From contig OX467082.1 of assembly GCA_950106755.1 (NCBI GenBank), positions 13,020,001 through 13,084,000 of the forward strand: DNA of 64,000 bases. Reading direction: 5' to 3'. Source of the stretch: Climacium dendroides. Its lineage: Eukaryota > Streptophyta > Bryopsida > Hypnales > Climaciaceae. A program made the translations under genes and the position numbers. This document shows positions 1 to 64,000 of this stretch, in pieces; position 1 is the stretch's first letter; every line of letters starts with the position of its first letter. The notes beneath the pieces were generated by a model. It was given only the letters and a program-made list of their open reading frames with translations, searched no databases and was not told the origin of the DNA.

Positions 1-118
1 TTGAAAAATGATGGTCTTCATTTCATCTTCACATGTTTGACCAAACAAGCATCATAGACATAGACACATGACATATGCACACATGCTTTTTATTTTAAGC
101 AATTCACCTAATAGGAAA

Positions 119-180
119 ACCACTCCAAATCCCTAATTTTAGAACAATACTCTCTCCAAAATTATGGGATTTGGAGTGGT
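119..180. repeat. Short hairpin, 15-bp perfect arms
   Basis: ACCACTCCAAATCCC at 119-133 is exactly complementary to 166-180, around a 32-base loop whose edges also pair partly. It could be the remnant of a small MITE or a chance hairpin. Nothing else links it to a gene. Confidence 0.6.
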
Positions 181-1080
181 CCATCTAGGAAGGGGATTGT
201 TCAAAATAAAAACCTTGGTTGGATGAACATATTTTTTTAATTATATATTTTATATTAAAAAAGAAAATTAAAAAAAGATGATGATAAAATTTTAGCCATA
301 TCAAATTTGTTACATTGACCACTTAGATATCACATGACATTGCAAATTATTTACAATTTCTATGCAAACAACATCAATGGACCAATGTTATTTTTCTACT
401 ATAAACTGTGTGCAGAATAAATGTAAAACTATAAGTATTTTTTCCTAAAAAAAGATTTGACAAGTTAGTTTCAATTTGGATACTTACAACATGATATATG
501 ATGATACAAAATCTATCATGTATTGGGAAATGTGCTCTTGAATAATTGCACACTACGGTATACAAAATCCCATCATGTACTCAAGGGGCCTAGCATGTTC
601 AATTTGCATTGGTGTTGCATCAAAATTCCACTATTTGTACTATCATATTCAACTCTTCTTTCCATAGATAATTTGTGATCTTCAACAAAAAATTTAAGAA
701 AAATCCACCCTCACAATTTGAATAAAATAAACATTGGAAAAATGAGTTCAAAACATGCTTTCTGAATGCTTAAAATTAAATATAAGTTTTTGACCTACAA
801 AGTTGAATACAAAAATGAAAAATATCTTAGAATAGTTTGAACTTTGGGAACAAAATTATTTCAATTGTAAAAAACTATATCAAGAAAATTAGAAATTATT
901 ACAATAGTTTTCAATGAGATCTCTAGATTTAGTATACATGATGCATCGTGATGAAGCATTATTTTAGTGTAAATTTCTCAATTTTGAGCACTTGGAGATT
1001 TTTTTTAAATTTTTTTTGGAGGATGGTCAAGTAGCCTAAGTAGCCTTTCTCCTTCAAAAATTGTCTTCCAACTCAAGTTC
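181..1080. other. AT-rich spacer, no gene seen
   Basis: Low-complexity A/T-rich DNA. The short open frames here have no recognisable motif or composition bias and look like chance frames. Confidence 0.6.
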
Positions 1081-1089
1081 AATGTGCAT

Positions 1090-1935
1090 TTATCATGGGC
1101 ATTTTTCAAGTTTCTCAAAACACTACATTTTAACACCTAAAGTCCCATTGTCCCCTTGAGGGTCAAAATGGATTTTGGGCAAGCTCCTTCATTTTCAATG
1201 TTTGTCATAATTTTTTGAATTTTTTTTTGTAAAGATAGAAAAACTCATTAGCTTTTTGAAAATATTATTTTTTTAATTTCAATCAATGCCTAGGAATAAA
1301 AGTTATGGCACAAAATGTCCATTTTTTAGTTTGGTGGGCAAAAAATAAACCTCAAATAATTTATTTTTTAAATTTGTTGTGTAAAGATTGTATTTCTATG
1401 TGAAAGTGGTGGGCAATCTTATTTTTTGGGCAAAATCACAAAGTTAAGATCTCTTGTTAGAACAATCTCACTATTGAGATTAGTGTACATTTCATTTCCA
1501 TCATAGAGCTATAAACAATTTGATTTTCACTTCAATCTTGAACCTACTTCTACTTAACAATTTTTTAGTGAATGAAAACTAAGTGTTTTTTTCTTGAATT
1601 TTTTTCCTAGATTCTCATCTCAATTCTTCATCATAAAAAATTTAAAATTTAAAATCAATTGAGCAAAAAATTTAGGTTTATGAAGGATGCAAGGCCAAAA
1701 ATTGTAGTTGAACATGGTGCAAGAAAATAGTTGTTCCCTTCACTTTAAATGCACATATCTTACAATCTACATGATTAAAGTTTGTGAAATTTCTTCCATG
1801 CATTCCTACATTAGTCTAATACAAGATCCCATGATTGGATATGCAAAAGAAAAACATTTTTTAAAATATTTTTTGATCTTTGCTATTGAAATGGAAGTTT
1901 TGAGTGTTTATTTTTGTAGAAAGAAGGCCTTGGGA
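1090..1935 (+). repeat. Dispersed repeat family, copy A
   Basis: This stretch resembles 36590-37640 in direct orientation, and 39870-41360 and the DNA flanking the giant element (about 43400-43473 plus 60558-61130) in inverse orientation. Shared landmarks are a phrase like ACTTCTACTTAACAATTTTTTA near 1550, the AACAATCTCACTATTGAGATTAGTG block near 1460 split by small changes between copies, and a GCTATTGAAATGGAAGTTTTGAGTG block near 1885. No coding capacity is seen. The family type is unknown. Confidence 0.6.
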
Positions 1936-1939
1936 CTCT

Positions 1940-4300
1940 ACGAGTTAAAGCATTGTGACGAAAAAAACCTTATGAGCCCTACTGTTCAAATACCTTCAAG
2001 CAATGTTTGTCTGTTTATTCTATATAGCAATATTAATGCGCATTCACCAATTTAACACTCGAGTTGATGTTTCAACTCAATTCAAAGTGACTTTGAGTAA
2101 GCAAGGTTTATTATTGGAAGACTAGGAGTGAATTGTTAGTCTTATCAAGACTATCATTGAAGGTCCAAGAGTTGTGTCATTTCATCAATTGTATCAAATT
2201 CTATTTATTTTAGTTAGTAGGAGATCTTCATAAGGCCAATTTGAAGTGTAATTGGATGTTTGAGCAACAACAACAAATACCACATTCAAATTTTGTTTGT
2301 TTCAAAGTCTTCTAAAAGGTATTTTTAAATGTTCAAGATAGGTAGAATCACTACATCTTTGTATGTTAATCACTACATTTCAAAGTGTTTCCATGTTTTT
2401 GTATCCTAGTTTGAACCTCTAGATTGAAGTTCACGTAGGCCTTGATTTATATACGGGCTATCCGTCAATTTTCTATTGTCAATTCTTTATTTGCCAATCT
2501 TGTATCCATCAATCTCTATCTATCAATTTTTTATCCATCAATCCTCTATTTGTCAATTCTCAAGTAAACGTGGAATTCTTTTAAAGCATGAGGGGTACAA
2601 TATTCCTTAAAAGTAACATGATCAATACTCCATAATATTGAAGTTGCACAACTATAATTATGAATTATTTGAAGTTGTCTCCTATTGTTTGTCCTTTGAT
2701 TCCTTCCATCCACTATGCATTACGTCAAGGACTTTGCATACTTACTTGATGTCTTTTCATATCACATAGGACAAATAGTAAAATCTTGTTGCTAAAAACA
2801 CCTAGATAGATTTTGTGCCAAATAGGATAATACTATAATAGAATAATAGTAGAATAGTTATAAGCTTCTCTAATTATTATTTTAAAATGAAATTGGGTTC
2901 TATAACTCTTTTTGTTGTTTTTAACAATTAATTGAAGATTAAAGAATTTTGAAAAGTTGAATTTTGAAAATCTTTATTTGTTTGAACCTATAAACATGCA
3001 TATTGTAAATTTTGAAACTTGTAATTTGATCATTTACAATTTATAAATTTGTGGTCTATATATCTATCACTTGTAAAATACCACCTAGGGCCTAAGATGA
3101 GTTTGTGTTAAATTGAACCCTACTTAGGAGGGAGAATTGTAGAGAAGAATATTGGGTCCTATGGTGAAATTCCAAATTTCTTTAAACTTTGAAGGAATGG
3201 AAGTCCATTTGGGACTTTACATTTTTTGGGCATACTATTGTACAATTTGCTTTTTATAATACATTTTAAGGAAATGTATATTATATTACTGACTTTCTAG
3301 TGCACTAACCTATGTCCAACTTGTCTAAGCAAATGATAGTTGTGAGGTGAACTATGCTTTTGGTGTCATTATGGGCAACTAGAAAAATATTTTATTTATT
3401 ACTTTTAATTCAACCATAAAATCATATAGATAGCTCATAAAAGTATATTGTGTTAAAATTTAAAATTTTTAAAACCTCATCAATTGTAAGATATTTGTAG
3501 TGAAATACTAAGAAAAAGTCCTTTTTTATAAATTTGTGTGTGACCATATGCATAGTTTATCTTTCAAATATTTTCTAACAAAATTTTTGTGTCACATGGC
3601 GTATATAAATTAATGAATTACTTTGAAGTTTAGTTGACAATCCATGCAAAAAATTCAATACAAAGGAACTCAAATCTATGAAGTATCTTTTTTTTGCTTG
3701 ACTTGCCTATGTTTTGATAAGAAATAATAGATTAGACATAGTTTTGTATCCACTAATCCAAATTCTATAAAAATTTGTCTTGCATTTAAGACAATCCTAA
3801 TATGCAAAAAATCAATCATGGGATCAAAAAATTGAGATTACAATTGTCTGCCTAAAATTGATTGAAGCCCAAAAAACATTCCTCAATCATTTAGGGGTTA
3901 AATTTATGAACTTTAGTTCATTTGTTTTTTAAATTGACTAACCTACCTGATGCAAAATCAATATAGATACGTCACATGCTCATGTAGTATTATGTCCTTA
4001 ATAGAATGTTTTTCCTAAAGTTAGCCCGAATCCATCATGTGTTTAGGATAGAAACCAAGTGCCATGATGTGGGCCATCTATTAGCTAAAATAACATCTAT
4101 TTTGTTAGTGAAAAGTTGCCCTGTGTTTGTAATTGTTTGTTTTAGTAGCTTGGTGTTAGAAGTTTTGTATTAATTTCTTAATAGTGGCTAGTTAATAACT
4201 AGTTGGTTAATAGTTGTGTGGGAGCCCTAAATCTGGCCTTAAAGTTTTTAGAAAGATTTGATGACATAGTGGGTTCATTTAGCTAAATTGTTTTTACTAC
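1940..4300. other. AT-rich spacer, no gene seen
   Basis: No convincing open frame, RNA gene or repeat boundary. A simple CAAT-rich stretch near 2465-2560 repeats words such as TCTATTTGTCAATT and TATCCATCAATC, a degenerate short tandem repeat. Confidence 0.5.
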
Positions 4301-4811
4301 TAGAAATTGAAGGAATAGGAGATAAGACCAGAACCAGATAAACAGAAAACCTTAACTGCATAATGGAGTTAATGGTCACTTCTGAAATCTGGAACCGGAA
4401 CTTCAATATTCGGAAACGGAATTGGATTTAGTCGGTATTTAGATAGACAGTACGCAACCGGAAGTTAACGGTCACTTCTAGACAGTACGGGGTGATGTCA
4501 CGTTCCGGAGGATTTTACGGCAGGCCGCCAACAGTCAGTTTAACGGTCCAGTGTCCGGAAGCGTCAAGCCCAACAATAGGAAACGGGAAGTAGAACTTGG
4601 GTGATAGAATTCTCTGTCAGGGTATTTAAGTCTTTTAAAATCTTCTTTCAGTTTCCCTAACAAGTTGTAAGTTTGGAAGCGTTGTGTTTAGTGATTCGTC
4701 TTGCTAAGTGTTTGTTTCCAGTTTTTACCTTCATTCCGAGTGGGGTCATTGAGCAGTCTAACTTTGAGAAAGGCAACAGTTTTTAGAGGAAGCACCGAGA
4801 GTAAGGTAACT

Positions 4812-6702
4812 ATGTCGGGAAGTGAAGGAGAAGAAGAGCTCACTGTTCCTAGGATAACATTGAAACTCATCAGTCTGGTTATTCCGGAAGATTCAGAGGA
4901 GAGGGCGGAGTTGCTGGAGGATCTGAGCCAGATGGGCTGCACCGGACTAATAGATCAACCTTGGAGCTTCAGAGACGAAGGAATGGTGCATGGAGTGCTA
5001 CGGCCATTGTCAAACGAGTAGAAGAAGACCTTACGGGCGCTTCCGGAAAAGTGAACGGCATCGATTTGGAGGGAGGTGTACGGGTTTCCCGGGAATGAAA
5101 AGGGTTAGCTTTTTAGGTGGACAAGTTTGCCATAGGTAAATTTCTCAACGCTCCTCACGCTAAAGATGGTTACACAGTGAGTGAGTATAAAAACGCAAAA
5201 GAGAGAAGGGTGCTAGAGTTCTTGGTTCCTATCTTTAGTCCAGATAGAGGAACCAGGATGACAATCACTTTAGCCAATAAAATTTTTGGTGCTCTGTCAG
5301 GAGATCGGAAGGTGGACTGAGGATTAGTACTAAAGGATCATGTAGCAAAGTTGTGTAAGGCAGTGGACAAAACTAAGCCTTCCGGTCTCTCTCCCATCCT
5401 CTTCCACTTGTACCACACCTATGACTACATGAGAGCCCCTGAGAGGTTAGAATATAAAGTTCAGAAGGTGAAACTCACTCATGGAATGAGGTCAGATTTA
5501 GAAAATGAGTAGGAGGAGAGTAGGAAGAGAAGTGAGCCTTCCGGATCTGTAGTAAAGAAAGAACTGGAAGACAAAGGAAAAGGAAAAGTCCAGACAAAGA
5601 GGATAGAAGAGCAAGACCCGGTCTAGAAGAATGATCCTCTAGGAGAGATCATTCGGAATCTTACACAAATCAGGAAGGGACATAAGTTGGAGAGTAGTAC
5701 CTTGAAAGAGGTCCACAATTTGTTGGGGAATGTACCCGTAACTGAGTGTGTAGATCAAGTCTGGAACTTGATCCGGGATGTGGAGAAGAATGCCGGGAAA
5801 AAGAGGATTCAAGAATTAACGAACGAGCTGTTAGCTCTCAAGAGGAAGTTGAGAGGACAACAGGAAGAGAGCGAGAGAGAGCAAAAGGTCTCACTCTGGG
5901 TCCAAGAGACCCTTGACTGGATCAGGGAATTCATCACCCTTCCGGTAGAGGTCTTGAATAAAGCCAAACTCTTTGATGAGAGAGTGTTGGAGGGTGAGGT
6001 CAAACTGGGAGGCAAGGTAATTAGTATCCTAGTTTCCTTCAACGAGGGCATGGAGGAATTGTTGGTGAAGATGAGAGAAGTTATGGAAGAAGTCGCTTAG
6101 CCTCCCCAACCGGAATCAAAACCGGAATCAACTGCCGCTAAGGAGGTCACTTCATCTAAGGCACCGCGACTAGAAGTGAAGCAGTCGTCTCCAATGACCA
6201 AGAAGAGATCCGGGAAGTCATTAGAAGACGTGGTGATCATCACCCTGACCAAGGATACTACTGTACCAGAAATCGGAACTGGGCGTGCGTCTACACCCAG
6301 ACAGTAATGTGTGGGAAGGCAAAAACAACAGAGGTGGACCAAAGAACTTTGTAGAGCAAGATTTCAACGGCCTTCCCTACTCCAAGCCAGACAAAGATGA
6401 AGATGCCAAGGCTCTAATCAACAAAGAAGCCAATCCGATTAGAATCAGAAGAAGAAGAGGACGAAGACGAAGAATTAGAAGAAGAAGGGGAGGAATCCGG
6501 TTCTGGATCCGGAAAAGAGTCCGAACCTTATTTCGATCCGGATCAGGAGCTGGCCGCTCCAAGAAAGGTAAGGGCCAAATCCAAGGCTCAGTCCTCCTAG
6601 GCTAAGAAACACAAAACAGTTTCTGGTTCTGTCCGGAAACAACCGGCGAGGAGGAGCATCCCCAAACTGAGTGAGACTTCGGAGAAGCAGCAAAAGAGTT
6701 AG
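4812..6702 (+). pseudogene. Decayed orphan gene, probably retroelement-derived
   Basis: An ATG at 4812 opens an acidic N-terminus (MSGSEGEEEL). Coding-like sequence then runs across several stops and frame changes to about 6702. Recognisable blocks, in order, are a conserved-looking segment at 5117-5510 (FGALSGDRKVD, then ILFHLYHTYDYM), a helical Lys/Glu-rich segment at 5687-6097, a Pro/Ser/Lys-rich linker, and an acidic Glu/Asp run (about 6450-6520) followed by a basic tail. Stops include 5019-5021, 5318-5320 and 6098-6100, and a frame change lies near 6430. I do not recognise the family. The layout resembles non-gag orphan proteins carried by plant LTR retroelements, but I found neither LTRs nor a primer-binding site. 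The surrounding DNA (4380-8000) is unusually rich in CCGGAA/TTCCGG words. Confidence 0.45.
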
Positions 6703-7542
6703 GGTTAGGGTAGGTAGTTAAGTTAGAGCAGTGGCTGAAAACCTAAGTTTTTGATGAGAAACATTTTGTAAGTTGTTTTTAGGTGAGTAGGTAGTTTTGA
6801 CTCCTTAGATCCGTATTTTTTGGATCTAAGATTCAGTTTTTGTGGCCAGTTTTGGAGTATAGTGAAAGTCAACGTAGTTTTGGATAAGGAGAATGGCACG
6901 TGTCATTGCCGGAGGAGTAGATTTTGATTCCCTTGGGTTGTAGAGTCCTATGGATTGTAAAGTATTTAGGTGGACGGTTGTTAGTTGGCTGGTATGCATT
7001 TTCAAACTTTGTCATCCTAGCATTATGCAATTCAAGTCAACATTTTCTGATTCATGTTTGAGGTGGCGGCATGTACTTTAATGGTTGATCCCATTAATGT
7101 ATGTTCTGTAGAAATTGCAAGAATAGGTAAGCAGGGAGTGTGCCCGGATATTGGGAGTACTTAGATTTTTGGACTGTTGAAGTGAGACTACGTGTGAGGG
7201 TGTTTTTCGGATCTCAAATGTGATCGGTTTGTGTTTTTTGTTAGTGTTGATAGTCCCAGTTACATCTGAAGCACAACCGTTGACTGTTCCGGGGTAGCTT
7301 TCGTTTTCTGATCGATAGGTTCAATGTTAACCAGAATCATGAAGGGAAGGTGACAACTTCCTAATTCAGCCATCTTGAACTTTGCCAGGGATCTAGATTA
7401 AACCAATAGGCCGTCGTTGTAGTACGAGTTAGTATTTCAGCTAAGGGTTCCTTGCGTGACCTACTAATTCCAATTGCTATCCGGTTCAGTTGTGAAGGAA
7501 AGTTTGGTTGGAAGTAGGTTTTGGTGATGTTTCTTTCTTTTT
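6703..7542. other. Non-coding tail of the orphan-gene region
   Basis: Higher GC than the distal spacers and still containing CCGGAA/TTCCGG words, so probably the same decayed element as the pseudogene upstream. No open frame stands out. Confidence 0.35.
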
Positions 7543-7799
7543 AATGGCCTTATTCGTTAAAATGAGACAATCTGCACATTTTGAGACTACAACCCTAAAA
7601 CAATTATAGTGATTTATCCTCGAGTCGAGGATAAGATGAGCCTGCAACCTTTGGGAAATCAAAGGTTTTTATATATATTAATACATTGAAATCTCAACTT
7701 ACCAAATAGTCTTAAAATTGAACAGTTATTATGATTTATCTTTGAGTCGAGGATAAAAATGAGACTACCAAAAGTCTCAATATAACGAATATGGCCATT
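7543..7799. mobile_element. MITE-like unit, about 257 bp
   Basis: AATGGCCTTATTCGTTA at 7543-7559 is the near-perfect complement of 7783-7799 (one mismatch). Inside, a block containing GATTTATCCTCGAGTCGAGGATAA (split by small changes) occurs twice, near 7610 and 7733, followed by ATGAG. No target duplication is unambiguous because both flanks are T-rich. The superfamily cannot be assigned. Confidence 0.6.
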
Positions 7800-8925
7800 T
7801 TATTTTATAGAGGAACTCTTAACACTTTAAAACTCAGAGGGTAGGTCTTAAGCTCCCTGCCTTAATCCCAATACGCAGATCCCTCTTGATTCAGAGGTAA
7901 AACTCGATTCCGAATTTCCGATTCCAATTATGAAAAAACTAGAATATAGGAAAGTTGGATTAGCTACCCAACTTCCGGTTCCGGTTTTGACCGTAAGTAG
8001 ATTGTAGGTAGTGTGAGGATAGGAGAAAGTGAAGAATTAGGATTGGGATAGAATAGAGTAGTTAAGTTTGGATCTTTAACCGGATTTGAGTAGGTTTTCT
8101 TGGGTTTTGCTGTGGTAACCAATTTCCTTTTTTACGGACATTAAGGATTCCGCCAACTAAATCTTTGTGGGAATGATAAACGGGTCACTTTAGAATCATT
8201 TCTGGTCCTAGAGAAGCAACCTGACTTTCTTGTACTACGACAAGTTGATACTAAAGTTAGTGGGTTTAGGGATAGCTGACAACTAGCCATCTTGGGGTTG
8301 GTCTTTGTCTCTCTATCTCTTGTTTGTTGGTGTTTGGGAGATGTGTGAGGTACTAGAGGTACAAATTTATATTGTTGTTTCAAGTTCATTTTGAAAGAAG
8401 CATTGATTTGTGGAAATTTTGTGTTGCATTTTGAAAAAATATTAGATAAATGTAATCTTTTGGATCAGATAGTTGATCAACTAAAATGACAAGTTTCGGA
8501 TCTAGATATATTTTGAAAAAAATGTTATGAGGTTTTAAAGTAGAGATATTTGGATTTAGAATAGCTAAGGAGAGTGTATTGAGGAGTTTCTTTCTTATTG
8601 AGACTTTATGTTATGGCAATAAAACTTAGAGGTTGATATCTTTATTTTATATACTATCTTGTATCAAAGTCTTAGCTTCAATGAACTTGGGATGTATGAG
8701 TTATACATACAATATAATCGGGGGGTAGAGATAGTGAGAAGGTTTAAAAAGTCAGTAATGGAAAAATCTCCACTAAAGTTGAACAATATTTTAGAATATC
8801 ATGAAAATTGATATGTGAATATTTAAATAGTTGATCTACATTGTAACTAAATTTCAAGTTGTTTGAAGCTATTGCCAAGAATTTATGTCAAATTAAAGTT
8901 AGATTAGGTAGTTTCTAGGACATAG

Positions 8926-9246
8926 ATGGGGAATTTCATTAAAATGGCGATTATTCTATAACTTTGGCATTTTCATAGTTCAGACCGGGCGGTCTGAACT
9001 CTACTAGCATCCTAGATTTTTGAAATCTATACCACTATTAGATATCTGAAATCTAGAAAATAGGTAGATTTTTTAAACTTATTGATTTGAAATCTACATC
9101 TTTCCTAGATTTAATACATCTAATAGTGGTATAGAGTTCACAAATCTAGGACACTAATAGATTTCAGACCGCTCGGTTTTAACTGTGGGAATGGCACACT
9201 GTGAAAATGGCACATGGAATATCGCCATTTTAATGAAATTCCCCAT
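8926..9246. mobile_element. MITE with long inverted ends, 321 bp
   Basis: The ends are perfect inverted repeats of about 26 bp, starting ATGGGGAATTTCATTAAAAT at 8926. The interior has further inverted symmetry: TTCAGACCGGGCGGTCTGAA near 8981, and a block with ATACCACTATTAGAT near 9030 that pairs with the region near 9119. ATAG lies immediately outside each end (8922-8925 and 9247-9250) and may be a 4-bp target duplication. There is no coding capacity, so this is a non-autonomous DNA element. Confidence 0.8.
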
Positions 9247-9250
9247 ATAG

Positions 9251-12200
9251 TAAGAATTGTAAGATAGGGATTTGGGAAAAGGGGAGTTTTAGAATAGGTT
9301 TAATATTATTTAGGGTGTTTAAGGGTATTAAAGATTATGTACAAATCATTTTCAAAGAAAAAGGCCCCGTACTAATCATAAATCACTACATCTTTGTACT
9401 ATATGAGTGAATTTTGATTAGGAGAATGAGTAGTTTCAAATTAAGAAATGTTGTCTAGTGCTAGTAAGGGCTTGGGTGTTTGAAGGAATGATTTGTAATT
9501 AATTTATGAGAGAAATGTGCCATTGATTTACATTAGTTCAAGTTGAGAATGTTTAGTTTGAATGTTGTCTTATAAATAATTCTCAATTGGTTTAGTTTGT
9601 GAGTGAATATCAATTATTCCATCATTGTGCTTACTTGAGTATTTTCAAATAGGAGATTGTGTATTTTTAAGTTGTATTACCTAGTTAAAGAATAAATCTA
9701 TTAGCATAGGAATTTCCTACTTGATCATCTCCTTTGGAACAAATTTATTATACTAAATGGGAAATTTCCAAATAGGTCATTATCCTTCTTCTATAGTAGG
9801 AGGAGTTTAGAAAAAAATCAAACATTGTAGAAATCTCAATTTTCATCAATCAAACATAAAAAGAGAAGTATAGGTTAGTAGGACAAAATTTAGAATTTGC
9901 TAACAACTAAGATATGTAGAAATTCAAACACAAAACTCCACAAGCTAAGAGAAGGAGATGGAAGTTTAGAAATTTGCAATTGAAGGAAGTTTAGCAATGG
10001 AGAAGGTGAGATGATGTTTTAGATGTAAAAATCAGTGGATTAGATAGAAATATTAGGGAAATCAAAAGAGCCATTACGAGGTAGATTGGTACAATTATTG
10101 ACTTGGATAGAGAATAAAAAAATTTCCTAAGCAATTATTTTCTTGAAAATTGCAAGAAATATTCCAATTCCAAGTCAAATAAGAGAATGCTAATTATTAA
10201 GTAGAATAGTTTTGGAAGGGAAGGAAAAAGAGGAAAAAGAAAGGAGAATAGAAAGTAGTTGAAAGTCTAACTTCTCATTTTGTATTAAATTCCACAACAT
10301 CAAGCAATGAACAAAAGTTTAAGAGGAGATAAGAAAAAGGAAAATGAAGATGGATTCAAAGGCATTTTTGACCACCTCATAGATGAGGTCTCATTCAAAG
10401 TGAGTTATTAACTCTTCCATCTTTTTATTAATTTTTTTTAATTAGCCACTTTAATTCTTAGCCAAAATCAAGCTAGATTCAAACCTTTAAGGTTAGTTTT
10501 ATTTTCAATTTTAGTTTTCAAAACTTATAGAATAGGTTCAAAGGTTTTAAAAAACATAAAACACTTAGGAATTAGATTTGAAACGAGTAAGACATAAGTG
10601 GATGAAGTTTACCATATAAATTGAATGAAATTTAGTTAATCTCATCCAAAATGAACAATATTAGAAACTAAAAAGTAGAAGGAATCCAAACCTTTGAAGT
10701 AGAATTTTAAACTAGTTTTGGATTGTAGATTAATAGTAATTAATGAATGAAGTTTAAAATATCAATTAGCAATCAAAATTCATCCATCAATAACTTTTAT
10801 TAGGAAAATCTAAAATTAAAGTAACTTAGAAATTTTGATATGTAAAATCAATATTTTTGAGAATCAAATTTCAAAAGTCTAAAAATAATAACTGAATAGA
10901 AATAATTTAGCCCCTTATAGATAGACAAATGTTAAATTGAAAACTTAGACAATAATTAAGGTACAATGAAAAACACTGAAGCACTAAAAAAATACTAATT
11001 TCCACATAAAACCTAGAGCTTAGTTGTGTTCTATTTAAATGCCAAAGGAAGGGCATTGAAATACTCACCTTATTACACAAATTTATCCATCAAATGCACT
11101 ATTTAATCAAAATTATATAATTCATCCAAATAATTGTGAGTTGCTCCACTAATTTAAAACCTCATCTATTATATTGTTTTATCCACAAATTTTGGCTTAC
11201 CCTTTTCTTCCTCTTTGCAACCTTTGGTCAATTTTCACAATTTGGATTACATGGTATGTATTGTCCAGTTGCACTATAAATTATGGATGATATTAAGCTA
11301 ATTACACTATAATTTTGAATGATATTGCATCATAAAACCAAAAAAACATATGTAGTCTAAAGACCTTATTCTTATTGCATGTAGAAGAACACTAACAACA
11401 ACAAAATTAGTACTCTTACCACATTGTCTAGAAATTTACATGATATTGCACTATGAAACCAAAAAATTATAGGTAGTTGTTGAAGTACTGTATGAGCCCA
11501 AGATTTGTCTTCACTTAGTTTTTGCATTTTTCTTGGATAAAATCAGTTCTTTAGATGTCTCAAAGCTGTCGTAGTTGTTTAATAGGTCAAATAGGATAGT
11601 GTGATACTAATAGACCTATTTCTACATTTAGCTAGATTTGTTAAGAAAGTCCTTTTGTCACCATTTTATGTAGTTGAAGTAGATTAGGTATAGGTTTAGC
11701 ACAATGATAGAGAAAAAAAATACAAAAATGAGTACAAAGGACAACCTATAAGATAAGGACGCAAGACAACCATTGTAAGGCATAACACATGATGCACAAG
11801 ACAACATAATCAACACTCTAAAGCAATAATACAAGAGGTATTGAAGGACTACATGCATTGTAGCCAAAACAATTCAATGGAAACGCATCTAATGTGACTT
11901 AGAAAGCACAACTAGCTATCAACAATGAGACGTCTATTCATCCATTAAGCAAACACGCAATTTGCAAGTCTTTTAAAAAAAAAGACTTAGTGGTATTAGG
12001 TGGAGATTCAATTCCCTTACCAACCCAGTTTCTTGGCTAATTCTAAATTTAGGAATAGCAAGTAGGATTTGTAAACTTTTCTTCTTTATTATCTTGCTAT
12101 GGAGGCAATTCTATTGCCTTCTTTCTTTTTTATTTCAACTTTCAAACTCTAGTATCTTCTTTTTTATTCTCTTAATTTTTTAGCTTGAGTTAGTTCTCAA

Positions 12201-14590
12201 TCCCTCTTTCTTGCAACCTAACTTTGAAGGTCTAGATCCTTGATTTAGTTGCCATCATCCTTTTAGCCTCTCTTTCTTCTTCAACAAGATTTCATATCAT
12301 TTGTCTCTCTATTAAGTAAGGAGAAGACTTGTTTTTTTCAATTTGGTTCTACAAGAAGGATGCTTTTGTTGTCAGCAATCTAGTTCATCATCTTTGGATA
12401 TCTTAAAAATACATTTGATTAGATCACTTTTAGTATAATACTTGCCACTCATTCTAGGACATATCAGTTCTAGTTGTCTAATAATCTAAATTTGTAGTTT
12501 AGTTTGGATGTCCAAGTTAACAGCTAGAGCGTCAATGCCAAACCATTCTTATGCTATCTATTGATATTACATGTTCTTTCAGCTATCTTGTGCATTATAT
12601 TGATTTTGTTACAATTTAAGGTTCAAGTCAATGAAATCACTTCATTAAGACCATTTGGTTGTTCACCCTTTACAAAAGAAATTCTACTAGTTAGATCCAC
12701 TTAGAGGTATAAATCTATAGGATACAATTTGAACAACATAAAAGATAGTTTGATAAATAATAGGGAGAAAATTTGCAATCTCTATGTTTATTATTGTCTT
12801 CTATTCAATGTAAGTTGCTAGATATTACTAAAGCTACAAGAGCTGTAATTTTGGACCAAAAGATTTGGAGATAAGTAACAACACACATCCTAGAATTTTA
12901 GAACTTGTGATTGAAGGGGGAACTCTTGGGCTCTCATATTCCAAAGACCTTATAGGGTTTTTGCAAAAAATAATTGTACTATTTTGTGTCTTATGTTTCA
13001 TGGCAATTAGATTTAGGTACATAACTTTTTTATTTCTATTGGAATTGCTATAAAACTTTTACGAAGGTTGTACAAAGAAATTATGTTTCTATCTTATATT
13101 TTTTGGTACTTTTCATAAATAAGATGACTGTGGAATAGTATTTCTAAAGATCAGTCACACTTAACATTTTAGGCATTTTCAATACTTTTGAATACCTTTT
13201 TTTGAGTTACAACTTATTTTCAATTTAGACTCATCTCATGATCCTCTCACCTTTTTATTTAGAAGGATTTTCAAAAATAGCATTGCAAATGCCTAAAACT
13301 TTTGCTTAAAAAGATCTCAAATTTGAAGGTTCTAGTAGTTCATGAATGGCTGCAAATTTGACTTTTTTTTCCACATACATTCTTAGAAAATTCACGACAA
13401 TGGCCACAAATAATTATAAATAGTAGCTCCATTTTTTTGTTTTTTTCCAATTGAAACATATCCTTTTTGCAAAAATTTGCCAAAATAATACTAGAATGTA
13501 GTTCTATGTGTTGCATAGCATTTATTAGTATCATCCAAATATATCTTGGAAAAGAAAAGGGATGAAAAGTGAATTTCATTCATTTTTGTGGACAAATGGA
13601 GAGGACATGTATATGCCTACACTACAAAAAATCAAGGAAAACAGATAGTCTAAATTTATAAATTCAATCAAAAATAATACTCAAATATAGTCATAGTATT
13701 GTACCATATTCCAAAAATTAAAAAATGCAACAAATAGTACAAGTGTTTCTTGCAATCACCCTATAATCAAGAGAGATGTAGTTGAGTTCAACACACTTCC
13801 CTTTTGTGGTTAGGTAGTAGGTTATATTCTCAAATCTTTTATGTTCTTTTACAATTTAATAGAATATCAAAGCAAAATTATTGGACTTATCAAGGATGTT
13901 TTTGTTCTGGAATAAAGTGTAATTGAGATCACAATTCAAATTAATCCCTAAAAGACTAATTATTGTTTTTTGACAATATAGCAATTTTGGGCTACTCACT
14001 ATAAACATAATTTTTATTTATTTTTCTGTGAACTTTTCATACAAGATGTGCCCAATGAGTAGCTTTAAGGTTCAACAATTTTCATAACTTTTGACTACAT
14101 GGTTAAGAAATGATCATATTGCTTTAGCATCATAGTTGAAAAATAGAATCCTTCTTCGGTGACCCAATTTCAAATGATGAAATCATCAAAATATTCATGA
14201 AAATTATTTTGTAAATTTCTACATAGTTTCCAAAATTGTCCTTATAAGATAATGTAGGAAATTATAGAAATTATAATGAAGTGTACCAAGTCAAGCTACC
14301 ATAGGCTACCACATGCTATGCAAGAGGGCAATGTAGTTCAAAATTGTCATGGCAATCTTCAAAGTCTTGTATATACATATCTTTATAGAAGATGGTGAAG
14401 TCTCCTAATTGTTAGGTCCAAAACTTGTGATAAAAACAAATGGTAATGAGAAATTGCTTATTTGCTTCAAACTTTTTTCTCTCTAGTGAAAGTATGTTAT
14501 TAAGTATTTGTGCATTATTATGTTTAGTTTGCTAGAGACTATGGGATTCTTTTTTAGTAATAAAATTCAATAGTTTAAGAGCCTTCTACA
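9251..14590. other. 5.3-kb AT-rich spacer, no gene seen
   Basis: Only short chance frames. No terminal repeats, tRNA-like boxes or long tandem arrays were noticed by eye. Confidence 0.5.
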
Positions 14591-14598
14591 CTTTCAAT
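14591..14598. repeat. 8-bp target duplication, left
   Basis: CTTTCAAT directly abuts the CAGGGTTG terminus and is identical to 38131-38138. Confidence 0.85.
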
Positions 14599-14794
14599 CA
14601 GGGTTGTACAAAATGAACATCCTAGATAAAATCACGTCCAAAGTCCAGATGTCCAAACATCTGGATTTGGAGGATGCTTTCTGGACTGAATGTCCGCTCT
14701 TGAAAGGAAGAATTTTTTTTCAAAGTGGGTAGTGGCAGACACAAAAGTGGACGATTAACAGTTGATGACAATTTTAGGTGGACAGTGGATGTGG

Positions 14795-17667
14795 GTATGA
14801 GCCCTCCGGATTCTACTTCCATATCAATCCTGCACATGCATCATTTTGTTTCCGGAGAGTGGTCATCATCATTGTCCCCTTTTATGTTCCGTTTCTGCTT
14901 CTGCTTTGGAATCAAATCCTATTCTTTTGCCTTCAAGGCTCTTAATGCAAAATCCACTTGCTCTACCATCCCATTTACCGCTTCGTCATTAGTTTTGAAT
15001 TTCAATGGAACACCTTTTGTTCCCCATTTCAATAGGAACTCCCTCCATTTATTTATGATGTTGTCCATCCTCTTATCAAATGCCCTTGTTACTTCCACTA
15101 ATGGATGACCTCATGACCTGTATCTACAGATTGCCCCTCCGTTGGCACAAGAGAACAAATTTCTGTAGCTTCTTCCAATTTTGATAGAAAGAAGGCCCTG
15201 CCAATTAAAGTATGATTGTATACTCCATACTGCTCAGTAAACTCTTTAGTATGCTCCACCTCTTCCACAAAGTTATCCATCCCTTTTCGCACTTTTTTCT
15301 CAAGAAATCAAAAGAATTTTTGGTACTGCACACTCCAATGACCTCCCATGCTATGACAGAACAATTTGCGTGCCTTGTCATTATCAATTTCCCGTGCCCA
15401 CAACTCTATGTGTCTGTTTTTTGTCATCCACATGAAAAGATCCACTTTTTGCAAAGACTTCTTGTACAATATATGTATCCGTGCTTCGGGATCCCACTCT
15501 AGAGGTTTACCCCAATACTTAAAATTTTGAAATTTGAATTGAACTTGGTCAAGTGGAAGGTTCCATCGATTGTATTCATGGCTGGGGGGTATACCTTTCA
15601 ATATTCAAAACATTTTGTAGAACCTAGGGCTCAAAGGACAATGATATTGAGGACAAACCGAACGATGGAGTGATGATTTCATTATGTATGTCACATGGAA
15701 AGTGTGGTGACATTGGCCCATGATTAAGGTGCCTTCAGGGCCATAAGGACCTTGACAAACACAACAATAGTCCTCCAAGATACATATTGTAGGATCACAA
15801 GCATGTACTACATCCTTCTCGGTTGTCTTTAGGTGTGCTAACCACGTGTCATAAGGGACCCATTTTTCCTCTGCTTCTAGGATCCAATTGATAAGAGTTT
15901 CTTCTTCTTTCTTTGTGTGGTTTAAACACTCGAACATGACATCCATGTCTCCCCAACATGTAATGTCGGTCGACCCCCTTGGATGTTGAGCAACCACATT
16001 CTTGAACTTCTCTAAACAATTAATAACAGCATTGCAATCTTCATCGGACTTCTTTGCACGTTTCTCAAGCCTTTTTTGTGCTTGCAATACTACGGACGGT
16101 ATATCTTGGAGTTTTTGTACCCATGCCAACCATTGAAGCTCCAATCCATTGGAAGGCAAATATTCTTTAATGTCCATTGCCCATTTCAATCGTTCCAACT
16201 CCGCTTGAGCAAAGACTTTTTCGTGGATTTCCTCATCCAATTTCTGTTTAAAGTCCTCTAACTCATCCCCTTTAGTTTGCATGGAAGCATCCACGAATGT
16301 AACAGAAGGTTCATGGATACCCATACGTACTACCGCTTTGTTGTCAAGGCCAAGGCACCACTCAATGTCATCTACCTCTTATCAATTGGATCCTAGAAGC
16401 AGATGTGTCATCAATGTCATCTACCTTCAAAATGTTAGACTTTTGCAATGCTTCTTCTTTCTCCAATGGAAGAGAGAGGTCATCACAGGTCTCTTAACTT
16501 CCTTCCCCAGTTAAAATAATCACATCATCATCGGTTGTGGCCCCATTTTTTTCCAACTCGACTATTCACTCTTCAAATCGTTTGATTTGTTCCCGTAGAC
16601 CAAGCACTGTAACGTGCTTGCATTCAAAGTTCCTCTTCCATGTCTTCAACTCCTTCTCCAATTTGTCACACTTCATCCTCATCTTGGGCCATTCTTCCTC
16701 GTATTCAATGAATTGTCTTAAATAATCCCCCTTCTCATTCAAAAGCTCATCCACATACGGGATGAACTTCAAAAAAGCCAAGGCACCACTCAACAATGTA
16801 GGCGACATTTTGGACAGTTCCACTACCATTGCCAAAAATTTGGGGGCCATTTCCAATAATAGACCAGCTGATAATGTCAATGTAGAAGTAGTATTAACAA
16901 AATCAGCAAAATTTGATCCACATTTGGGGGAACTAGAACTACTTGGCTCGTTTTGAGCCCTTGATTCCCATTGCTCTTTCATGAAAGTACTCCACCAAAA
17001 ACCAACCTACAACATGTCTTCCAATACCATTGCATTGGACATTTCATTCAAAAATTGCAAATCTGACATACTCATATTTGACAGAAGCGGATATGTTTCT
17101 TTAATCTTTGCCCCATCAATGCCTGAAATTATTGCCACATCCTCTAGTTCATTTTTCATTTTTTCGTGGAGAAAGAATTTCAGTACTTTGGTGGAATGTG
17201 GGGGTTGATGTCATTGGCAAAGACGAATTTGACGGATTTTGCTCTAGAAAATCGAGAGCATTTGTATCTAAGAGATCATCAATTTTTGCATTTGTCCTTG
17301 CTACTTCTCCCTTTTCGATCTCTTCTATTGCCAAAAAATGTGGCCCACATTTTTTTTCAAGGTTCTCTTTATATGGAACAATACTTCTCTCAACCATGGT
17401 TGTTACATTTGGTGTGGATATCAAAGACGTAGGTGGTGTTAAAAACACCTCTCCTTCCACACTTTCCAAGGAAGTGTTGCATGCGTTTGTTGAAGGTTGC
17501 GTAGAGACAAGCTTTGATACACCACCTTTGATCTCCGTGACCTTCTTTGTAAGTGGTTTAGTATTTTGTAATACTGATAGTGATTGTGCTTGCAGATTGT
17601 ATGTATCGGGAATATCTTTTTGATTTTTTCCAATTTAAAGAGGAGCCTGCTTTGTTGTTGGAAATGT
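14795..17667 (-). pseudogene. Decayed coiled-coil/RING part of the ZnF-RING gene (old copy)
   Basis: On the minus strand this is the homologue of 44530-47690 in the young element, broken by frameshifts and stops. The matched blocks are: KDIPDT at about 17618; LLDTNALDFL near 17250 against LLDSDALMDI; a 16566-16982 block matching the region before the coiled coil; and 15605-16324, which contains WGDMDVMFECLNH against WGNMDRMFERLNH. A RING-H2-like segment follows near 15620-15790 with C-x2-C, then C-x-H-x2-H, but the sixth ligand is Tyr. The tail FCHSMGGHWSVQYQKFF lies at 15308-15601, and DDDHSPETK near 14860. Homology stops at about 14795, where terminal-repeat DNA begins, suggesting a rearrangement breakpoint. 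There is no stop where the young copy has TAG at 44611. Confidence 0.85.
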
Positions 17668-17679
17668 CAAGGTTGTCAC

Positions 17680-18062
17680 ATTGGACGAACGGACCGTCTG
17701 TCCGGGACGTCCAATAGGAATGACGTCCGTCCGAAGTGGTCAACGGGCAGCTGACTTTTTGTGAATGGAAAAAATTCGGATTATAAGAAAATTCAGCGAC
17801 ACTTAGATGCCAGCGTGGAGGGTGGGGCGTAAACGGAAGAGAGTCTGGGTGGAAACAAAGTGTTGGCGGGGACGCAGACGAAATGGGGCGTGGACTCTAT
17901 CAAGGCATGGACGGTTCAGGCGCAGAGGGGCGTGGACGTAGTTTAGGGCACAAACGGGAAAGGGGGGTGCGGACGTTGTTCAGGGTACGGACGGGAAATG
18001 GTGGGCGTGGACGTGAGGGTGCAGTTCAAGGTGTGGATGAAGGACAGGAAAAAATGTTTGGG
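17680..18062. repeat. GC-rich subterminal region, nested element left end
   Basis: Dense in GGACGTCC, GTCCGTCC and GGGGCGTGGACG words within AT-rich surroundings. Open frames across it are low-complexity artefacts. Confidence 0.6.
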
Positions 18063-19200
18063 TGTTCTATCCCTTCAATTTAAACTCTTAATTGCCCAAG
18101 GCACCAGATTCTGGTGTTTTGAAAAGTTTGAAGTTAAATAAAATCCAACCAAATTGCTATTTTTAGTAGATTATATTTTTGGATAACTCTTTTTGAAGTT
18201 TTTTTATGACATACATAAAATACATACAACTATTATCAGATATTGTACTATTGTACTACTTCCATTTTGTATAAGTTCTATTTGTCAATTTCATATTTGC
18301 TTACATATTTCAATATTTGTCACTTTCTCAAAGCACAATTTCCCTTCACCCTAGAATCCCTAGCTCCATGTTCATTTGACCCCTTAAAGGACTTGATCCA
18401 TTCTAAAATAGTCAAACTTATAGTCTAAGCTAAATCCATCTTTTAAAATTGAACCGTAGAAAAAAAATTATATTTTAAATAGTTCTAACTATGAATTCCA
18501 TATCATTGTAAGAAATTCCAATTTGTTTCATGAAAAATTGAAATTGTTATAATGTTTTATGTAAAAAATTAACATAAATAAATAAAAATAGAAAAAACAA
18601 TCTAAATATCTTGAAATTTTTTCAAGAGGTACAAGGAGAAAGAGAGATTAGTATGAAAAAATTTCAATTGAATGTCTTGTTTTTATACCCAAAACAATAA
18701 CAACAAAGATCTTGAAGTCAAATTCAATTGTTAAAGCAAACTTATCCTTTTATTTAATAAGTAGAAAGAATTTTGATAGTTTTTGTTAGTAGATGAATGC
18801 ATTTTCTATTTTTCTGTTTTTTTTCAATATTTTTGTGGAAAAATCAAATTATAGTGATTTTTTAAAGCTAAAATTAGTAAAAAGTTTATATCAATTGAAA
18901 TGTATATTAAAATGACCTATAATTTTTACCATAAATAAAAACAAGGATGAGAAACACAAACATGCAAATTATTTATAAATTAAATTAAAATTAAAATCAA
19001 ATATGAATAGAAAACACTTTATATGGTGTTATTTGGATTTTAACACATGGAGCCTACCCTTGAAATAATTCTCTCAATTTCTGACAAATTTCAAAATTTC
19101 AAATTAGAGTACAAGTAGAACTTATGAAGCTTTATTTTCTTAGTTTAAAATAAATTCGAAAAATGGATATTCCAAAAGTTGCAATCAAGGTTGCATCCAC
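18063..19200. other. AT-rich interior of nested element, no gene seen
   Basis: Very A/T-rich with no long frame on either strand. Confidence 0.5.
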
Positions 19201-19525
19201 TTTTTAGATGCGCGGACATGTAAGGGTTAACTTGCAGTTGGTTTTCAGTGTCTTCAACAAAATACAAGCAGTGGGCGTCTCGCGCCTGAACCCAACGTCC
19301 GTACCCTAGCGTCCACGCCCTGCACTCCCAAAAACAAAATCAGTGGGGAATCCCACTTCTCAACTCCACCGTTCGCGCCCAACGTCCACACTCGGACGTC
19401 CCGAAAAGCAAAGCAGTGGCTTCTAACTCCCAACGTCCACGTCCTAATGTGCGCGCCCTACAGTCCGCGCCTCAACGTCCACGTCATGCACTCTCGAACA
19501 GCAAAGTAATGGGAGTCCCCAACTC
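19200..19525. repeat. CGTCCACGCCC-rich cluster
   Basis: Repeated words such as CAACGTCCGCGCCC, CGTCCACGCCCTGCACTC and CAACGTCCACACTC, interspersed with an AGCAAAG-(C/T)A-(A/G)TGG phrase that recurs about every 110 bp. Similar clusters lie at 19755-19830, 21600-21640, 23790-23965 and 24990-25348, all inside the nested element. Confidence 0.6.
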
Positions 19526-20059
19526 CCCCATAGTACTGTGTTCTGAAGTGTGCTCTATGTCGCAATTCCCAAAATCCATTTGATTTTAGCAATAAATTCT
19601 ATGTTTGTACTCCTATAGTTCAATGTCTTGATACCATAAATGCACGTGATTTTAGAATTAATTTCGTCACAGGTATGCAGGATTCAAAACAATTGCTACT
19701 TGCACCACTTCTCTAATTCTGAGGGCTTGGAAGAAGCTCCAAACTTCTAGCCCTTTCCTCCCTCTAGTAGCGTCTCCGCCCGGACGTCCCCGTCTTGTGA
19801 CTGACGTCCCCGCTGTCGTGTTGAGAGGAGTGCGCTTAGGGAATACGCAGGGTATCTGGCTGCAACTGGAACTAGTTAGCCAGGAACTTCAAATAACCTT
19901 CGAGTTTTCAGTCTTCAGTCTTCGATCTTCAATCTTCGGCTTTCAAACTTCAATTTTTCGTTGGCCTATTCTGTGGTGTCTCTATATAGGCCAAGGTAAG
20001 GGTAGGGTGATAAGAAACCACGGCCTCAGACGAGTAAAACGGGACGGCCAGACCACGAG

Positions 20060-21060
20060 CTGTGTCGTCCAAAAGATTGGCTCCTAAACTTCAAACCCAC
20101 AGTGATCAGCAATCGTGCCTCACTAGTGGAAACAACAAAATGTGACCATGTGGGTGATCAATCCCACTTCGTCACGACGAACACAAAACGGGGCTACTCT
20201 TGGATTTCCACAGAGCCCACAACAAGTTTTACAATGCAAAAAGGAAAAACAACTAGCCTCCAAAGCCGGCTAGGAATAACAAAATAAAGAAATCGGGCCA
20301 CAAACCACAACACACAAATGGTTTTAAGAGTTTCAAGTCTTCATTTCTTCATTTCTCTATGTCTTGTATTCTTGAAGTGTTTAAAAACACAACAAGTAGA
20401 CCTAAGACTAACTCTAAAATTCCTCTAAACTTCAAACTAGTACTACAAACGCCTCACAACTCCAAATGTTTAGTATCTTAGCTTTTTGGAAAGCTAACAA
20501 AATATACTAACACTCCTCCAAAATTGGACTGATTCTAAGCTACTGTCCAGGAACTAAAGACAAAACAAATCTCGGCCTTCCTTCTCTAAAGGCAGCAGAC
20601 CTCTCCACCTTCGAATCTCCATATCTCTCTAAAAAATACTCCAATTAAGAAGTGCAATAGCTTTTTGGAAAGATAACTACATGATCTTCAACCTCACAAA
20701 ATCTCATACAAATCCAAACTACTGTCCGTACATTACAGGCCTCGAAAGTCTCAGCTCCTCTTAGTTGGGTAACCACAAACTTCCTACCGTCAAACTATCA
20801 CAACTTCCTCAATAATTCTTCAAATCAAGCTTACAAACTCATTTTGGAAAGCTATCTTCACAAGGAACAAACTCACAAATTTTTATTTCCAGAACTTTCA
20901 TACATATTGAGATATCTCTCCTCTCAATTCGGTTTCAAATAAACCTCCTTCAATACACACTCCACACAATTAAGGAATCTCCCCATCTCCCTTTTTCCCC
21001 CTTTCTCAGGTAAGAGTGGGGCACATCAGCCCATACCCTTATTTCTAAAGTCCACCCAAG
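20060..21060 (-). repeat. Possible LTR-retroelement relic
   Basis: The phrase AGCTTTTTGGAAAG or TTTTGGAAAGCTA recurs near 20488, 20660 and 20853 at about 180-bp spacing, twice followed by an ACTACTGTCC or GCTACTGTCC phrase. This kind of degenerate internal repetition occurs in some plant LTRs. There are no defined ends, PBS or coding region, so the assignment is weak. Confidence 0.25.
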
Positions 21061-21261
21061 TGATTCTTTTTACCTGTCCTATTCACACTACCATACATCT
21101 ACATTCCTTAGCCATTTATTTTAATTAGAAAGTCAATACTCGAATCATCTCTAATTCAAACCTAATAAAATAAAATATAAAGGAATTACTAAAGGTCCTT
21201 ATCAAAGGCCTCTATATGTCCACAAAGTCATACTAAAGGGTTTTAAATCAATCTCCAACCG

Positions 21262-21540
21262 CCAAGTCGTGGACTTAGTTGGCTGGAGATGCGGTGATCA
21301 TAGGTCGCCAGCTGGTCTGGGCCTGAAATCCATCGATTCGGGTTCGAATCCTGATGGGCTCATTGACTGGCTTGGACGGCCTGCGACTTGGCACGCTAGT
21401 GAGGCAGGAAAGTTGTACCAGCCAACTTGCTACCTGCCCCCCCTGAGCCGTGCATGTGACAAGAGCAGTAAGCACCTACAAGGTGCAAACTGCCACCAAC
21501 AACCGTGGTTCTCACCACGACCAAACCACTTTTACTAAAT
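21262..21540 (+). repeat. tRNA-derived SINE-like unit
   Basis: A B-box-like GGTTCGAATCC lies at 21341-21351 and an A-box-like TGGACTTAGTTGGCTGG near 21271. The boxes are about 70 bp apart, wider than in a tRNA gene, and there is no cloverleaf, so this is not a functional tRNA. The unit is more GC-rich than its surroundings and is followed by AT-rich DNA. A Pol III SINE is the best guess; the family is unknown. Confidence 0.45.
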
Positions 21541-21649
21541 ATTATAAATAGAGTTAATAAAGATTAAGTCTAATATTTACATGATGGAAGAATTTCCATC
21601 AGGACACCGCCCTTCAGTGTCCGCGCCCCAACGTCAATTTTTGAACATG

Positions 21650-23780
21650 TGCTCTAGGACTACATAAGAGAGGGAGGCAAGTCTTCAATGACACAACCCA
21701 TTGCAAAATAGAAACCCTCATTCTTGAATCGTAGAAACTCTAAACCCTATATCCTAAAACCTAAATCCTATATCTTAAACTCCAAACCTGAAATCGTAGA
21801 ACCTTGTAAAGTAAGAAGTGTACTTAGGAATTTTTCTTTTTTGGAGGTACTTAAATCAAAAAATCAAGTGTCTCACACTTAGAATGAGGGTAGTGTAATG
21901 TGTATAATGTAGTTAATATTAGTTTACATGGTAACTATGTTGCATTTTTTAAAAGAAAATGGACAAAGCATTGTGGGGTAACAAATCTTCAACTGAAGGT
22001 ACTTTCACAAAGAAGGATTTCTTAGAGTAAGTTGCAAAACATCTCCTCAATAATCCTTGATTTTCCAATTGAACAATTATGTATATCAATTACTATAAAG
22101 AAGTTATCATGTTGTTTGTACTAATATTTGGAAATTGTAAGAATCAATTTTCCATACTAGTATACTATAAGCATTGTTTTATTTTTTGATCCTAGAGTGT
22201 AAACCATTGCCAACACATACACGATCACATATAGATATAATGTATGCTCTCCGTGACACCATGCTATACTAAAGGTCATATTCTCATGTGGATTTGTAGC
22301 ATTTTTTTAATGTCATTTTTTATTTTGTTCATTTCATAATACTAGTGTTTTTTTTTTTACAATTTCAACATGATGACCGTGTTTTGTGCTTCTATGGTGT
22401 TGTTTTTTCCTTTCTTGGTTGAGTAGAATACTTGGCATAGAATTTATGAGATGCCAAGATTGCACATCTTTATTTATTATCAGCTGGAATTGTAACATGG
22501 TACTACTAGTATATATATCAGAAAAAATGAATTTCAATATAGGCCATTGATTTCATGGTTTAGGATGTATAGGTGCATGGCAAAATGACAAAATCAAAGA
22601 CATAAGTTTTATATCCAAGATGGCCCAACTATGAAGATTGCTTGATCGACTTTATGGAAAATCATAGGGTATGAAAAATATGCCTCCAATGATTTTTCAT
22701 GTAAAAATACAGGTTCTCCAAAATACAATAACGAAAAAAAATAGTCCCACATGAAATGTGGGACTTAACTGAGGCGTATATTTGTATACCTTAAATTAAA
22801 AGGAGTGATCTCTACAAGCATGATTTTTTGTTGAACCATAGAATGACCTCGAGATTTCTTTAGCTTCAAGAAGTTTACTCTACATTGAATAAAATGCCAA
22901 CATTTTGATAAGTTGTACCATTTAAAAAAAATTATAACTGCACAAATTAAAACTAGACATATTAGGGAGTACATAAGAAAAAAAAATACAAAAATATCAA
23001 TTGTAGATTAGAAGATCATAATGGGGATGTTAAAACTATACAAATGATTTGGGTAGGTTTTATTCGGCTTCTTAAAATATTTGAGGACAAATTTTGTCCC
23101 CAAGGTCATTTTGAGGTTAACTCCACGAGTACTGAAGCAAGTGAATGAATTAAAGAATACATGGTTTCAATTGTGCAATATTTTTATATTTGATGTTGAA
23201 GTTGCATTTGTGTTTTGAAAAAATTTCAAGAAATTTCTTATCTTCAATTGTATTCTAAGGTAATTCAATGTGTATGTTAGAATCCTGTTTGTGGCCCGTC
23301 CACGCTTGCAAGACTATAAATTTTAAGGCCTATTGTCTAAAGGATTGGCTTTTCTTTGGCCTGTATACCAGGAAAATAGGTCAGACAATTACTGTTGTCT
23401 TTCTTTTTTTTAGTCCCTTAGGCTTTGACATTGTCTATTCCTTCAAAACAATTTTTGCTCCATGTGTTTGAACAACATCGTTGGAAAAAGGGTGACAATC
23501 ATTATTTTCCATTCTTACCTTTTGGCAAGTAGACGGAAAATGACAATTTTCATCGAAAATGTGGGAACTTAAGTTGCAACTTAGGCTTTGAACGTAGCAT
23601 AATTTTCCTTACAATGCACCAAAACATCAAAGGAGATGAAGTGCTTTATGAAAGACACTCCAAATTCGTCATGTCTCAGGGTTTTATGAGTTGTACAACC
23701 ACCACCTGTTAGCAAGTAGGTGGAAGTTGTAAACTTTGTTGCCTCGAAAACTGGAAAAAATCACAGCCAATGCACTGTTG
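21650..23780. other. AT-rich interior of nested element, no gene seen
   Basis: Contains telomere-like words (CTAAACCCTATATCCTAAA) near 21738 and a short palindrome TCCCACATGAAATGTGGGA near 22745. No coding sequence is recognised. Confidence 0.45.
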
Positions 23781-23789
23781 ACTTCTTTG

Positions 23790-23965
23790 GAGGTCCATGC
23801 CCCAGCATCTCCACCTAGGAGGCCGGCCCGTAGTCCAACGTCCTCGCCCTAACAATACATCTTTGTCCAAGCGTCCACACCCAGACAGTACTTTCGCGCC
23901 TCCCCTCAATGTCCGCGCCTAGTCTTTGTGTTTGCGCCCCAACGTCTCCGCCCTGCCCATTTCAC
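23790..23965. repeat. CGTCCACGCCC-rich cluster
   Basis: Words such as CCAACGTCCTCGCCC, AAGCGTCCACACCC, CAATGTCCGCGCC and CCAACGTCTCCGCCC are packed together, the same vocabulary as at 19200-19525. Confidence 0.55.
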
Positions 23966-24985
23966 TGAACCAGCACTTCCAAGGTTGGTCAACTTGCCTG
24001 CAGCTTCAACTGTAAATCTTGTTTTCCTGAAACGTCCTAAAGAGGGCTTGCCAAACTATGTTCAGGGCAGTTATGGAGGGCCACCTCTATCATTAATCCT
24101 TTAAGGACAGCCCCTAAACTAGTAATTCTAAGCATGAATGTCCAATTCCTAATGAGTTTGTTTGTTGACCTTCCTAACCTTTATATGTATGGATTTCTGA
24201 ATATTCATTTGTATGAGATGAAAGTATGCTTTGTGATGACCTCCCTATTTTTTTTAAATTTGAAGGGTGTTAGAACAGAGGGCCACCGAATCATGCACTC
24301 CACAATTTTTTATTTCATTTTAAGTGTACATGAGCAAAGGGCCACTAAATTACAAACATGCATTCTGTTTTAAGTAAAGGGCAAAAGTACATGTAAAAGC
24401 TATTTGGGCATCACAACGTTATGATCACTTCATAGAGAACATAAAAGTGTATTTACAATGACATGAATGAGAATTTCTACAACAATGTAATCCAAATATA
24501 CAAAGTGTAATACAACAAATTGGACTTCTACATATATAGGGTCTTTGCAGTGGTGAAGGTTGGCTACTTGAAACTTATAGTGTTTTTCATGCACGTTTTG
24601 TGGGAACACTTTATCAATGTGGCACCAAGCAATATATTTCTCACACGTTCATTTCATCCAAGGTTGCACTTCATTTTCCAACTAAGGAAGGCAAGTTGTT
24701 CAAGATCAAATAGAATATGCAAGCGCTTCTTTGAATTTTTACAGTTCCAAGGCCTACCCTTATCTTGAGCCTTTTGTTTCCGTACAACTACATTGGCTTC
24801 AACACTGGGTTGCAACATTTTTTGCGAATTAGTGTCCCGAATAGTATGTAAAGAAGTAACCCTATTTTCCTCTTATCCAAAATAATGAATGAGAGAATAA
24901 GAGAAGTCGTGAACCTTGAGTTGTGAAGCCTATGTATCCCACCCCAACTTGGAGCTCAAATGTGAAGTCCAAGAATGCAGGGGTG
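23966..24985. other. Nested-element interior, no gene supported
   Basis: A minus-strand stretch near 24650-24790 reads like a broken zinc-finger N-terminus (WNCKN), but the match is too weak to call. Confidence 0.35.
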
Positions 24986-24989
24986 GCAC

Positions 24990-25348
24990 GGCAGAACTAT
25001 CAGGGGTGGTACTTATACCCCCAACAGGAGCGCAAACGGTCAAATTGGGGCGCAGACGTTTGGACTGGGGTGCAGACGGTCAGGGCGTGGACATTGAGCG
25101 CGGATGATAGCGTCCCTGCCCCTTGCGTTCCCACCTCAACTACGTCTCAGCATGGCCTACCCGTCCATGCCCAACGTCCACGCCCTCCCTGAAACGTGGA
25201 TGGCCACGTCAGGTACCTACGGTCAAGTTTAAGAAAAATTTGGATTTTGGGCAAAATTTCCTACCCGAATTCCGAAATAGGGTTCGGACCCTCTGTCCGT
25301 CCCATCCGGTTTGTCCGTCCATCCGGGACGTCTGATGACCCCAACTTG
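24990..25348. repeat. GC-rich subterminal region, nested element right end
   Basis: Contains GGGGCGCAGACG, GGGCGTGGACA, CAACGTCCACGCCC and CCGGGACGTC words, mirroring 17680-18062 in composition, and ends at the inferred terminus. Confidence 0.6.
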
Positions 25349-25779
25349 CCTGATGTGACAACGGTCCAATCTACTTTCTTGCCCAAAATGAGTTCAACAT
25401 AGACTATAGACACCATGCTATAGTTTATGTACCCCTTTTTTGTTGTCTTGTCCTTGAAGAAGGCCCGCTACACTTCCTCAATTCGATGGGCAAAATGCAA
25501 GTCGTTGCAAGTGTGTCGCTTGCAAGAAAAATCTTTCGTGTGCCTTTCGTGACTCTCCCGAGGCCACAACTTGTCAATGTGGTAAATTTTGACATATTTC
25601 TTGCACAATTTGGAGGTCCAATATTTTTCTTTCTCCTCTTTCCAACAGTCCTCCACTTTGATGTTGGGGTCATCTAAAATGTCGTAGTGAAATAGTTGTA
25701 GGGATCCATTGGTTTTGATCTTCTTTTTGACATCTCCTGAAGTTGTTTCATTACCAACCGCACCACCTTCACCACTCAT
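25349..25779 (-). pseudogene. N-terminal part of the old ZnF-RING gene
   Basis: The ATG is on the minus strand at 25777-25779 (MSGEGGAV). The conserved zinc-finger-like block reads YWTSKLCKKYVKIYHIDKLW and is followed by a C and HF, as in the young copy at residues 47-91. An in-frame stop lies near 25466, after RIEEV. Coding homology resumes beyond it (KGYINYSMVSIVYVEL) up to the nested insertion at 25348 and then continues at 17667. Upstream 5' UTR sequence near 25880-25985 is strongly similar to the young copy at 43915-44030, including the phrase GAGAGTTGGGGTCAT. Confidence 0.85.
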
Positions 25780-25984
25780 ACTTGGCAACTTCAATTTATA
25801 AGCAACGTATGATAAAAGATTTAGCCCCAATAGAGTCATAAAATACGCATGGATAAGTGAATATAATAATAACAATACGTAACGAAAAATCAATGACCCC
25901 AACTCTCCACCATGTAGAAACAACTAGCGCTAAAAGCAACAATAGCACATCCAACTTGGTTCCCTTCGGGAGGAGAGTTGAAGT

Positions 25985-26470
25985 GAAGACTAGTCCAAGG
26001 TTGTCTCCAATTATACCTCCGTCCACCACCAAACCTAGATGCACCCGCCGCCAGACCTGTCCCAGACCTTACAAAGCGGCCCCGGACCTATTGTCGACTA
26101 AGATGCGGTCTGGTAGCAAACGCGGACCAATTGTTCGCCATACCCTGCCTTGGCAGTTGACGCAGACGCTACCGTCCACTGGGTGGACGGTCAAGATGTG
26201 GTTTGGCAATAGATGCGAACCAACTATCCGTTGTGCCCCGCCTTAGCAGTCGACACGGACGCTGCTCACGGTCCACTAGTTGACCATCCGCGCCAATTGT
26301 CTTGGCAGACGCGGACTTGTCCATTGCTTGGTCCACCATCTGTCCGCTAAGGTCGTTGTCCACCATGCCAACTGCCTCTGACACCTGATTGATCACCTCC
26401 AATATCTGCCCATCCGTCACGATTGGACGTTGCCTATGGACCGTCTACATACTGTCTGCTGTAGCATCCA
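25985..26470 (-). promoter_or_regulatory. GC-rich promoter region of the old ZnF-RING gene
   Basis: On the minus strand, GGAGGTATAATTGG near 26007-26020 sits where the young copy has GCTATATGAGGG, flanked by matching CTAGGTTTGG and CTTCACTTCAACTCTCCTCC phrases. Upstream (to 26470) are GTCCGC/GCGGACG words, more eroded than in the young element. Confidence 0.6.
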
Positions 26471-26479
26471 GTGTGCCAC

Positions 26480-28680
26480 TAATGATGATAGATGGCGATA
26501 TTATGTAATTGATAAGCAACTAAGTCCCCAATGTATCATTAAAGTATGATTACTAATATAAACAGGTGTTTTTTCTGAGCATATGAATTCTAAATCCTAA
26601 ACCCTAAATCAAAATTTTCTTTGCAATTTGTGAAATCAATTTGACTTATAATTCCCTTGAATCCCTAATATTAAAGACTACCTACAGTGCTTGGGAGATG
26701 TTAGGGATTTTTTTGAAGTCCAACATGAAGGCAATTTTTTGGTAAATTGTATCATTTTGTTTCGAATTGCAAGAAAACAAAAGGAAAAATAAAATGTTGA
26801 GGAGTGCATAACCAAATTTTAAAATCAAAAAACACTTATGGATTGAAAGATTATAATTTCTGAGTATGACAGTGTCAGAATTACCAAATTGATAAGAGAT
26901 CTTTGTAATTACGAATCCAATTGTCATTTCTTACATTTAAAACTCTGAAACTTATTTCTTAAGTCATTTGTTTACTAAAACAAATCTCAATGTTTTATAA
27001 AGTTGAGACATGTTGAGCAAGAACTTAACATGCATGTTGCATATTCATTTCTTTGAAAATTCAAATATTTATATGTGAGAAGTATTTAAATGTTTATTTC
27101 AAACATATAGTCTATTAGAGAAAGGGGCCAAACGTAACGTCTTGCCAAGGAGCGGATTAGAAAAATATTATTTTTAGGAGATTTTTATTTTTTACATTAG
27201 AATTATGAAACTAATGTAAGCCTCGCCATCTTAGTATTTTTAGATTTTGTTATAGACATGGAGAGTTTGATTTCTTGTAATGATCAAATGAGGAATACAA
27301 ATTTTGTTCAAATGGTTCTAGCTTTTTGGTTGTTAGGTGATTTCAACAATACAATTATCAAACAAATTGTTCTAATTCCTAATTTAAAGCATTACTAATT
27401 TTTTTTAATAACAAATAACGAGCCATTGCATCAATACTACATCTTAAAAAATAGAAATGTAATAAAATTCAATGTGGTGAGCTTTGTCATTTTGTTGCTT
27501 AAACATCTAATGTGTGCAAAGTTGAAAGAATCTTGAATTTTTCTTTTATGTTAAATGACTTAAATGTAACAACACTAGATATGCCTCTTGTTTAATTTAG
27601 AATTTGTTGGTTGTATTAAAAAAATCATTAATTATTTGGATATAACATCTTCATGCCCAAAACGCGTAAAATGCTTTGATATATTCAAACACAATACTAT
27701 ACATAATATCTAAATTGTTACTGTATATTTTAATTATTGTATTAGACAAAGAAGCGAATGCAATTAAAAATACTTTGAACACTTTAATGTAACTTCAACG
27801 ATTTAACGTACATAAAAATAAAAAATTTCATTCATGTAGTTGTAAAAGACAAATGTAATTGAAGTTGTTTTCCTTTCCTTTGTATCTATGTGCACGTCTT
27901 TAGTTTTTAACTGTCAATTGTTTTTTGACATGGTGTATCAATGATTCAATGGAGAACTCAAATGAAAAATTATCCATGTTTATAATAGTTTTGTATGTCA
28001 ATGAAGACAAAACATTTGTATTATGTAATATTCAATGATTTTTCCACACAATTGCATGGTAGTACTTCCTAGGGGAACATGGTCGACATTTGTAGAAAAG
28101 CAATAAATTATTATTGAAGGCAAGAACATGGCGGAATGTTTTTCATGTAGGTAATGATGGCATATAATATCATTTACACGAATAATTAATGTTTTCATTT
28201 TCATTTTTATTTGCATTGTCCAGATGGAAGGTCCATTGTATTATATATATAAATAATTAAATAACATCCAAGCCTAATGGTTGGACAATGAAGAGAAATG
28301 AATAAAGTCCCCCCCCCAAATAACCAATATTCTCATGTTTAAATTCTTAATTGTAGTAAATTTTTTTTTAAATGACTGGAATGAAAAATCTGAAATATTG
28401 TTTACAATGTGAACTTCTAAATATGAAAGAATATGTCATTTCTCGTTCTTGGTAGTTAGAAAAAAATAGGTTCACTTTATGGACTTATACAAAATCTTAA
28501 GTTTAAAATACCATTATTGTCAACCCATCCCCACTATCTACCCTATCTGCCTGAATCGCATGATTGTCCGCACTAATGGGTTTTTTTTGTCGATTTGATA
28601 CAAAATTGCACCAAATGTTTTGGCCTAGCACCATGCCTATTGAAAAAAAATATGAAATAAATCCTATAAATCGCCAGAAA
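26480..28680. other. AT-rich interior of old element, no gene seen
   Basis: Contains a telomere-like AATCCTAAACCCTAAATC near 26591. Otherwise A/T-rich with only chance frames. Confidence 0.45.
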
Positions 28681-28689
28681 ACTTCAACA

Positions 28690-28860
28690 AAAAACACACT
28701 CTTAGATGAAATTTTCAAATTGTGGATGAAAATAGAATTATAGATATGTAATATGAGTTAATGTGATGTTTTCTGTTCATTATGTGGATGAATGTTGAAA
28801 TTCATAGCACCACTATGACATATAATATTGCCACTATGACACATCATAAAAAATAAAAAC
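28690..28860 (+). repeat. Dispersed repeat shared with 41895-42110
   Basis: Both places share TCTTAGATGAAA, a TGTGGATGAAA phrase, TTAATGTGATRTTTTCT and a CACTATGACAT/CACTATAACAT to CATAAAAAA-type end. The second copy has an internal duplication of about 60 bp. No coding capacity. Confidence 0.6.
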
Positions 28861-28869
28861 AATCAAAAT

Positions 28870-29345
28870 GGTCTACACTGTCCGCCCCGTACGTATTGTC
28901 TGCCTTGTCCACCTTGACCACTTTGTCCGCTTGTAGACCCATCTATGTCCACCCGGTCTACTTGTCACTCTGTCCATATACTCGTCTGCCCAACTTGGTT
29001 GTTTGTTCGCCTCGTCCGTCCCGTATAGGCATATACCTATCCACCAACCTATTCGTCATCATGCCCGTCTGCCCCGTATATCCATCCGCCGATGTGTCCG
29101 CCTGCATGTCCATCCGCCCTCCGCCCGCATGGTCGTCTACGCCCATGCTTGTCCACACTCATTCCCATCTGTTGAACAGACGGGCTGACCATGGCAGTTG
29201 ACTACACCGTCCGCCTCTTGTCGGTGGCCGCAAAATCAACTCGCGGACGCATTCGGTCCGCACGATCTAGCTGTCCACCAGGAGGCCATCCGATGCGGAT
29301 GAGGCGTCTACCTGTACTGGTCCGCCGTTGGACCCTATAAATGGT
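28870..29345 (+). promoter_or_regulatory. GC-rich promoter array of the old Gly-rich gene
   Basis: GTCCGCC/CGTCCGCCCCGT words fill about 450 bp, ending in CCTATAAATGG at 29334-29344. Downstream, GAGTGGGTTGATCCAG and a GTGCACCCCTTTCGA phrase match the young element just after its TATAAAA at 55384. Short frames across the array are artefacts of composition. Confidence 0.6.
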
Positions 29346-29588
29346 GTGGCAGATGGCTTCTTCTTCACAGTCGCTCCTTTCAGAGTGGGTTGATCCAGTG
29401 CCCGCAAGATTCTGTGCACCCCTTTCGATTTAGAATGTGAACGATTGTGTTTGAATATTGAATTGTTTTGGTTCAATATTCAAATTACTTGAGTTCATTT
29501 CATTTTAATCAGAAAGGACTTCGTTCACGTGTTGTTCAAATTAACTTTAACTTTATAATTTACTCATCATATTGTGAATGACTTCATT

Positions 29589-30929
29589 ATGCCAAAAGGG
29601 ACATCACCAAAGAAAACAAACTGAAAGGGAAAACCTCATGATTTTAATTGGAAAGATTAGAAAGATCCATTGTGTGTAGCCAAACCGGGATGGCAAGATG
29701 AACCCGCAAAAGTGTGGGATTGTACAATGTGCAAGAAGTATGTGAAAATGACACACCTCTCTAAAATTTGGCTATGTGATCGCATAGAGTTGCAAGCTTC
29801 CCGATGGGAAGGACAAATGAGCAGATGCCAAAGCAAACACTTCACACAACGTTATGCACAAGTTGCATATATTCTATTAGTTCAAAGCAAAAAATATAAT
29901 GTAATGAATTATAACATCATGGTCATGGTTTGGGCGAGGATTGTACTACACAAAGATGTAGATTGGCGCATAACTACAAGGCACAATTTGAAAAATTATA
30001 CTCGCGAGGATGCCGTGATAGATACATAGTGGGTGGGTGCAAGCAATTGCATGCATGAGTGGTCCAACCAAGGCTGTTTACAACAACCTTCGGTTGTGTT
30101 GCAAGACACACAGGATGAATGGATGGATGACAATGATGACTATAATGCTCCTGTATCTGTGATATTTGGAGAGAGGCACAAACGCCAAGAAGAACGGGAA
30201 CGTATTGTATATGTACATGACTTGCAAGAAGTAATGTGTAGAAGTTTACAAGATCATGGTCGGCAATATGGACATGGCGGGTCATACCAGTGTGAACATA
30301 GAGCACATGGACCACAACAAAGAAGAGGTAGTTTATACCATGATAATGATCTTCAAGTTGGTTCTCAAGATGGAGGAGAAAACTATGGGACCCGACATTA
30401 CAATGGCTTTAGTGGAGGTGGTTCATATTATGGAACTCCCCTCCAAATCGACTTGCACGGTGGAAAAGGAAGCTATGGGACTTGACATTATGGTGACTCT
30501 AGTGAAGGTGGTTCATACTATAGGACTCCCCTCCAAGTTGGCTCACAAGGTGGAGGATGAAGCTATGGCATCGGACACTATAGTGGTTCCACCCAAGGAG
30601 GCTCCGAATATTATGGTGGGTATAGTGAAGGCAGTTCATACTATACCTTCTCCCTTCAAGTTGACTCTCAAGGTAAAGGAAAAAATTATAGAACCGCGCA
30701 CTATGGTGGTTCCACCCAACGAGGCCTTTCTTACGATGGTTCAAGTGAAAGAAAGTCTCAACATAATACTCCAGTTCCTCCTCCAACTTTTGGAGGCTTG
30801 AACTACGAGAATTATAAACAAGGAAGTGGACAAAACGGATATGGAGAGTATTACAAAGGTGGTCCATATATTAGAATACAATCGAGAGGCCCAATTCTAA
30901 AAGATGAACCCGATTCATATTCTAAGTAA
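29589..30929 (+). pseudogene. Decayed ZnF/Gly-rich gene (old copy)
   Basis: The ATG at 29589 starts MPKGTSPKK, matching MPRKG in the young copy. Stops interrupt the N-terminus, then the zinc-finger block VWDCTMCKKYVKMTHLSKIW is intact, with C and H ligands further on, and NYNIMVMVWARIVLHKDVDW follows. A TAG at 30027-30029 lies at the same alignment position as the TAG at 56066-56068 in the young copy. The frame continues past it with SNCMHEWSNQG against SDCMPAWSNRG. The tail is Gly/Tyr/Ser-rich (GGSYYG-type repeats), broken by a CGA-to-TGA-like stop near 30483 and frameshifts. The end is YSK-stop at 30929. Confidence 0.85.
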
Positions 30930-31209
30930 AGTAAAGTGCATTTTTGTAGTGCTTGTCTAATATACTGTTCTTTTAAATTTACTCTCTACAGAAGGTATAG
31001 TATGACAAAAATAGTTGAAAACTCTTAATGAATTGTAGTAGTATATTTTGCCATTTTGATGAAAGTATTGTATATTCCAAAAAAATTATATATTGTGTAT
31101 TTTCAAAAATTATATATTGTATATTCCCCCAAATTGTATATTGTATATCTCTAAAAATTAAGTATTGTGTATTATGTAGGCCAAGAAATTGATAATCTCT
31201 ATTAATATG

Positions 31210-31505
31210 TCCACAATTTGTTCAATTTAGAGCAAAATCAAAGGAATGGGAGGACGCGGGTCCTCTGTCTTCTATCATCTATCCAATCTAGCGACGGCAA
31301 ATCATCCGCCGCAACCCGTCCGCTTAGGCGGACAACGGATTGTTTGCCACAGCCCATCCGCATCGCCGCAGCTCATTCGCATGTTGGCAGCTGTCCAATG
31401 GGGCAGATAGCAAATTGTCTACCACAATTCGACTATCGGATTTGGTGGATGGAGGTCCAGCCGTCAGATGAGGCGGATGAGTCGTCCGCCTCATATAAGA
31501 GGGGA
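31210..31505 (+). promoter_or_regulatory. GC-rich promoter array of the old kinase gene
   Basis: Repeated GTCCGC/GGCGGAC words lead to CCTCATATAAGAGGGG (TATA-like, 31493-31500), then CGGGCCGTCCGCCTCTTACTT. The latter matches the DNA upstream of the young kinase gene (complement of about 60115-60145) almost exactly. Confidence 0.65.
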
Positions 31506-31758
31506 GGACGGGCCGTCCGCCTCTTACTTTTACCTTGCCCCTTGTTTAATTAGTTAATGCAAGTATGGAGCAAAGAGCTTGGTGGATAATCCTCCATTGG
31601 CTCTTTTCTCTAGAAAGGTAAGAGTAATATATTGGAGGTCCCTTATTGGGTGTTTTTTTGCAGGGTGTACATGGAGTTTAAGTGCATTATTGACAACAAT
31701 CTATATTATATTTTTCAACATATTACTAGTAATGCATATTACTAGCAATGCATATTAC

Positions 31759-31966
31759 TAATACATATGATGACAAGAGCGAAGAAGGCTGCAAAAAGGA
31801 AAAAAAGTCATGTATGCAAGGCCATCACTAATACATATGATGACAAGAGCGAAGAAGGCTGCAAAAAGGAAAAAAAGTCATGTATGCAAGGCCATCACTA
31901 ATACATATGATGACAAGAGCGAAGAAGGCTGCAAAAAGGAAAAAAAGTCATGTATGCAAGGCCATC
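31759..31966 (+). repeat. 70-bp tandem repeat, three copies
   Basis: Units start at 31759, 31829 and 31899. Units 1 and 2 are identical; unit 3 differs only in its last bases. Each unit contains an ATG and the start of the kinase reading frame (MTRAKKAAK, compare MPRAKKKTK), so the array triplicates the N-terminal coding start of the decayed kinase. Confidence 0.9.
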
Positions 31967-33408
31967 GATGATGGAATTAGCTTGAGAAAGTCCCTCTGAG
32001 GTGTGCAAGAAGTTCATGACTAAATGCATCATTTAGTTCTATGGGTCCGAGATGACTATGTCCTTGAATAATAAATATATTAGATATGGAGAAGACTACT
32101 CGTTAAAATTCAAGGTAGACATAACGCAAAAAGATGTTATATGCTTTAAACGTTACCAAATGAAAGGAAGACAAAGAGAAGAGATACTTCCAAAAATGTT
32201 AGGATGATAAAGCGCATGACACATCGTAGAACAGCAAAGACATTTTGGAGCAGTATAGCAGGGAGTACCAAAAAAATGATGAGGCATTTGAATAAGTCAT
32301 TCTCAAGGTGGACTTGTTCAAGGGTCAATGTGCTCCATTTGCTAAGAAGCGTAATAGGTTCGGATCACTGTCCTGGTGGAATAGTAATGATGGAGTTATT
32401 GAAGTAAATAGGGATAGACATAGCGCTTCTAGATACGGCACAGGTGATTCAAGTAGATGACAGAATGATGAGAGATGGGTACGCAACGATTCAGAAGGTG
32501 CAAATCGAAAGATGTCCTAGGATACTTACGTACTAGGAGTTTGCAACAAAGAAATCCGTCCACCATCGTACTCAACCTCAACTTGCAAAGTTAGAACACC
32601 AGAACGAGTCAATGGCAATGAGGATTTCACATCTTGGAGTGATATGATTTGTAGCAGTGCATGCAACTACGTATGAAGGCTACGCATATTGGTGGGATGG
32701 CAGAACCTTGCAACATATGTTGAACATAGATAGTGATTATTCAGACAACATATACATTCGTTTGACTTATTCACGTCCTTCGGAAATTGAGGTAATTCAA
32801 GCCCATCATCTTACTCGATTTAGAAAGAAGTGCACAGAGCTTGCATGGGCCTTCGTGAACATAATGAATGCAGTGCATGTTGCTGGACATCTGTACAATG
32901 ATATATCTTCAGACAATATCATGCTACATTTCCTCGAAGATGAGTCACGTGTCTACATTGGAGTTTGTGATTGGAGCATATTCACCTTAGCTAGTGAACC
33001 AATGAAGTCCTTGTACACATTCACATCAGCAAGTGAAAGGACTAAAACTTTGCGTAAGAGATGGTGGGTGGACCTTGATATTGCATATTTGATTATTTAT
33101 ACATGAAAGATGCCAATGTGGAAAACATTCCAAAGTATTCATGCATATCAGAAGAATATGTGGTTGGTAGAATCACTCAAAGAATCAACAAACAATGCAT
33201 GTCGAAGGCCTACTTCAAATTGCAACGAGAAACTGAAGGAATGGAATGTTTACCTTTGATGTATTGGAAAATGTATTTTACCAATACGTGGACTGCCTTT
33301 GCATGAAGGGTTCAAATCATCATGATGGTTTGGCCCATATGATGACTAGATTCACTATTGGATTCAACTAGCCTATATCAAATGAACACTTCTGCCACTC
33401 ATATTAAT
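31910..33408 (+). pseudogene. Decayed kinase-like gene (old copy)
   Basis: Homologous end to end to the kinase at 58483-59979. The start MTRAKK is in the third tandem unit. MTMSLNNKYIRYGED matches MSLDSKYVRYQEE. The 32657-33106 block carries the catalytic-loop equivalent HLYNDISSDN and CDWS where the young copy has CDWG, so the metal-binding Asp remains but the following Gly is lost. Phrases ISNEHFCH and RFTIGFN mark the C-terminus near 33350-33395. Several stops and frame changes make it non-functional. It lies on the plus strand pointing toward the right end, opposite to the young copy. Confidence 0.85.
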
Positions 33409-33606
33409 AGAGTAGTAGTTCAATACATTATATAGAATTTTATAATTAGTTGAGGAATATAAAATCAATGAGGTATGTATGCAAGTTTGTACCTACATCT
33501 AATATATAGTGTACTTAAACCAACAATGTATGCCAATATATATGAATTGAAAATACATTTTGAATTGTTGGTTTATTTTGCACTTGTAATGATTGAGATC
33601 TTTTAC

Positions 33607-33609
<3 letters not shown>

Positions 33610-33689
<80 letters not shown>
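33610..33689. repeat. (TA)n microsatellite, about 40 units
   Basis: An uninterrupted TA run of about 80 bp. Ile-Tyr repeat frames predicted across it are artefacts. Confidence 0.95.
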
Positions 33690-33692
<3 letters not shown>

Positions 33693-33761
33693 AGTCTAGG
33701 TTTTTGTCTAACTTCCCCAAACCCAGGACTATAGTATAGGGGTTCCAAAATCTAAGGGAAT

Positions 33762-34193
33762 GGTCAAATAGTCTAACGTATAGTGGCTAAAGTCACATGT
33801 ATTCAAAAATAGTAGGAAATATGTATGTAAATATAAATACGTAAATGAATTGTAACATAAAAATAGTCTATGAACAAATTTACACTCTTATTCCCGGGAT
33901 AAAATTTGGTGACAGTCCTTTATCAATGAATGCAAACACAATGTATGAAAGTCTCAGTCCTGCCTAGTATTTTAAGGGAGGTCAAATAGTCTGGGCAATA
34001 TGTTAGGTTTGGTCAAATTGTCTTTATGCAATGCATGCACTAGACCTAATCACACAAGGTAATACTTTGAAAAATAGTACATATAGTTCATTAATTATAC
34101 CTTTTTATATTTAGGTCAAATAGTCCTATAGGTGCTCGCCATGAGCAATCCTAATGCAAAATGTCTATGTTTGTCCCAGTAGGTCAAATAGTC
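33762..34193 (+). repeat. Five spaced copies of GGTCAAATAGTC
   Basis: Exact or one-mismatch copies lie at 33762, 33980, 34011 (GGTCAAATTGTC), 34114 and 34182, all on the plus strand over about 430 bp. Spacing is irregular, so this is not a tandem array. Function unknown. Confidence 0.7.
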
Positions 34194-34499
34194 CAGTTAT
34201 GCAAAGAATGCTAAGTTCATGATTTCGTACCTAAAGTTTGTCTTTTCTGCAAACTTTTCTCCAACACTTTGGGACTACGAGTCAAAAGGGCAATTGGTCC
34301 AAACCACAAGGTAAGTTGTTCCTAAAACATATACACAAGACTAGAATTAATCCAAATATTCAATTTCAAATCAAATCATCCCTTTAGGTATTCAAAATCA
34401 CATTTAAAACCATATCAAAATAATACTTACACTCATACAAATCAACAATAATCAAATGATATTCTAAAACCGGATGAATTAACACTTTAATACACACAA

Positions 34500-35870
34500 C
34501 ATGACCAAAGCATAGGGTCTGGATCCTATGACCGTGCTATACAGGGCCTAATTCCACTCAGAATGAATTCCATAATTCAGAAATTAAAAAAAATCAATTT
34601 TGGGGCAGTTTTAGGGCCAAATGGGCCTCTGATCCTATGACCGCGCGAGGGTACCCTATGGCCGTGGTGCCGCACCCTATCACCGTGGAACCAAATCCCT
34701 AATCGAGCTTCATAGCTCTTCGAAGCTCGCAGCGCTTCACCAAGATTTGGTCGACCAAATCATACTCGGCTTTGAATTCTTGAGGTTTCAAATTTGATAT
34801 TTGTATTTTTGGTGAGATCAGAATGATTAGGCTCAATCAGCAAATTGCCTCGATCGGTTTAGAAGCAGAGTTTCGAAATTTTCATTCTAATCTGTTGCTG
34901 CTGACTTGATCTAATCCTGATCGCAAAAGTTGAGCAATTTCACCAAAATTTGGATACAATTCTTGTTTGAATGATCAATTTGATCTTCAAACACACACTC
35001 CAAGCTATCAAATTCGTTCAAACGCTGAAATTCGACGCTTCAATGTAGAAGCCAGTTAGCAATCTAGCCGATTCAGACTCCGATTTACAGATCTTGAAAT
35101 TGAGCGACTCTCCTTGTGCTTATTGAATTTGTACAAAGAATCTCAAACACATAATGACTTAAAACAATTATGCACATTGAATTGCACCAATCAGAGTGCA
35201 AACCAGAATTCGAATTTTTTTTTTCTTCACTGCTCTTGACTTGGATGTTGACACTTCTCAGATTTTGCTTCAGGAGTTCAGTTCCTTCACCACTGAATCA
35301 GCATTTTTCTCCAATTCGTAATTGTGTACAATCAACCGCCTGGAATCAGTCAGATTCTACTTTTCTTCTCGATCAATATACCCTGGTCCACGAGATTACT
35401 TCTTAGATTGTGAGAATTTACAGACAATCACCAATTCTCGACATCCCGATCCTAATTCCAATTTCTCGTTCACAATCCAAAATTTATGTGTTAATACAAA
35501 CTGCTGCAATCTTTTCCAACATTCAAAACTCTTGATCCTCAGACCTTCACCAATTTTGCTTCACCCTCCAGATTCAGAAGTCCCGACGCCAAAAACTCAC
35601 ATACAGTCGAACTTTCAAATTCCAAGTGAACTCAGTTTGATTTTATTTTTATTTATTTTTAAAACTTTAAAGATTCTCAATGCACACCAAAAGACTTCTC
35701 CCTTTCTTGTGTGTTTTAATTAAATATTACAAGCTCTAGATGTTACAAATCGTCTCTTTTGTGATTTCACAGAAAATTGGCACAAAAATTGCCTACCACA
35801 TACCAAATTGATGCACAACATCTACTCACAAATCCAAACAAATTTATACTAATAAATATTAAATTTCAAA
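34500..35870. other. Moderately GC stretch with repeated CCTATGACCGTG; origin unclear
   Basis: Four variants of CCTATGACCGTG occur at about 34525, 34634, 34654 and 34676. The following 1 kb is richer in C and CTTC/TTCG words than its surroundings. It may be part of a retroelement LTR, but no ends or coding region can be defined. Confidence 0.3.
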
Positions 35871-36219
35871 ACTTACAATTGAGTCGTTAATGCGATATAC
35901 AAATTTACAAAGACAAAGAATATAAATATAAATATATTAATATGGGTCATATACCAAATGCCCTGTTTTTCATTTATTTTTTACTATTTAAATTCTAAAA
36001 AATGAGTGGTCGCGACCTTTGTAAAAAGGTGTGACCGGGGTTACATCCCATTCATCCAAATGTTTGTTTGTTTTTTTAATTTTTTTTTTCATCCATCCTA
36101 TACTAATAGTCCTATTTACACTTGAAAACGTAATTTAGCTTTAATTTTAAATTTACTTTTATTTTTTCCTATTAAGGGGCCCCTAATAGCTATTTATTTT
36201 AATTTTTTTCTAATTTATC

Positions 36220-37640
36220 TTTCAATCGATGCCCAATTGCCCGAGAACAAATGATATGCCCAAATAAACTAGAAAAAAAAACAAGAGATGAAGGAAGGAG
36301 GGCAACGAAAAAAATGTCAAGAATTTATATTTAAAATTATATTTTAGTTTTTCCTCAATCCTCATAAATTATATTTTTGTGTATATGAAAAACCTTGATT
36401 CATCCCATTTAGATTTTATGTGGGAAAGTTATAGACAATCTTGTTTATCAAGCAATTAAAGCATTTTTTAGGAAAAAAAACTTATACAAATGTAGGATTC
36501 ATTTTCAAATGCAATTTTTCCATGTTTTCCCCCAAAAAAATTCCTTGTGATTTGTCTTGCTTCATAAAAAGGTGTGACCATTGGGATTAGTGCATTTTAA
36601 TACCATTTTAGAGATATTAACCCCTAAAGGACCGTTTGACCTTTTAGCCTTTGGGGACAATTTGGGTCTGCATAGGTTTCTATTGTCTCAATTTGTCATG
36701 AATGTTTTTGAGATTTTACGAAGTTATGAAGTTTGTTGAGAGCTTTGTAAATATATAATTTTTGTTTCAATTGGTGCCCAAGAGAAAAAGTTATGGTACA
36801 ATATGCCCAAAACAAAAGTCAACAGGCAACACAAAAGAATAAAAAAAAGTCAAAATATTTCTTTTGAATATTTTTTTCCTAAAATCATATATTTTTATTT
36901 ACATTTGAAGCTTTGATTCATTCCATTTGGACTAGTTATGAGAAAGTTATGGACAATCTTTGTTTTTTGGGCAATTTAAGCATCTTCTATTCTTTAAAAA
37001 AAAAAAGACATATAGGATTCATTTGTGAATGCAATTTTTACAATTTTCCAAAAAAAATTATTAGAGAAGGTTAGATTTGCTTTCTAAAACAATCTCACCA
37101 TTGGGATTATTGTATGTCATTGCCATCTTAAAGCTATTAATGATTTAGTGTTCCCTTCAATCTATAACATACTTCTACTTAACAATTTTTTAATGAATGA
37201 AAATGAAGTGTTTTTTTGTTGAATTTCTTCCCTTAGATTTTGAACTCAATTATTCAATATAAAAACTTAGAAAATCAAAATTAATAGTGCAAAAATTTCT
37301 AGTTAAGAAGATTCAAAGCCCAATAATCTAGTTAAACAAGTTACAAAAAAACTTCATTTGCTTACTTTGGATGCAAATACCTTGCAATCTATGCAATGAA
37401 ATCTGATGAAATGTTTTATCACATGTTTTCAAACAAGTTAAGTACAAGATCTAACGCTTGGATTTTGAAAACACATACTTCTTTGGTTTTCTTAAGTGAA
37501 TGTAGTAAAAGTGGTAGTTCGCAATGGGTTTTGATAGATAACACCCTTTGGGCTTTAGGGGTTAATAATTTAGGTTAAAAATTCAATTTTTCTTTTCTTT
37601 TCTTTTGCCAAGACTTTCAACTACATTCTATACCCTAATG
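36220..37640 (+). repeat. Dispersed repeat family, copy B
   Basis: Matches copy A (1090-1935) in the same orientation, including ACTTCTACTTAACAATTTTT near 37170 and GTTATGG-TACAATATGCCCAAA near 36790. The first about 370 bp look like a partial internal duplication, since the GAAAGTTATRGACAATCTT phrase occurs near 36423 and 36951. Confidence 0.55.
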
Positions 37641-37689
37641 ATTTTAAGCTCAAAACATGTCATATGGCAAATTATGAGATTAAAAATCT

Positions 37690-38130
37690 TAAAGGATGAA
37701 CGAACCACGCAGTTTAGGTCGAGCGTCCACCGCATCAAATGGCTCTGACAAGGCGGACGCTTGGCCATTTGCATTTGGCGAGCGCCTGCACGAGGCAAAT
37801 ACTTCACCGTATGTCTACCTCGAACGTCCGCCTCAGTAGACACCTGAATGTAGCCGACGGCCGAGTGCTCGCTTCGGTATACGACCAATCCAGCGGATGG
37901 TTGGGCGTCTGTCCAAACATTCGCTCCGTCGGGTGTCTGTCCGGTACATTGGACGACCTCGACGAAACAGACCACATGTTTGCCCATCCATGACCGCCTA
38001 CTCGTCTGCTGCCCGTCAGAAAACATCGTTTTGCGAATGCTCAAGGACGTCCGCACCTGAACATCTATGTCCGCTAGACATCCGGACATGACGTTGAATG
38101 TTCGAACGTCCGAACGTCCGTGCAACCCTA
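37690..38130. repeat. GC-rich right terminal region of the old element
   Basis: GTCCGCC, GGCGGACG and CGAACGTCCG words increase toward the end, finishing GAACGTCCGTGCAACCCTA. Composition and terminal sequence match 60110-60557. Confidence 0.7.
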
Positions 38131-38138
38131 CTTTCAAT
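38131..38138. repeat. 8-bp target duplication, right
   Basis: CTTTCAAT, identical to 14591-14598, immediately outside the terminal CAACCCTA. Confidence 0.85.
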
Positions 38139-39865
38139 GTCTTCTATCCTTCATCTCCCAACACTCCAAACCAATGAAATTTGCTTTAAGTGAAAGTACT
38201 ACTAGTGGGTGAGAGTAGGAAAAATATTATATTCTTCACAAGTGAAGTACAAATTCACATGAAAACCAAGGTACCCAATTCAAGCTTCTTAACAAGCACT
38301 CCTTGAGTCTAAATTGGCTTTAATAATACTTAACTTTTAGTGTTACATTACTAAATACAATTTTTTATGTAACAATGTAATATTTAGATTTTGAAAAATA
38401 CCAACAACATGAATAGATTTGCTAGTGTAAAAATATTTGTGACATAGATGTTAAAATGATTAGAATAAATATTTAATACTATTCAAAATATTAGATAAAT
38501 GATACAAATATGAATAAATAAAAGATAGATTATTTATTATTATTTTAATATAATATTAATAAATTCTACTTAATGTATCCAACAAAATTTTATATATTTT
38601 AAAATATATAAAATATCTTTAGTGGAATATTTTGCAAGATGGAGAATCAAAGTATCTACATTCAAATGAACATATTTTCAAAATTTGAGGACAACTAGAA
38701 GTACAAATGAAAAGTATAAAAAATACAATTAATTGTATACAGTTTAGGTAGTTGAAGTTGAAGAATAAATACTCATACATTATAAAAGTTTTAGAATTAG
38801 AATGATTTGTTTAATATAAAACTTTAAGTTTGATTTTATTTCATAAAAGGATGTTAAATTAAATCAAAATCTAATCTTTAAGATTTAATTTTTAACCCCT
38901 AAAGATCTTTTAAATCCAAAACACTTTTGGATTGTTTAGGTGACCTTAAGTGATATAGCAAAAGTTGTTCTTTAGCATGCATAGGTCTCACTCATGTAGT
39001 ACCTTGAAGCCCTAAATTGTTTATGTCATTGTAGCACAAGTTAAGAATGAGATCCTATAGTTTGAACTTCTTCAAAATGCCTAAAACTTTATTTACAACT
39101 TTTTTTTTCCAAAATGTTGTTTTTGCACAATTTGAGAGAATTTTCTTATTTTTGAGCCAAAGAACTTTAGAAAAAAATTCCTAAATTAGGACTTTAGATT
39201 TTTTGAAAATTTGGTCAAGCTTCATTGACTTTACATTTGTGAATTTCATGAATTTAAAAAAACAGATCCTATCTATCATACTTTACTTGTGTAGCTAATA
39301 TATATTCTAAAAAAGATTAATTAATTTTATTTGATTGCATAGATAGTTATCTATATGAATACAATTAAACCATTTAATTCCACATAGTGAAGTGAAAATT
39401 TTGAAGAGTTTTATTTTAGATGCAATAAAGATAAAACATAATATAAAGTTGTTTTTTGAACTCAATTAAAAAATTTCTTGAATAAAATAAAATAAATACA
39501 ATACATATTACTTACTAGAGCATTTTTACCTTTGAGATATATAATTTTCAATTTTTGGACAAAGTTATTAGCAATTTAGTTTTTCCTTTCATCATGCGTT
39601 TTAAAAACTATTGATCTACATTCACATTTAAAATCAAAACACTTCATGCACATTGCATGTAGTTTGTGAATCAAAGGTTGCAAAAAAAGATCCACTAAAA
39701 AAAATCTTTGATAAATCATAAAAAATTAAGGTTTACAATAATAGAACTTAATATACAAAGGAAAATCTATAAAAAAAAAATGTCAATAACTTGCATCTCT
39801 TTAAAGATGATTTGATTGTAAACGATTGAAAAATATACAAATTAAAGACCAAGAAGTCAAAAAAA
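38139..39865. other. AT-rich spacer, no gene seen
   Basis: Strongly A/T-rich with only chance frames. Weak resemblance to the dispersed repeat is possible near 38890-39250 (CCCCTAAAGATC) but is not firm. Confidence 0.45.
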
Positions 39866-39869
39866 TATT

Positions 39870-41360
39870 GTGATTAACTTCTAAAGTTCCAAGGTCCTTT
39901 TTTCATCAAAAACCACTCAAAGTTGCCATTTCTATTGCAAAGAGAAAAAGAATTTAAAAATTATTTTTTCTTACATATTTAATTGTAGGATCTTGTACTG
40001 CACTAGTATAAAAGAGTGGAAATTTTTTTAGGAACTTGACCTCATAGATTGCAAGATATTTGCATTTAAAGTGAAAAATATAAGTTTTTCTTACACCTTG
40101 CTTGAGTGGCTTTAAACCTTTTTAACTTAAAATTTTTGCACTATTGATTTTGATTTTCTAATTTTTTATGTTGAAGACTTGAGTTGAGAATCCAAGAAAA
40201 AATTCAACAAAAAAACACTTAATTTTCACTCATTAAAAACTTACTACCTTCGTTCCAAAATGAAGTTCTCGTTGGACAAAATCTTTTGGATCAAGGCTAA
40301 AAACAACTTTTTAAAGACTTATTATACACAATAAGTAGATTTTGATGATCTCTTCCCATCCTAAAAATTTGAGTTTTAGAACCCTTTTCAAAGTGCACTT
40401 TTAGAATATTGAAAATTGAAAATTTTTGGGCATTTTCAAAGAACACCAGTGAACACCTAATTGTTGAGTGTCAGGGTGTCATTTTGTAGGCATTTAGTAT
40501 ATGGCTAAAACCAAGTATAAAACTTTGTTTTGCCTCCCAAAACTTAATCTACTTCAATTGGGGAATACTCAAAGAGATGCAAAAAATAAGAAAAAACCAT
40601 GTTCATTGATCCCTTCAATCATTTTATTTGTCTTTTACTCAATGATGCATGGATAGAGGGGGAACTACTACTTAGAATTGTTTTCCTAGTCCCAAACAAC
40701 AATTACAAGCCAAACTTGATCAATTTCAACATCACAAAGTGCAACAAGAAGATCATTTTGGGACAAAAAAACAAGACCAAAAGGAAGATCATTATGGGAC
40801 AAAGGGAGTATTAAATAGAAGTAGTTTCAAGGAAAAACTAACCATTAATAGCTCTAAAATGGAATTGAAACATATTAATTCCAATGGTGAGATTGTTCTA
40901 GCAAGCAAACCTAACCTTGTCTAAAAATTTCTTTTGAAAAATTGTAGAAACTACATTCAAAAATGAATTCTATAAGATATTTTTTTTAAAAGATGCTTAG
41001 ACTACCCGGAAAACAAGATTGTCCATAATTTTCTCATCAATAGCCAAAATGGAATGAATCAAAGCTTCAGATGTAGAAAACAAAATATAATCTTTGAGGA
41101 AAAAATTATAAATTATAAAAATCCAACTTTTTGTGATTATTTTTGGACTATCCCTCAAACTGCTTTTTGGACTTAAGGTGGTATAACTTTTGCTCCCGAT
41201 TGAAATAAAAATTATATTCTCACAAAGCTAATATAATTTTTTATTTTTCAAAAGAAATTTTAAAAAATCAAGTCAAAAATTGAGATCACACAAGCCTACC
41301 TAAAATCCCAAAATTCCCCATAGGGACTTTAGAACTTTAGGGGTTAAAACCCACTCTACA
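39870..41360 (-). repeat. Dispersed repeat family, copy C, with the unoccupied insertion site
   Basis: Inverse orientation to copy A, interrupted by a Stowaway-like unit at 40244-40808. At 39894-39945 it reads through GGTCC-TTTTTTCATCAAAAACCACTCAAAG and then TTGCCATTTCTATTGCAAAGAG (split here by the target). This corresponds to the left and right flanks of the giant element, whose target CTTAAAAT aligns with CTCAAAGT at 39916-39923. Confidence 0.7.
40244..40808. mobile_element. Stowaway-like DNA element, 565 bp
   Basis: The left end CTACCTTCGTTCCAAAATG is complementary, with few mismatches, to the right end, which reads CATTATGGGACAAAGGGAG. TA flanks both ends (40242-40243 and 40809-40810). 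A second inner copy of the GATCATTTTGGGACAAAA motif lies near 40751. TIRs of the CTCCCTYYGTYCCA type with a TA target mark Tc1/mariner-related Stowaway elements. No transposase frame. Confidence 0.7.
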
Positions 41361-41819
41361 AAGACAATAAAAAGTGGATGGTTTGACATGTATTGGACCA
41401 ATGACCACAAAATGACACACGCATAAAACAGAAATGACATGTCGGTACAACAATGGTAGTTGTAGTTGCACTACCAAATGTAGTGCTCTATGAAAATATT
41501 TTATCTCAAAAGTTGTCGTTTTAACATTAGTTGTTGGCTTATATCAACGACCAATGTTTCTCACTTTCATGGTTTAGCCATGTCTTAACGCATGAAATTA
41601 CAATATCAAATTTCATAGTACATTCACTAGTGCAATCAAAGTTCTTGGGATTAGACATGAGACCAAATTTCCATCTCTTTTTTGCATTACAAAAAATTTC
41701 AGGCCTCCGGAGGGTTGTTAAGGTTTTGATTTTCAGCATGCCGCAGTGCAAGTACAGGAAAATATTTAAAAATATTTTTTTTGAAAAATATATATTTAAA
41801 AATATTAAAATATTAAAAA

Positions 41820-41880
41820 ATACTAAAACCTGACGTGGCGTTGACGTGGCACCAATAGTGCCACATCAACTGATGTCATT
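41820..41880. repeat. Short inverted TGACGTGGCAC repeat
   Basis: TGACGTGGCGT and TGACGTGGCAC are followed after 7 bases by GCCACATCA, giving a small hairpin. Role unknown. Confidence 0.5.
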
Positions 41881-41894
41881 AAATCTGTCATTAA

Positions 41895-42110
41895 AAAAAA
41901 TCTTAGATGAAAACGTTAGATTGTGGATAAAATCATAATTATGGATATGCATTAATGTGATATTTTCTATCCCATACGTGGATGAAAGCATAATTATGAA
42001 TATGTATTAATGTGATATTTTCTATCCAATATGTGGATGAAAGTTGAAATTTGGAGAACCACTATAACATTTTACATTGCCACTTTGGCATTTCGTAAAA
42101 AACAAAAAAA
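41895..42110 (+). repeat. Dispersed repeat shared with 28690-28860
   Basis: Similar to the 28690 copy, but a segment of about 60 bp (CATAATTATG..ATGTGATATTTTCTATCC) is tandemly duplicated here. Confidence 0.6.
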
Positions 42111-42179
42111 ACAAAGCCCTAGTGACTACCATCTGGTTTGTAAATTACTTTCCATTCAAAAATTGTAGCACTGCATATA

Positions 42180-42778
42180 CTCCCTTTGTCCCACTAAAAA
42201 CCTCCAAAAACCTTCTCTACAAGGGATTAACTATGTTTTTAGTCTTTGTGCTAGTGATAAATACATTCAAGAACTAGTAAGCTATCCCCTAGATATATGC
42301 AAAATCTCCAACTTAGGTGTCATTGTTTAGGCACCTAGAATTTATACAAAAAGTATCAAATTTGAGCATCGTTTGTGAATGTTGTCAACTCATCATTCTT
42401 AATGATTTAAAGGTTAATGGCAATAATGGGATTGTAGAAATATATGCTTCCAACCTAAACATTGCATCAAGGAAACCTAGCCTCTTTCATGAACAAATTT
42501 GCATAGCGCCCAAGTAGTCAATGAATTTGCATAGTGCCCAATTGGTCAACAAATTCATTGTCAGCACTACTATTTGAGGAAGCAACAAGTATAAGGTAAC
42601 TCATATGGGCAAAGCCAAGCTTGCTAGGAGAAAAATGCTCCTTCATTGCTTGCCACTTATTCCCATGAGGTCATTCAACACAAACAACATTTACTCAACG
42701 GTCAAATTTAGTAATCAAAGCTTTTTAGTGGGATACAAATTGTGTCTAATTTGGTGATTTTTAGTGGGATAGAGGGAG
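42180..42778. mobile_element. Stowaway-like DNA element, 599 bp
   Basis: Ends CTCCCTTTGTCCCACTAAAAA and TTTTTAGTGGGATAGAGGGAG are inverted with few mismatches, flanked by TA at 42178-42179 and 42779-42780. An inner TTTTTAGTGGGATACAAATT copy lies near 42722. Non-coding. Confidence 0.75.
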
Positions 42779-42789
42779 TACTTACTATA

Positions 42790-43400
42790 CTCATAGGTCA
42801 ACAAAATCCACAATACAAATTGCCATATTGAAAAATCTTGAATTTGTAATTAAAAGACACAATGCTTTGTGAAGAAAATGTAAGATTGGTCTTTCAACTA
42901 GCAAGTGATCTCATCAACTTGGCAATGCAATAAGGAGGAGGTTCCAAAAGCACACAAGCTGTAAAATTGCCCACCTCCTCAAATATACACTATTTGTGCA
43001 TGTTGCTTTTTTTATAGCCTTCAACAATGTACAAATAGCATACATTTGAGGTGGTGAGCAAGTTTAGAGCCCTATGCCATTTCAACTTTAAAAATTCATA
43101 ACAAATTCCTCAAAGTTCCAAAAAATATGAAATGACTTGGGTTAGATGCCAATTCCACTTGTCTTTTGAGGAAAATTTACTGAAAAATATTTCAAGAAGA
43201 TTCACCTCCCCCCCAAATTTAGTTTCAGCTCTTAGGTGGGAGATTTATGGACCTCCTACCTTATGCCACAAAAGTTACCAATTTCCATTGAAGTTCACAT
43301 GAAATCAACTCGGGAAAGGGGGGACGTCAAATACAAGTTAAATTTGTACACACATGCATCCAAAGAGTATTTTGGGGGATGTATTATCCTAGGCACTATC
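42790..43400. other. AT-rich spacer before the giant element, no gene seen
   Basis: No supported frame. The last about 70 bp up to 43473 belong to the dispersed repeat in which the giant element sits. Confidence 0.45.
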
Positions 43401-43465
43401 TCAGCCCCTTTCCCCTAAAGTCCGTTAACACCTTAAGTGCAGAGGTCTTTTTTCCATAAAAAGCA

Positions 43466-43473
43466 CTTAAAAT
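43466..43473. repeat. 8-bp target duplication, left
   Basis: CTTAAAAT immediately before CAGGGTTG, identical to 60558-60565. Confidence 0.92.
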
Positions 43474-43892
43474 CAGGGTTGTCTCGGACGTACGTCCATC
43501 ACGAAATCACGTCCAAAATTCGGACGTCCGGACGTCCGTTGTCCAGGTGTCTTGGACGCGGCCGGACTGTGGTTGGTCGGCGTCCAGCGGTTGGTCGGAC
43601 AGCCGTGGGAGCGGTCGGGCGTCCGGTGGAGCAGTTGGGCGTGACGTCGCAGCGGTCGGGAGGGTGGCCGACGGAGCGGTCGGGAGGGCGACCGACGGAG
43701 CGGTCGGGGGGACGTCCGACGGAGCGGTCGGTCGGACCGACGTCGCAGCGGTCGGGCGGACCGCCAGTCCGCAGGTTCGGCAGCGGACGGACCGTCCGAT
43801 CAAACGCCGTCCGCAGGTTCGGGGTAGGTTCGCGTCGTCCGGAGTAGATTCGGGAAGACAAGTTCTAGGTTTGGGCACGGACGGCTATATGA
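43474..43892 (+). promoter_or_regulatory. Left terminal repeat and ZnF-RING promoter array
   Basis: After the terminus come palindromic CGGACGTCCGGACGTCCG words, then a degenerate 24-bp tandem array (about 43585-43765) of the type GGAGCGGTCGGGAGGGCGACCGAC. CTATATGA at 43885-43892 is the likely TATA box, about 200 bp before the ATG. The same strand contains long low-complexity frames that I do not regard as genes. Confidence 0.65.
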
Positions 43893-44094
43893 GGGGACGG
43901 CCAAGGCATTTTCCCTCACTTCAACTCTCCTCCTTGGGAAACAACACCACATCGGATGTGCTACTGTTGCTTCACCGCGCCAGTTGCTCCTATGTGGTAG
44001 AGAGTTGGGGTCATACATCTTTGATTACACCGGAGGGGTTTTGAATCGGTCATTTACACACGGTTGAAGAGAAGAATCAAGGCATCAAGTAGCT

Positions 44095-47000
44095 ATGGAA
44101 GAAAAGCGCGGCATTAAAGGTGAAAGCAGCAAGAGATCGAAACAAAAAGGAGCTCGTCACGAGCTCCGTCTTGACATTTTAAAGGATGAGAACATTTTAG
44201 CTAAGCTTGAGTGGGAGAAGGTGGTCGATGAATACTGGACTTCCAAGTTGTGCAAGAAATATGTGAAGATGTATCACATTGGGAAGTTGTGGCCTCAAGA
44301 ATTACATGCTGGTCACACTCGGGAGTTTTCTTTTAAACTCGCAAGTTGTCTCAGCCCTCATTTTGTCCATCGTTCCGTAGAGGTGTGGCGGGCTCTCTTT
44401 GGGGACAAATCGATGAGCAAGGGTAGAATTAACTACACCATAGCAAGCATGGTGTATACAGAATTGAAGTTGGCTCGCAAGGTGAATTGGAGTACGTACC
44501 CCGGGACAGTAGAAACACCGCTTGTGCTTCCTGATGGCCAGAAAGATATTCCCGATACGTTTGTTTCAAAGGGACAAGTCCTTCAAATGGTTGAAGGCAA
44601 TGCTACTCTATAGCACAACATGGAAGAAAAACGTGTTTCTATCCAAAACAAAGTGCAGGACATGAAAGACAAAGGGGAAAACAAGGAGGAGCGCCCCCTT
44701 GAAAGTAGCAAAATGAATGCCACATCAGCGGATCGGACGAATCAAGCTGATATTTCACTTCAACCCGAAGTGGATAATACAGAAGGTAATGGAGGAGGAA
44801 GTATGACGCTAGAACCGGATACCGTATGTAATACTACGAAAGCTTTAGCGTCTTCTTCGAAGGGTGCGGAACGAGTCGTGCTTGACACTGTACCAATGTT
44901 TCTGAGCCCTTCACCAATTGCATCAAGCGCGAAGGGAGAACCTGGTATTTTCAAGGTGCCATCTCATCCATCAAAACAAGGATCAACGTTGAAGACATTG
45001 GAGTACAAAGAAGAGGTTCCCTCAGAAGAAATGGACAGGGCAACTGCTAGAATCACTCGTCTTCTAGACAGTGATGCCCTTATGGACATTAGTGCCAGGA
45101 CTACAGATGAAGAAATTAACAGAAGTCCAAGTCCAGTTCGGAGTCCAATGCATGAAGTGCCACCTTCCCAAAACATGAATGATGAGAACTTACAGAAGGT
45201 AGAAATGGACTCTCGGGAACCGGGTGTTCTTAACAATGGCGAAGAGACCCCAAAGACGGAGGAGAATCCAATGCTAGCGTTCTTGGGTCCAGAGGATCTA
45301 AAGACTTTATCAATGATGCCTCCGCTACAAGAAATAGAGCACTTACTACAATGTTCTCTTAAATGGAAGACTTTTGAAGTTCAAGAAGAAGTTCATCCTT
45401 CTGCAAATGAAGAGGGTACAACAAATGAAGGAGGCACGATAGATGAAGGGCAAACCTCAACCCCGTGCAACCGAGTATGGAAGTTCGGCGAACTATTCAA
45501 GACTGCCTACTCTCTATCATGTACAGCTAAACTTGTAGCTGTTATGACACCTGCCCTCACACAAATAGCTGAAGAATTTATGAGCATGACACCAGAGATA
45601 CTGGAGGGTGCCGTGGCCTTCAGAAAATTCATTGAATTTGCAGATAAGCTCCAAGAAGAGAAGGTGGAAAATCTCAAGGCTGTAGTTGAGCTTCAAACAC
45701 AAAACGAAGAGCTCATAAAGGTCAATTATGACAAAGAAGATCATGATCGCCTGAAGGTCAAGTTCGACAAATTGGATAAGCATTGCTCTATGGTGTTTTG
45801 GGATAAAGACCATGAAGCCTTGAGAGATATGTATTTTAGTCTTCAAAAAGAAGTTGAGACTTTAAAGCTCTCGAATGGGACATTGGAGTCCCAAAACCAG
45901 AAGTTGGTTTTGCAATTGAAGACATCTGAGGACAATTTACAATGGCATCAGGAGATGTTGAAGACATTACAAAACGACAAGTCATCTGAACATTGCAGGG
46001 ACGGAGCAAGCCTCTTGGAGGCAAGTCAACCAACTCAAGAAAGCGATCAACTTTCGCTTCCTCTTGACAAGGGCAAAGCTGTGGACGAGACTGTAGAAGT
46101 CGTTATGGCCATTGAGAGCCCTAAAGTTGTGCCTCCACTCTCATTAGAAGTTGCTTGCACGCAAACGGTGAATCATGAAGTCCAGGAATTAAGGCAACAA
46201 TTGGACTTGGCAATTCAAGCAAAGAATGACGCGGAGTCTTCTATACAGAGAATGGAACACGTACAAATACTACACGACATCCTTCCAATGAAGACCGGGG
46301 ATCTACGGTGGGTGCTGTGGGCAAGACACCTACAACAACAATCTGGTTTATGCTCTCAACTCATGAGGGGGCTCTTGAAGTATGCAATGCAGTCGGACGA
46401 AGCGTTGAGAAACGTGCAGTCTTCTCACCTGCGTTTGAAAGAGAAGTTCGACGCAGAATTAAAGGATCCCGAAGTATGCATTATAGTTTGGGGAAACATG
46501 GATAGAATGTTCGAGCGGTTGAATCACGGGAGAACCTATGAATCAGACAACATCAATTGGGCATTGGAAGCGGAAGAAGGATGGGTTCCTCACAACACAT
46601 TGTCTGCTCATATTGTTCAACATGAGAAGCAGCTTATACCTGGAAGTGATCCCAATGTTCCTTTGATGAAGGAAAAGTGCTCTCTTTGCCAATATCGTTT
46701 TGGGCCTGAAGGAGGTCTAACATTGGGTCAATGTGGCTACTCTTTTCATATTCTTTGCATCTAAAGAGCAGCACAATATTCCGCCCATTGCCCCAATTGT
46801 TGTACTCCTTTGAATGCAAGGTTTTATGAAATGCTAGGAATATTGCATTCTATGGCATTAGGTCATGAATTCAACCGGTGGAACCTTCCACTAGACCAAG
46901 CGCCACACAAATTCCAAAATCATTTGCACTGGGGAAAACCAATGGTATGGCTACCAAACGAAGGGATACATTCATTATACATGGATCCTCAAGACAAGGA

Positions 47001-47745
47001 TGAGTACTTCTGGATGACGCGGGACTTGGAAGTGGAATTGCGTGCCTTCGGGATCCCGGATAACGATGCAAGAGAAATGTTCTGTCATAGCATGGGGGGG
47101 CACTGGAGCACGCAATACCAAAAATTCTTCCGATTTCCTGATAAGGAATGGAAGAAAGAAGGGCCAAATGACCCTTTCGTGGAAGTGGAGTCTGATCCTA
47201 GAATCACAAAGCAGTACGAGGGGTACAATTCCGATTTGGTCGGGCGGGCCCGCATCTTAGCGAAGTTGGAAGAAGCAGCTAAGGTTCGTTGCATGTTGGA
47301 CTTGAATACGAAAGCAATGACAAGCCATAAGATGGAAGAGATTGCTCGGGCTTTCGATAAACGGATGGATGATGTTATCACCAAGTGGAGGAAGTATCTA
47401 GGGGGCGAACCTCCAATAGCTGATAAAGGTGTACCAGCTTGGTATTACGTGCAGAGCGAAGATAAAGTCATCGAGTACCTCGAAGACTTAGTACATGCCG
47501 CTCTGAGGACTTTAAACGCCCATGAAGTGGAGTTATCTCCGAAGCGGAAGAATAAACGGAGAGTTGAAGAAGATGATGACCACTCTCCAGAAACTAAAAG
47601 ACTATTTGAGAGGGTTGACATGGAAGTACAAACTGGAGAAGGACCCAGTGGTGGCCAGGCGATACCTCGTCGCAAAAGCAGAAGACTCATGGCGAAGGAG
47701 GGGACATCTCGTGCTGCAGAAGAAGATAGTAGTACTGAAAACTAA
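44095..47745 (+). CDS. ZnF / coiled-coil / RING-H2-like protein, two in-frame stops
   Basis: One reading frame of 1217 codons from the ATG at 44095, interrupted by TAG at 44611-44613 and TAA at 46762-46764. The old copy is open at the first site and has Met at the second, so both look like later mutations. Residues 47-132 form the shared zinc-finger-like domain (WTSKLCKKYVKMYHIGKLW, then C85 and H89, then INYTIASMVYTELKLARKVNW). Residues about 175-500 are Ser/Pro/Glu-rich and look disordered. Residues about 515-640 and 690-722 have coiled-coil character. A RING-H2-like segment spans 46675-46810: C-x2-C, C, H, C, then C-x2-C, with Tyr where the old copy has His. The C-terminal part has conserved MFCHSMGGHWSTQYQKFF and ends with basic clusters PKRKNKRR and PRRKSRRL, probably nuclear signals. 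By family logic it could be a ubiquitin E3-like factor; the substrate is unknown. Confidence 0.8.
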
Positions 47746-48119
47746 TAGGGAAATGTCTCGTTTCGTACTCTACATCTATTATATTAGTACTAGTAGAAAA
47801 TAAATAGCTTGTGGGGATTTTAATTAGTAGTTTTCTCTACCAAAAATTATTGTACTTAGGCTATCACGTTCATCATAGCTTCTTCATAATGTACATCGAA
47901 TTATAGGTGTATGCCACAAAAGTATGTTTTGATTTCCTTCACTTTACATATATATCTATATATACATATTTTGTATTCGATCTCTTTCTTTATATATATA
48001 GTTTTTTTTTGGCATATAAATTGAAGAATATGTCTATTTTTTCATTTATTTATTTATTTCATTGTTTGAATTCAATTCAATATGTTCTATTTCAGACTCA
48101 ATATTATACCTCATTTGCT

Positions 48120-48343
48120 TGCTCGGCCCTCTGGGGTCGGTCGGCCCTTTGAGGTCGGCCGGCTTGTGGGGTCGGTCGTCCCAGTCCGGTCGGTTGGCCC
48201 CCTTCGGTCGGTCGGCCCCGTCCACCCACACCGCGCGGTCGGCGCCGTCCGCTGATTTTTCACGACCGTTGTACTCGGCCTACGGACTGTGCAACGGTCA
48301 ATTCTTATTTCTAAAGCAAAGTGCGGACTGGGCAGAGTATAAG
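48120..48343 (+). promoter_or_regulatory. GC-rich promoter array of the transposase gene
   Basis: GGTCGGTCGGCCC-type words at about 48120-48250 end with TATAAG at 48338-48343, about 270 bp before the transposase ATG. This array is shorter than the other four. Confidence 0.55.
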
Positions 48344-48442
48344 AGCAAGGTTCAGGTCATTTGCAAACACTCCTGAGAAGCTGAACGCTAAGATTCCCAA
48401 GGGCTACGAGCTGCAAATTGAAAAATTTGTATCCGTTGCTTG

Positions 48443-48527
48443 GTAATGTATAGTTCAGTGGACAGGGGGGCTTTGGTTTATAAGGCTTCATACACAAATT
48501 TTTTTTCGTACATGTGATTGGGTGCAG
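48443..48527 (+). other. Possible 5' UTR intron of the transposase gene
   Basis: A donor-like TTGGTAATG at 48443 and an acceptor-like T-rich stretch ending GGTGCAG at 48527 would define an 85-bp intron in the leader. Length and ends are plausible for plants; there is no transcript evidence. Confidence 0.3.
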
Positions 48528-48608
48528 GAATGAACGTACTATGCGTTTGAAATCGAAGGCCGATATTTGAAGTTTCAAATTGGATCTGCAAGCTATTCAT
48601 TTTTTAAA

Positions 48609-51600
48609 ATGAGTACAAATTCTCATCTTTGGTATACCATTCCATCCCCCGGCAAAGTGAAGTGTAAGGCATGTGGGCTGGAGTTCGTAAATCGGAAATG
48701 TCGCATGTTGAGCCACTTGGGATACGAAGGCAAAAATGGCAGGCGCGACTCAGGAATAAGCCTATGTCTACGATTGACATCGGATGTCAAGTCTCTTTTC
48801 CTTCGTTGTGATGGGATGTTTCCATCCAAATCAATCATTGAAAATGTAGATGGTCGGAACGCACTGATGGTTCTAGGCAATACCTCAAATGGAAGGGAGT
48901 CGCCATGTTCAACACAAGAAGACTCGTGCACAGCACCGGAACAAGCAGCTCTTTCAGCTTCAAGGGTGATTCCTAGTGCCCAAACATCAAGTGACCAACG
49001 ACCTACACCTTCTTCTGTAACTAGGCCTCAAAAACAAAGCCGATTAGTAGATGGATTTGAAGAAGCCGAAAGATGGAAGTTGAATATGTTGTGGGCTAAT
49101 GTCTTCTATTCAGCAAACATACCATTCGCGGTAGCTCGGACTGCAGCATTCAAAGAAGCCGTCATGAGAACGGCTGACTTCAAAAAGCCATATAGTCCTC
49201 CATCGTATCAAGCTCTACGAACTAAATTGCTAGACGAAGCAAAGGCAGATCTTGAGGTGAAGTTGCATAAGAGGACCGAGGATAGTATCCGAAAGTTTGG
49301 TGCAACATTGTCTATTGATGGGTGGTCCTCGGTTACGAATCGGCCATTGGTAAATGTCATGCTTGTATCTTCTGCAGGGGAGCAATTTCTGGGATCAGTG
49401 GACACAAGTGGACATGAAAAGAATGCAGAGTACTTGGCTTCTATTTTGGATGAATTCATACAGAAGGTGGGGCCTCAAAATGTGGTGCAAATAACAACAG
49501 ACAATGCTCCTGTGAATCCCAGAGCGTGTGAGATTATAACCGACAAATATCCTCACATTTTTTTCCAAGGTTGTGTAGTTCACGCCTTAAATTTGTTGCT
49601 CAAAGATTGGGGAAAGGAAGCATGGGTGGACACGGTAGTAACAGACGCCCGAGTGGTTCTTAAGTTCTTTAGAAAGCGACACATGCCACTTGCAATATTC
49701 CGGAGTTACGAGAAAGAGTACAGCTTGTTGATGCCGGGGGAAACAAGATTCGCCTCCAATTACATGGCGCTTCACCGATTGTTGAAGGTAAAGGGTGCTT
49801 TAAAACAGTGTGTAACAGACCCTCGTTGGCGAAAATATGCGAGGACATTGAGGAAGAAGAAGAATGGTGGCGAGGAGTCTACAAATGCGACAAAGATAAT
49901 TAACGATGACCACTTTTGGAGGCGTTGCACCAATTTCGTTCAGTTGCTGGGCCCCGTGGTACATGGCCTCCGTGATTTAGATGCAAAGACGCCATGCACA
50001 GGCAAGGTTTTGCATATCATGAGGAAAATACGGAAGCACGTGGCGGATTTGGAGAATTCGCCTTTTAAACTAAGTTCGGAACTTGCAAAGCCATTGAGGG
50101 CAGCATTCCAAGAGCGATGGGAAATGGTGGAGACCGATATTCAATATGCAGGAGCTCTTCTAAATCCTTACTTGCTTCATGACAAAGAACTAGCAGACGA
50201 TGGTGAGGCGATTGACGCATGCAAACGTGTCCTCATGCGAATTTGTAAGCGTAGAGAGTACGCTGACGTCGTGAAAGAATTCATGGCTTTCCGACATAAA
50301 GAACCACCTTTTCACAATATGCTGGACCCAAGCGAGTCCAAATTATCAGCACATGCTTGGTGGGATTTTGAAGGTGTTTGTGGAAAGCTCATTGCTCCGA
50401 TTGCAAGGAGAATTTTAGGGCAATCGGTCTCTTCCTCTTCATGCGAGTGAAATTGGAGTAGCTATTCCTTTGTTCATAATAAGGCTCGAAACAAGTTGAA
50501 AACAAAGAGAGCCATGGATTTGGTGTATGTGTATACTAATTCCAGAGTCCTCGCTGCTTCAAAGGAGAACGATGAGAAGTTGTGGTACCGCGAGAATGCG
50601 GAGTCAGAGGAATCCGAGGGGCTTATGGAGGATGACGAAAGTAGTGATCATGATGTCGAGGAAGAACATCTTCCATGGCGTGGAAATGAGGAGGTCAATG
50701 ACGACAGGGGGGAATCGGAATTGGAACCAGAAACAAGTGATGACAACCTCAAATCCGATAAAGAAGAGGATCTGAACGACGACACGTACGCTTTTCGTGG
50801 TAGACTGTCACAAAGACGAAATGAGTATGATGATGACATGATTGACTTGGATACAAATAACCGAGATGAATTTGAATTTTTAGAAGACGAAGATCTACCT
50901 TCTATAGCGAGATTTGTAGATGGGAGCCGACTTCTAAACAGCCATACCGTTTTGGCAAACAAGGAAGACACCATTGTGGAAAAGGCGGTTCAGAACGGGA
51001 TATCAGTTACAAGAGGCCAAACTTTACAAGCAAATGAAGTGATTGAACATGAAAGGTCTCCATCCATACCATTAGGCCAACCTGGAGAAAATGACAAACT
51101 ACATTCTTGGGAGAAAATAGATGCGGACAAAACAAGCTTCGAATTTGGAGAAAAATTGGTTGATAAGAGCATCGAGAGACCGAGCTTCCTAAGCCTCAAA
51201 CCGCTAGAGGTATTGGACAAAGGGGATTCAGGTTCAAATGAGTGCAGAAGTCCGAACATGGTCCACAATGACCAAGGCAGAAATGACAACATGCAGAGGT
51301 CGCAACGTCCAACGAATAACGATCCTCCACCCGCTCCACGCTCATTGTTGAACGGTGGAAGTGGTAGTACTACTCTGGGGGGTTCACCGAGTTTTCTACC
51401 TACATTGCAAGCTTCCAACATTCAAGAAGAAACTGTGAAGCGAAAATTCACTAGTTTAGAGTGTACTAGTGATAGGGAAGATGAGACATTGGAATCAATG
51501 TTCAAGAGCATAGCAAGCCGCCCACCACAATGTTCTCAAAGACTAGAGGACATGAAACTACGATCTGTGAATGAAATAACAGCGGTTGCTTGCCAACGGA

Positions 51601-52004
51601 GGCAACAAGCAAAAGAAGCAATGGTAGAAGAATCCGCTAAACCTAAGAAGAAACGAGTGATGAAGCCATTTGCTATCTCCCCAAGGAAGAAAGTACATGG
51701 AGGAAGAACCCCCTTAGATACACGAGTATCCCTTCCAACTCTTCCCGCAAAGAAAGGACGATTGGCCGGCGGTCTTCGAGAACGCATCCTCGGTAAGAAT
51801 TTCTTAAGGAGGAAGGATGATCCAAACATAGGCAAGGGGAAGAAAGCTTCTACATCTACGGAAATCAGAGGAAAAGAGAAAGAAAAAGTATTGTCTTCAT
51901 CAGATGATGAAGACAATACTTTCGACGATGAAGACGACGGATGGCTATCAAGAGACTATAGTAGTGGGGCAAAGGTAAAAGGAGATAGTGATTATCATCC
52001 TTAG
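48609..52004 (+). CDS. hAT-superfamily transposase with long C-terminal extension, one in-frame TGA
   Basis: The ATG at 48609 starts MSTNSHLWY; an upstream in-frame TTG is not a credible start. Residues 16-53 form a BED-type zinc finger (C19, C22, H36, C53). The DUF659/RNase H-like catalytic core follows, with SIDGWSS (D237), TTDNAP (D298), GCVVHALNL (C322, H325) and PGETRFASNY. The C-terminal hAT dimerisation motif begins AWWDFEGVCGKLIAPIARRI and SSSSCE, is cut by TGA at 50448-50450, and continues in frame with NWSSYSFVHNKARNKL. Other hAT proteins normally have Arg at that codon, so a CGA-to-TGA change is likely. Beyond about residue 645 lies an atypical 480-residue tail, first very acidic, later Ser/Pro-rich, then basic with PKKKRVMKPF (NLS-like) and an acidic end. 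It would bind the element ends in the nucleus and catalyse cut-and-paste. As written, translation would stop at residue 613. Confidence 0.92.
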
Positions 52005-52430
52005 GAATTGAATCTTACATTCTTAGAATGGGTTAGATTAGAATACGTTACATAGATAGTTCTTCAAATCTTTATGATTTGAATTTGGAAGACTTTATGA
52101 ACGTAGTAGAAATGACTCAAATGAGGTTTGACATTTGACACGCATTGCTCTATAATAGGAATTTGCGTGTTTATTTTGAAAAATGTAATAAACCTTTTTT
52201 ATTCATTATCTTTGGTTGAATGGTTGAATAGGAAATTGAAGAAGTCTTCACTGCGTGTATTTTGGTTATTCATGCTCCATGTACAAAACAAATAAATCAG
52301 ATAATTTCTTGGGAAGCGTTAGAAATAATGAACCTCAGAAAGAAAGCTTGCATAAAAACTGAAATCTGTAAATACCAAATTACAAAATTGAAGATCGTGG
52401 TTGGCGGAATGGCGGGGGGGCACAATGGCA
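52005..52430. terminator. Transposase 3' region
   Basis: AT-rich DNA with AATAAA-like words (TAATAAACC near 52187) that could serve as a polyadenylation signal. Nothing else is supported here. Confidence 0.35.
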
Positions 52431-52439
52431 GCAATGTAG

Positions 52440-52925
52440 TAGACTCTCCGACCGCGTGGAAGGTCGTGGATGGGCCGACCGCAGGTCCGTAGCGGACCGT
52501 CCACGAGAGAAAGAGAAGAGAAGCAGGGGCCGCGGACTGGCCGACCGGGCCTACCGCAGGTTTAACGACGGTCCGACCAGCGACCGCAACGGACGGGGCC
52601 GACCGATGGTTCGCAACGGACTGTCCAGTCTGACCTACCGCGCGAATGGGTCGACCGCGCCGGACGGGGCCGATCGATGGTCCGCAGCGGACTGTTGGAC
52701 TGCGCGGATGGGCCGACCGCGCCGGACGGGGCCGACCGATGGTCCGCAGCAGACTGTCGGACCGCGCGGATGGGCCGACCGCGCCGGACGGGGCCGACCG
52801 ATGGTCCGCAGCGGACTGTCGGACCGCGCGGATGGGCCGACCGCGCCGGACGGGGCCGACCAATGGTACGCAACGGACTGTCGGACCGCGCGGATCGGCC
52901 GATCGCAGCGGCCACATAAAGGTGA
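52440..52925 (+). promoter_or_regulatory. Orphan GC-rich array: 62-bp tandem repeats plus TATA-like box, no gene downstream
   Basis: About four to five units of 62 bp, phased at about 52642, 52704, 52766 and 52828, each with GGGCCGACCGCGCCGGACG and GGTCCGCAGCGGACTGTCGG. The array ends with CCACATAAAGG (52912-52922), placed like the TATA boxes of the element's other arrays. No credible reading frame follows for 2 kb. The long frames within the array on both strands come from its GC-rich periodicity. Confidence 0.7.
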
Positions 52926-52929
52926 CCCA

Positions 52930-54740
52930 AATGATTAAGAGGTCATCTGCCATTCGGGAAACTGGGACTTACTGTGTTTCTTGTCTTCAGGTCTGAGGTC
53001 TGAGGTTCGATCACTTGAGTTCATGCGGTGGTATGAGGCTTGGTTTCAACTTCCAACAACCAATTCCCATTTCTCAAAAGTGGGTGATCTATTCATTCTT
53101 TGTGGAAAAGGGGGGGAATGAACAATAATAAAGCTAAAGTCCTTGCCAAGTGCCAACGAATCTTGAATGAAACCTACCACTAGAAAATGCAAAGAGTAAA
53201 TTACTTAAATATTTTTCGATTTCAGGGCTACAGTTTTTCACGGCCAGTCGGCTATGTCACCATGTACCATTCTTTATAGAATTACAATGCATATATTTAT
53301 ATGGTCAAACTATAAATGGAATCGGTTTTAAATGAAAACAAGGTTCCATGTAGCAGAGAAAGCTCTGTGAGTCTGTGTGAAATCCCTACAATCCTACATA
53401 AGTACATTTGTATTCTTTGTAATTTGAAACCTCCAACCAAATTGTTCCGCAAAATATTTAATCCAAGCCGGAAAGCTCAAATGAATGAAGAAACACCTAT
53501 ACTAGTATACTATTTACTATCTCACCTTGCATGTTGATTTGTTTGTTGGCCAGGAATTCTGCATTTTAGATCTACATGACTCAAGATTTATTAATAAGGT
53601 ATTTATAAATTTTGAAAGTATTCTACAACAAAATCGTGAGTGTTGGACGAAGCACAACAAAATTATCAAATGTTTCTTGCAGTCACCTAGATCCATTAGA
53701 AATTAGAAAAAATTTAGAATTTTCATTGTATTTTAGGTACATTTCAATGTCAAAAGGCTCCCAATTCTATATTTGGAATGATGAACTAAGTGACTAGGAA
53801 GATGTTTCATCTAAATGAAGATGTTTTATCCAAAATGATTATGGACTCTGGAGAGTGCAAACCTTCAATGACCAATTTGATGAAATGGAGGTAACCAATA
53901 AACCAATATGTACACAAAGAATAGAAGCAAAAATATACAAGATTTAGAATATTATTCTTTTGTTAAATTACTAACAACAACTTCAAGGGGCTCTAACTCT
54001 AATCCCTCAAGTTGACTTCACATAAATACCTAAATATGACCTATAAACAGAAACCGAATTATTTAATGCATTATTGCATTGAGATTTGTAACTTTAAAGG
54101 ACAGTTTGTTTAATTGTTTACATGCAATTTTATGAAATGGAATTGGAGTTGGAGATGAAATAAGGTCATTCTATATTTAACTATAGTGAAAAGTGATTGA
54201 ATGAGTATTTTACCATAGTTTGTAACTTTGTATAATCATACTTTCTTAGTTTTTGTTGGATTTTATTCACAATTGAAGGGTGATTTTAAAAAATACTCAT
54301 ATTATTTTAGAGTCTTGTATTGAGTGTTTGCAAGTTGCAATGTCTTTTTTTATAACTTTTCATACTTGTTTTTTTTTGAGTTTACTAAAGTTTTGACTAC
54401 TGAAAGCAATACTTTTACTCTTTTAGAAACAAGCTTTTACGAGTTCTGAAGTTTACAGTTCAGATTTTAAGTATTTCAGTATTTTACAAATCACAAAGAA
54501 TCATTATTTTATGATTATATGCATTAGAAAATGACTACAAACTTCACTTTTCTTCAATTACATATTTTTAAAATTCACCATGAAAAAATGAAAATTTAGT
54601 CTCTCTCCCTCTATGTACATTTATAGTTTGTACTCAAAGTACTTATAAGATGTAAGAATGAGTCAATTGCAAACATATTTCATGAAGAGAAATATTGAAA
54701 TTCTAAAAGTGAGTAGTCATCAGAATTACGAGTAGGATTC
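52930..54740. other. AT-rich interior of the giant element, no gene seen
   Basis: The first about 150 bp after the orphan array are of mixed composition (GGTCTGAGGTCTGAGGTTCG near 52990) and could be a transcript leader or a non-coding RNA. The rest is AT-rich with only chance frames. Confidence 0.45.
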
Positions 54741-54744
54741 ATGG

Positions 54745-54790
54745 TTTTTAGGGTATAGGGTATAGGGTTTAGGGTTTTAGGGTTTAGGGC
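54745..54790 (+). repeat. Interstitial telomere-like repeats (TTTAGGG type)
   Basis: Degenerate GGGTATAGGG, GGGTTTAGGG and GGGTTTTAGGG units in a row, about 170 bp upstream of the Gly-rich gene's promoter array. It may act as a telo-box-like regulatory site or be junction filler. Confidence 0.7.
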
Positions 54791-54954
54791 ATGGAGTTAT
54801 TTTTCAAGTTTCACATTGAAGAGGCAAAATTCCCGCCTTCAGTTTTCAAAGTTTTCATGTCCTTACCTGAAGTTCATGACGAACTAATGGTCTAACAGGC
54901 TGCCAGCTCACTCCTTTGGATTCTCCACTCACAAATAACTAATTTTGGAGAATC

Positions 54955-55390
54955 CACAGGTCGTGGGTTGCCTGGCCGTCCGCTCGGCAGACAGTGCGCC
55001 GACCAAGCGGTCGGCGAAAGCAACGACCCGTCTGCTGAGCGGACGGGCCGACGGCCTATCGGTCGGGGCAGACGAAGTCCGTCCGTCCGCCCGACGGCAG
55101 ATCGGTCGGGCCGACGACCGATCGGTCGGGGCAGACGAAGTCCGTCCGTCCGCCCGACGGTAGATCGGTCAGGCCGACGGCCGATCGGTCGGGGCAGACG
55201 AAGTCCGTCCATCCGCCCGACGGCCTATCGGTCGGGACGACGGCCAAGCGGTTGGTGCGTCCGTCCGACTCGGCCGTCCGTACGTCTCTGTTGACCGTGG
55301 GATGGGAGATGCGGATTCACGCTGTCCGTCCGATCTTGCCATTCGACCCTGAAGCCGACAGCGACATCCGCCTCGTCGGTCGGTATAAAA
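54955..55390 (+). promoter_or_regulatory. GC-rich promoter array of the Gly-rich gene
   Basis: At least three 63-bp units (near 55060, 55123 and 55186), each with GGTCGGGGCAGACGAAGTCC and ending CGACCGATC or similar, then a clear TATAAAA at 55384-55390. The ATG is about 215 bp further on. Confidence 0.7.
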
Positions 55391-55603
55391 AGCGGAGCGG
55401 ACGGCTCATTCCACACAATTGTTTCCCTTGCGGAGTGGGTGATCCAGCGGCTATTGGTCTCTGTGCGCCCCTTCCACCTTGGTGTGTGAACAATTGTGAA
55501 TGAATGAATGGTATCCACTATTCACTAATTATTATAATGTGAAATCAATACACAATATTCATTAATCATTCTAACGTTGAGGTAATTTATAAAGAAGGGT
55601 ACT

Positions 55604-56800
55604 ATGCCTCGCAAAGGAATTCCGTTTCTTTCCGGTTCTTCGAAGAAAAGTTCGAAGGGGAAACCACAAGAACTAGATTGGGATGTTTACTTCGATGAAT
55701 TTAATGTGGCAAAGGAGGGGTGGGAGTACGAGTCCAACAAAGTGTGGACTTGTACAATGTGCAAGAAATATGTGACCATGTCACACATAGCCAAACTGTG
55801 GCCAGCAAATGACAGTTTGGAGAAGCAAGTGAGACGGTGGGAAGGCCCTATGAAGACGTGTACGAGTAGACACTTTGTAGAGAGATACGAAGAAATTTGG
55901 GCAGCTTCAAATCTAGGTCCCTCGAAGCCTACCATCATGAACTATTCTACCATGGCAATGGTTTGGGTGGAGATTGTACTCCAGAAAGACGTTGATTGGC
56001 GTACAGTTATAGGGATGAATAAAGAGACGAAGATGACGTGTCACTCAACTGTGGTGTTCACTAACTAGCGTGGCGAAAGTGATTGTATGCCGGCTTGGTC
56101 GAACCGAGGTCAATTTGGGTGCCCAAGTTGGCCTATGCGGGATGCAAAGGACAGTGATGCTGACGATGATGAAGAACCAGCTGAATAGTTGCCACCTCCA
56201 CCTCCACCTCCGGAGAGACACGAACGCCGAGAAGAACGCGAAGACATAGAATACGAGAATCAAATGCGGGAAGCATTGAGGAGGAGTGTTGAGGATCAAG
56301 GCCGACCTCGTGGATATCACACTTCACCTCGTCGTGAACGTGATGTACATGGCTTGCGACATGGAGGAAGTAGTTCACACTATAGGAACAACCCTCGAGA
56401 TGGTGGTCCAAACGTAGAAGGAGGCTATAGAACTACAACCTATACGGACTACGGTGGTCTTTCACATGGCGGCCCTCAATACTGCCCAGGAACAAGGGGA
56501 CCTCATGGAAACACCAGTTATACAGACTATGGTGGTTCGGAACAAGGCGGCTCGCGAAATTATCCGAGAACAGGAGGACATGATTTGTATGGGCCTCATG
56601 GAAGTTCTTACTACACTGGTTCAAGCCATGGAGGGACTGGAGGCTCACATGAATATGCTTCAGTTCCACCTCCAACTTTTGGAGGTCCTTATTACGAAAA
56701 TTATGGACAAGGGCGACAATCAAGCGGATATGGGCCATATGGTGGCTCTGGTTCTACGCCTCAAAGTCAAAATCATGATAGTAGTTCTGATTCTGAATGA
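55604..56800 (+). CDS. ZnF / Gly-Tyr-rich protein, two in-frame TAG codons
   Basis: One frame of 398 codons from ATG 55604 (MPRKGIPFLSGSSKK). Residues 48-132 are the shared zinc-finger-like domain: VWTCTMCKKYVTMSHIAKLW with C50, C53, H61, then C86 and H90 (CTSRHFVERYEEIW), followed by MNYSTMAMVWVEIVLQKDVDW. TAG at 56066-56068 is shared with the old copy, and coding similarity continues past it (SDCMPAWSNRG). A second TAG at 56186-56188 is not shared. A proline run, an Arg/Glu-rich charged segment (ERHERREEREDIEYE) and a Gly/Tyr/Ser-rich low-complexity tail with YTDYGG and GGSxxY motifs complete it, ending DSSSDSE. Such tails occur in RNA-binding and condensate-forming proteins. No RNA-recognition motif is visible, so the function is unknown. 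Confidence 0.8.
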
Positions 56801-56809
56801 AGTATAGTG

Positions 56810-58480
56810 TTATTTTGTAGAAAAATATAAGGTGCCATTATGTAGTTATGGGCTTTGTTTTTTAGTGTGGTTTTCAAGTGTAATGCATTGTCAATTTGTC
56901 ATTTGCCATTTGGAAATAATGCAATAGTTGTAGGAATGCAAGTATATTCGAACACGTGAGATGTATGAAAAACTTGTTTTAGCCCCCAAAACGAAAGTGG
57001 TACAGGCTATAAGACTATTTTATAATATAATAAAATTATTTGCTTTTTACCTTGTAGAGTAAGTAGAGTTCCATACTATCACTCCAATATGAATGGTTAA
57101 TTGTTGCAAGTGTTGAGTATGTGAATGATGTGGTGTAATGTATTTGAACATCGGAAGTTACGTATTTTGGTCATTTGTAATGAATGCGTACTGAAAACCA
57201 TGAAAGTTACGTGCTTGTATATAGAATTGTAAATGTACGGTTGTTTTTTGAGTCAAAATGGTGTGACCAAATCATTTTTATAAAACCTTTGTCGAAAAAC
57301 TAAACACCTTTTGGTAATTGGTAATTTGGTATGCACCAAAAGAAATTTCATTATGTAATTAGCTTTGATGTTGTACTTCCCAAATGCTATTTTAAGTATT
57401 GGACCTTCACGACAACAATTCAAGACTTATTCTTCTTCAGGTATTTTAACACTAGAAGAGTAAAAACAACAAGATATCATGTTGTTGAAATTCATTGATG
57501 AAATGAATTCGAGCTCTCTGGATATTGGATAGGCAAGAATATAATGTACAAGTAAAAAATTAAAAATTAAAACAAGTTACAATTATTTTCCTACCTACTA
57601 TAACCTACTAGGCTACTACCTAGTGCAGTAGTGCCTATACTCCCCCCCGTCCCTTCACTCCCTTGTTTTGAGCAATTTAGGCCATAACTTCTATTCCCGG
57701 TCACTGATTGTGGAGAAAATGAGGTCTCCATTATCCCATATAGCTTAATAAGCTTATCAATTTTTCCATCTTCAGAAAAAGTTTCAACAAATCACGACAA
57801 AATTTCAAGTTGTAAGTACCTACCTAATAACCCCTAAACCCTTGAAGGGACCCTAAGTCCTTTAGAAGTGAACCTTGAACTCACAATTAGGCACTCACAT
57901 ACAATCATACATTCATACACGATGTTTCCCTCGGTCCTTTAGTTGCCCTCCATCGTCATATGAATTAAGAGACATAGAGGTAAGTAAACGCTTACCATTT
58001 TTTATATTGTCATTGACATTATTATAATGAACATCTTCAATCACATTTACTATACCACAGAAATGAAGACAAGGACTTGTCAAGCTAACAATCAATGAAT
58101 CATAGAATCAACAATCATCAATTAAAAATTCAACGAATAAAGAATTGCAAATTATTTCATATAATGATTTCTAGATTTCCAATTTTCCATCCAAACATAC
58201 GATGACAAATGGCGTAAAGACTTCCAAGTTCTCCAAAATCATTGTGAATTAAAACATGCTCATTGATTACAAATGCTAAGATGCACCTTGCTGTAAAACA
58301 GCATTCACAATCAATCCACTCATTGGTGATGAAACTGAGGTATATCATCCGTATATACTATACTACTATATAATTGACATGTAACTTAGTATATGTCTTT
58401 GCCTCTATGAATAGTGCATACTATAAACACCTATAGGCTATAGTTAATTACTTATATATGATATATTAATATCATTAAAG
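56810..58480. other. Intergenic region between converging genes, no gene seen
   Basis: AT-rich DNA between the 3' ends of the Gly-rich and kinase genes. The stretch 57640-57860 (GCCATAACTTCTATTCCCGGTC, split by changes, then ACCCCTAAACCC) resembles part of the dispersed repeat family in inverse orientation, but only loosely. Confidence 0.4.
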
Positions 58481-58482
58481 AC

Positions 58483-59979
58483 TTAAACTACAGCTCCAAA
58501 GTGGCGGAAGTGTTCATCCGGTATAGGCCAATGAAACGAAGAAGTAAATCGCGAAATCACTTGCGCCAAACTACTATGGCCATCGGGACCATCTTCGCAA
58601 AGTCTCCCCAAATACACTTGAAAGACTTGTGCTAAGTCGTGATGCGAGTACAACACATGTTTTTTGCTTCCACGACCTTGCAAACCGTAGTATGTCCCTG
58701 ACATACATGTACTATTGATTCTCTTCGCTATTTGACCAACAGCAAATTCTTCGGACTTAATGGTAAGTACGGGTATGTTCTCCACATCTGCATCTCTTCG
58801 ATGTACGTATGTAATCTTTGGATCGATCCACCACCTCCTCCTCAGAACTTCGTCCCGATCACTTGTTGATGTGAATGTATACAATGACTTCATGGGCTCT
58901 GTACTAGTCGTGGTCATCCCCCAATCGCAAATTCCAATGAAAACCTGCGACTCGTCTTCCGGGAAATGGAACATGATGTTGTCTGGAGAAATGTCGTTGT
59001 GAAGGTGTCCGGCACCATGTACCGCATTCATAATATGCAGCAGTGCCCAAGCAAGCTCCGTACGCTTTGCTCTCCATCGCTTTAGACGATGAGCACGAAT
59101 GACCTCCTCGTCGCTAATTTTGGGGTCACACATAATGCGTATGGCAATATTGTCTGAATAATCGTTATCCATTCTCAACATTTCACGCAAAGTACCACCA
59201 TTCCACCACAATGAATAGCCTTCGTTCCGATTTGTGTGGACTGCAACGAAGCGTATGACTCCATCGTGCGGAATCCGCACCGCCATCGATTCAATTTGGT
59301 GTTCCATCTTTGCAAGCTCAGGTCGTCGACCCTCTTGGAGAGAGATTTTTGCTGCAAATTCCCAATGTGGTTGAAGTTCAGGGCACCCTTCGATTCGCAC
59401 CCTACGAATTGTGGCATAGCCTCCGCGTAGGACAATATTATCTTGTGGAATCACCCTTGCAGTTCCCGGGAGCGCTATTAAATGGCGAAATACAACTCGC
59501 ATGTTGATTCGCCCTTCATGAGTTGTCCACCAACTCATAAATCCACCTCTATTTCGTCTTGAAGCAAATGGTCTCATCCGACTCACGAACATGTCCACTT
59601 TTGTAATCACGTGCGTGAAGGCTTCATCATCAATGCGATGAACCTTACCAAATTTTTCGACGGTCCCTTTCGCATTCCATAGTGCATCATGCCCTCGTTT
59701 GTCCAACCAACTAGTGAAATCCTTCTTTTCCATTTCTTCATACCACCCTCCCACCCGCAACGCTTCATACATTATGTCCTTTATATCGCCTTTGAACTTC
59801 TCAATGCCCTCCTCTTGATAACGAACATACTTAGAATCAAGAGACATGGTAGTTTCTCTCTCATAGAATTCAACAATGCATTTTCTCAAAAATGCGGTAC
59901 AAGTGTGCGAGGGGTTGTCCATGATGTCGGCCTTAGTAAATTCCTCCCCAAACTTCGTTTTCTTCTTCGCCCTTGGCAT
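58483..59979 (-). CDS. Protein-kinase-like protein
   Basis: 498 residues, uninterrupted. The start is the ATG at 59977-59979 (MPRAKKKTK), because the old copy aligns from the same point (MTRAKKAAK); the 65 codons open upstream lie in the GC-rich leader. Residues 1-170 are unlike known kinases. The kinase-like fold follows, with LRGGYATIRRVRI (185-197, glycine-loop-like), FAAKISL (K211), HQIES (possible helix-C Glu), and the catalytic loop HLHNDISPDN (D329, N334), an HRD variant with His-Asn-Asp. CDWG (D352) stands in for DFG. All classical catalytic residues appear present, so catalysis is plausible. The closest class cannot be fixed by eye. It is transcribed inward from the right terminus, convergent with the other genes. 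Confidence 0.85.
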   Translation of the reverse strand: MPRAKKKTKFGEEFTKADIMDNPSHTCTAFLRKCIVEFYERETTMSLDSKYVRYQEEGIEKFKGDIKDIMYEALRVGGWYEEMEKKDFTSWLDKRGHDALWNAKGTVEKFGKVHRIDDEAFTHVITKVDMFVSRMRPFASRRNRGGFMSWWTTHEGRINMRVVFRHLIALPGTARVIPQDNIVLRGGYATIRRVRIEGCPELQPHWEFAAKISLQEGRRPELAKMEHQIESMAVRIPHDGVIRFVAVHTNRNEGYSLWWNGGTLREMLRMDNDYSDNIAIRIMCDPKISDEEVIRAHRLKRWRAKRTELAWALLHIMNAVHGAGHLHNDISPDNIMFHFPEDESQVFIGICDWGMTTTSTEPMKSLYTFTSTSDRDEVLRRRWWIDPKITYVHRRDADVENIPVLTIKSEEFAVGQIAKRINSTCMSGTYYGLQGRGSKKHVLYSHHDLAQVFQVYLGRLCEDGPDGHSSLAQVISRFTSSFHWPIPDEHFRHFGAVV

Positions 59980-60109
59980 CTTGATGAATGTCGCACGATT
60001 CGAGAAAAAAAATGACAAGGGTCCCCCCAAGATTTCACCTTTACCCTCCCGAGGAGAGGAGGCAATAGGACCCAAAGGCACTAAGCTTCTCCGCTCTCTC
60101 TTGCAAGCA

Positions 60110-60557
60110 AGGGGGAAGGTAAAAGTGAGAGGCGGACGGCCCGACCGCCTCTTTTGTATGAGGCGGACGGCCATCCCGTCCGCCCAATCTCAGCCGTCCG
60201 CCCTGGTGGACGGCCGATGGGGCGCCCCGTCGGGTCCGTCCGATTGGCCATCCGATCGGGCCGCTGATCGGTCGGACGGGCCCGATCAGCCGACAGATCG
60301 GTCGGCCCCGTCCGCCCCGTCCGTCCGCGCGGTCGGCCCCGACCGCCCCGTGGTCCGCGTCCGTCCGGTCGGTCGGCCCTGTCTACCCCGTCGTCGCCGT
60401 CCGACCGCTCGGTCGGCTCACTGAACCGGCCGACCGCCCGTCCACTGGACGGACGCGAGTCCGAAATTTCTATGTCCCCGGACGCCCGAAAACCCGTGGA
60501 CGCGGACGTTGGACGTCCGTCCAGACGTCCGGGCGTCCCAGTGTCCATGCAACCCTG
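60110..60557 (-). promoter_or_regulatory. Right terminal repeat and kinase promoter array
   Basis: On the minus strand, GC-rich GGTCGG/GGACGG words run from the terminus to a TATA-like CATACAAAAG (60151-60160), then CGGGCCGTCCGCCTCTCACTT, which matches the DNA upstream of the old kinase copy. Plus-strand and minus-strand frames through this block are compositional artefacts. Confidence 0.6.
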
Positions 60558-60565
60558 CTTAAAAT
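60558..60565. repeat. 8-bp target duplication, right
   Basis: CTTAAAAT directly after CAACCCTG, identical to 43466-43473. Confidence 0.92.
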
Positions 60566-61130
60566 TGCTAAATCTTTTGCAAAGAGCAAAACAATTTACA
60601 ATTTTTTTTCTTACATATTCAACCACAACATCTTGCACTAAAATAGTATAAGAATGAGTGGGGGAAATTTCAAAAACTTTTGTCATTTAGGCTGCAATAT
60701 ATTATCATTTAAAGTAAAGAAAGTGAATTTTTGTATAGGTTTTGTGACTACATTATTTGGCTTTGAATCTTCTTAATTTAAAATTATTGCATTAAACATT
60801 TTGATTCAAAAACTTTTTATATTGAAGATTTGATTGACATTATTGCAATTTTTTTAAAAATACTTGATTTTCATTCTTTAAAAAAAAATTAAGTAGAAGT
60901 TGGTACAAGATCAAAGGATAAACTAAATCATTTGTAGCTCTAAAATGGAATTGGAACACACTAATCCCAACCATGAGATTGTTCTAACAAGCATACTTTA
61001 CCTTGTAGAATTTTTTATTGGAAAATTGTGAAAATCAAGTACACAAGTGAATCCTATACATTACTTTCTTTAGAAATTTATGTGATGCCTACAAAATAAG
61101 AAGCTTCATAACTTTTACATCATTAATCCA
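60558..61130 (-). repeat. Dispersed repeat family, copy D (right part)
   Basis: The continuation of the repeat split by the giant element. TTTTGCAAAGAGCAAAA, then TTTTTTCTTACATATTCAA and a CTTGCACTAAAATAGTATAAGA phrase (split by small changes) match copy C at 39936-40015. The TGAGATTGTTCTAACAAGC phrase near 60975 matches 40887. Confidence 0.7.
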
Positions 61131-63215
61131 AATAGAATGAATAAAAGCTTTCAATTTAAACAAAATCAACACTATTATGGAGCTTCTCTAGTACCTAAAT
61201 AAATGAGAATATCCACACATGCGTCACCCACCACCCAGTTCTCCAAAAAAAAGATGAAATGGTGTTGGAAATGCTGGATGAGTTGGCTTCAAGGTGGAAG
61301 CACTAGTTGTGAACCACATCCAATATCCAACTTGTATGGTGCACTATTTTCAACCTTGGGCCAGAACTCAAGCTTGGAATTGGGGTTTTTTGGGTCCTTT
61401 TCAAAGTTGGGACTAATAAGGTCATGACACATGTTCCAAAGTAGTGAGCAAGAAAGTAGGAAGTAGTGAGCGTGAAAATAGGTCTTCAATGATCAGAATT
61501 AGAATATTCTAAACATTGACTATGGGTCATCAGTACTTTTCAACTCTTGAAATTCATAATAACTTCAATTTTGGGAATAAAATTCTGAAAAATTAAACAT
61601 CCCCTTATTTCCTATCACCCTACATGGGAAGAATTTCCACCACCTTATACACCTCACCATCTGCTCTAAAATTGCTTAAATGATCCACTACTAGTGCTTC
61701 TACCTTATTTGCGTTCAAGTCCAACCAAATAGATTTTCTCAAGGATAACAAAGCACGTCACATGGCAAAAAGAGGATTTCAAAGTACTTGCATAGAATAT
61801 TCAAGGTACAAGGAGTAAAAAACTAAAATGGAAACAAACTCAAGAGGGGAGAAAGTGGTCAAGATGAATGCTTCAATGCAACATTTGAGAAATCCAATTT
61901 TAATTGCTAAGGCTAACAAAAGAGGCATTGAAGGGCAATTACAAAGTATTGTTCAAGAGTCTTCGGCATGTTTTCATCTTGATATAGACACCTCCTTAGT
62001 AGACACTAGAAAGTCAACACAGTAGAAATAAAACAATACTTTCTAATAAAAACAAAGGTATATTACTTCTAATGTTCAAATATAGTTGTGCATTTCTTTT
62101 GGGACCCTCTATTATTTATACACCTAAATTTTTATATTTACATGATGTTTATGTAGATCTACATGAAATATAATATGTAGGTTCAAGGATTAAAATGCAT
62201 TGTATAGATTGGACTCACGTAGTTTTCTACTTGTTTTGCTAGTGATATTCTTAAGGAAATTAGTAAACTCCTTAAGGACTAAGGGCAGTCCAAATTTTCA
62301 AAATTGTAAAGACGTATTATAAAATGCAATTTAAAAGAATAATTTAATAATGGTTGTTAAACAATTGTTGTAAAATATGATTTGTAAATCTTAGCCATAT
62401 GGTTAGATCAACTAGTTCACAAACTAATATTTTTCAATAAAATTTTGAGTCAAAAATTGATAATTCCCTCTACAATCATTTATAGATTGAATATTTGTGA
62501 TTTTCACAAGAATTTTTTTATTGAAGTTCAAATGTTATGTCCTAATCATAGTGATTTTTGATGGATTTTTATTTTTTACTTTTTTTAGGTCATTTTTGAA
62601 AGGTCATTTTTTGATGTCAAACCTACCAATACCTATTGAATAATAGAATAGTTGCAAACAAAGCCTTCAAAGAACTAATGTTGAATCTATATTGTACAAA
62701 ATGTTAAAGAACTAATATCTGAATCTTAAAAAAAATGATGGATGAAAAAATGCATTTATGTATATTGGGGATGTATTTGCATTCATTCATTGTTCAAAAT
62801 TTGAACGCTTGGTCTTTGAAGGGTTATGTCATCACTATCAACAATAATATACCATAAAAAATCCTAAATTCTATTTAAAATTTTAAAAATTAAAAGACAA
62901 GAGTATATATCTAAAGTTGGAAGTATTAATTAAAAAGTGGGGGGATAAACATTGATGCACACCTATAAAATCTCACAATGAAAATAGCACCAATGGCAAA
63001 TGGTTTAAGATAAAACAATGAAATTAATTGAAGATGTCAAGGAAGATATTCTCTAAATCCTAACCAATATGGTGCATGATTCCTTGTTTAAGCTATATAA
63101 GGAATTTTGTAGCTCTTGAATATTGTAAAAATTTTGGTGGAGCTAAAAAATAAAATGAGCATTATGAATTGGGATTTGGAAACCTAAATGCAACATCAAC
63201 TTCCTACAAAACATG
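61131..63215. other. AT-rich spacer, no gene seen
   Basis: Short frames only, none with recognisable motifs. No terminal repeats seen. Confidence 0.45.
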
Positions 63216-63217
63216 TA

Positions 63218-63779
63218 CTCCCTTTGTCTCAAAAAGAAACTTGTCTTTTAGATTTTTCTTTAGGATTAAGAAATCATAGCAATAAATTGCAACTGAAAGG
63301 TGTCAAACATTAGTCTTGAACTATTTCAAATCTAAATACATAGTTTTTAAGTTTAAATCTACCTTGATGGAAAGAAAAGCAATGTCAAAAGTGTGACTTT
63401 TGGGGTATTTTTTCATTAGTGACAATTCATAGAAAGTGGTCAATATGAAGCGTTTTTAGTGCAAATGTAGATGAAGGACAAGCAAACCTAGCTACACAAG
63501 TTCTTCCATCTATTAAAAAACAAATCCTAGTGATCATGATATTGTTGTTTTTGACACAATTAGTAAATAGAAACCAAATCTAATTCACAAAGAGCATAGA
63601 ACATGGTACAATAAAGAGGCAAATACATAATTTTTTTAGATTCTATCAATGTTTAAGCACTAAGGTGACAAAAAGGCAAATGAGATTTCTTTTTGAAATT
63701 CTATCAATGGACAATGGTTAAACAATAGGGGGAGAGAGAAAGAGAGGCAAACACAGGTTTCTTTTTGAGACAAAGGGAG
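63218..63779. mobile_element. Stowaway-like DNA element, 562 bp
   Basis: The ends CTCCCTTTGTCTCAAAAAG and CTTTTTGAGACAAAGGGAG are perfect inverted repeats that extend about 25 bp with the adjoining AAAC/GTTT. TA flanks both ends (63216-63217 and 63780-63781). A third member of the type seen at 40244 and 42180. Non-coding. Confidence 0.8.
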
Positions 63780-63781
63780 TA

Positions 63782-64000
63782 TTCAACAAGGAAGTAAATG
63801 TGTTCAAATAGCGGTTTACACCTCCAAAGAATCTTAGGCAAGTATCATATACTAAGTCATTAAGTCAAATCTCCCTTGATTCCAACTTTTTTAAATCCAA
63901 CAATGCCAACAATTGGCTTGATAGAGTATGCCACCTTTCAAGGCATCAAGCTACTAACCTCTAGCAAGAGTGGAGACTATACTATTCATTGAAATCAATT
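63782..64000. other. Spacer to window end, nothing recognised
   Basis: No frame or repeat boundary supported. Confidence 0.5.

Follow-up and report, generated by a model that had tools for sequence, protein, structure and literature searches.

A hAT-type DNA transposon of 17,084 bp, designated E1 (positions 43474 to 60557), encloses a transposase and three cargo genes in the 64,000-nucleotide stretch of DNA analyzed here (the window). The matching ends of the original prediction were recovered as the terminal inverted repeats CAGGGTTG on the left (43474 to 43481, plus strand) and CAACCCTG on the right (60550 to 60557, minus strand). The perfect 8-bp target site duplication that it had also claimed, CTTAAAAT, lies directly outside both of them (43466 to 43473 and 60558 to 60565). 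The 8-bp end word by itself is unremarkable, with three matches in the window versus 1.59 expected, and the case for E1 comes instead from its duplication and its content. For the 108 end pairs found when one mismatch was tolerated over distances of up to 40 kb, random flanks would give identical 8-mers only 0.004 times per window (0.075 if up to one mismatch is allowed), and two such pairs were observed, E1 and a second element, E2. When the flanks of E1 were joined (with 49 bp to the left of the junction), they aligned across the junction with two related copies of a repeat that have no interruption at the site of insertion, one alignment covering 496 columns at 68% and the other 329 columns at 71%. 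The duplication and these empty-site alignments together point to past movement of E1, which was probably transposed by cut and paste as a single unit, cargo included.

The transposase gene (48609 to 52004, plus strand) codes for an N-terminal Cys/His stretch without a Pfam match, a DUF659 domain (E value of 1.2e-38), a Dimer_Tnp_hAT domain (24.0 bits, the cut-off being 21.4, with one stop read through) and a long C-terminal tail, in agreement with the hAT transposase with DUF659 that had been predicted. Its D-D-E positions are those that we take to be equivalent to the ones of Hermes. Searches gave 29 relatives, of which 26 were used for the profile and the residue counts, the three with the greatest divergence being omitted. 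Of the resulting 27 rows (E1 included), all 27 have the first Asp and 26 the second, and the Glu is found in all 18 that extend that far (11 of the 29 were left out of one further transposase alignment). Immediately 3′ of the conserved Glu there is an in-frame stop (50448 to 50450). Sequence searches retrieved no solved structure for either the transposase or the kinase profile. The three other genes claimed between the ends, RING-type, zinc-finger/Gly-rich and kinase-like, are all there, with Pfam matches below the cut-offs. Gene 1 (44095 to 47745, plus strand) combines an N-terminal zinc-finger domain with a RING-type finger, and is crossed by two in-frame stops (44611 to 44613 and 46762 to 46764). 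The best RING match in E1 has an E value of 2e-4 and a zf-C3HC match one of 1.8e-4, both below the Pfam cut-offs, and the RING assignment of gene 1 draws only on weak matches and the Cys/His pattern. No homologue of its middle part was found among the 7,995 candidates scored, and the fold predicted for the zinc-finger domain from four paralogues had a pLDDT of 48 and was set aside. Gene 3 (55604 to 56800, plus strand) codes for a zinc-finger/Gly-Tyr-rich protein (ZnF/Gly) and also contains two in-frame stops (56066 to 56068 and 56186 to 56188). Since three of the four genes (gene 1, transposase and ZnF/Gly) are interrupted by stops in the standard code, the assembled copy of E1 has probably lost its autonomy. 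Splicing, weighed by eye, may account for these stops. A scan of the window against Rfam gave no match at gathering scores.

Gene 4 (58483 to 59979, minus strand) has an uninterrupted frame of 498 amino acids. Its Pfam match to protein kinases has an E value of 1.6e-5, below the cut-off, but the alignment of its relatives and the predicted fold both support the reading as a putative kinase. There were 52 matches with 26 to 65% identity, three of them with organism names (two from the moss Ceratodon and one from a bacterial MAG). K211, E230, N328-D329, N334 and D352-W353 are invariant in E1 and 34 of these relatives (35 of 35 rows); the alignment omitted the other 18, which are mostly fragments and include some of those with the greatest divergence. 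The predicted structure is a protein-kinase fold (pLDDT of 85), for which the top match in a fold search was ULK1 (E value of 2.9e-8, TM score of 0.60 by target length). One kinase cluster, with the Ceratodon locus tag KC19_VG, presumably denoting the V sex chromosome, represents 126 sequences. The matches to kinase P0038 and transposase P0056 are both on a contig of 27,639 bases, and the longest contig for kinase P0049 and transposase P0077 is 6,480 in both cases; judging by these equal sizes, the members of each pair appear to share a contig. The link between kinase and transposase looks old because it apparently recurs in these two pairs, the kinase of the second being much more distant (26%). 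Searches of IMG/VR viral contigs and GTDB genomes with the kinase, the transposase and the kinase alignment as queries gave no confirmed locus.

The original prediction proposed a search for further cargo-bearing copies with other flanks, and one that it had not listed, E2 (14599 to 38130, 23,532 bp), was found within the same window. Its terminal repeats, CAGGGTTG on the left (14599 to 14606, plus strand), followed by a block common to the left end of E1, AAATCACGTCCAAA, and CAACCCTA on the right (38123 to 38130), are related to the ends of E1. It is flanked by its own perfect 8-bp duplication, CTTTCAAT (14591 to 14598 and 38131 to 38138), different from that of E1. From this duplication we infer that E2 also moved in the past; its joined flanks gave no match to an empty site. 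By tblastn, relatives of gene 1, ZnF/Gly and the kinase were located inside E2, and no match to the E1 proteins was found at an E value of 1e-3 elsewhere in the window. E2 is older than E1, and all three of its cargo genes are decayed. The main part of gene 1, including the RING region (14805 to 17667, minus strand), is separated from its N-terminal zinc-finger part (25364 to 25779, minus strand) by an insert of ca. 7.7 kb (17668 to 25363) with arrays of short words at both ends; as a transposon in its own right, this insert was rejected for lack of a convincing duplication or a clean terminal repeat. The ZnF/Gly gene follows (29589 to 30929, plus strand) and then the kinase-like gene in frameshifted pieces (31986 to 33392, plus strand), for which a single-frame reading of the region gave no Pfam match. 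One stop is found at an almost identical position in the ZnF/Gly genes of both elements. The DNA identity between E1 and E2 over the genes is about 55 to 62%, and the order gene 1, ZnF/Gly, kinase is identical, with gene 1 and the kinase each inverted; a single inversion of the E2 interior does not yield the orientation observed. The third codon position is the most divergent in all six gene parts compared (for the kinase, 154, 128 and 261 differences at positions 1, 2 and 3 over 465 codons). This codon pattern indicates that the proteins were under selection in the past. No transposase was detected in E2 at an E value of 1 with a profile of the E1 transposase and 26 relatives, the best match outside E1 (E value of 0.24) being at 8.1 kb of the window. 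The complete four-gene unit has therefore been seen once, and four genes in every copy are not supported.

Both elements contain arrays of short GC-rich words, six of which add up to 224 occurrences in E1, 125 in E2 (54 of these in the insert) and 11 in the remaining window. CGGTCGG alone occurs 38 times in E1 and nowhere else in the window, and 37 of these are inside the five E1 arrays (a first-order Markov model gave a mean of 3.5 and a maximum of 9 in 200 runs). The left array of E1 (43474 to 43900), made of CGGTCGG and GGACG words, reaches the region 5′ of gene 1, with CTATAT at 43885, and the right one (60120 to 60557) is at the same time the 5′ flank of the kinase, which has no strict TATA word. 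Between them, arrays precede the transposase (48120 to 48260; TATAAG at 48338) and the ZnF/Gly gene (54950 to 55405, with a 63-bp tandem unit; TATAAA at 55384), and a further one, with a 62-bp tandem unit, lies between these two genes (52449 to 52950), 2.6 kb from the nearest downstream gene start. In E2, they are located upstream of the N-terminal part of gene 1 (to about 26450; TATAAT at 26015), 5′ of the ZnF/Gly gene (28870 to 29345; TATAAA at 29336), 5′ of the kinase (31240 to 31530; TATAAG at 31494) and at the right end (37690 to 38130). There is also a word cluster inside E2 gene 1 (15968 to 16098), and the left end of E2 is word-poor (three words in 206 bp). A TATA-like word follows the array in six of the seven gene 5′ flanks, versus 1,072 of 5,523 randomly chosen 300-bp stretches with a similar GC content. 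As the array words are rare outside the elements and the arrays lie at their ends and upstream of the cargo genes, they suggest candidate binding sites shared by mobilization and expression.

The best explanation of the whole, and one that we consider probable, is that E1 is a hAT unit with cargo, a transposase that may also act in trans and arrays that would serve as shared binding sites. The E1 transposase would cut at the element ends and, since no transposase was found in E2, would also act in trans on copies of that type. The GC-rich arrays would be bound by the transposase, by the zinc-finger proteins of the element or by both and, as shared sites, would thus let one set of proteins mobilize the element and keep its promoters active. 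The comparison is with VANC, the anti-silencing proteins of the Arabidopsis VANDAL elements, which bind motif arrays specific to the element and remove DNA methylation (PMC5735166). The kinase and the RING protein might target silencing or repair in the host, or else modulate the transposase. It is possible, although we propose it only tentatively, that there is an old moss lineage of giant hAT elements with a regulon of their own, in which the transposase or the zinc-finger proteins would read the arrays at both ends and at the promoters of the cargo and so couple mobilization and expression, the kinase and the RING ligase would disarm silencing or steer repair, and transposase-free copies would ride in trans.

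Other origins can be envisaged. Each gene with its array could once have been a separate small transposon, the inner arrays being remains of old ends. The arrays are indeed alike at the ends and inside, they bound the 7.7-kb insert of E2, and gene 1 and the kinase are inverted between the elements. This composite origin is also favored somewhat by relaxed end words (CARRGTTG). Apart from the ends of E1 and E2 they have 13 matches, of which 3, at 17668, 19186 and 25996 in E2, are no more than 30 bp from an array; 8.3% of the window lies that close to one. However, no exact CAGGGTTG was found at any inner array and no relaxed end word at those of E1, no convincing duplication was recognized at the insert, and the gene order is conserved, so we consider it unlikely. 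It appears more improbable that the transposase-free type is the normal form of a trans-mobilized cargo element and that E1 gained its transposase late: the apparent absence of the gene from E2 fits, but the apparent kinase-transposase pairs on two other contigs, one with a kinase at 26%, do not.

Plant hATs can capture coding DNA (Pack-hAT; PMC8903248) and the E1 genes are partly broken, as would be expected if a hAT had once taken up unrelated host genes with no role in its life cycle. The recurrence of the three genes at ca. 55 to 62% identity in E2, with a duplication of its own, the codon pattern indicating past constraint and the two pairings on equal-sized contigs make such a capture very unlikely. 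Finally, a host gene cluster with CpG-island promoters could lie by chance between two end-like sequences, given that the end word is not rarer than chance, but the perfect duplications at two loci, the E1 empty-site alignments and the rarity of the array words outside the elements leave this with hardly any probability.

hAT elements are textbook small transposons, typically of a few kb and mostly single-gene. E1 and E2 have the 8-bp duplication and the short terminal inverted repeats of the superfamily (Ac/Tam3/hobo; DUF659 lineage), and DUF659, the C-terminal dimerization region and the D-D-E were detected in E1 only. They differ in being larger (17 to 23 kb), in carrying three additional genes, in having arrays in the 5′ flanks of genes and, in E1, in the long C-terminal tail of the transposase. 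Of the proposed new class of giant cargo transposon, the gene-carrying giant unit stands, with its rank lowered to a variant of hAT. VANDAL elements have a Mutator-like transposase and a duplication of about 9 bp, in contrast to the 8 bp of E1 and E2 and the E1 transposase, whose Pfam matches above the cut-off are to DUF659 and hAT dimerization. Starships are moved by a tyrosine recombinase, with a DUF3435 captain gene, and no captain appeared in the Pfam matches of eight E1 frames and two read-through E1 frames. Like our elements, VANDAL/Hiun with VANC are multi-gene plant DNA transposons whose non-coding parts contain dense tandem arrays of short motifs specific to the element, but no kinase or RING gene is reported in the accessible part of that work (PMC5735166), and no Pfam match of the E1 proteins points to a VANC-like protein. 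Starships (PMC11623301) are also large DNA elements with several cargo genes, found in Pezizomycotina fungi, whereas E1 has a hAT transposase and resides in a likely moss. Pack-hAT and other Pack-TYPE elements share hAT ends around coding DNA (PMC8903248) and lack a transposase of their own, as seems to be the case of E2 but not of E1; the cargo here is instead a recurrent set of whole genes in two diverged copies. No kinase- or cargo-carrying plant hAT was found in titles and abstracts among the PMC matches listed, a scope outside which subscription papers and preprints fall, and the available part of a moss genome paper (PMC9247546) has nothing on such elements.

These results suggest that the hAT transposons of plants, usually small, include a giant type with several genes. 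If true, giant cargo transposons, of which those of fungi are the most familiar, would also be present in land plants with a different recombinase. Such a lineage would offer a direct test of silencing resistance in a large cut-and-paste element, and might explain the multi-copy kinase genes of mosses.

The element E1 (43474-60557, 17,084 bp) begins with CAGGGTTG (43474-43481) and finishes with CAACCCTG (60550-60557), each bordered by CTTAAAAT, and it therefore has the hAT-like ends and perfect 8-bp duplication of the original prediction, borne out here by the end and flank words. The end word by itself is not rare (three matches in the window versus 1.59 expected by chance); the duplication is, with 0.004 identical 8-mers expected per window from random flanks (108 end pairs up to 40 kb apart, with no more than one mismatch). 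When the flanks were joined with a single copy of the duplication, they matched two repeat copies in the window, at 1948-1453 (68%, 496 columns) and 39874-40187 (71%, 329 columns), in alignments that cross the junction, with 49 bp of the query to its left. Both copies are related empty sites. The window also contains an AT-rich repeat family, with an inverted pair (59% over 1.7 kb) at 36042-37632, within the second element, E2, and at 39802-41392, outside it, and further relatives at 1.2-2.0 kb and at the right flank of E1. There is a sharp compositional border at the ends of E1, with an observed/expected CpG ratio of 0.93 inside and 0.13-0.37 in the flanks (E2, 0.64 overall), so that E1 is either young within a methylated neighborhood or kept unmethylated.

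Four genes are found between these ends. Gene 1 (44095-47745, plus strand) codes for an N-terminal zinc-finger domain and also has a weak RING match, with two in-frame stops; a search with its middle part retrieved no relatives. The transposase (48609-52004, plus) has DUF659 and a hAT dimerization region, with one in-frame stop directly after a conserved Glu, a position at which 13 of the 15 relatives shown there have residues, all 13 reading through. Gene 3 (55604-56800, plus) codes for a zinc-finger/Gly-Tyr-rich (ZnF/Gly) protein, has two in-frame stops and shares 37% identity with gene 1 in the finger region, while gene 4 (58483-59979, minus) has an uninterrupted frame for a kinase-like protein of 498 aa. 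Because of the stops in gene 1, the transposase and gene 3, the assembled copy of E1 is unlikely to be autonomous. The far-diverged ZnF/Gly genes of E1 (56066-56068) and E2 (30027-30029) have a TAG stop at almost matching positions, which may be due to chance or may mark a splice site or the true end of the protein. Between the transposase and the ZnF/Gly gene lies a plant-type telomere repeat (six TTTAGGG, 54747-54789).

Searching the window with the E1 proteins revealed relatives of gene 1, ZnF/Gly and the kinase at 14.8-33.4 kb, and screening for end words whose flanks agree delimited E2 at 14599-38130, with ends CAGGGTTG/CAACCCTA and CTTTCAAT at both sides. The left ends of both elements share the block AAATCACGTCCAAA, and the right ends, read inwards, AGGGTTGCAYGGAC. 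The linear order gene 1, ZnF/Gly, kinase is common to both, with gene 1 and the kinase each inverted in E2 relative to E1, and the gene regions have about 55-62% DNA identity. Kinase differences are most frequent at third codon positions (154/128/261 at positions 1/2/3 over 465 codons), as in the five other gene parts compared; for two of these, the gene 1 finger and ZnF, some of the matches are to the paralogue of the other. E2 has decayed, with the kinase broken into nine short frames, two of which match only weakly, and gene 1 interrupted by a 7.7-kb insert (17668-25363) in which neither a target duplication nor coding content was recognized. The insert has GC-rich arrays at each end and at 19.2-19.5 kb. 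A profile of the E1 transposase and 26 relatives gave no match in E2 at E 1 (best outside E1, E 0.24 at 8.1 kb), and, unlike those of E1, the joined flanks of E2 found no empty-site repeat copy. Just before the kinase remnant, a 70-bp unit in three perfect copies (31757-31966) is a recent tandem duplication in the otherwise decayed E2.

Six GC-rich words, clustered in arrays, have 224 occurrences in the 17.1 kb of E1, 125 in the 23.5 kb of E2 (54 of them in the insert) and 11 in the remaining 23.4 kb. In E1 their density is 74/kb before gene 1, 20/kb before the transposase, 22/kb between transposase and ZnF and 93/kb before the kinase, with 2-4/kb within genes and 0.6/kb in the convergent 3' stretch. 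The E2 values are 16/kb before gene 1, 18/kb before ZnF/Gly, 8/kb before the kinase, 0.9/kb 3' of it and 42/kb at the right end; the left end is thin (3 words in 206 bp), and one small cluster lies within gene 1 (15968-16098). The array words are element specific. CGGTCGG is found 38 times in E1 (37 in arrays) and nowhere else in the window, while GCGGACA is preferred in E2 arrays (7 of 12 window copies, 5/5 arrays) and GCGTGGA in those of the insert (7 of 11, 3/3 arrays), both counted without a shuffle control. A TATA-like word follows the array in six of the seven gene 5' flanks examined. Among 300-bp stretches taken at random, 1072 of 5523 with GC 0.42-0.55 and 1050 of 2000 of any GC contain such a word; the comparison is only rough because the flanks measure 255-400 bp with GC 0.40-0.59.

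The arrays could be shared protein binding sites that couple mobilization and expression, with the kinase and RING proteins acting on host silencing. VANC proteins locate their own VANDAL elements via element-specific tandem motifs (PMC5735166); the likeness to the E1 and E2 arrays is an analogy, not a test. Less probably, each gene with its array would once have been a separate small transposon, and the inner arrays would be remains of old ends. On relaxed end words, such a composite origin fits E2 better than a single element: at 17668, 19186 and 25996, all inner places of E2, CARRGTTG is no more than 30 bp away from an array, which holds for 3 of 13 non-end matches, where 8.3% of the window would qualify. 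The end-like words beside these arrays, CAAGGTTG, may be what is left of older element ends.

Among the 52 kinase relatives at E 1e-3 are two proteins from Ceratodon purpureus and one MAG that carries the label Bacilli and that we infer to be contamination; the transposase has 29 relatives. The longest contig is 27,639 bases for both kinase P0038 and transposase P0056, and 6,480 for both kinase P0049 and transposase P0077; since the lengths coincide twice, each pair would be one contig carrying both genes. In the E1 kinase aligned with 34 of its 52 relatives (n = 35), K211, E230, N328-D329, N334 and D352-W353 are invariant, and 34 of the 35 match Pkinase at E 0.01. In the E1 model (pLDDT 85), residues 25-163 form a helical N-terminal part, after which comes a protein-kinase-like fold, with ULK1 as top structural match (E 2.9e-8, 14% identity, rmsd 10 A, TM 0.60 when scaled to target length).

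The proposal of a hAT element with recurring cargo genes is thus supported, and extended by E2, since both elements hold the same three genes and the kinase and transposase are likely linked outside the window too. Tested for membership in known transposon groups, E1 is a hAT element, set apart as a new variant by its size, cargo and arrays, and E1 and E2 are two hAT elements of one lineage with the same three extra genes.
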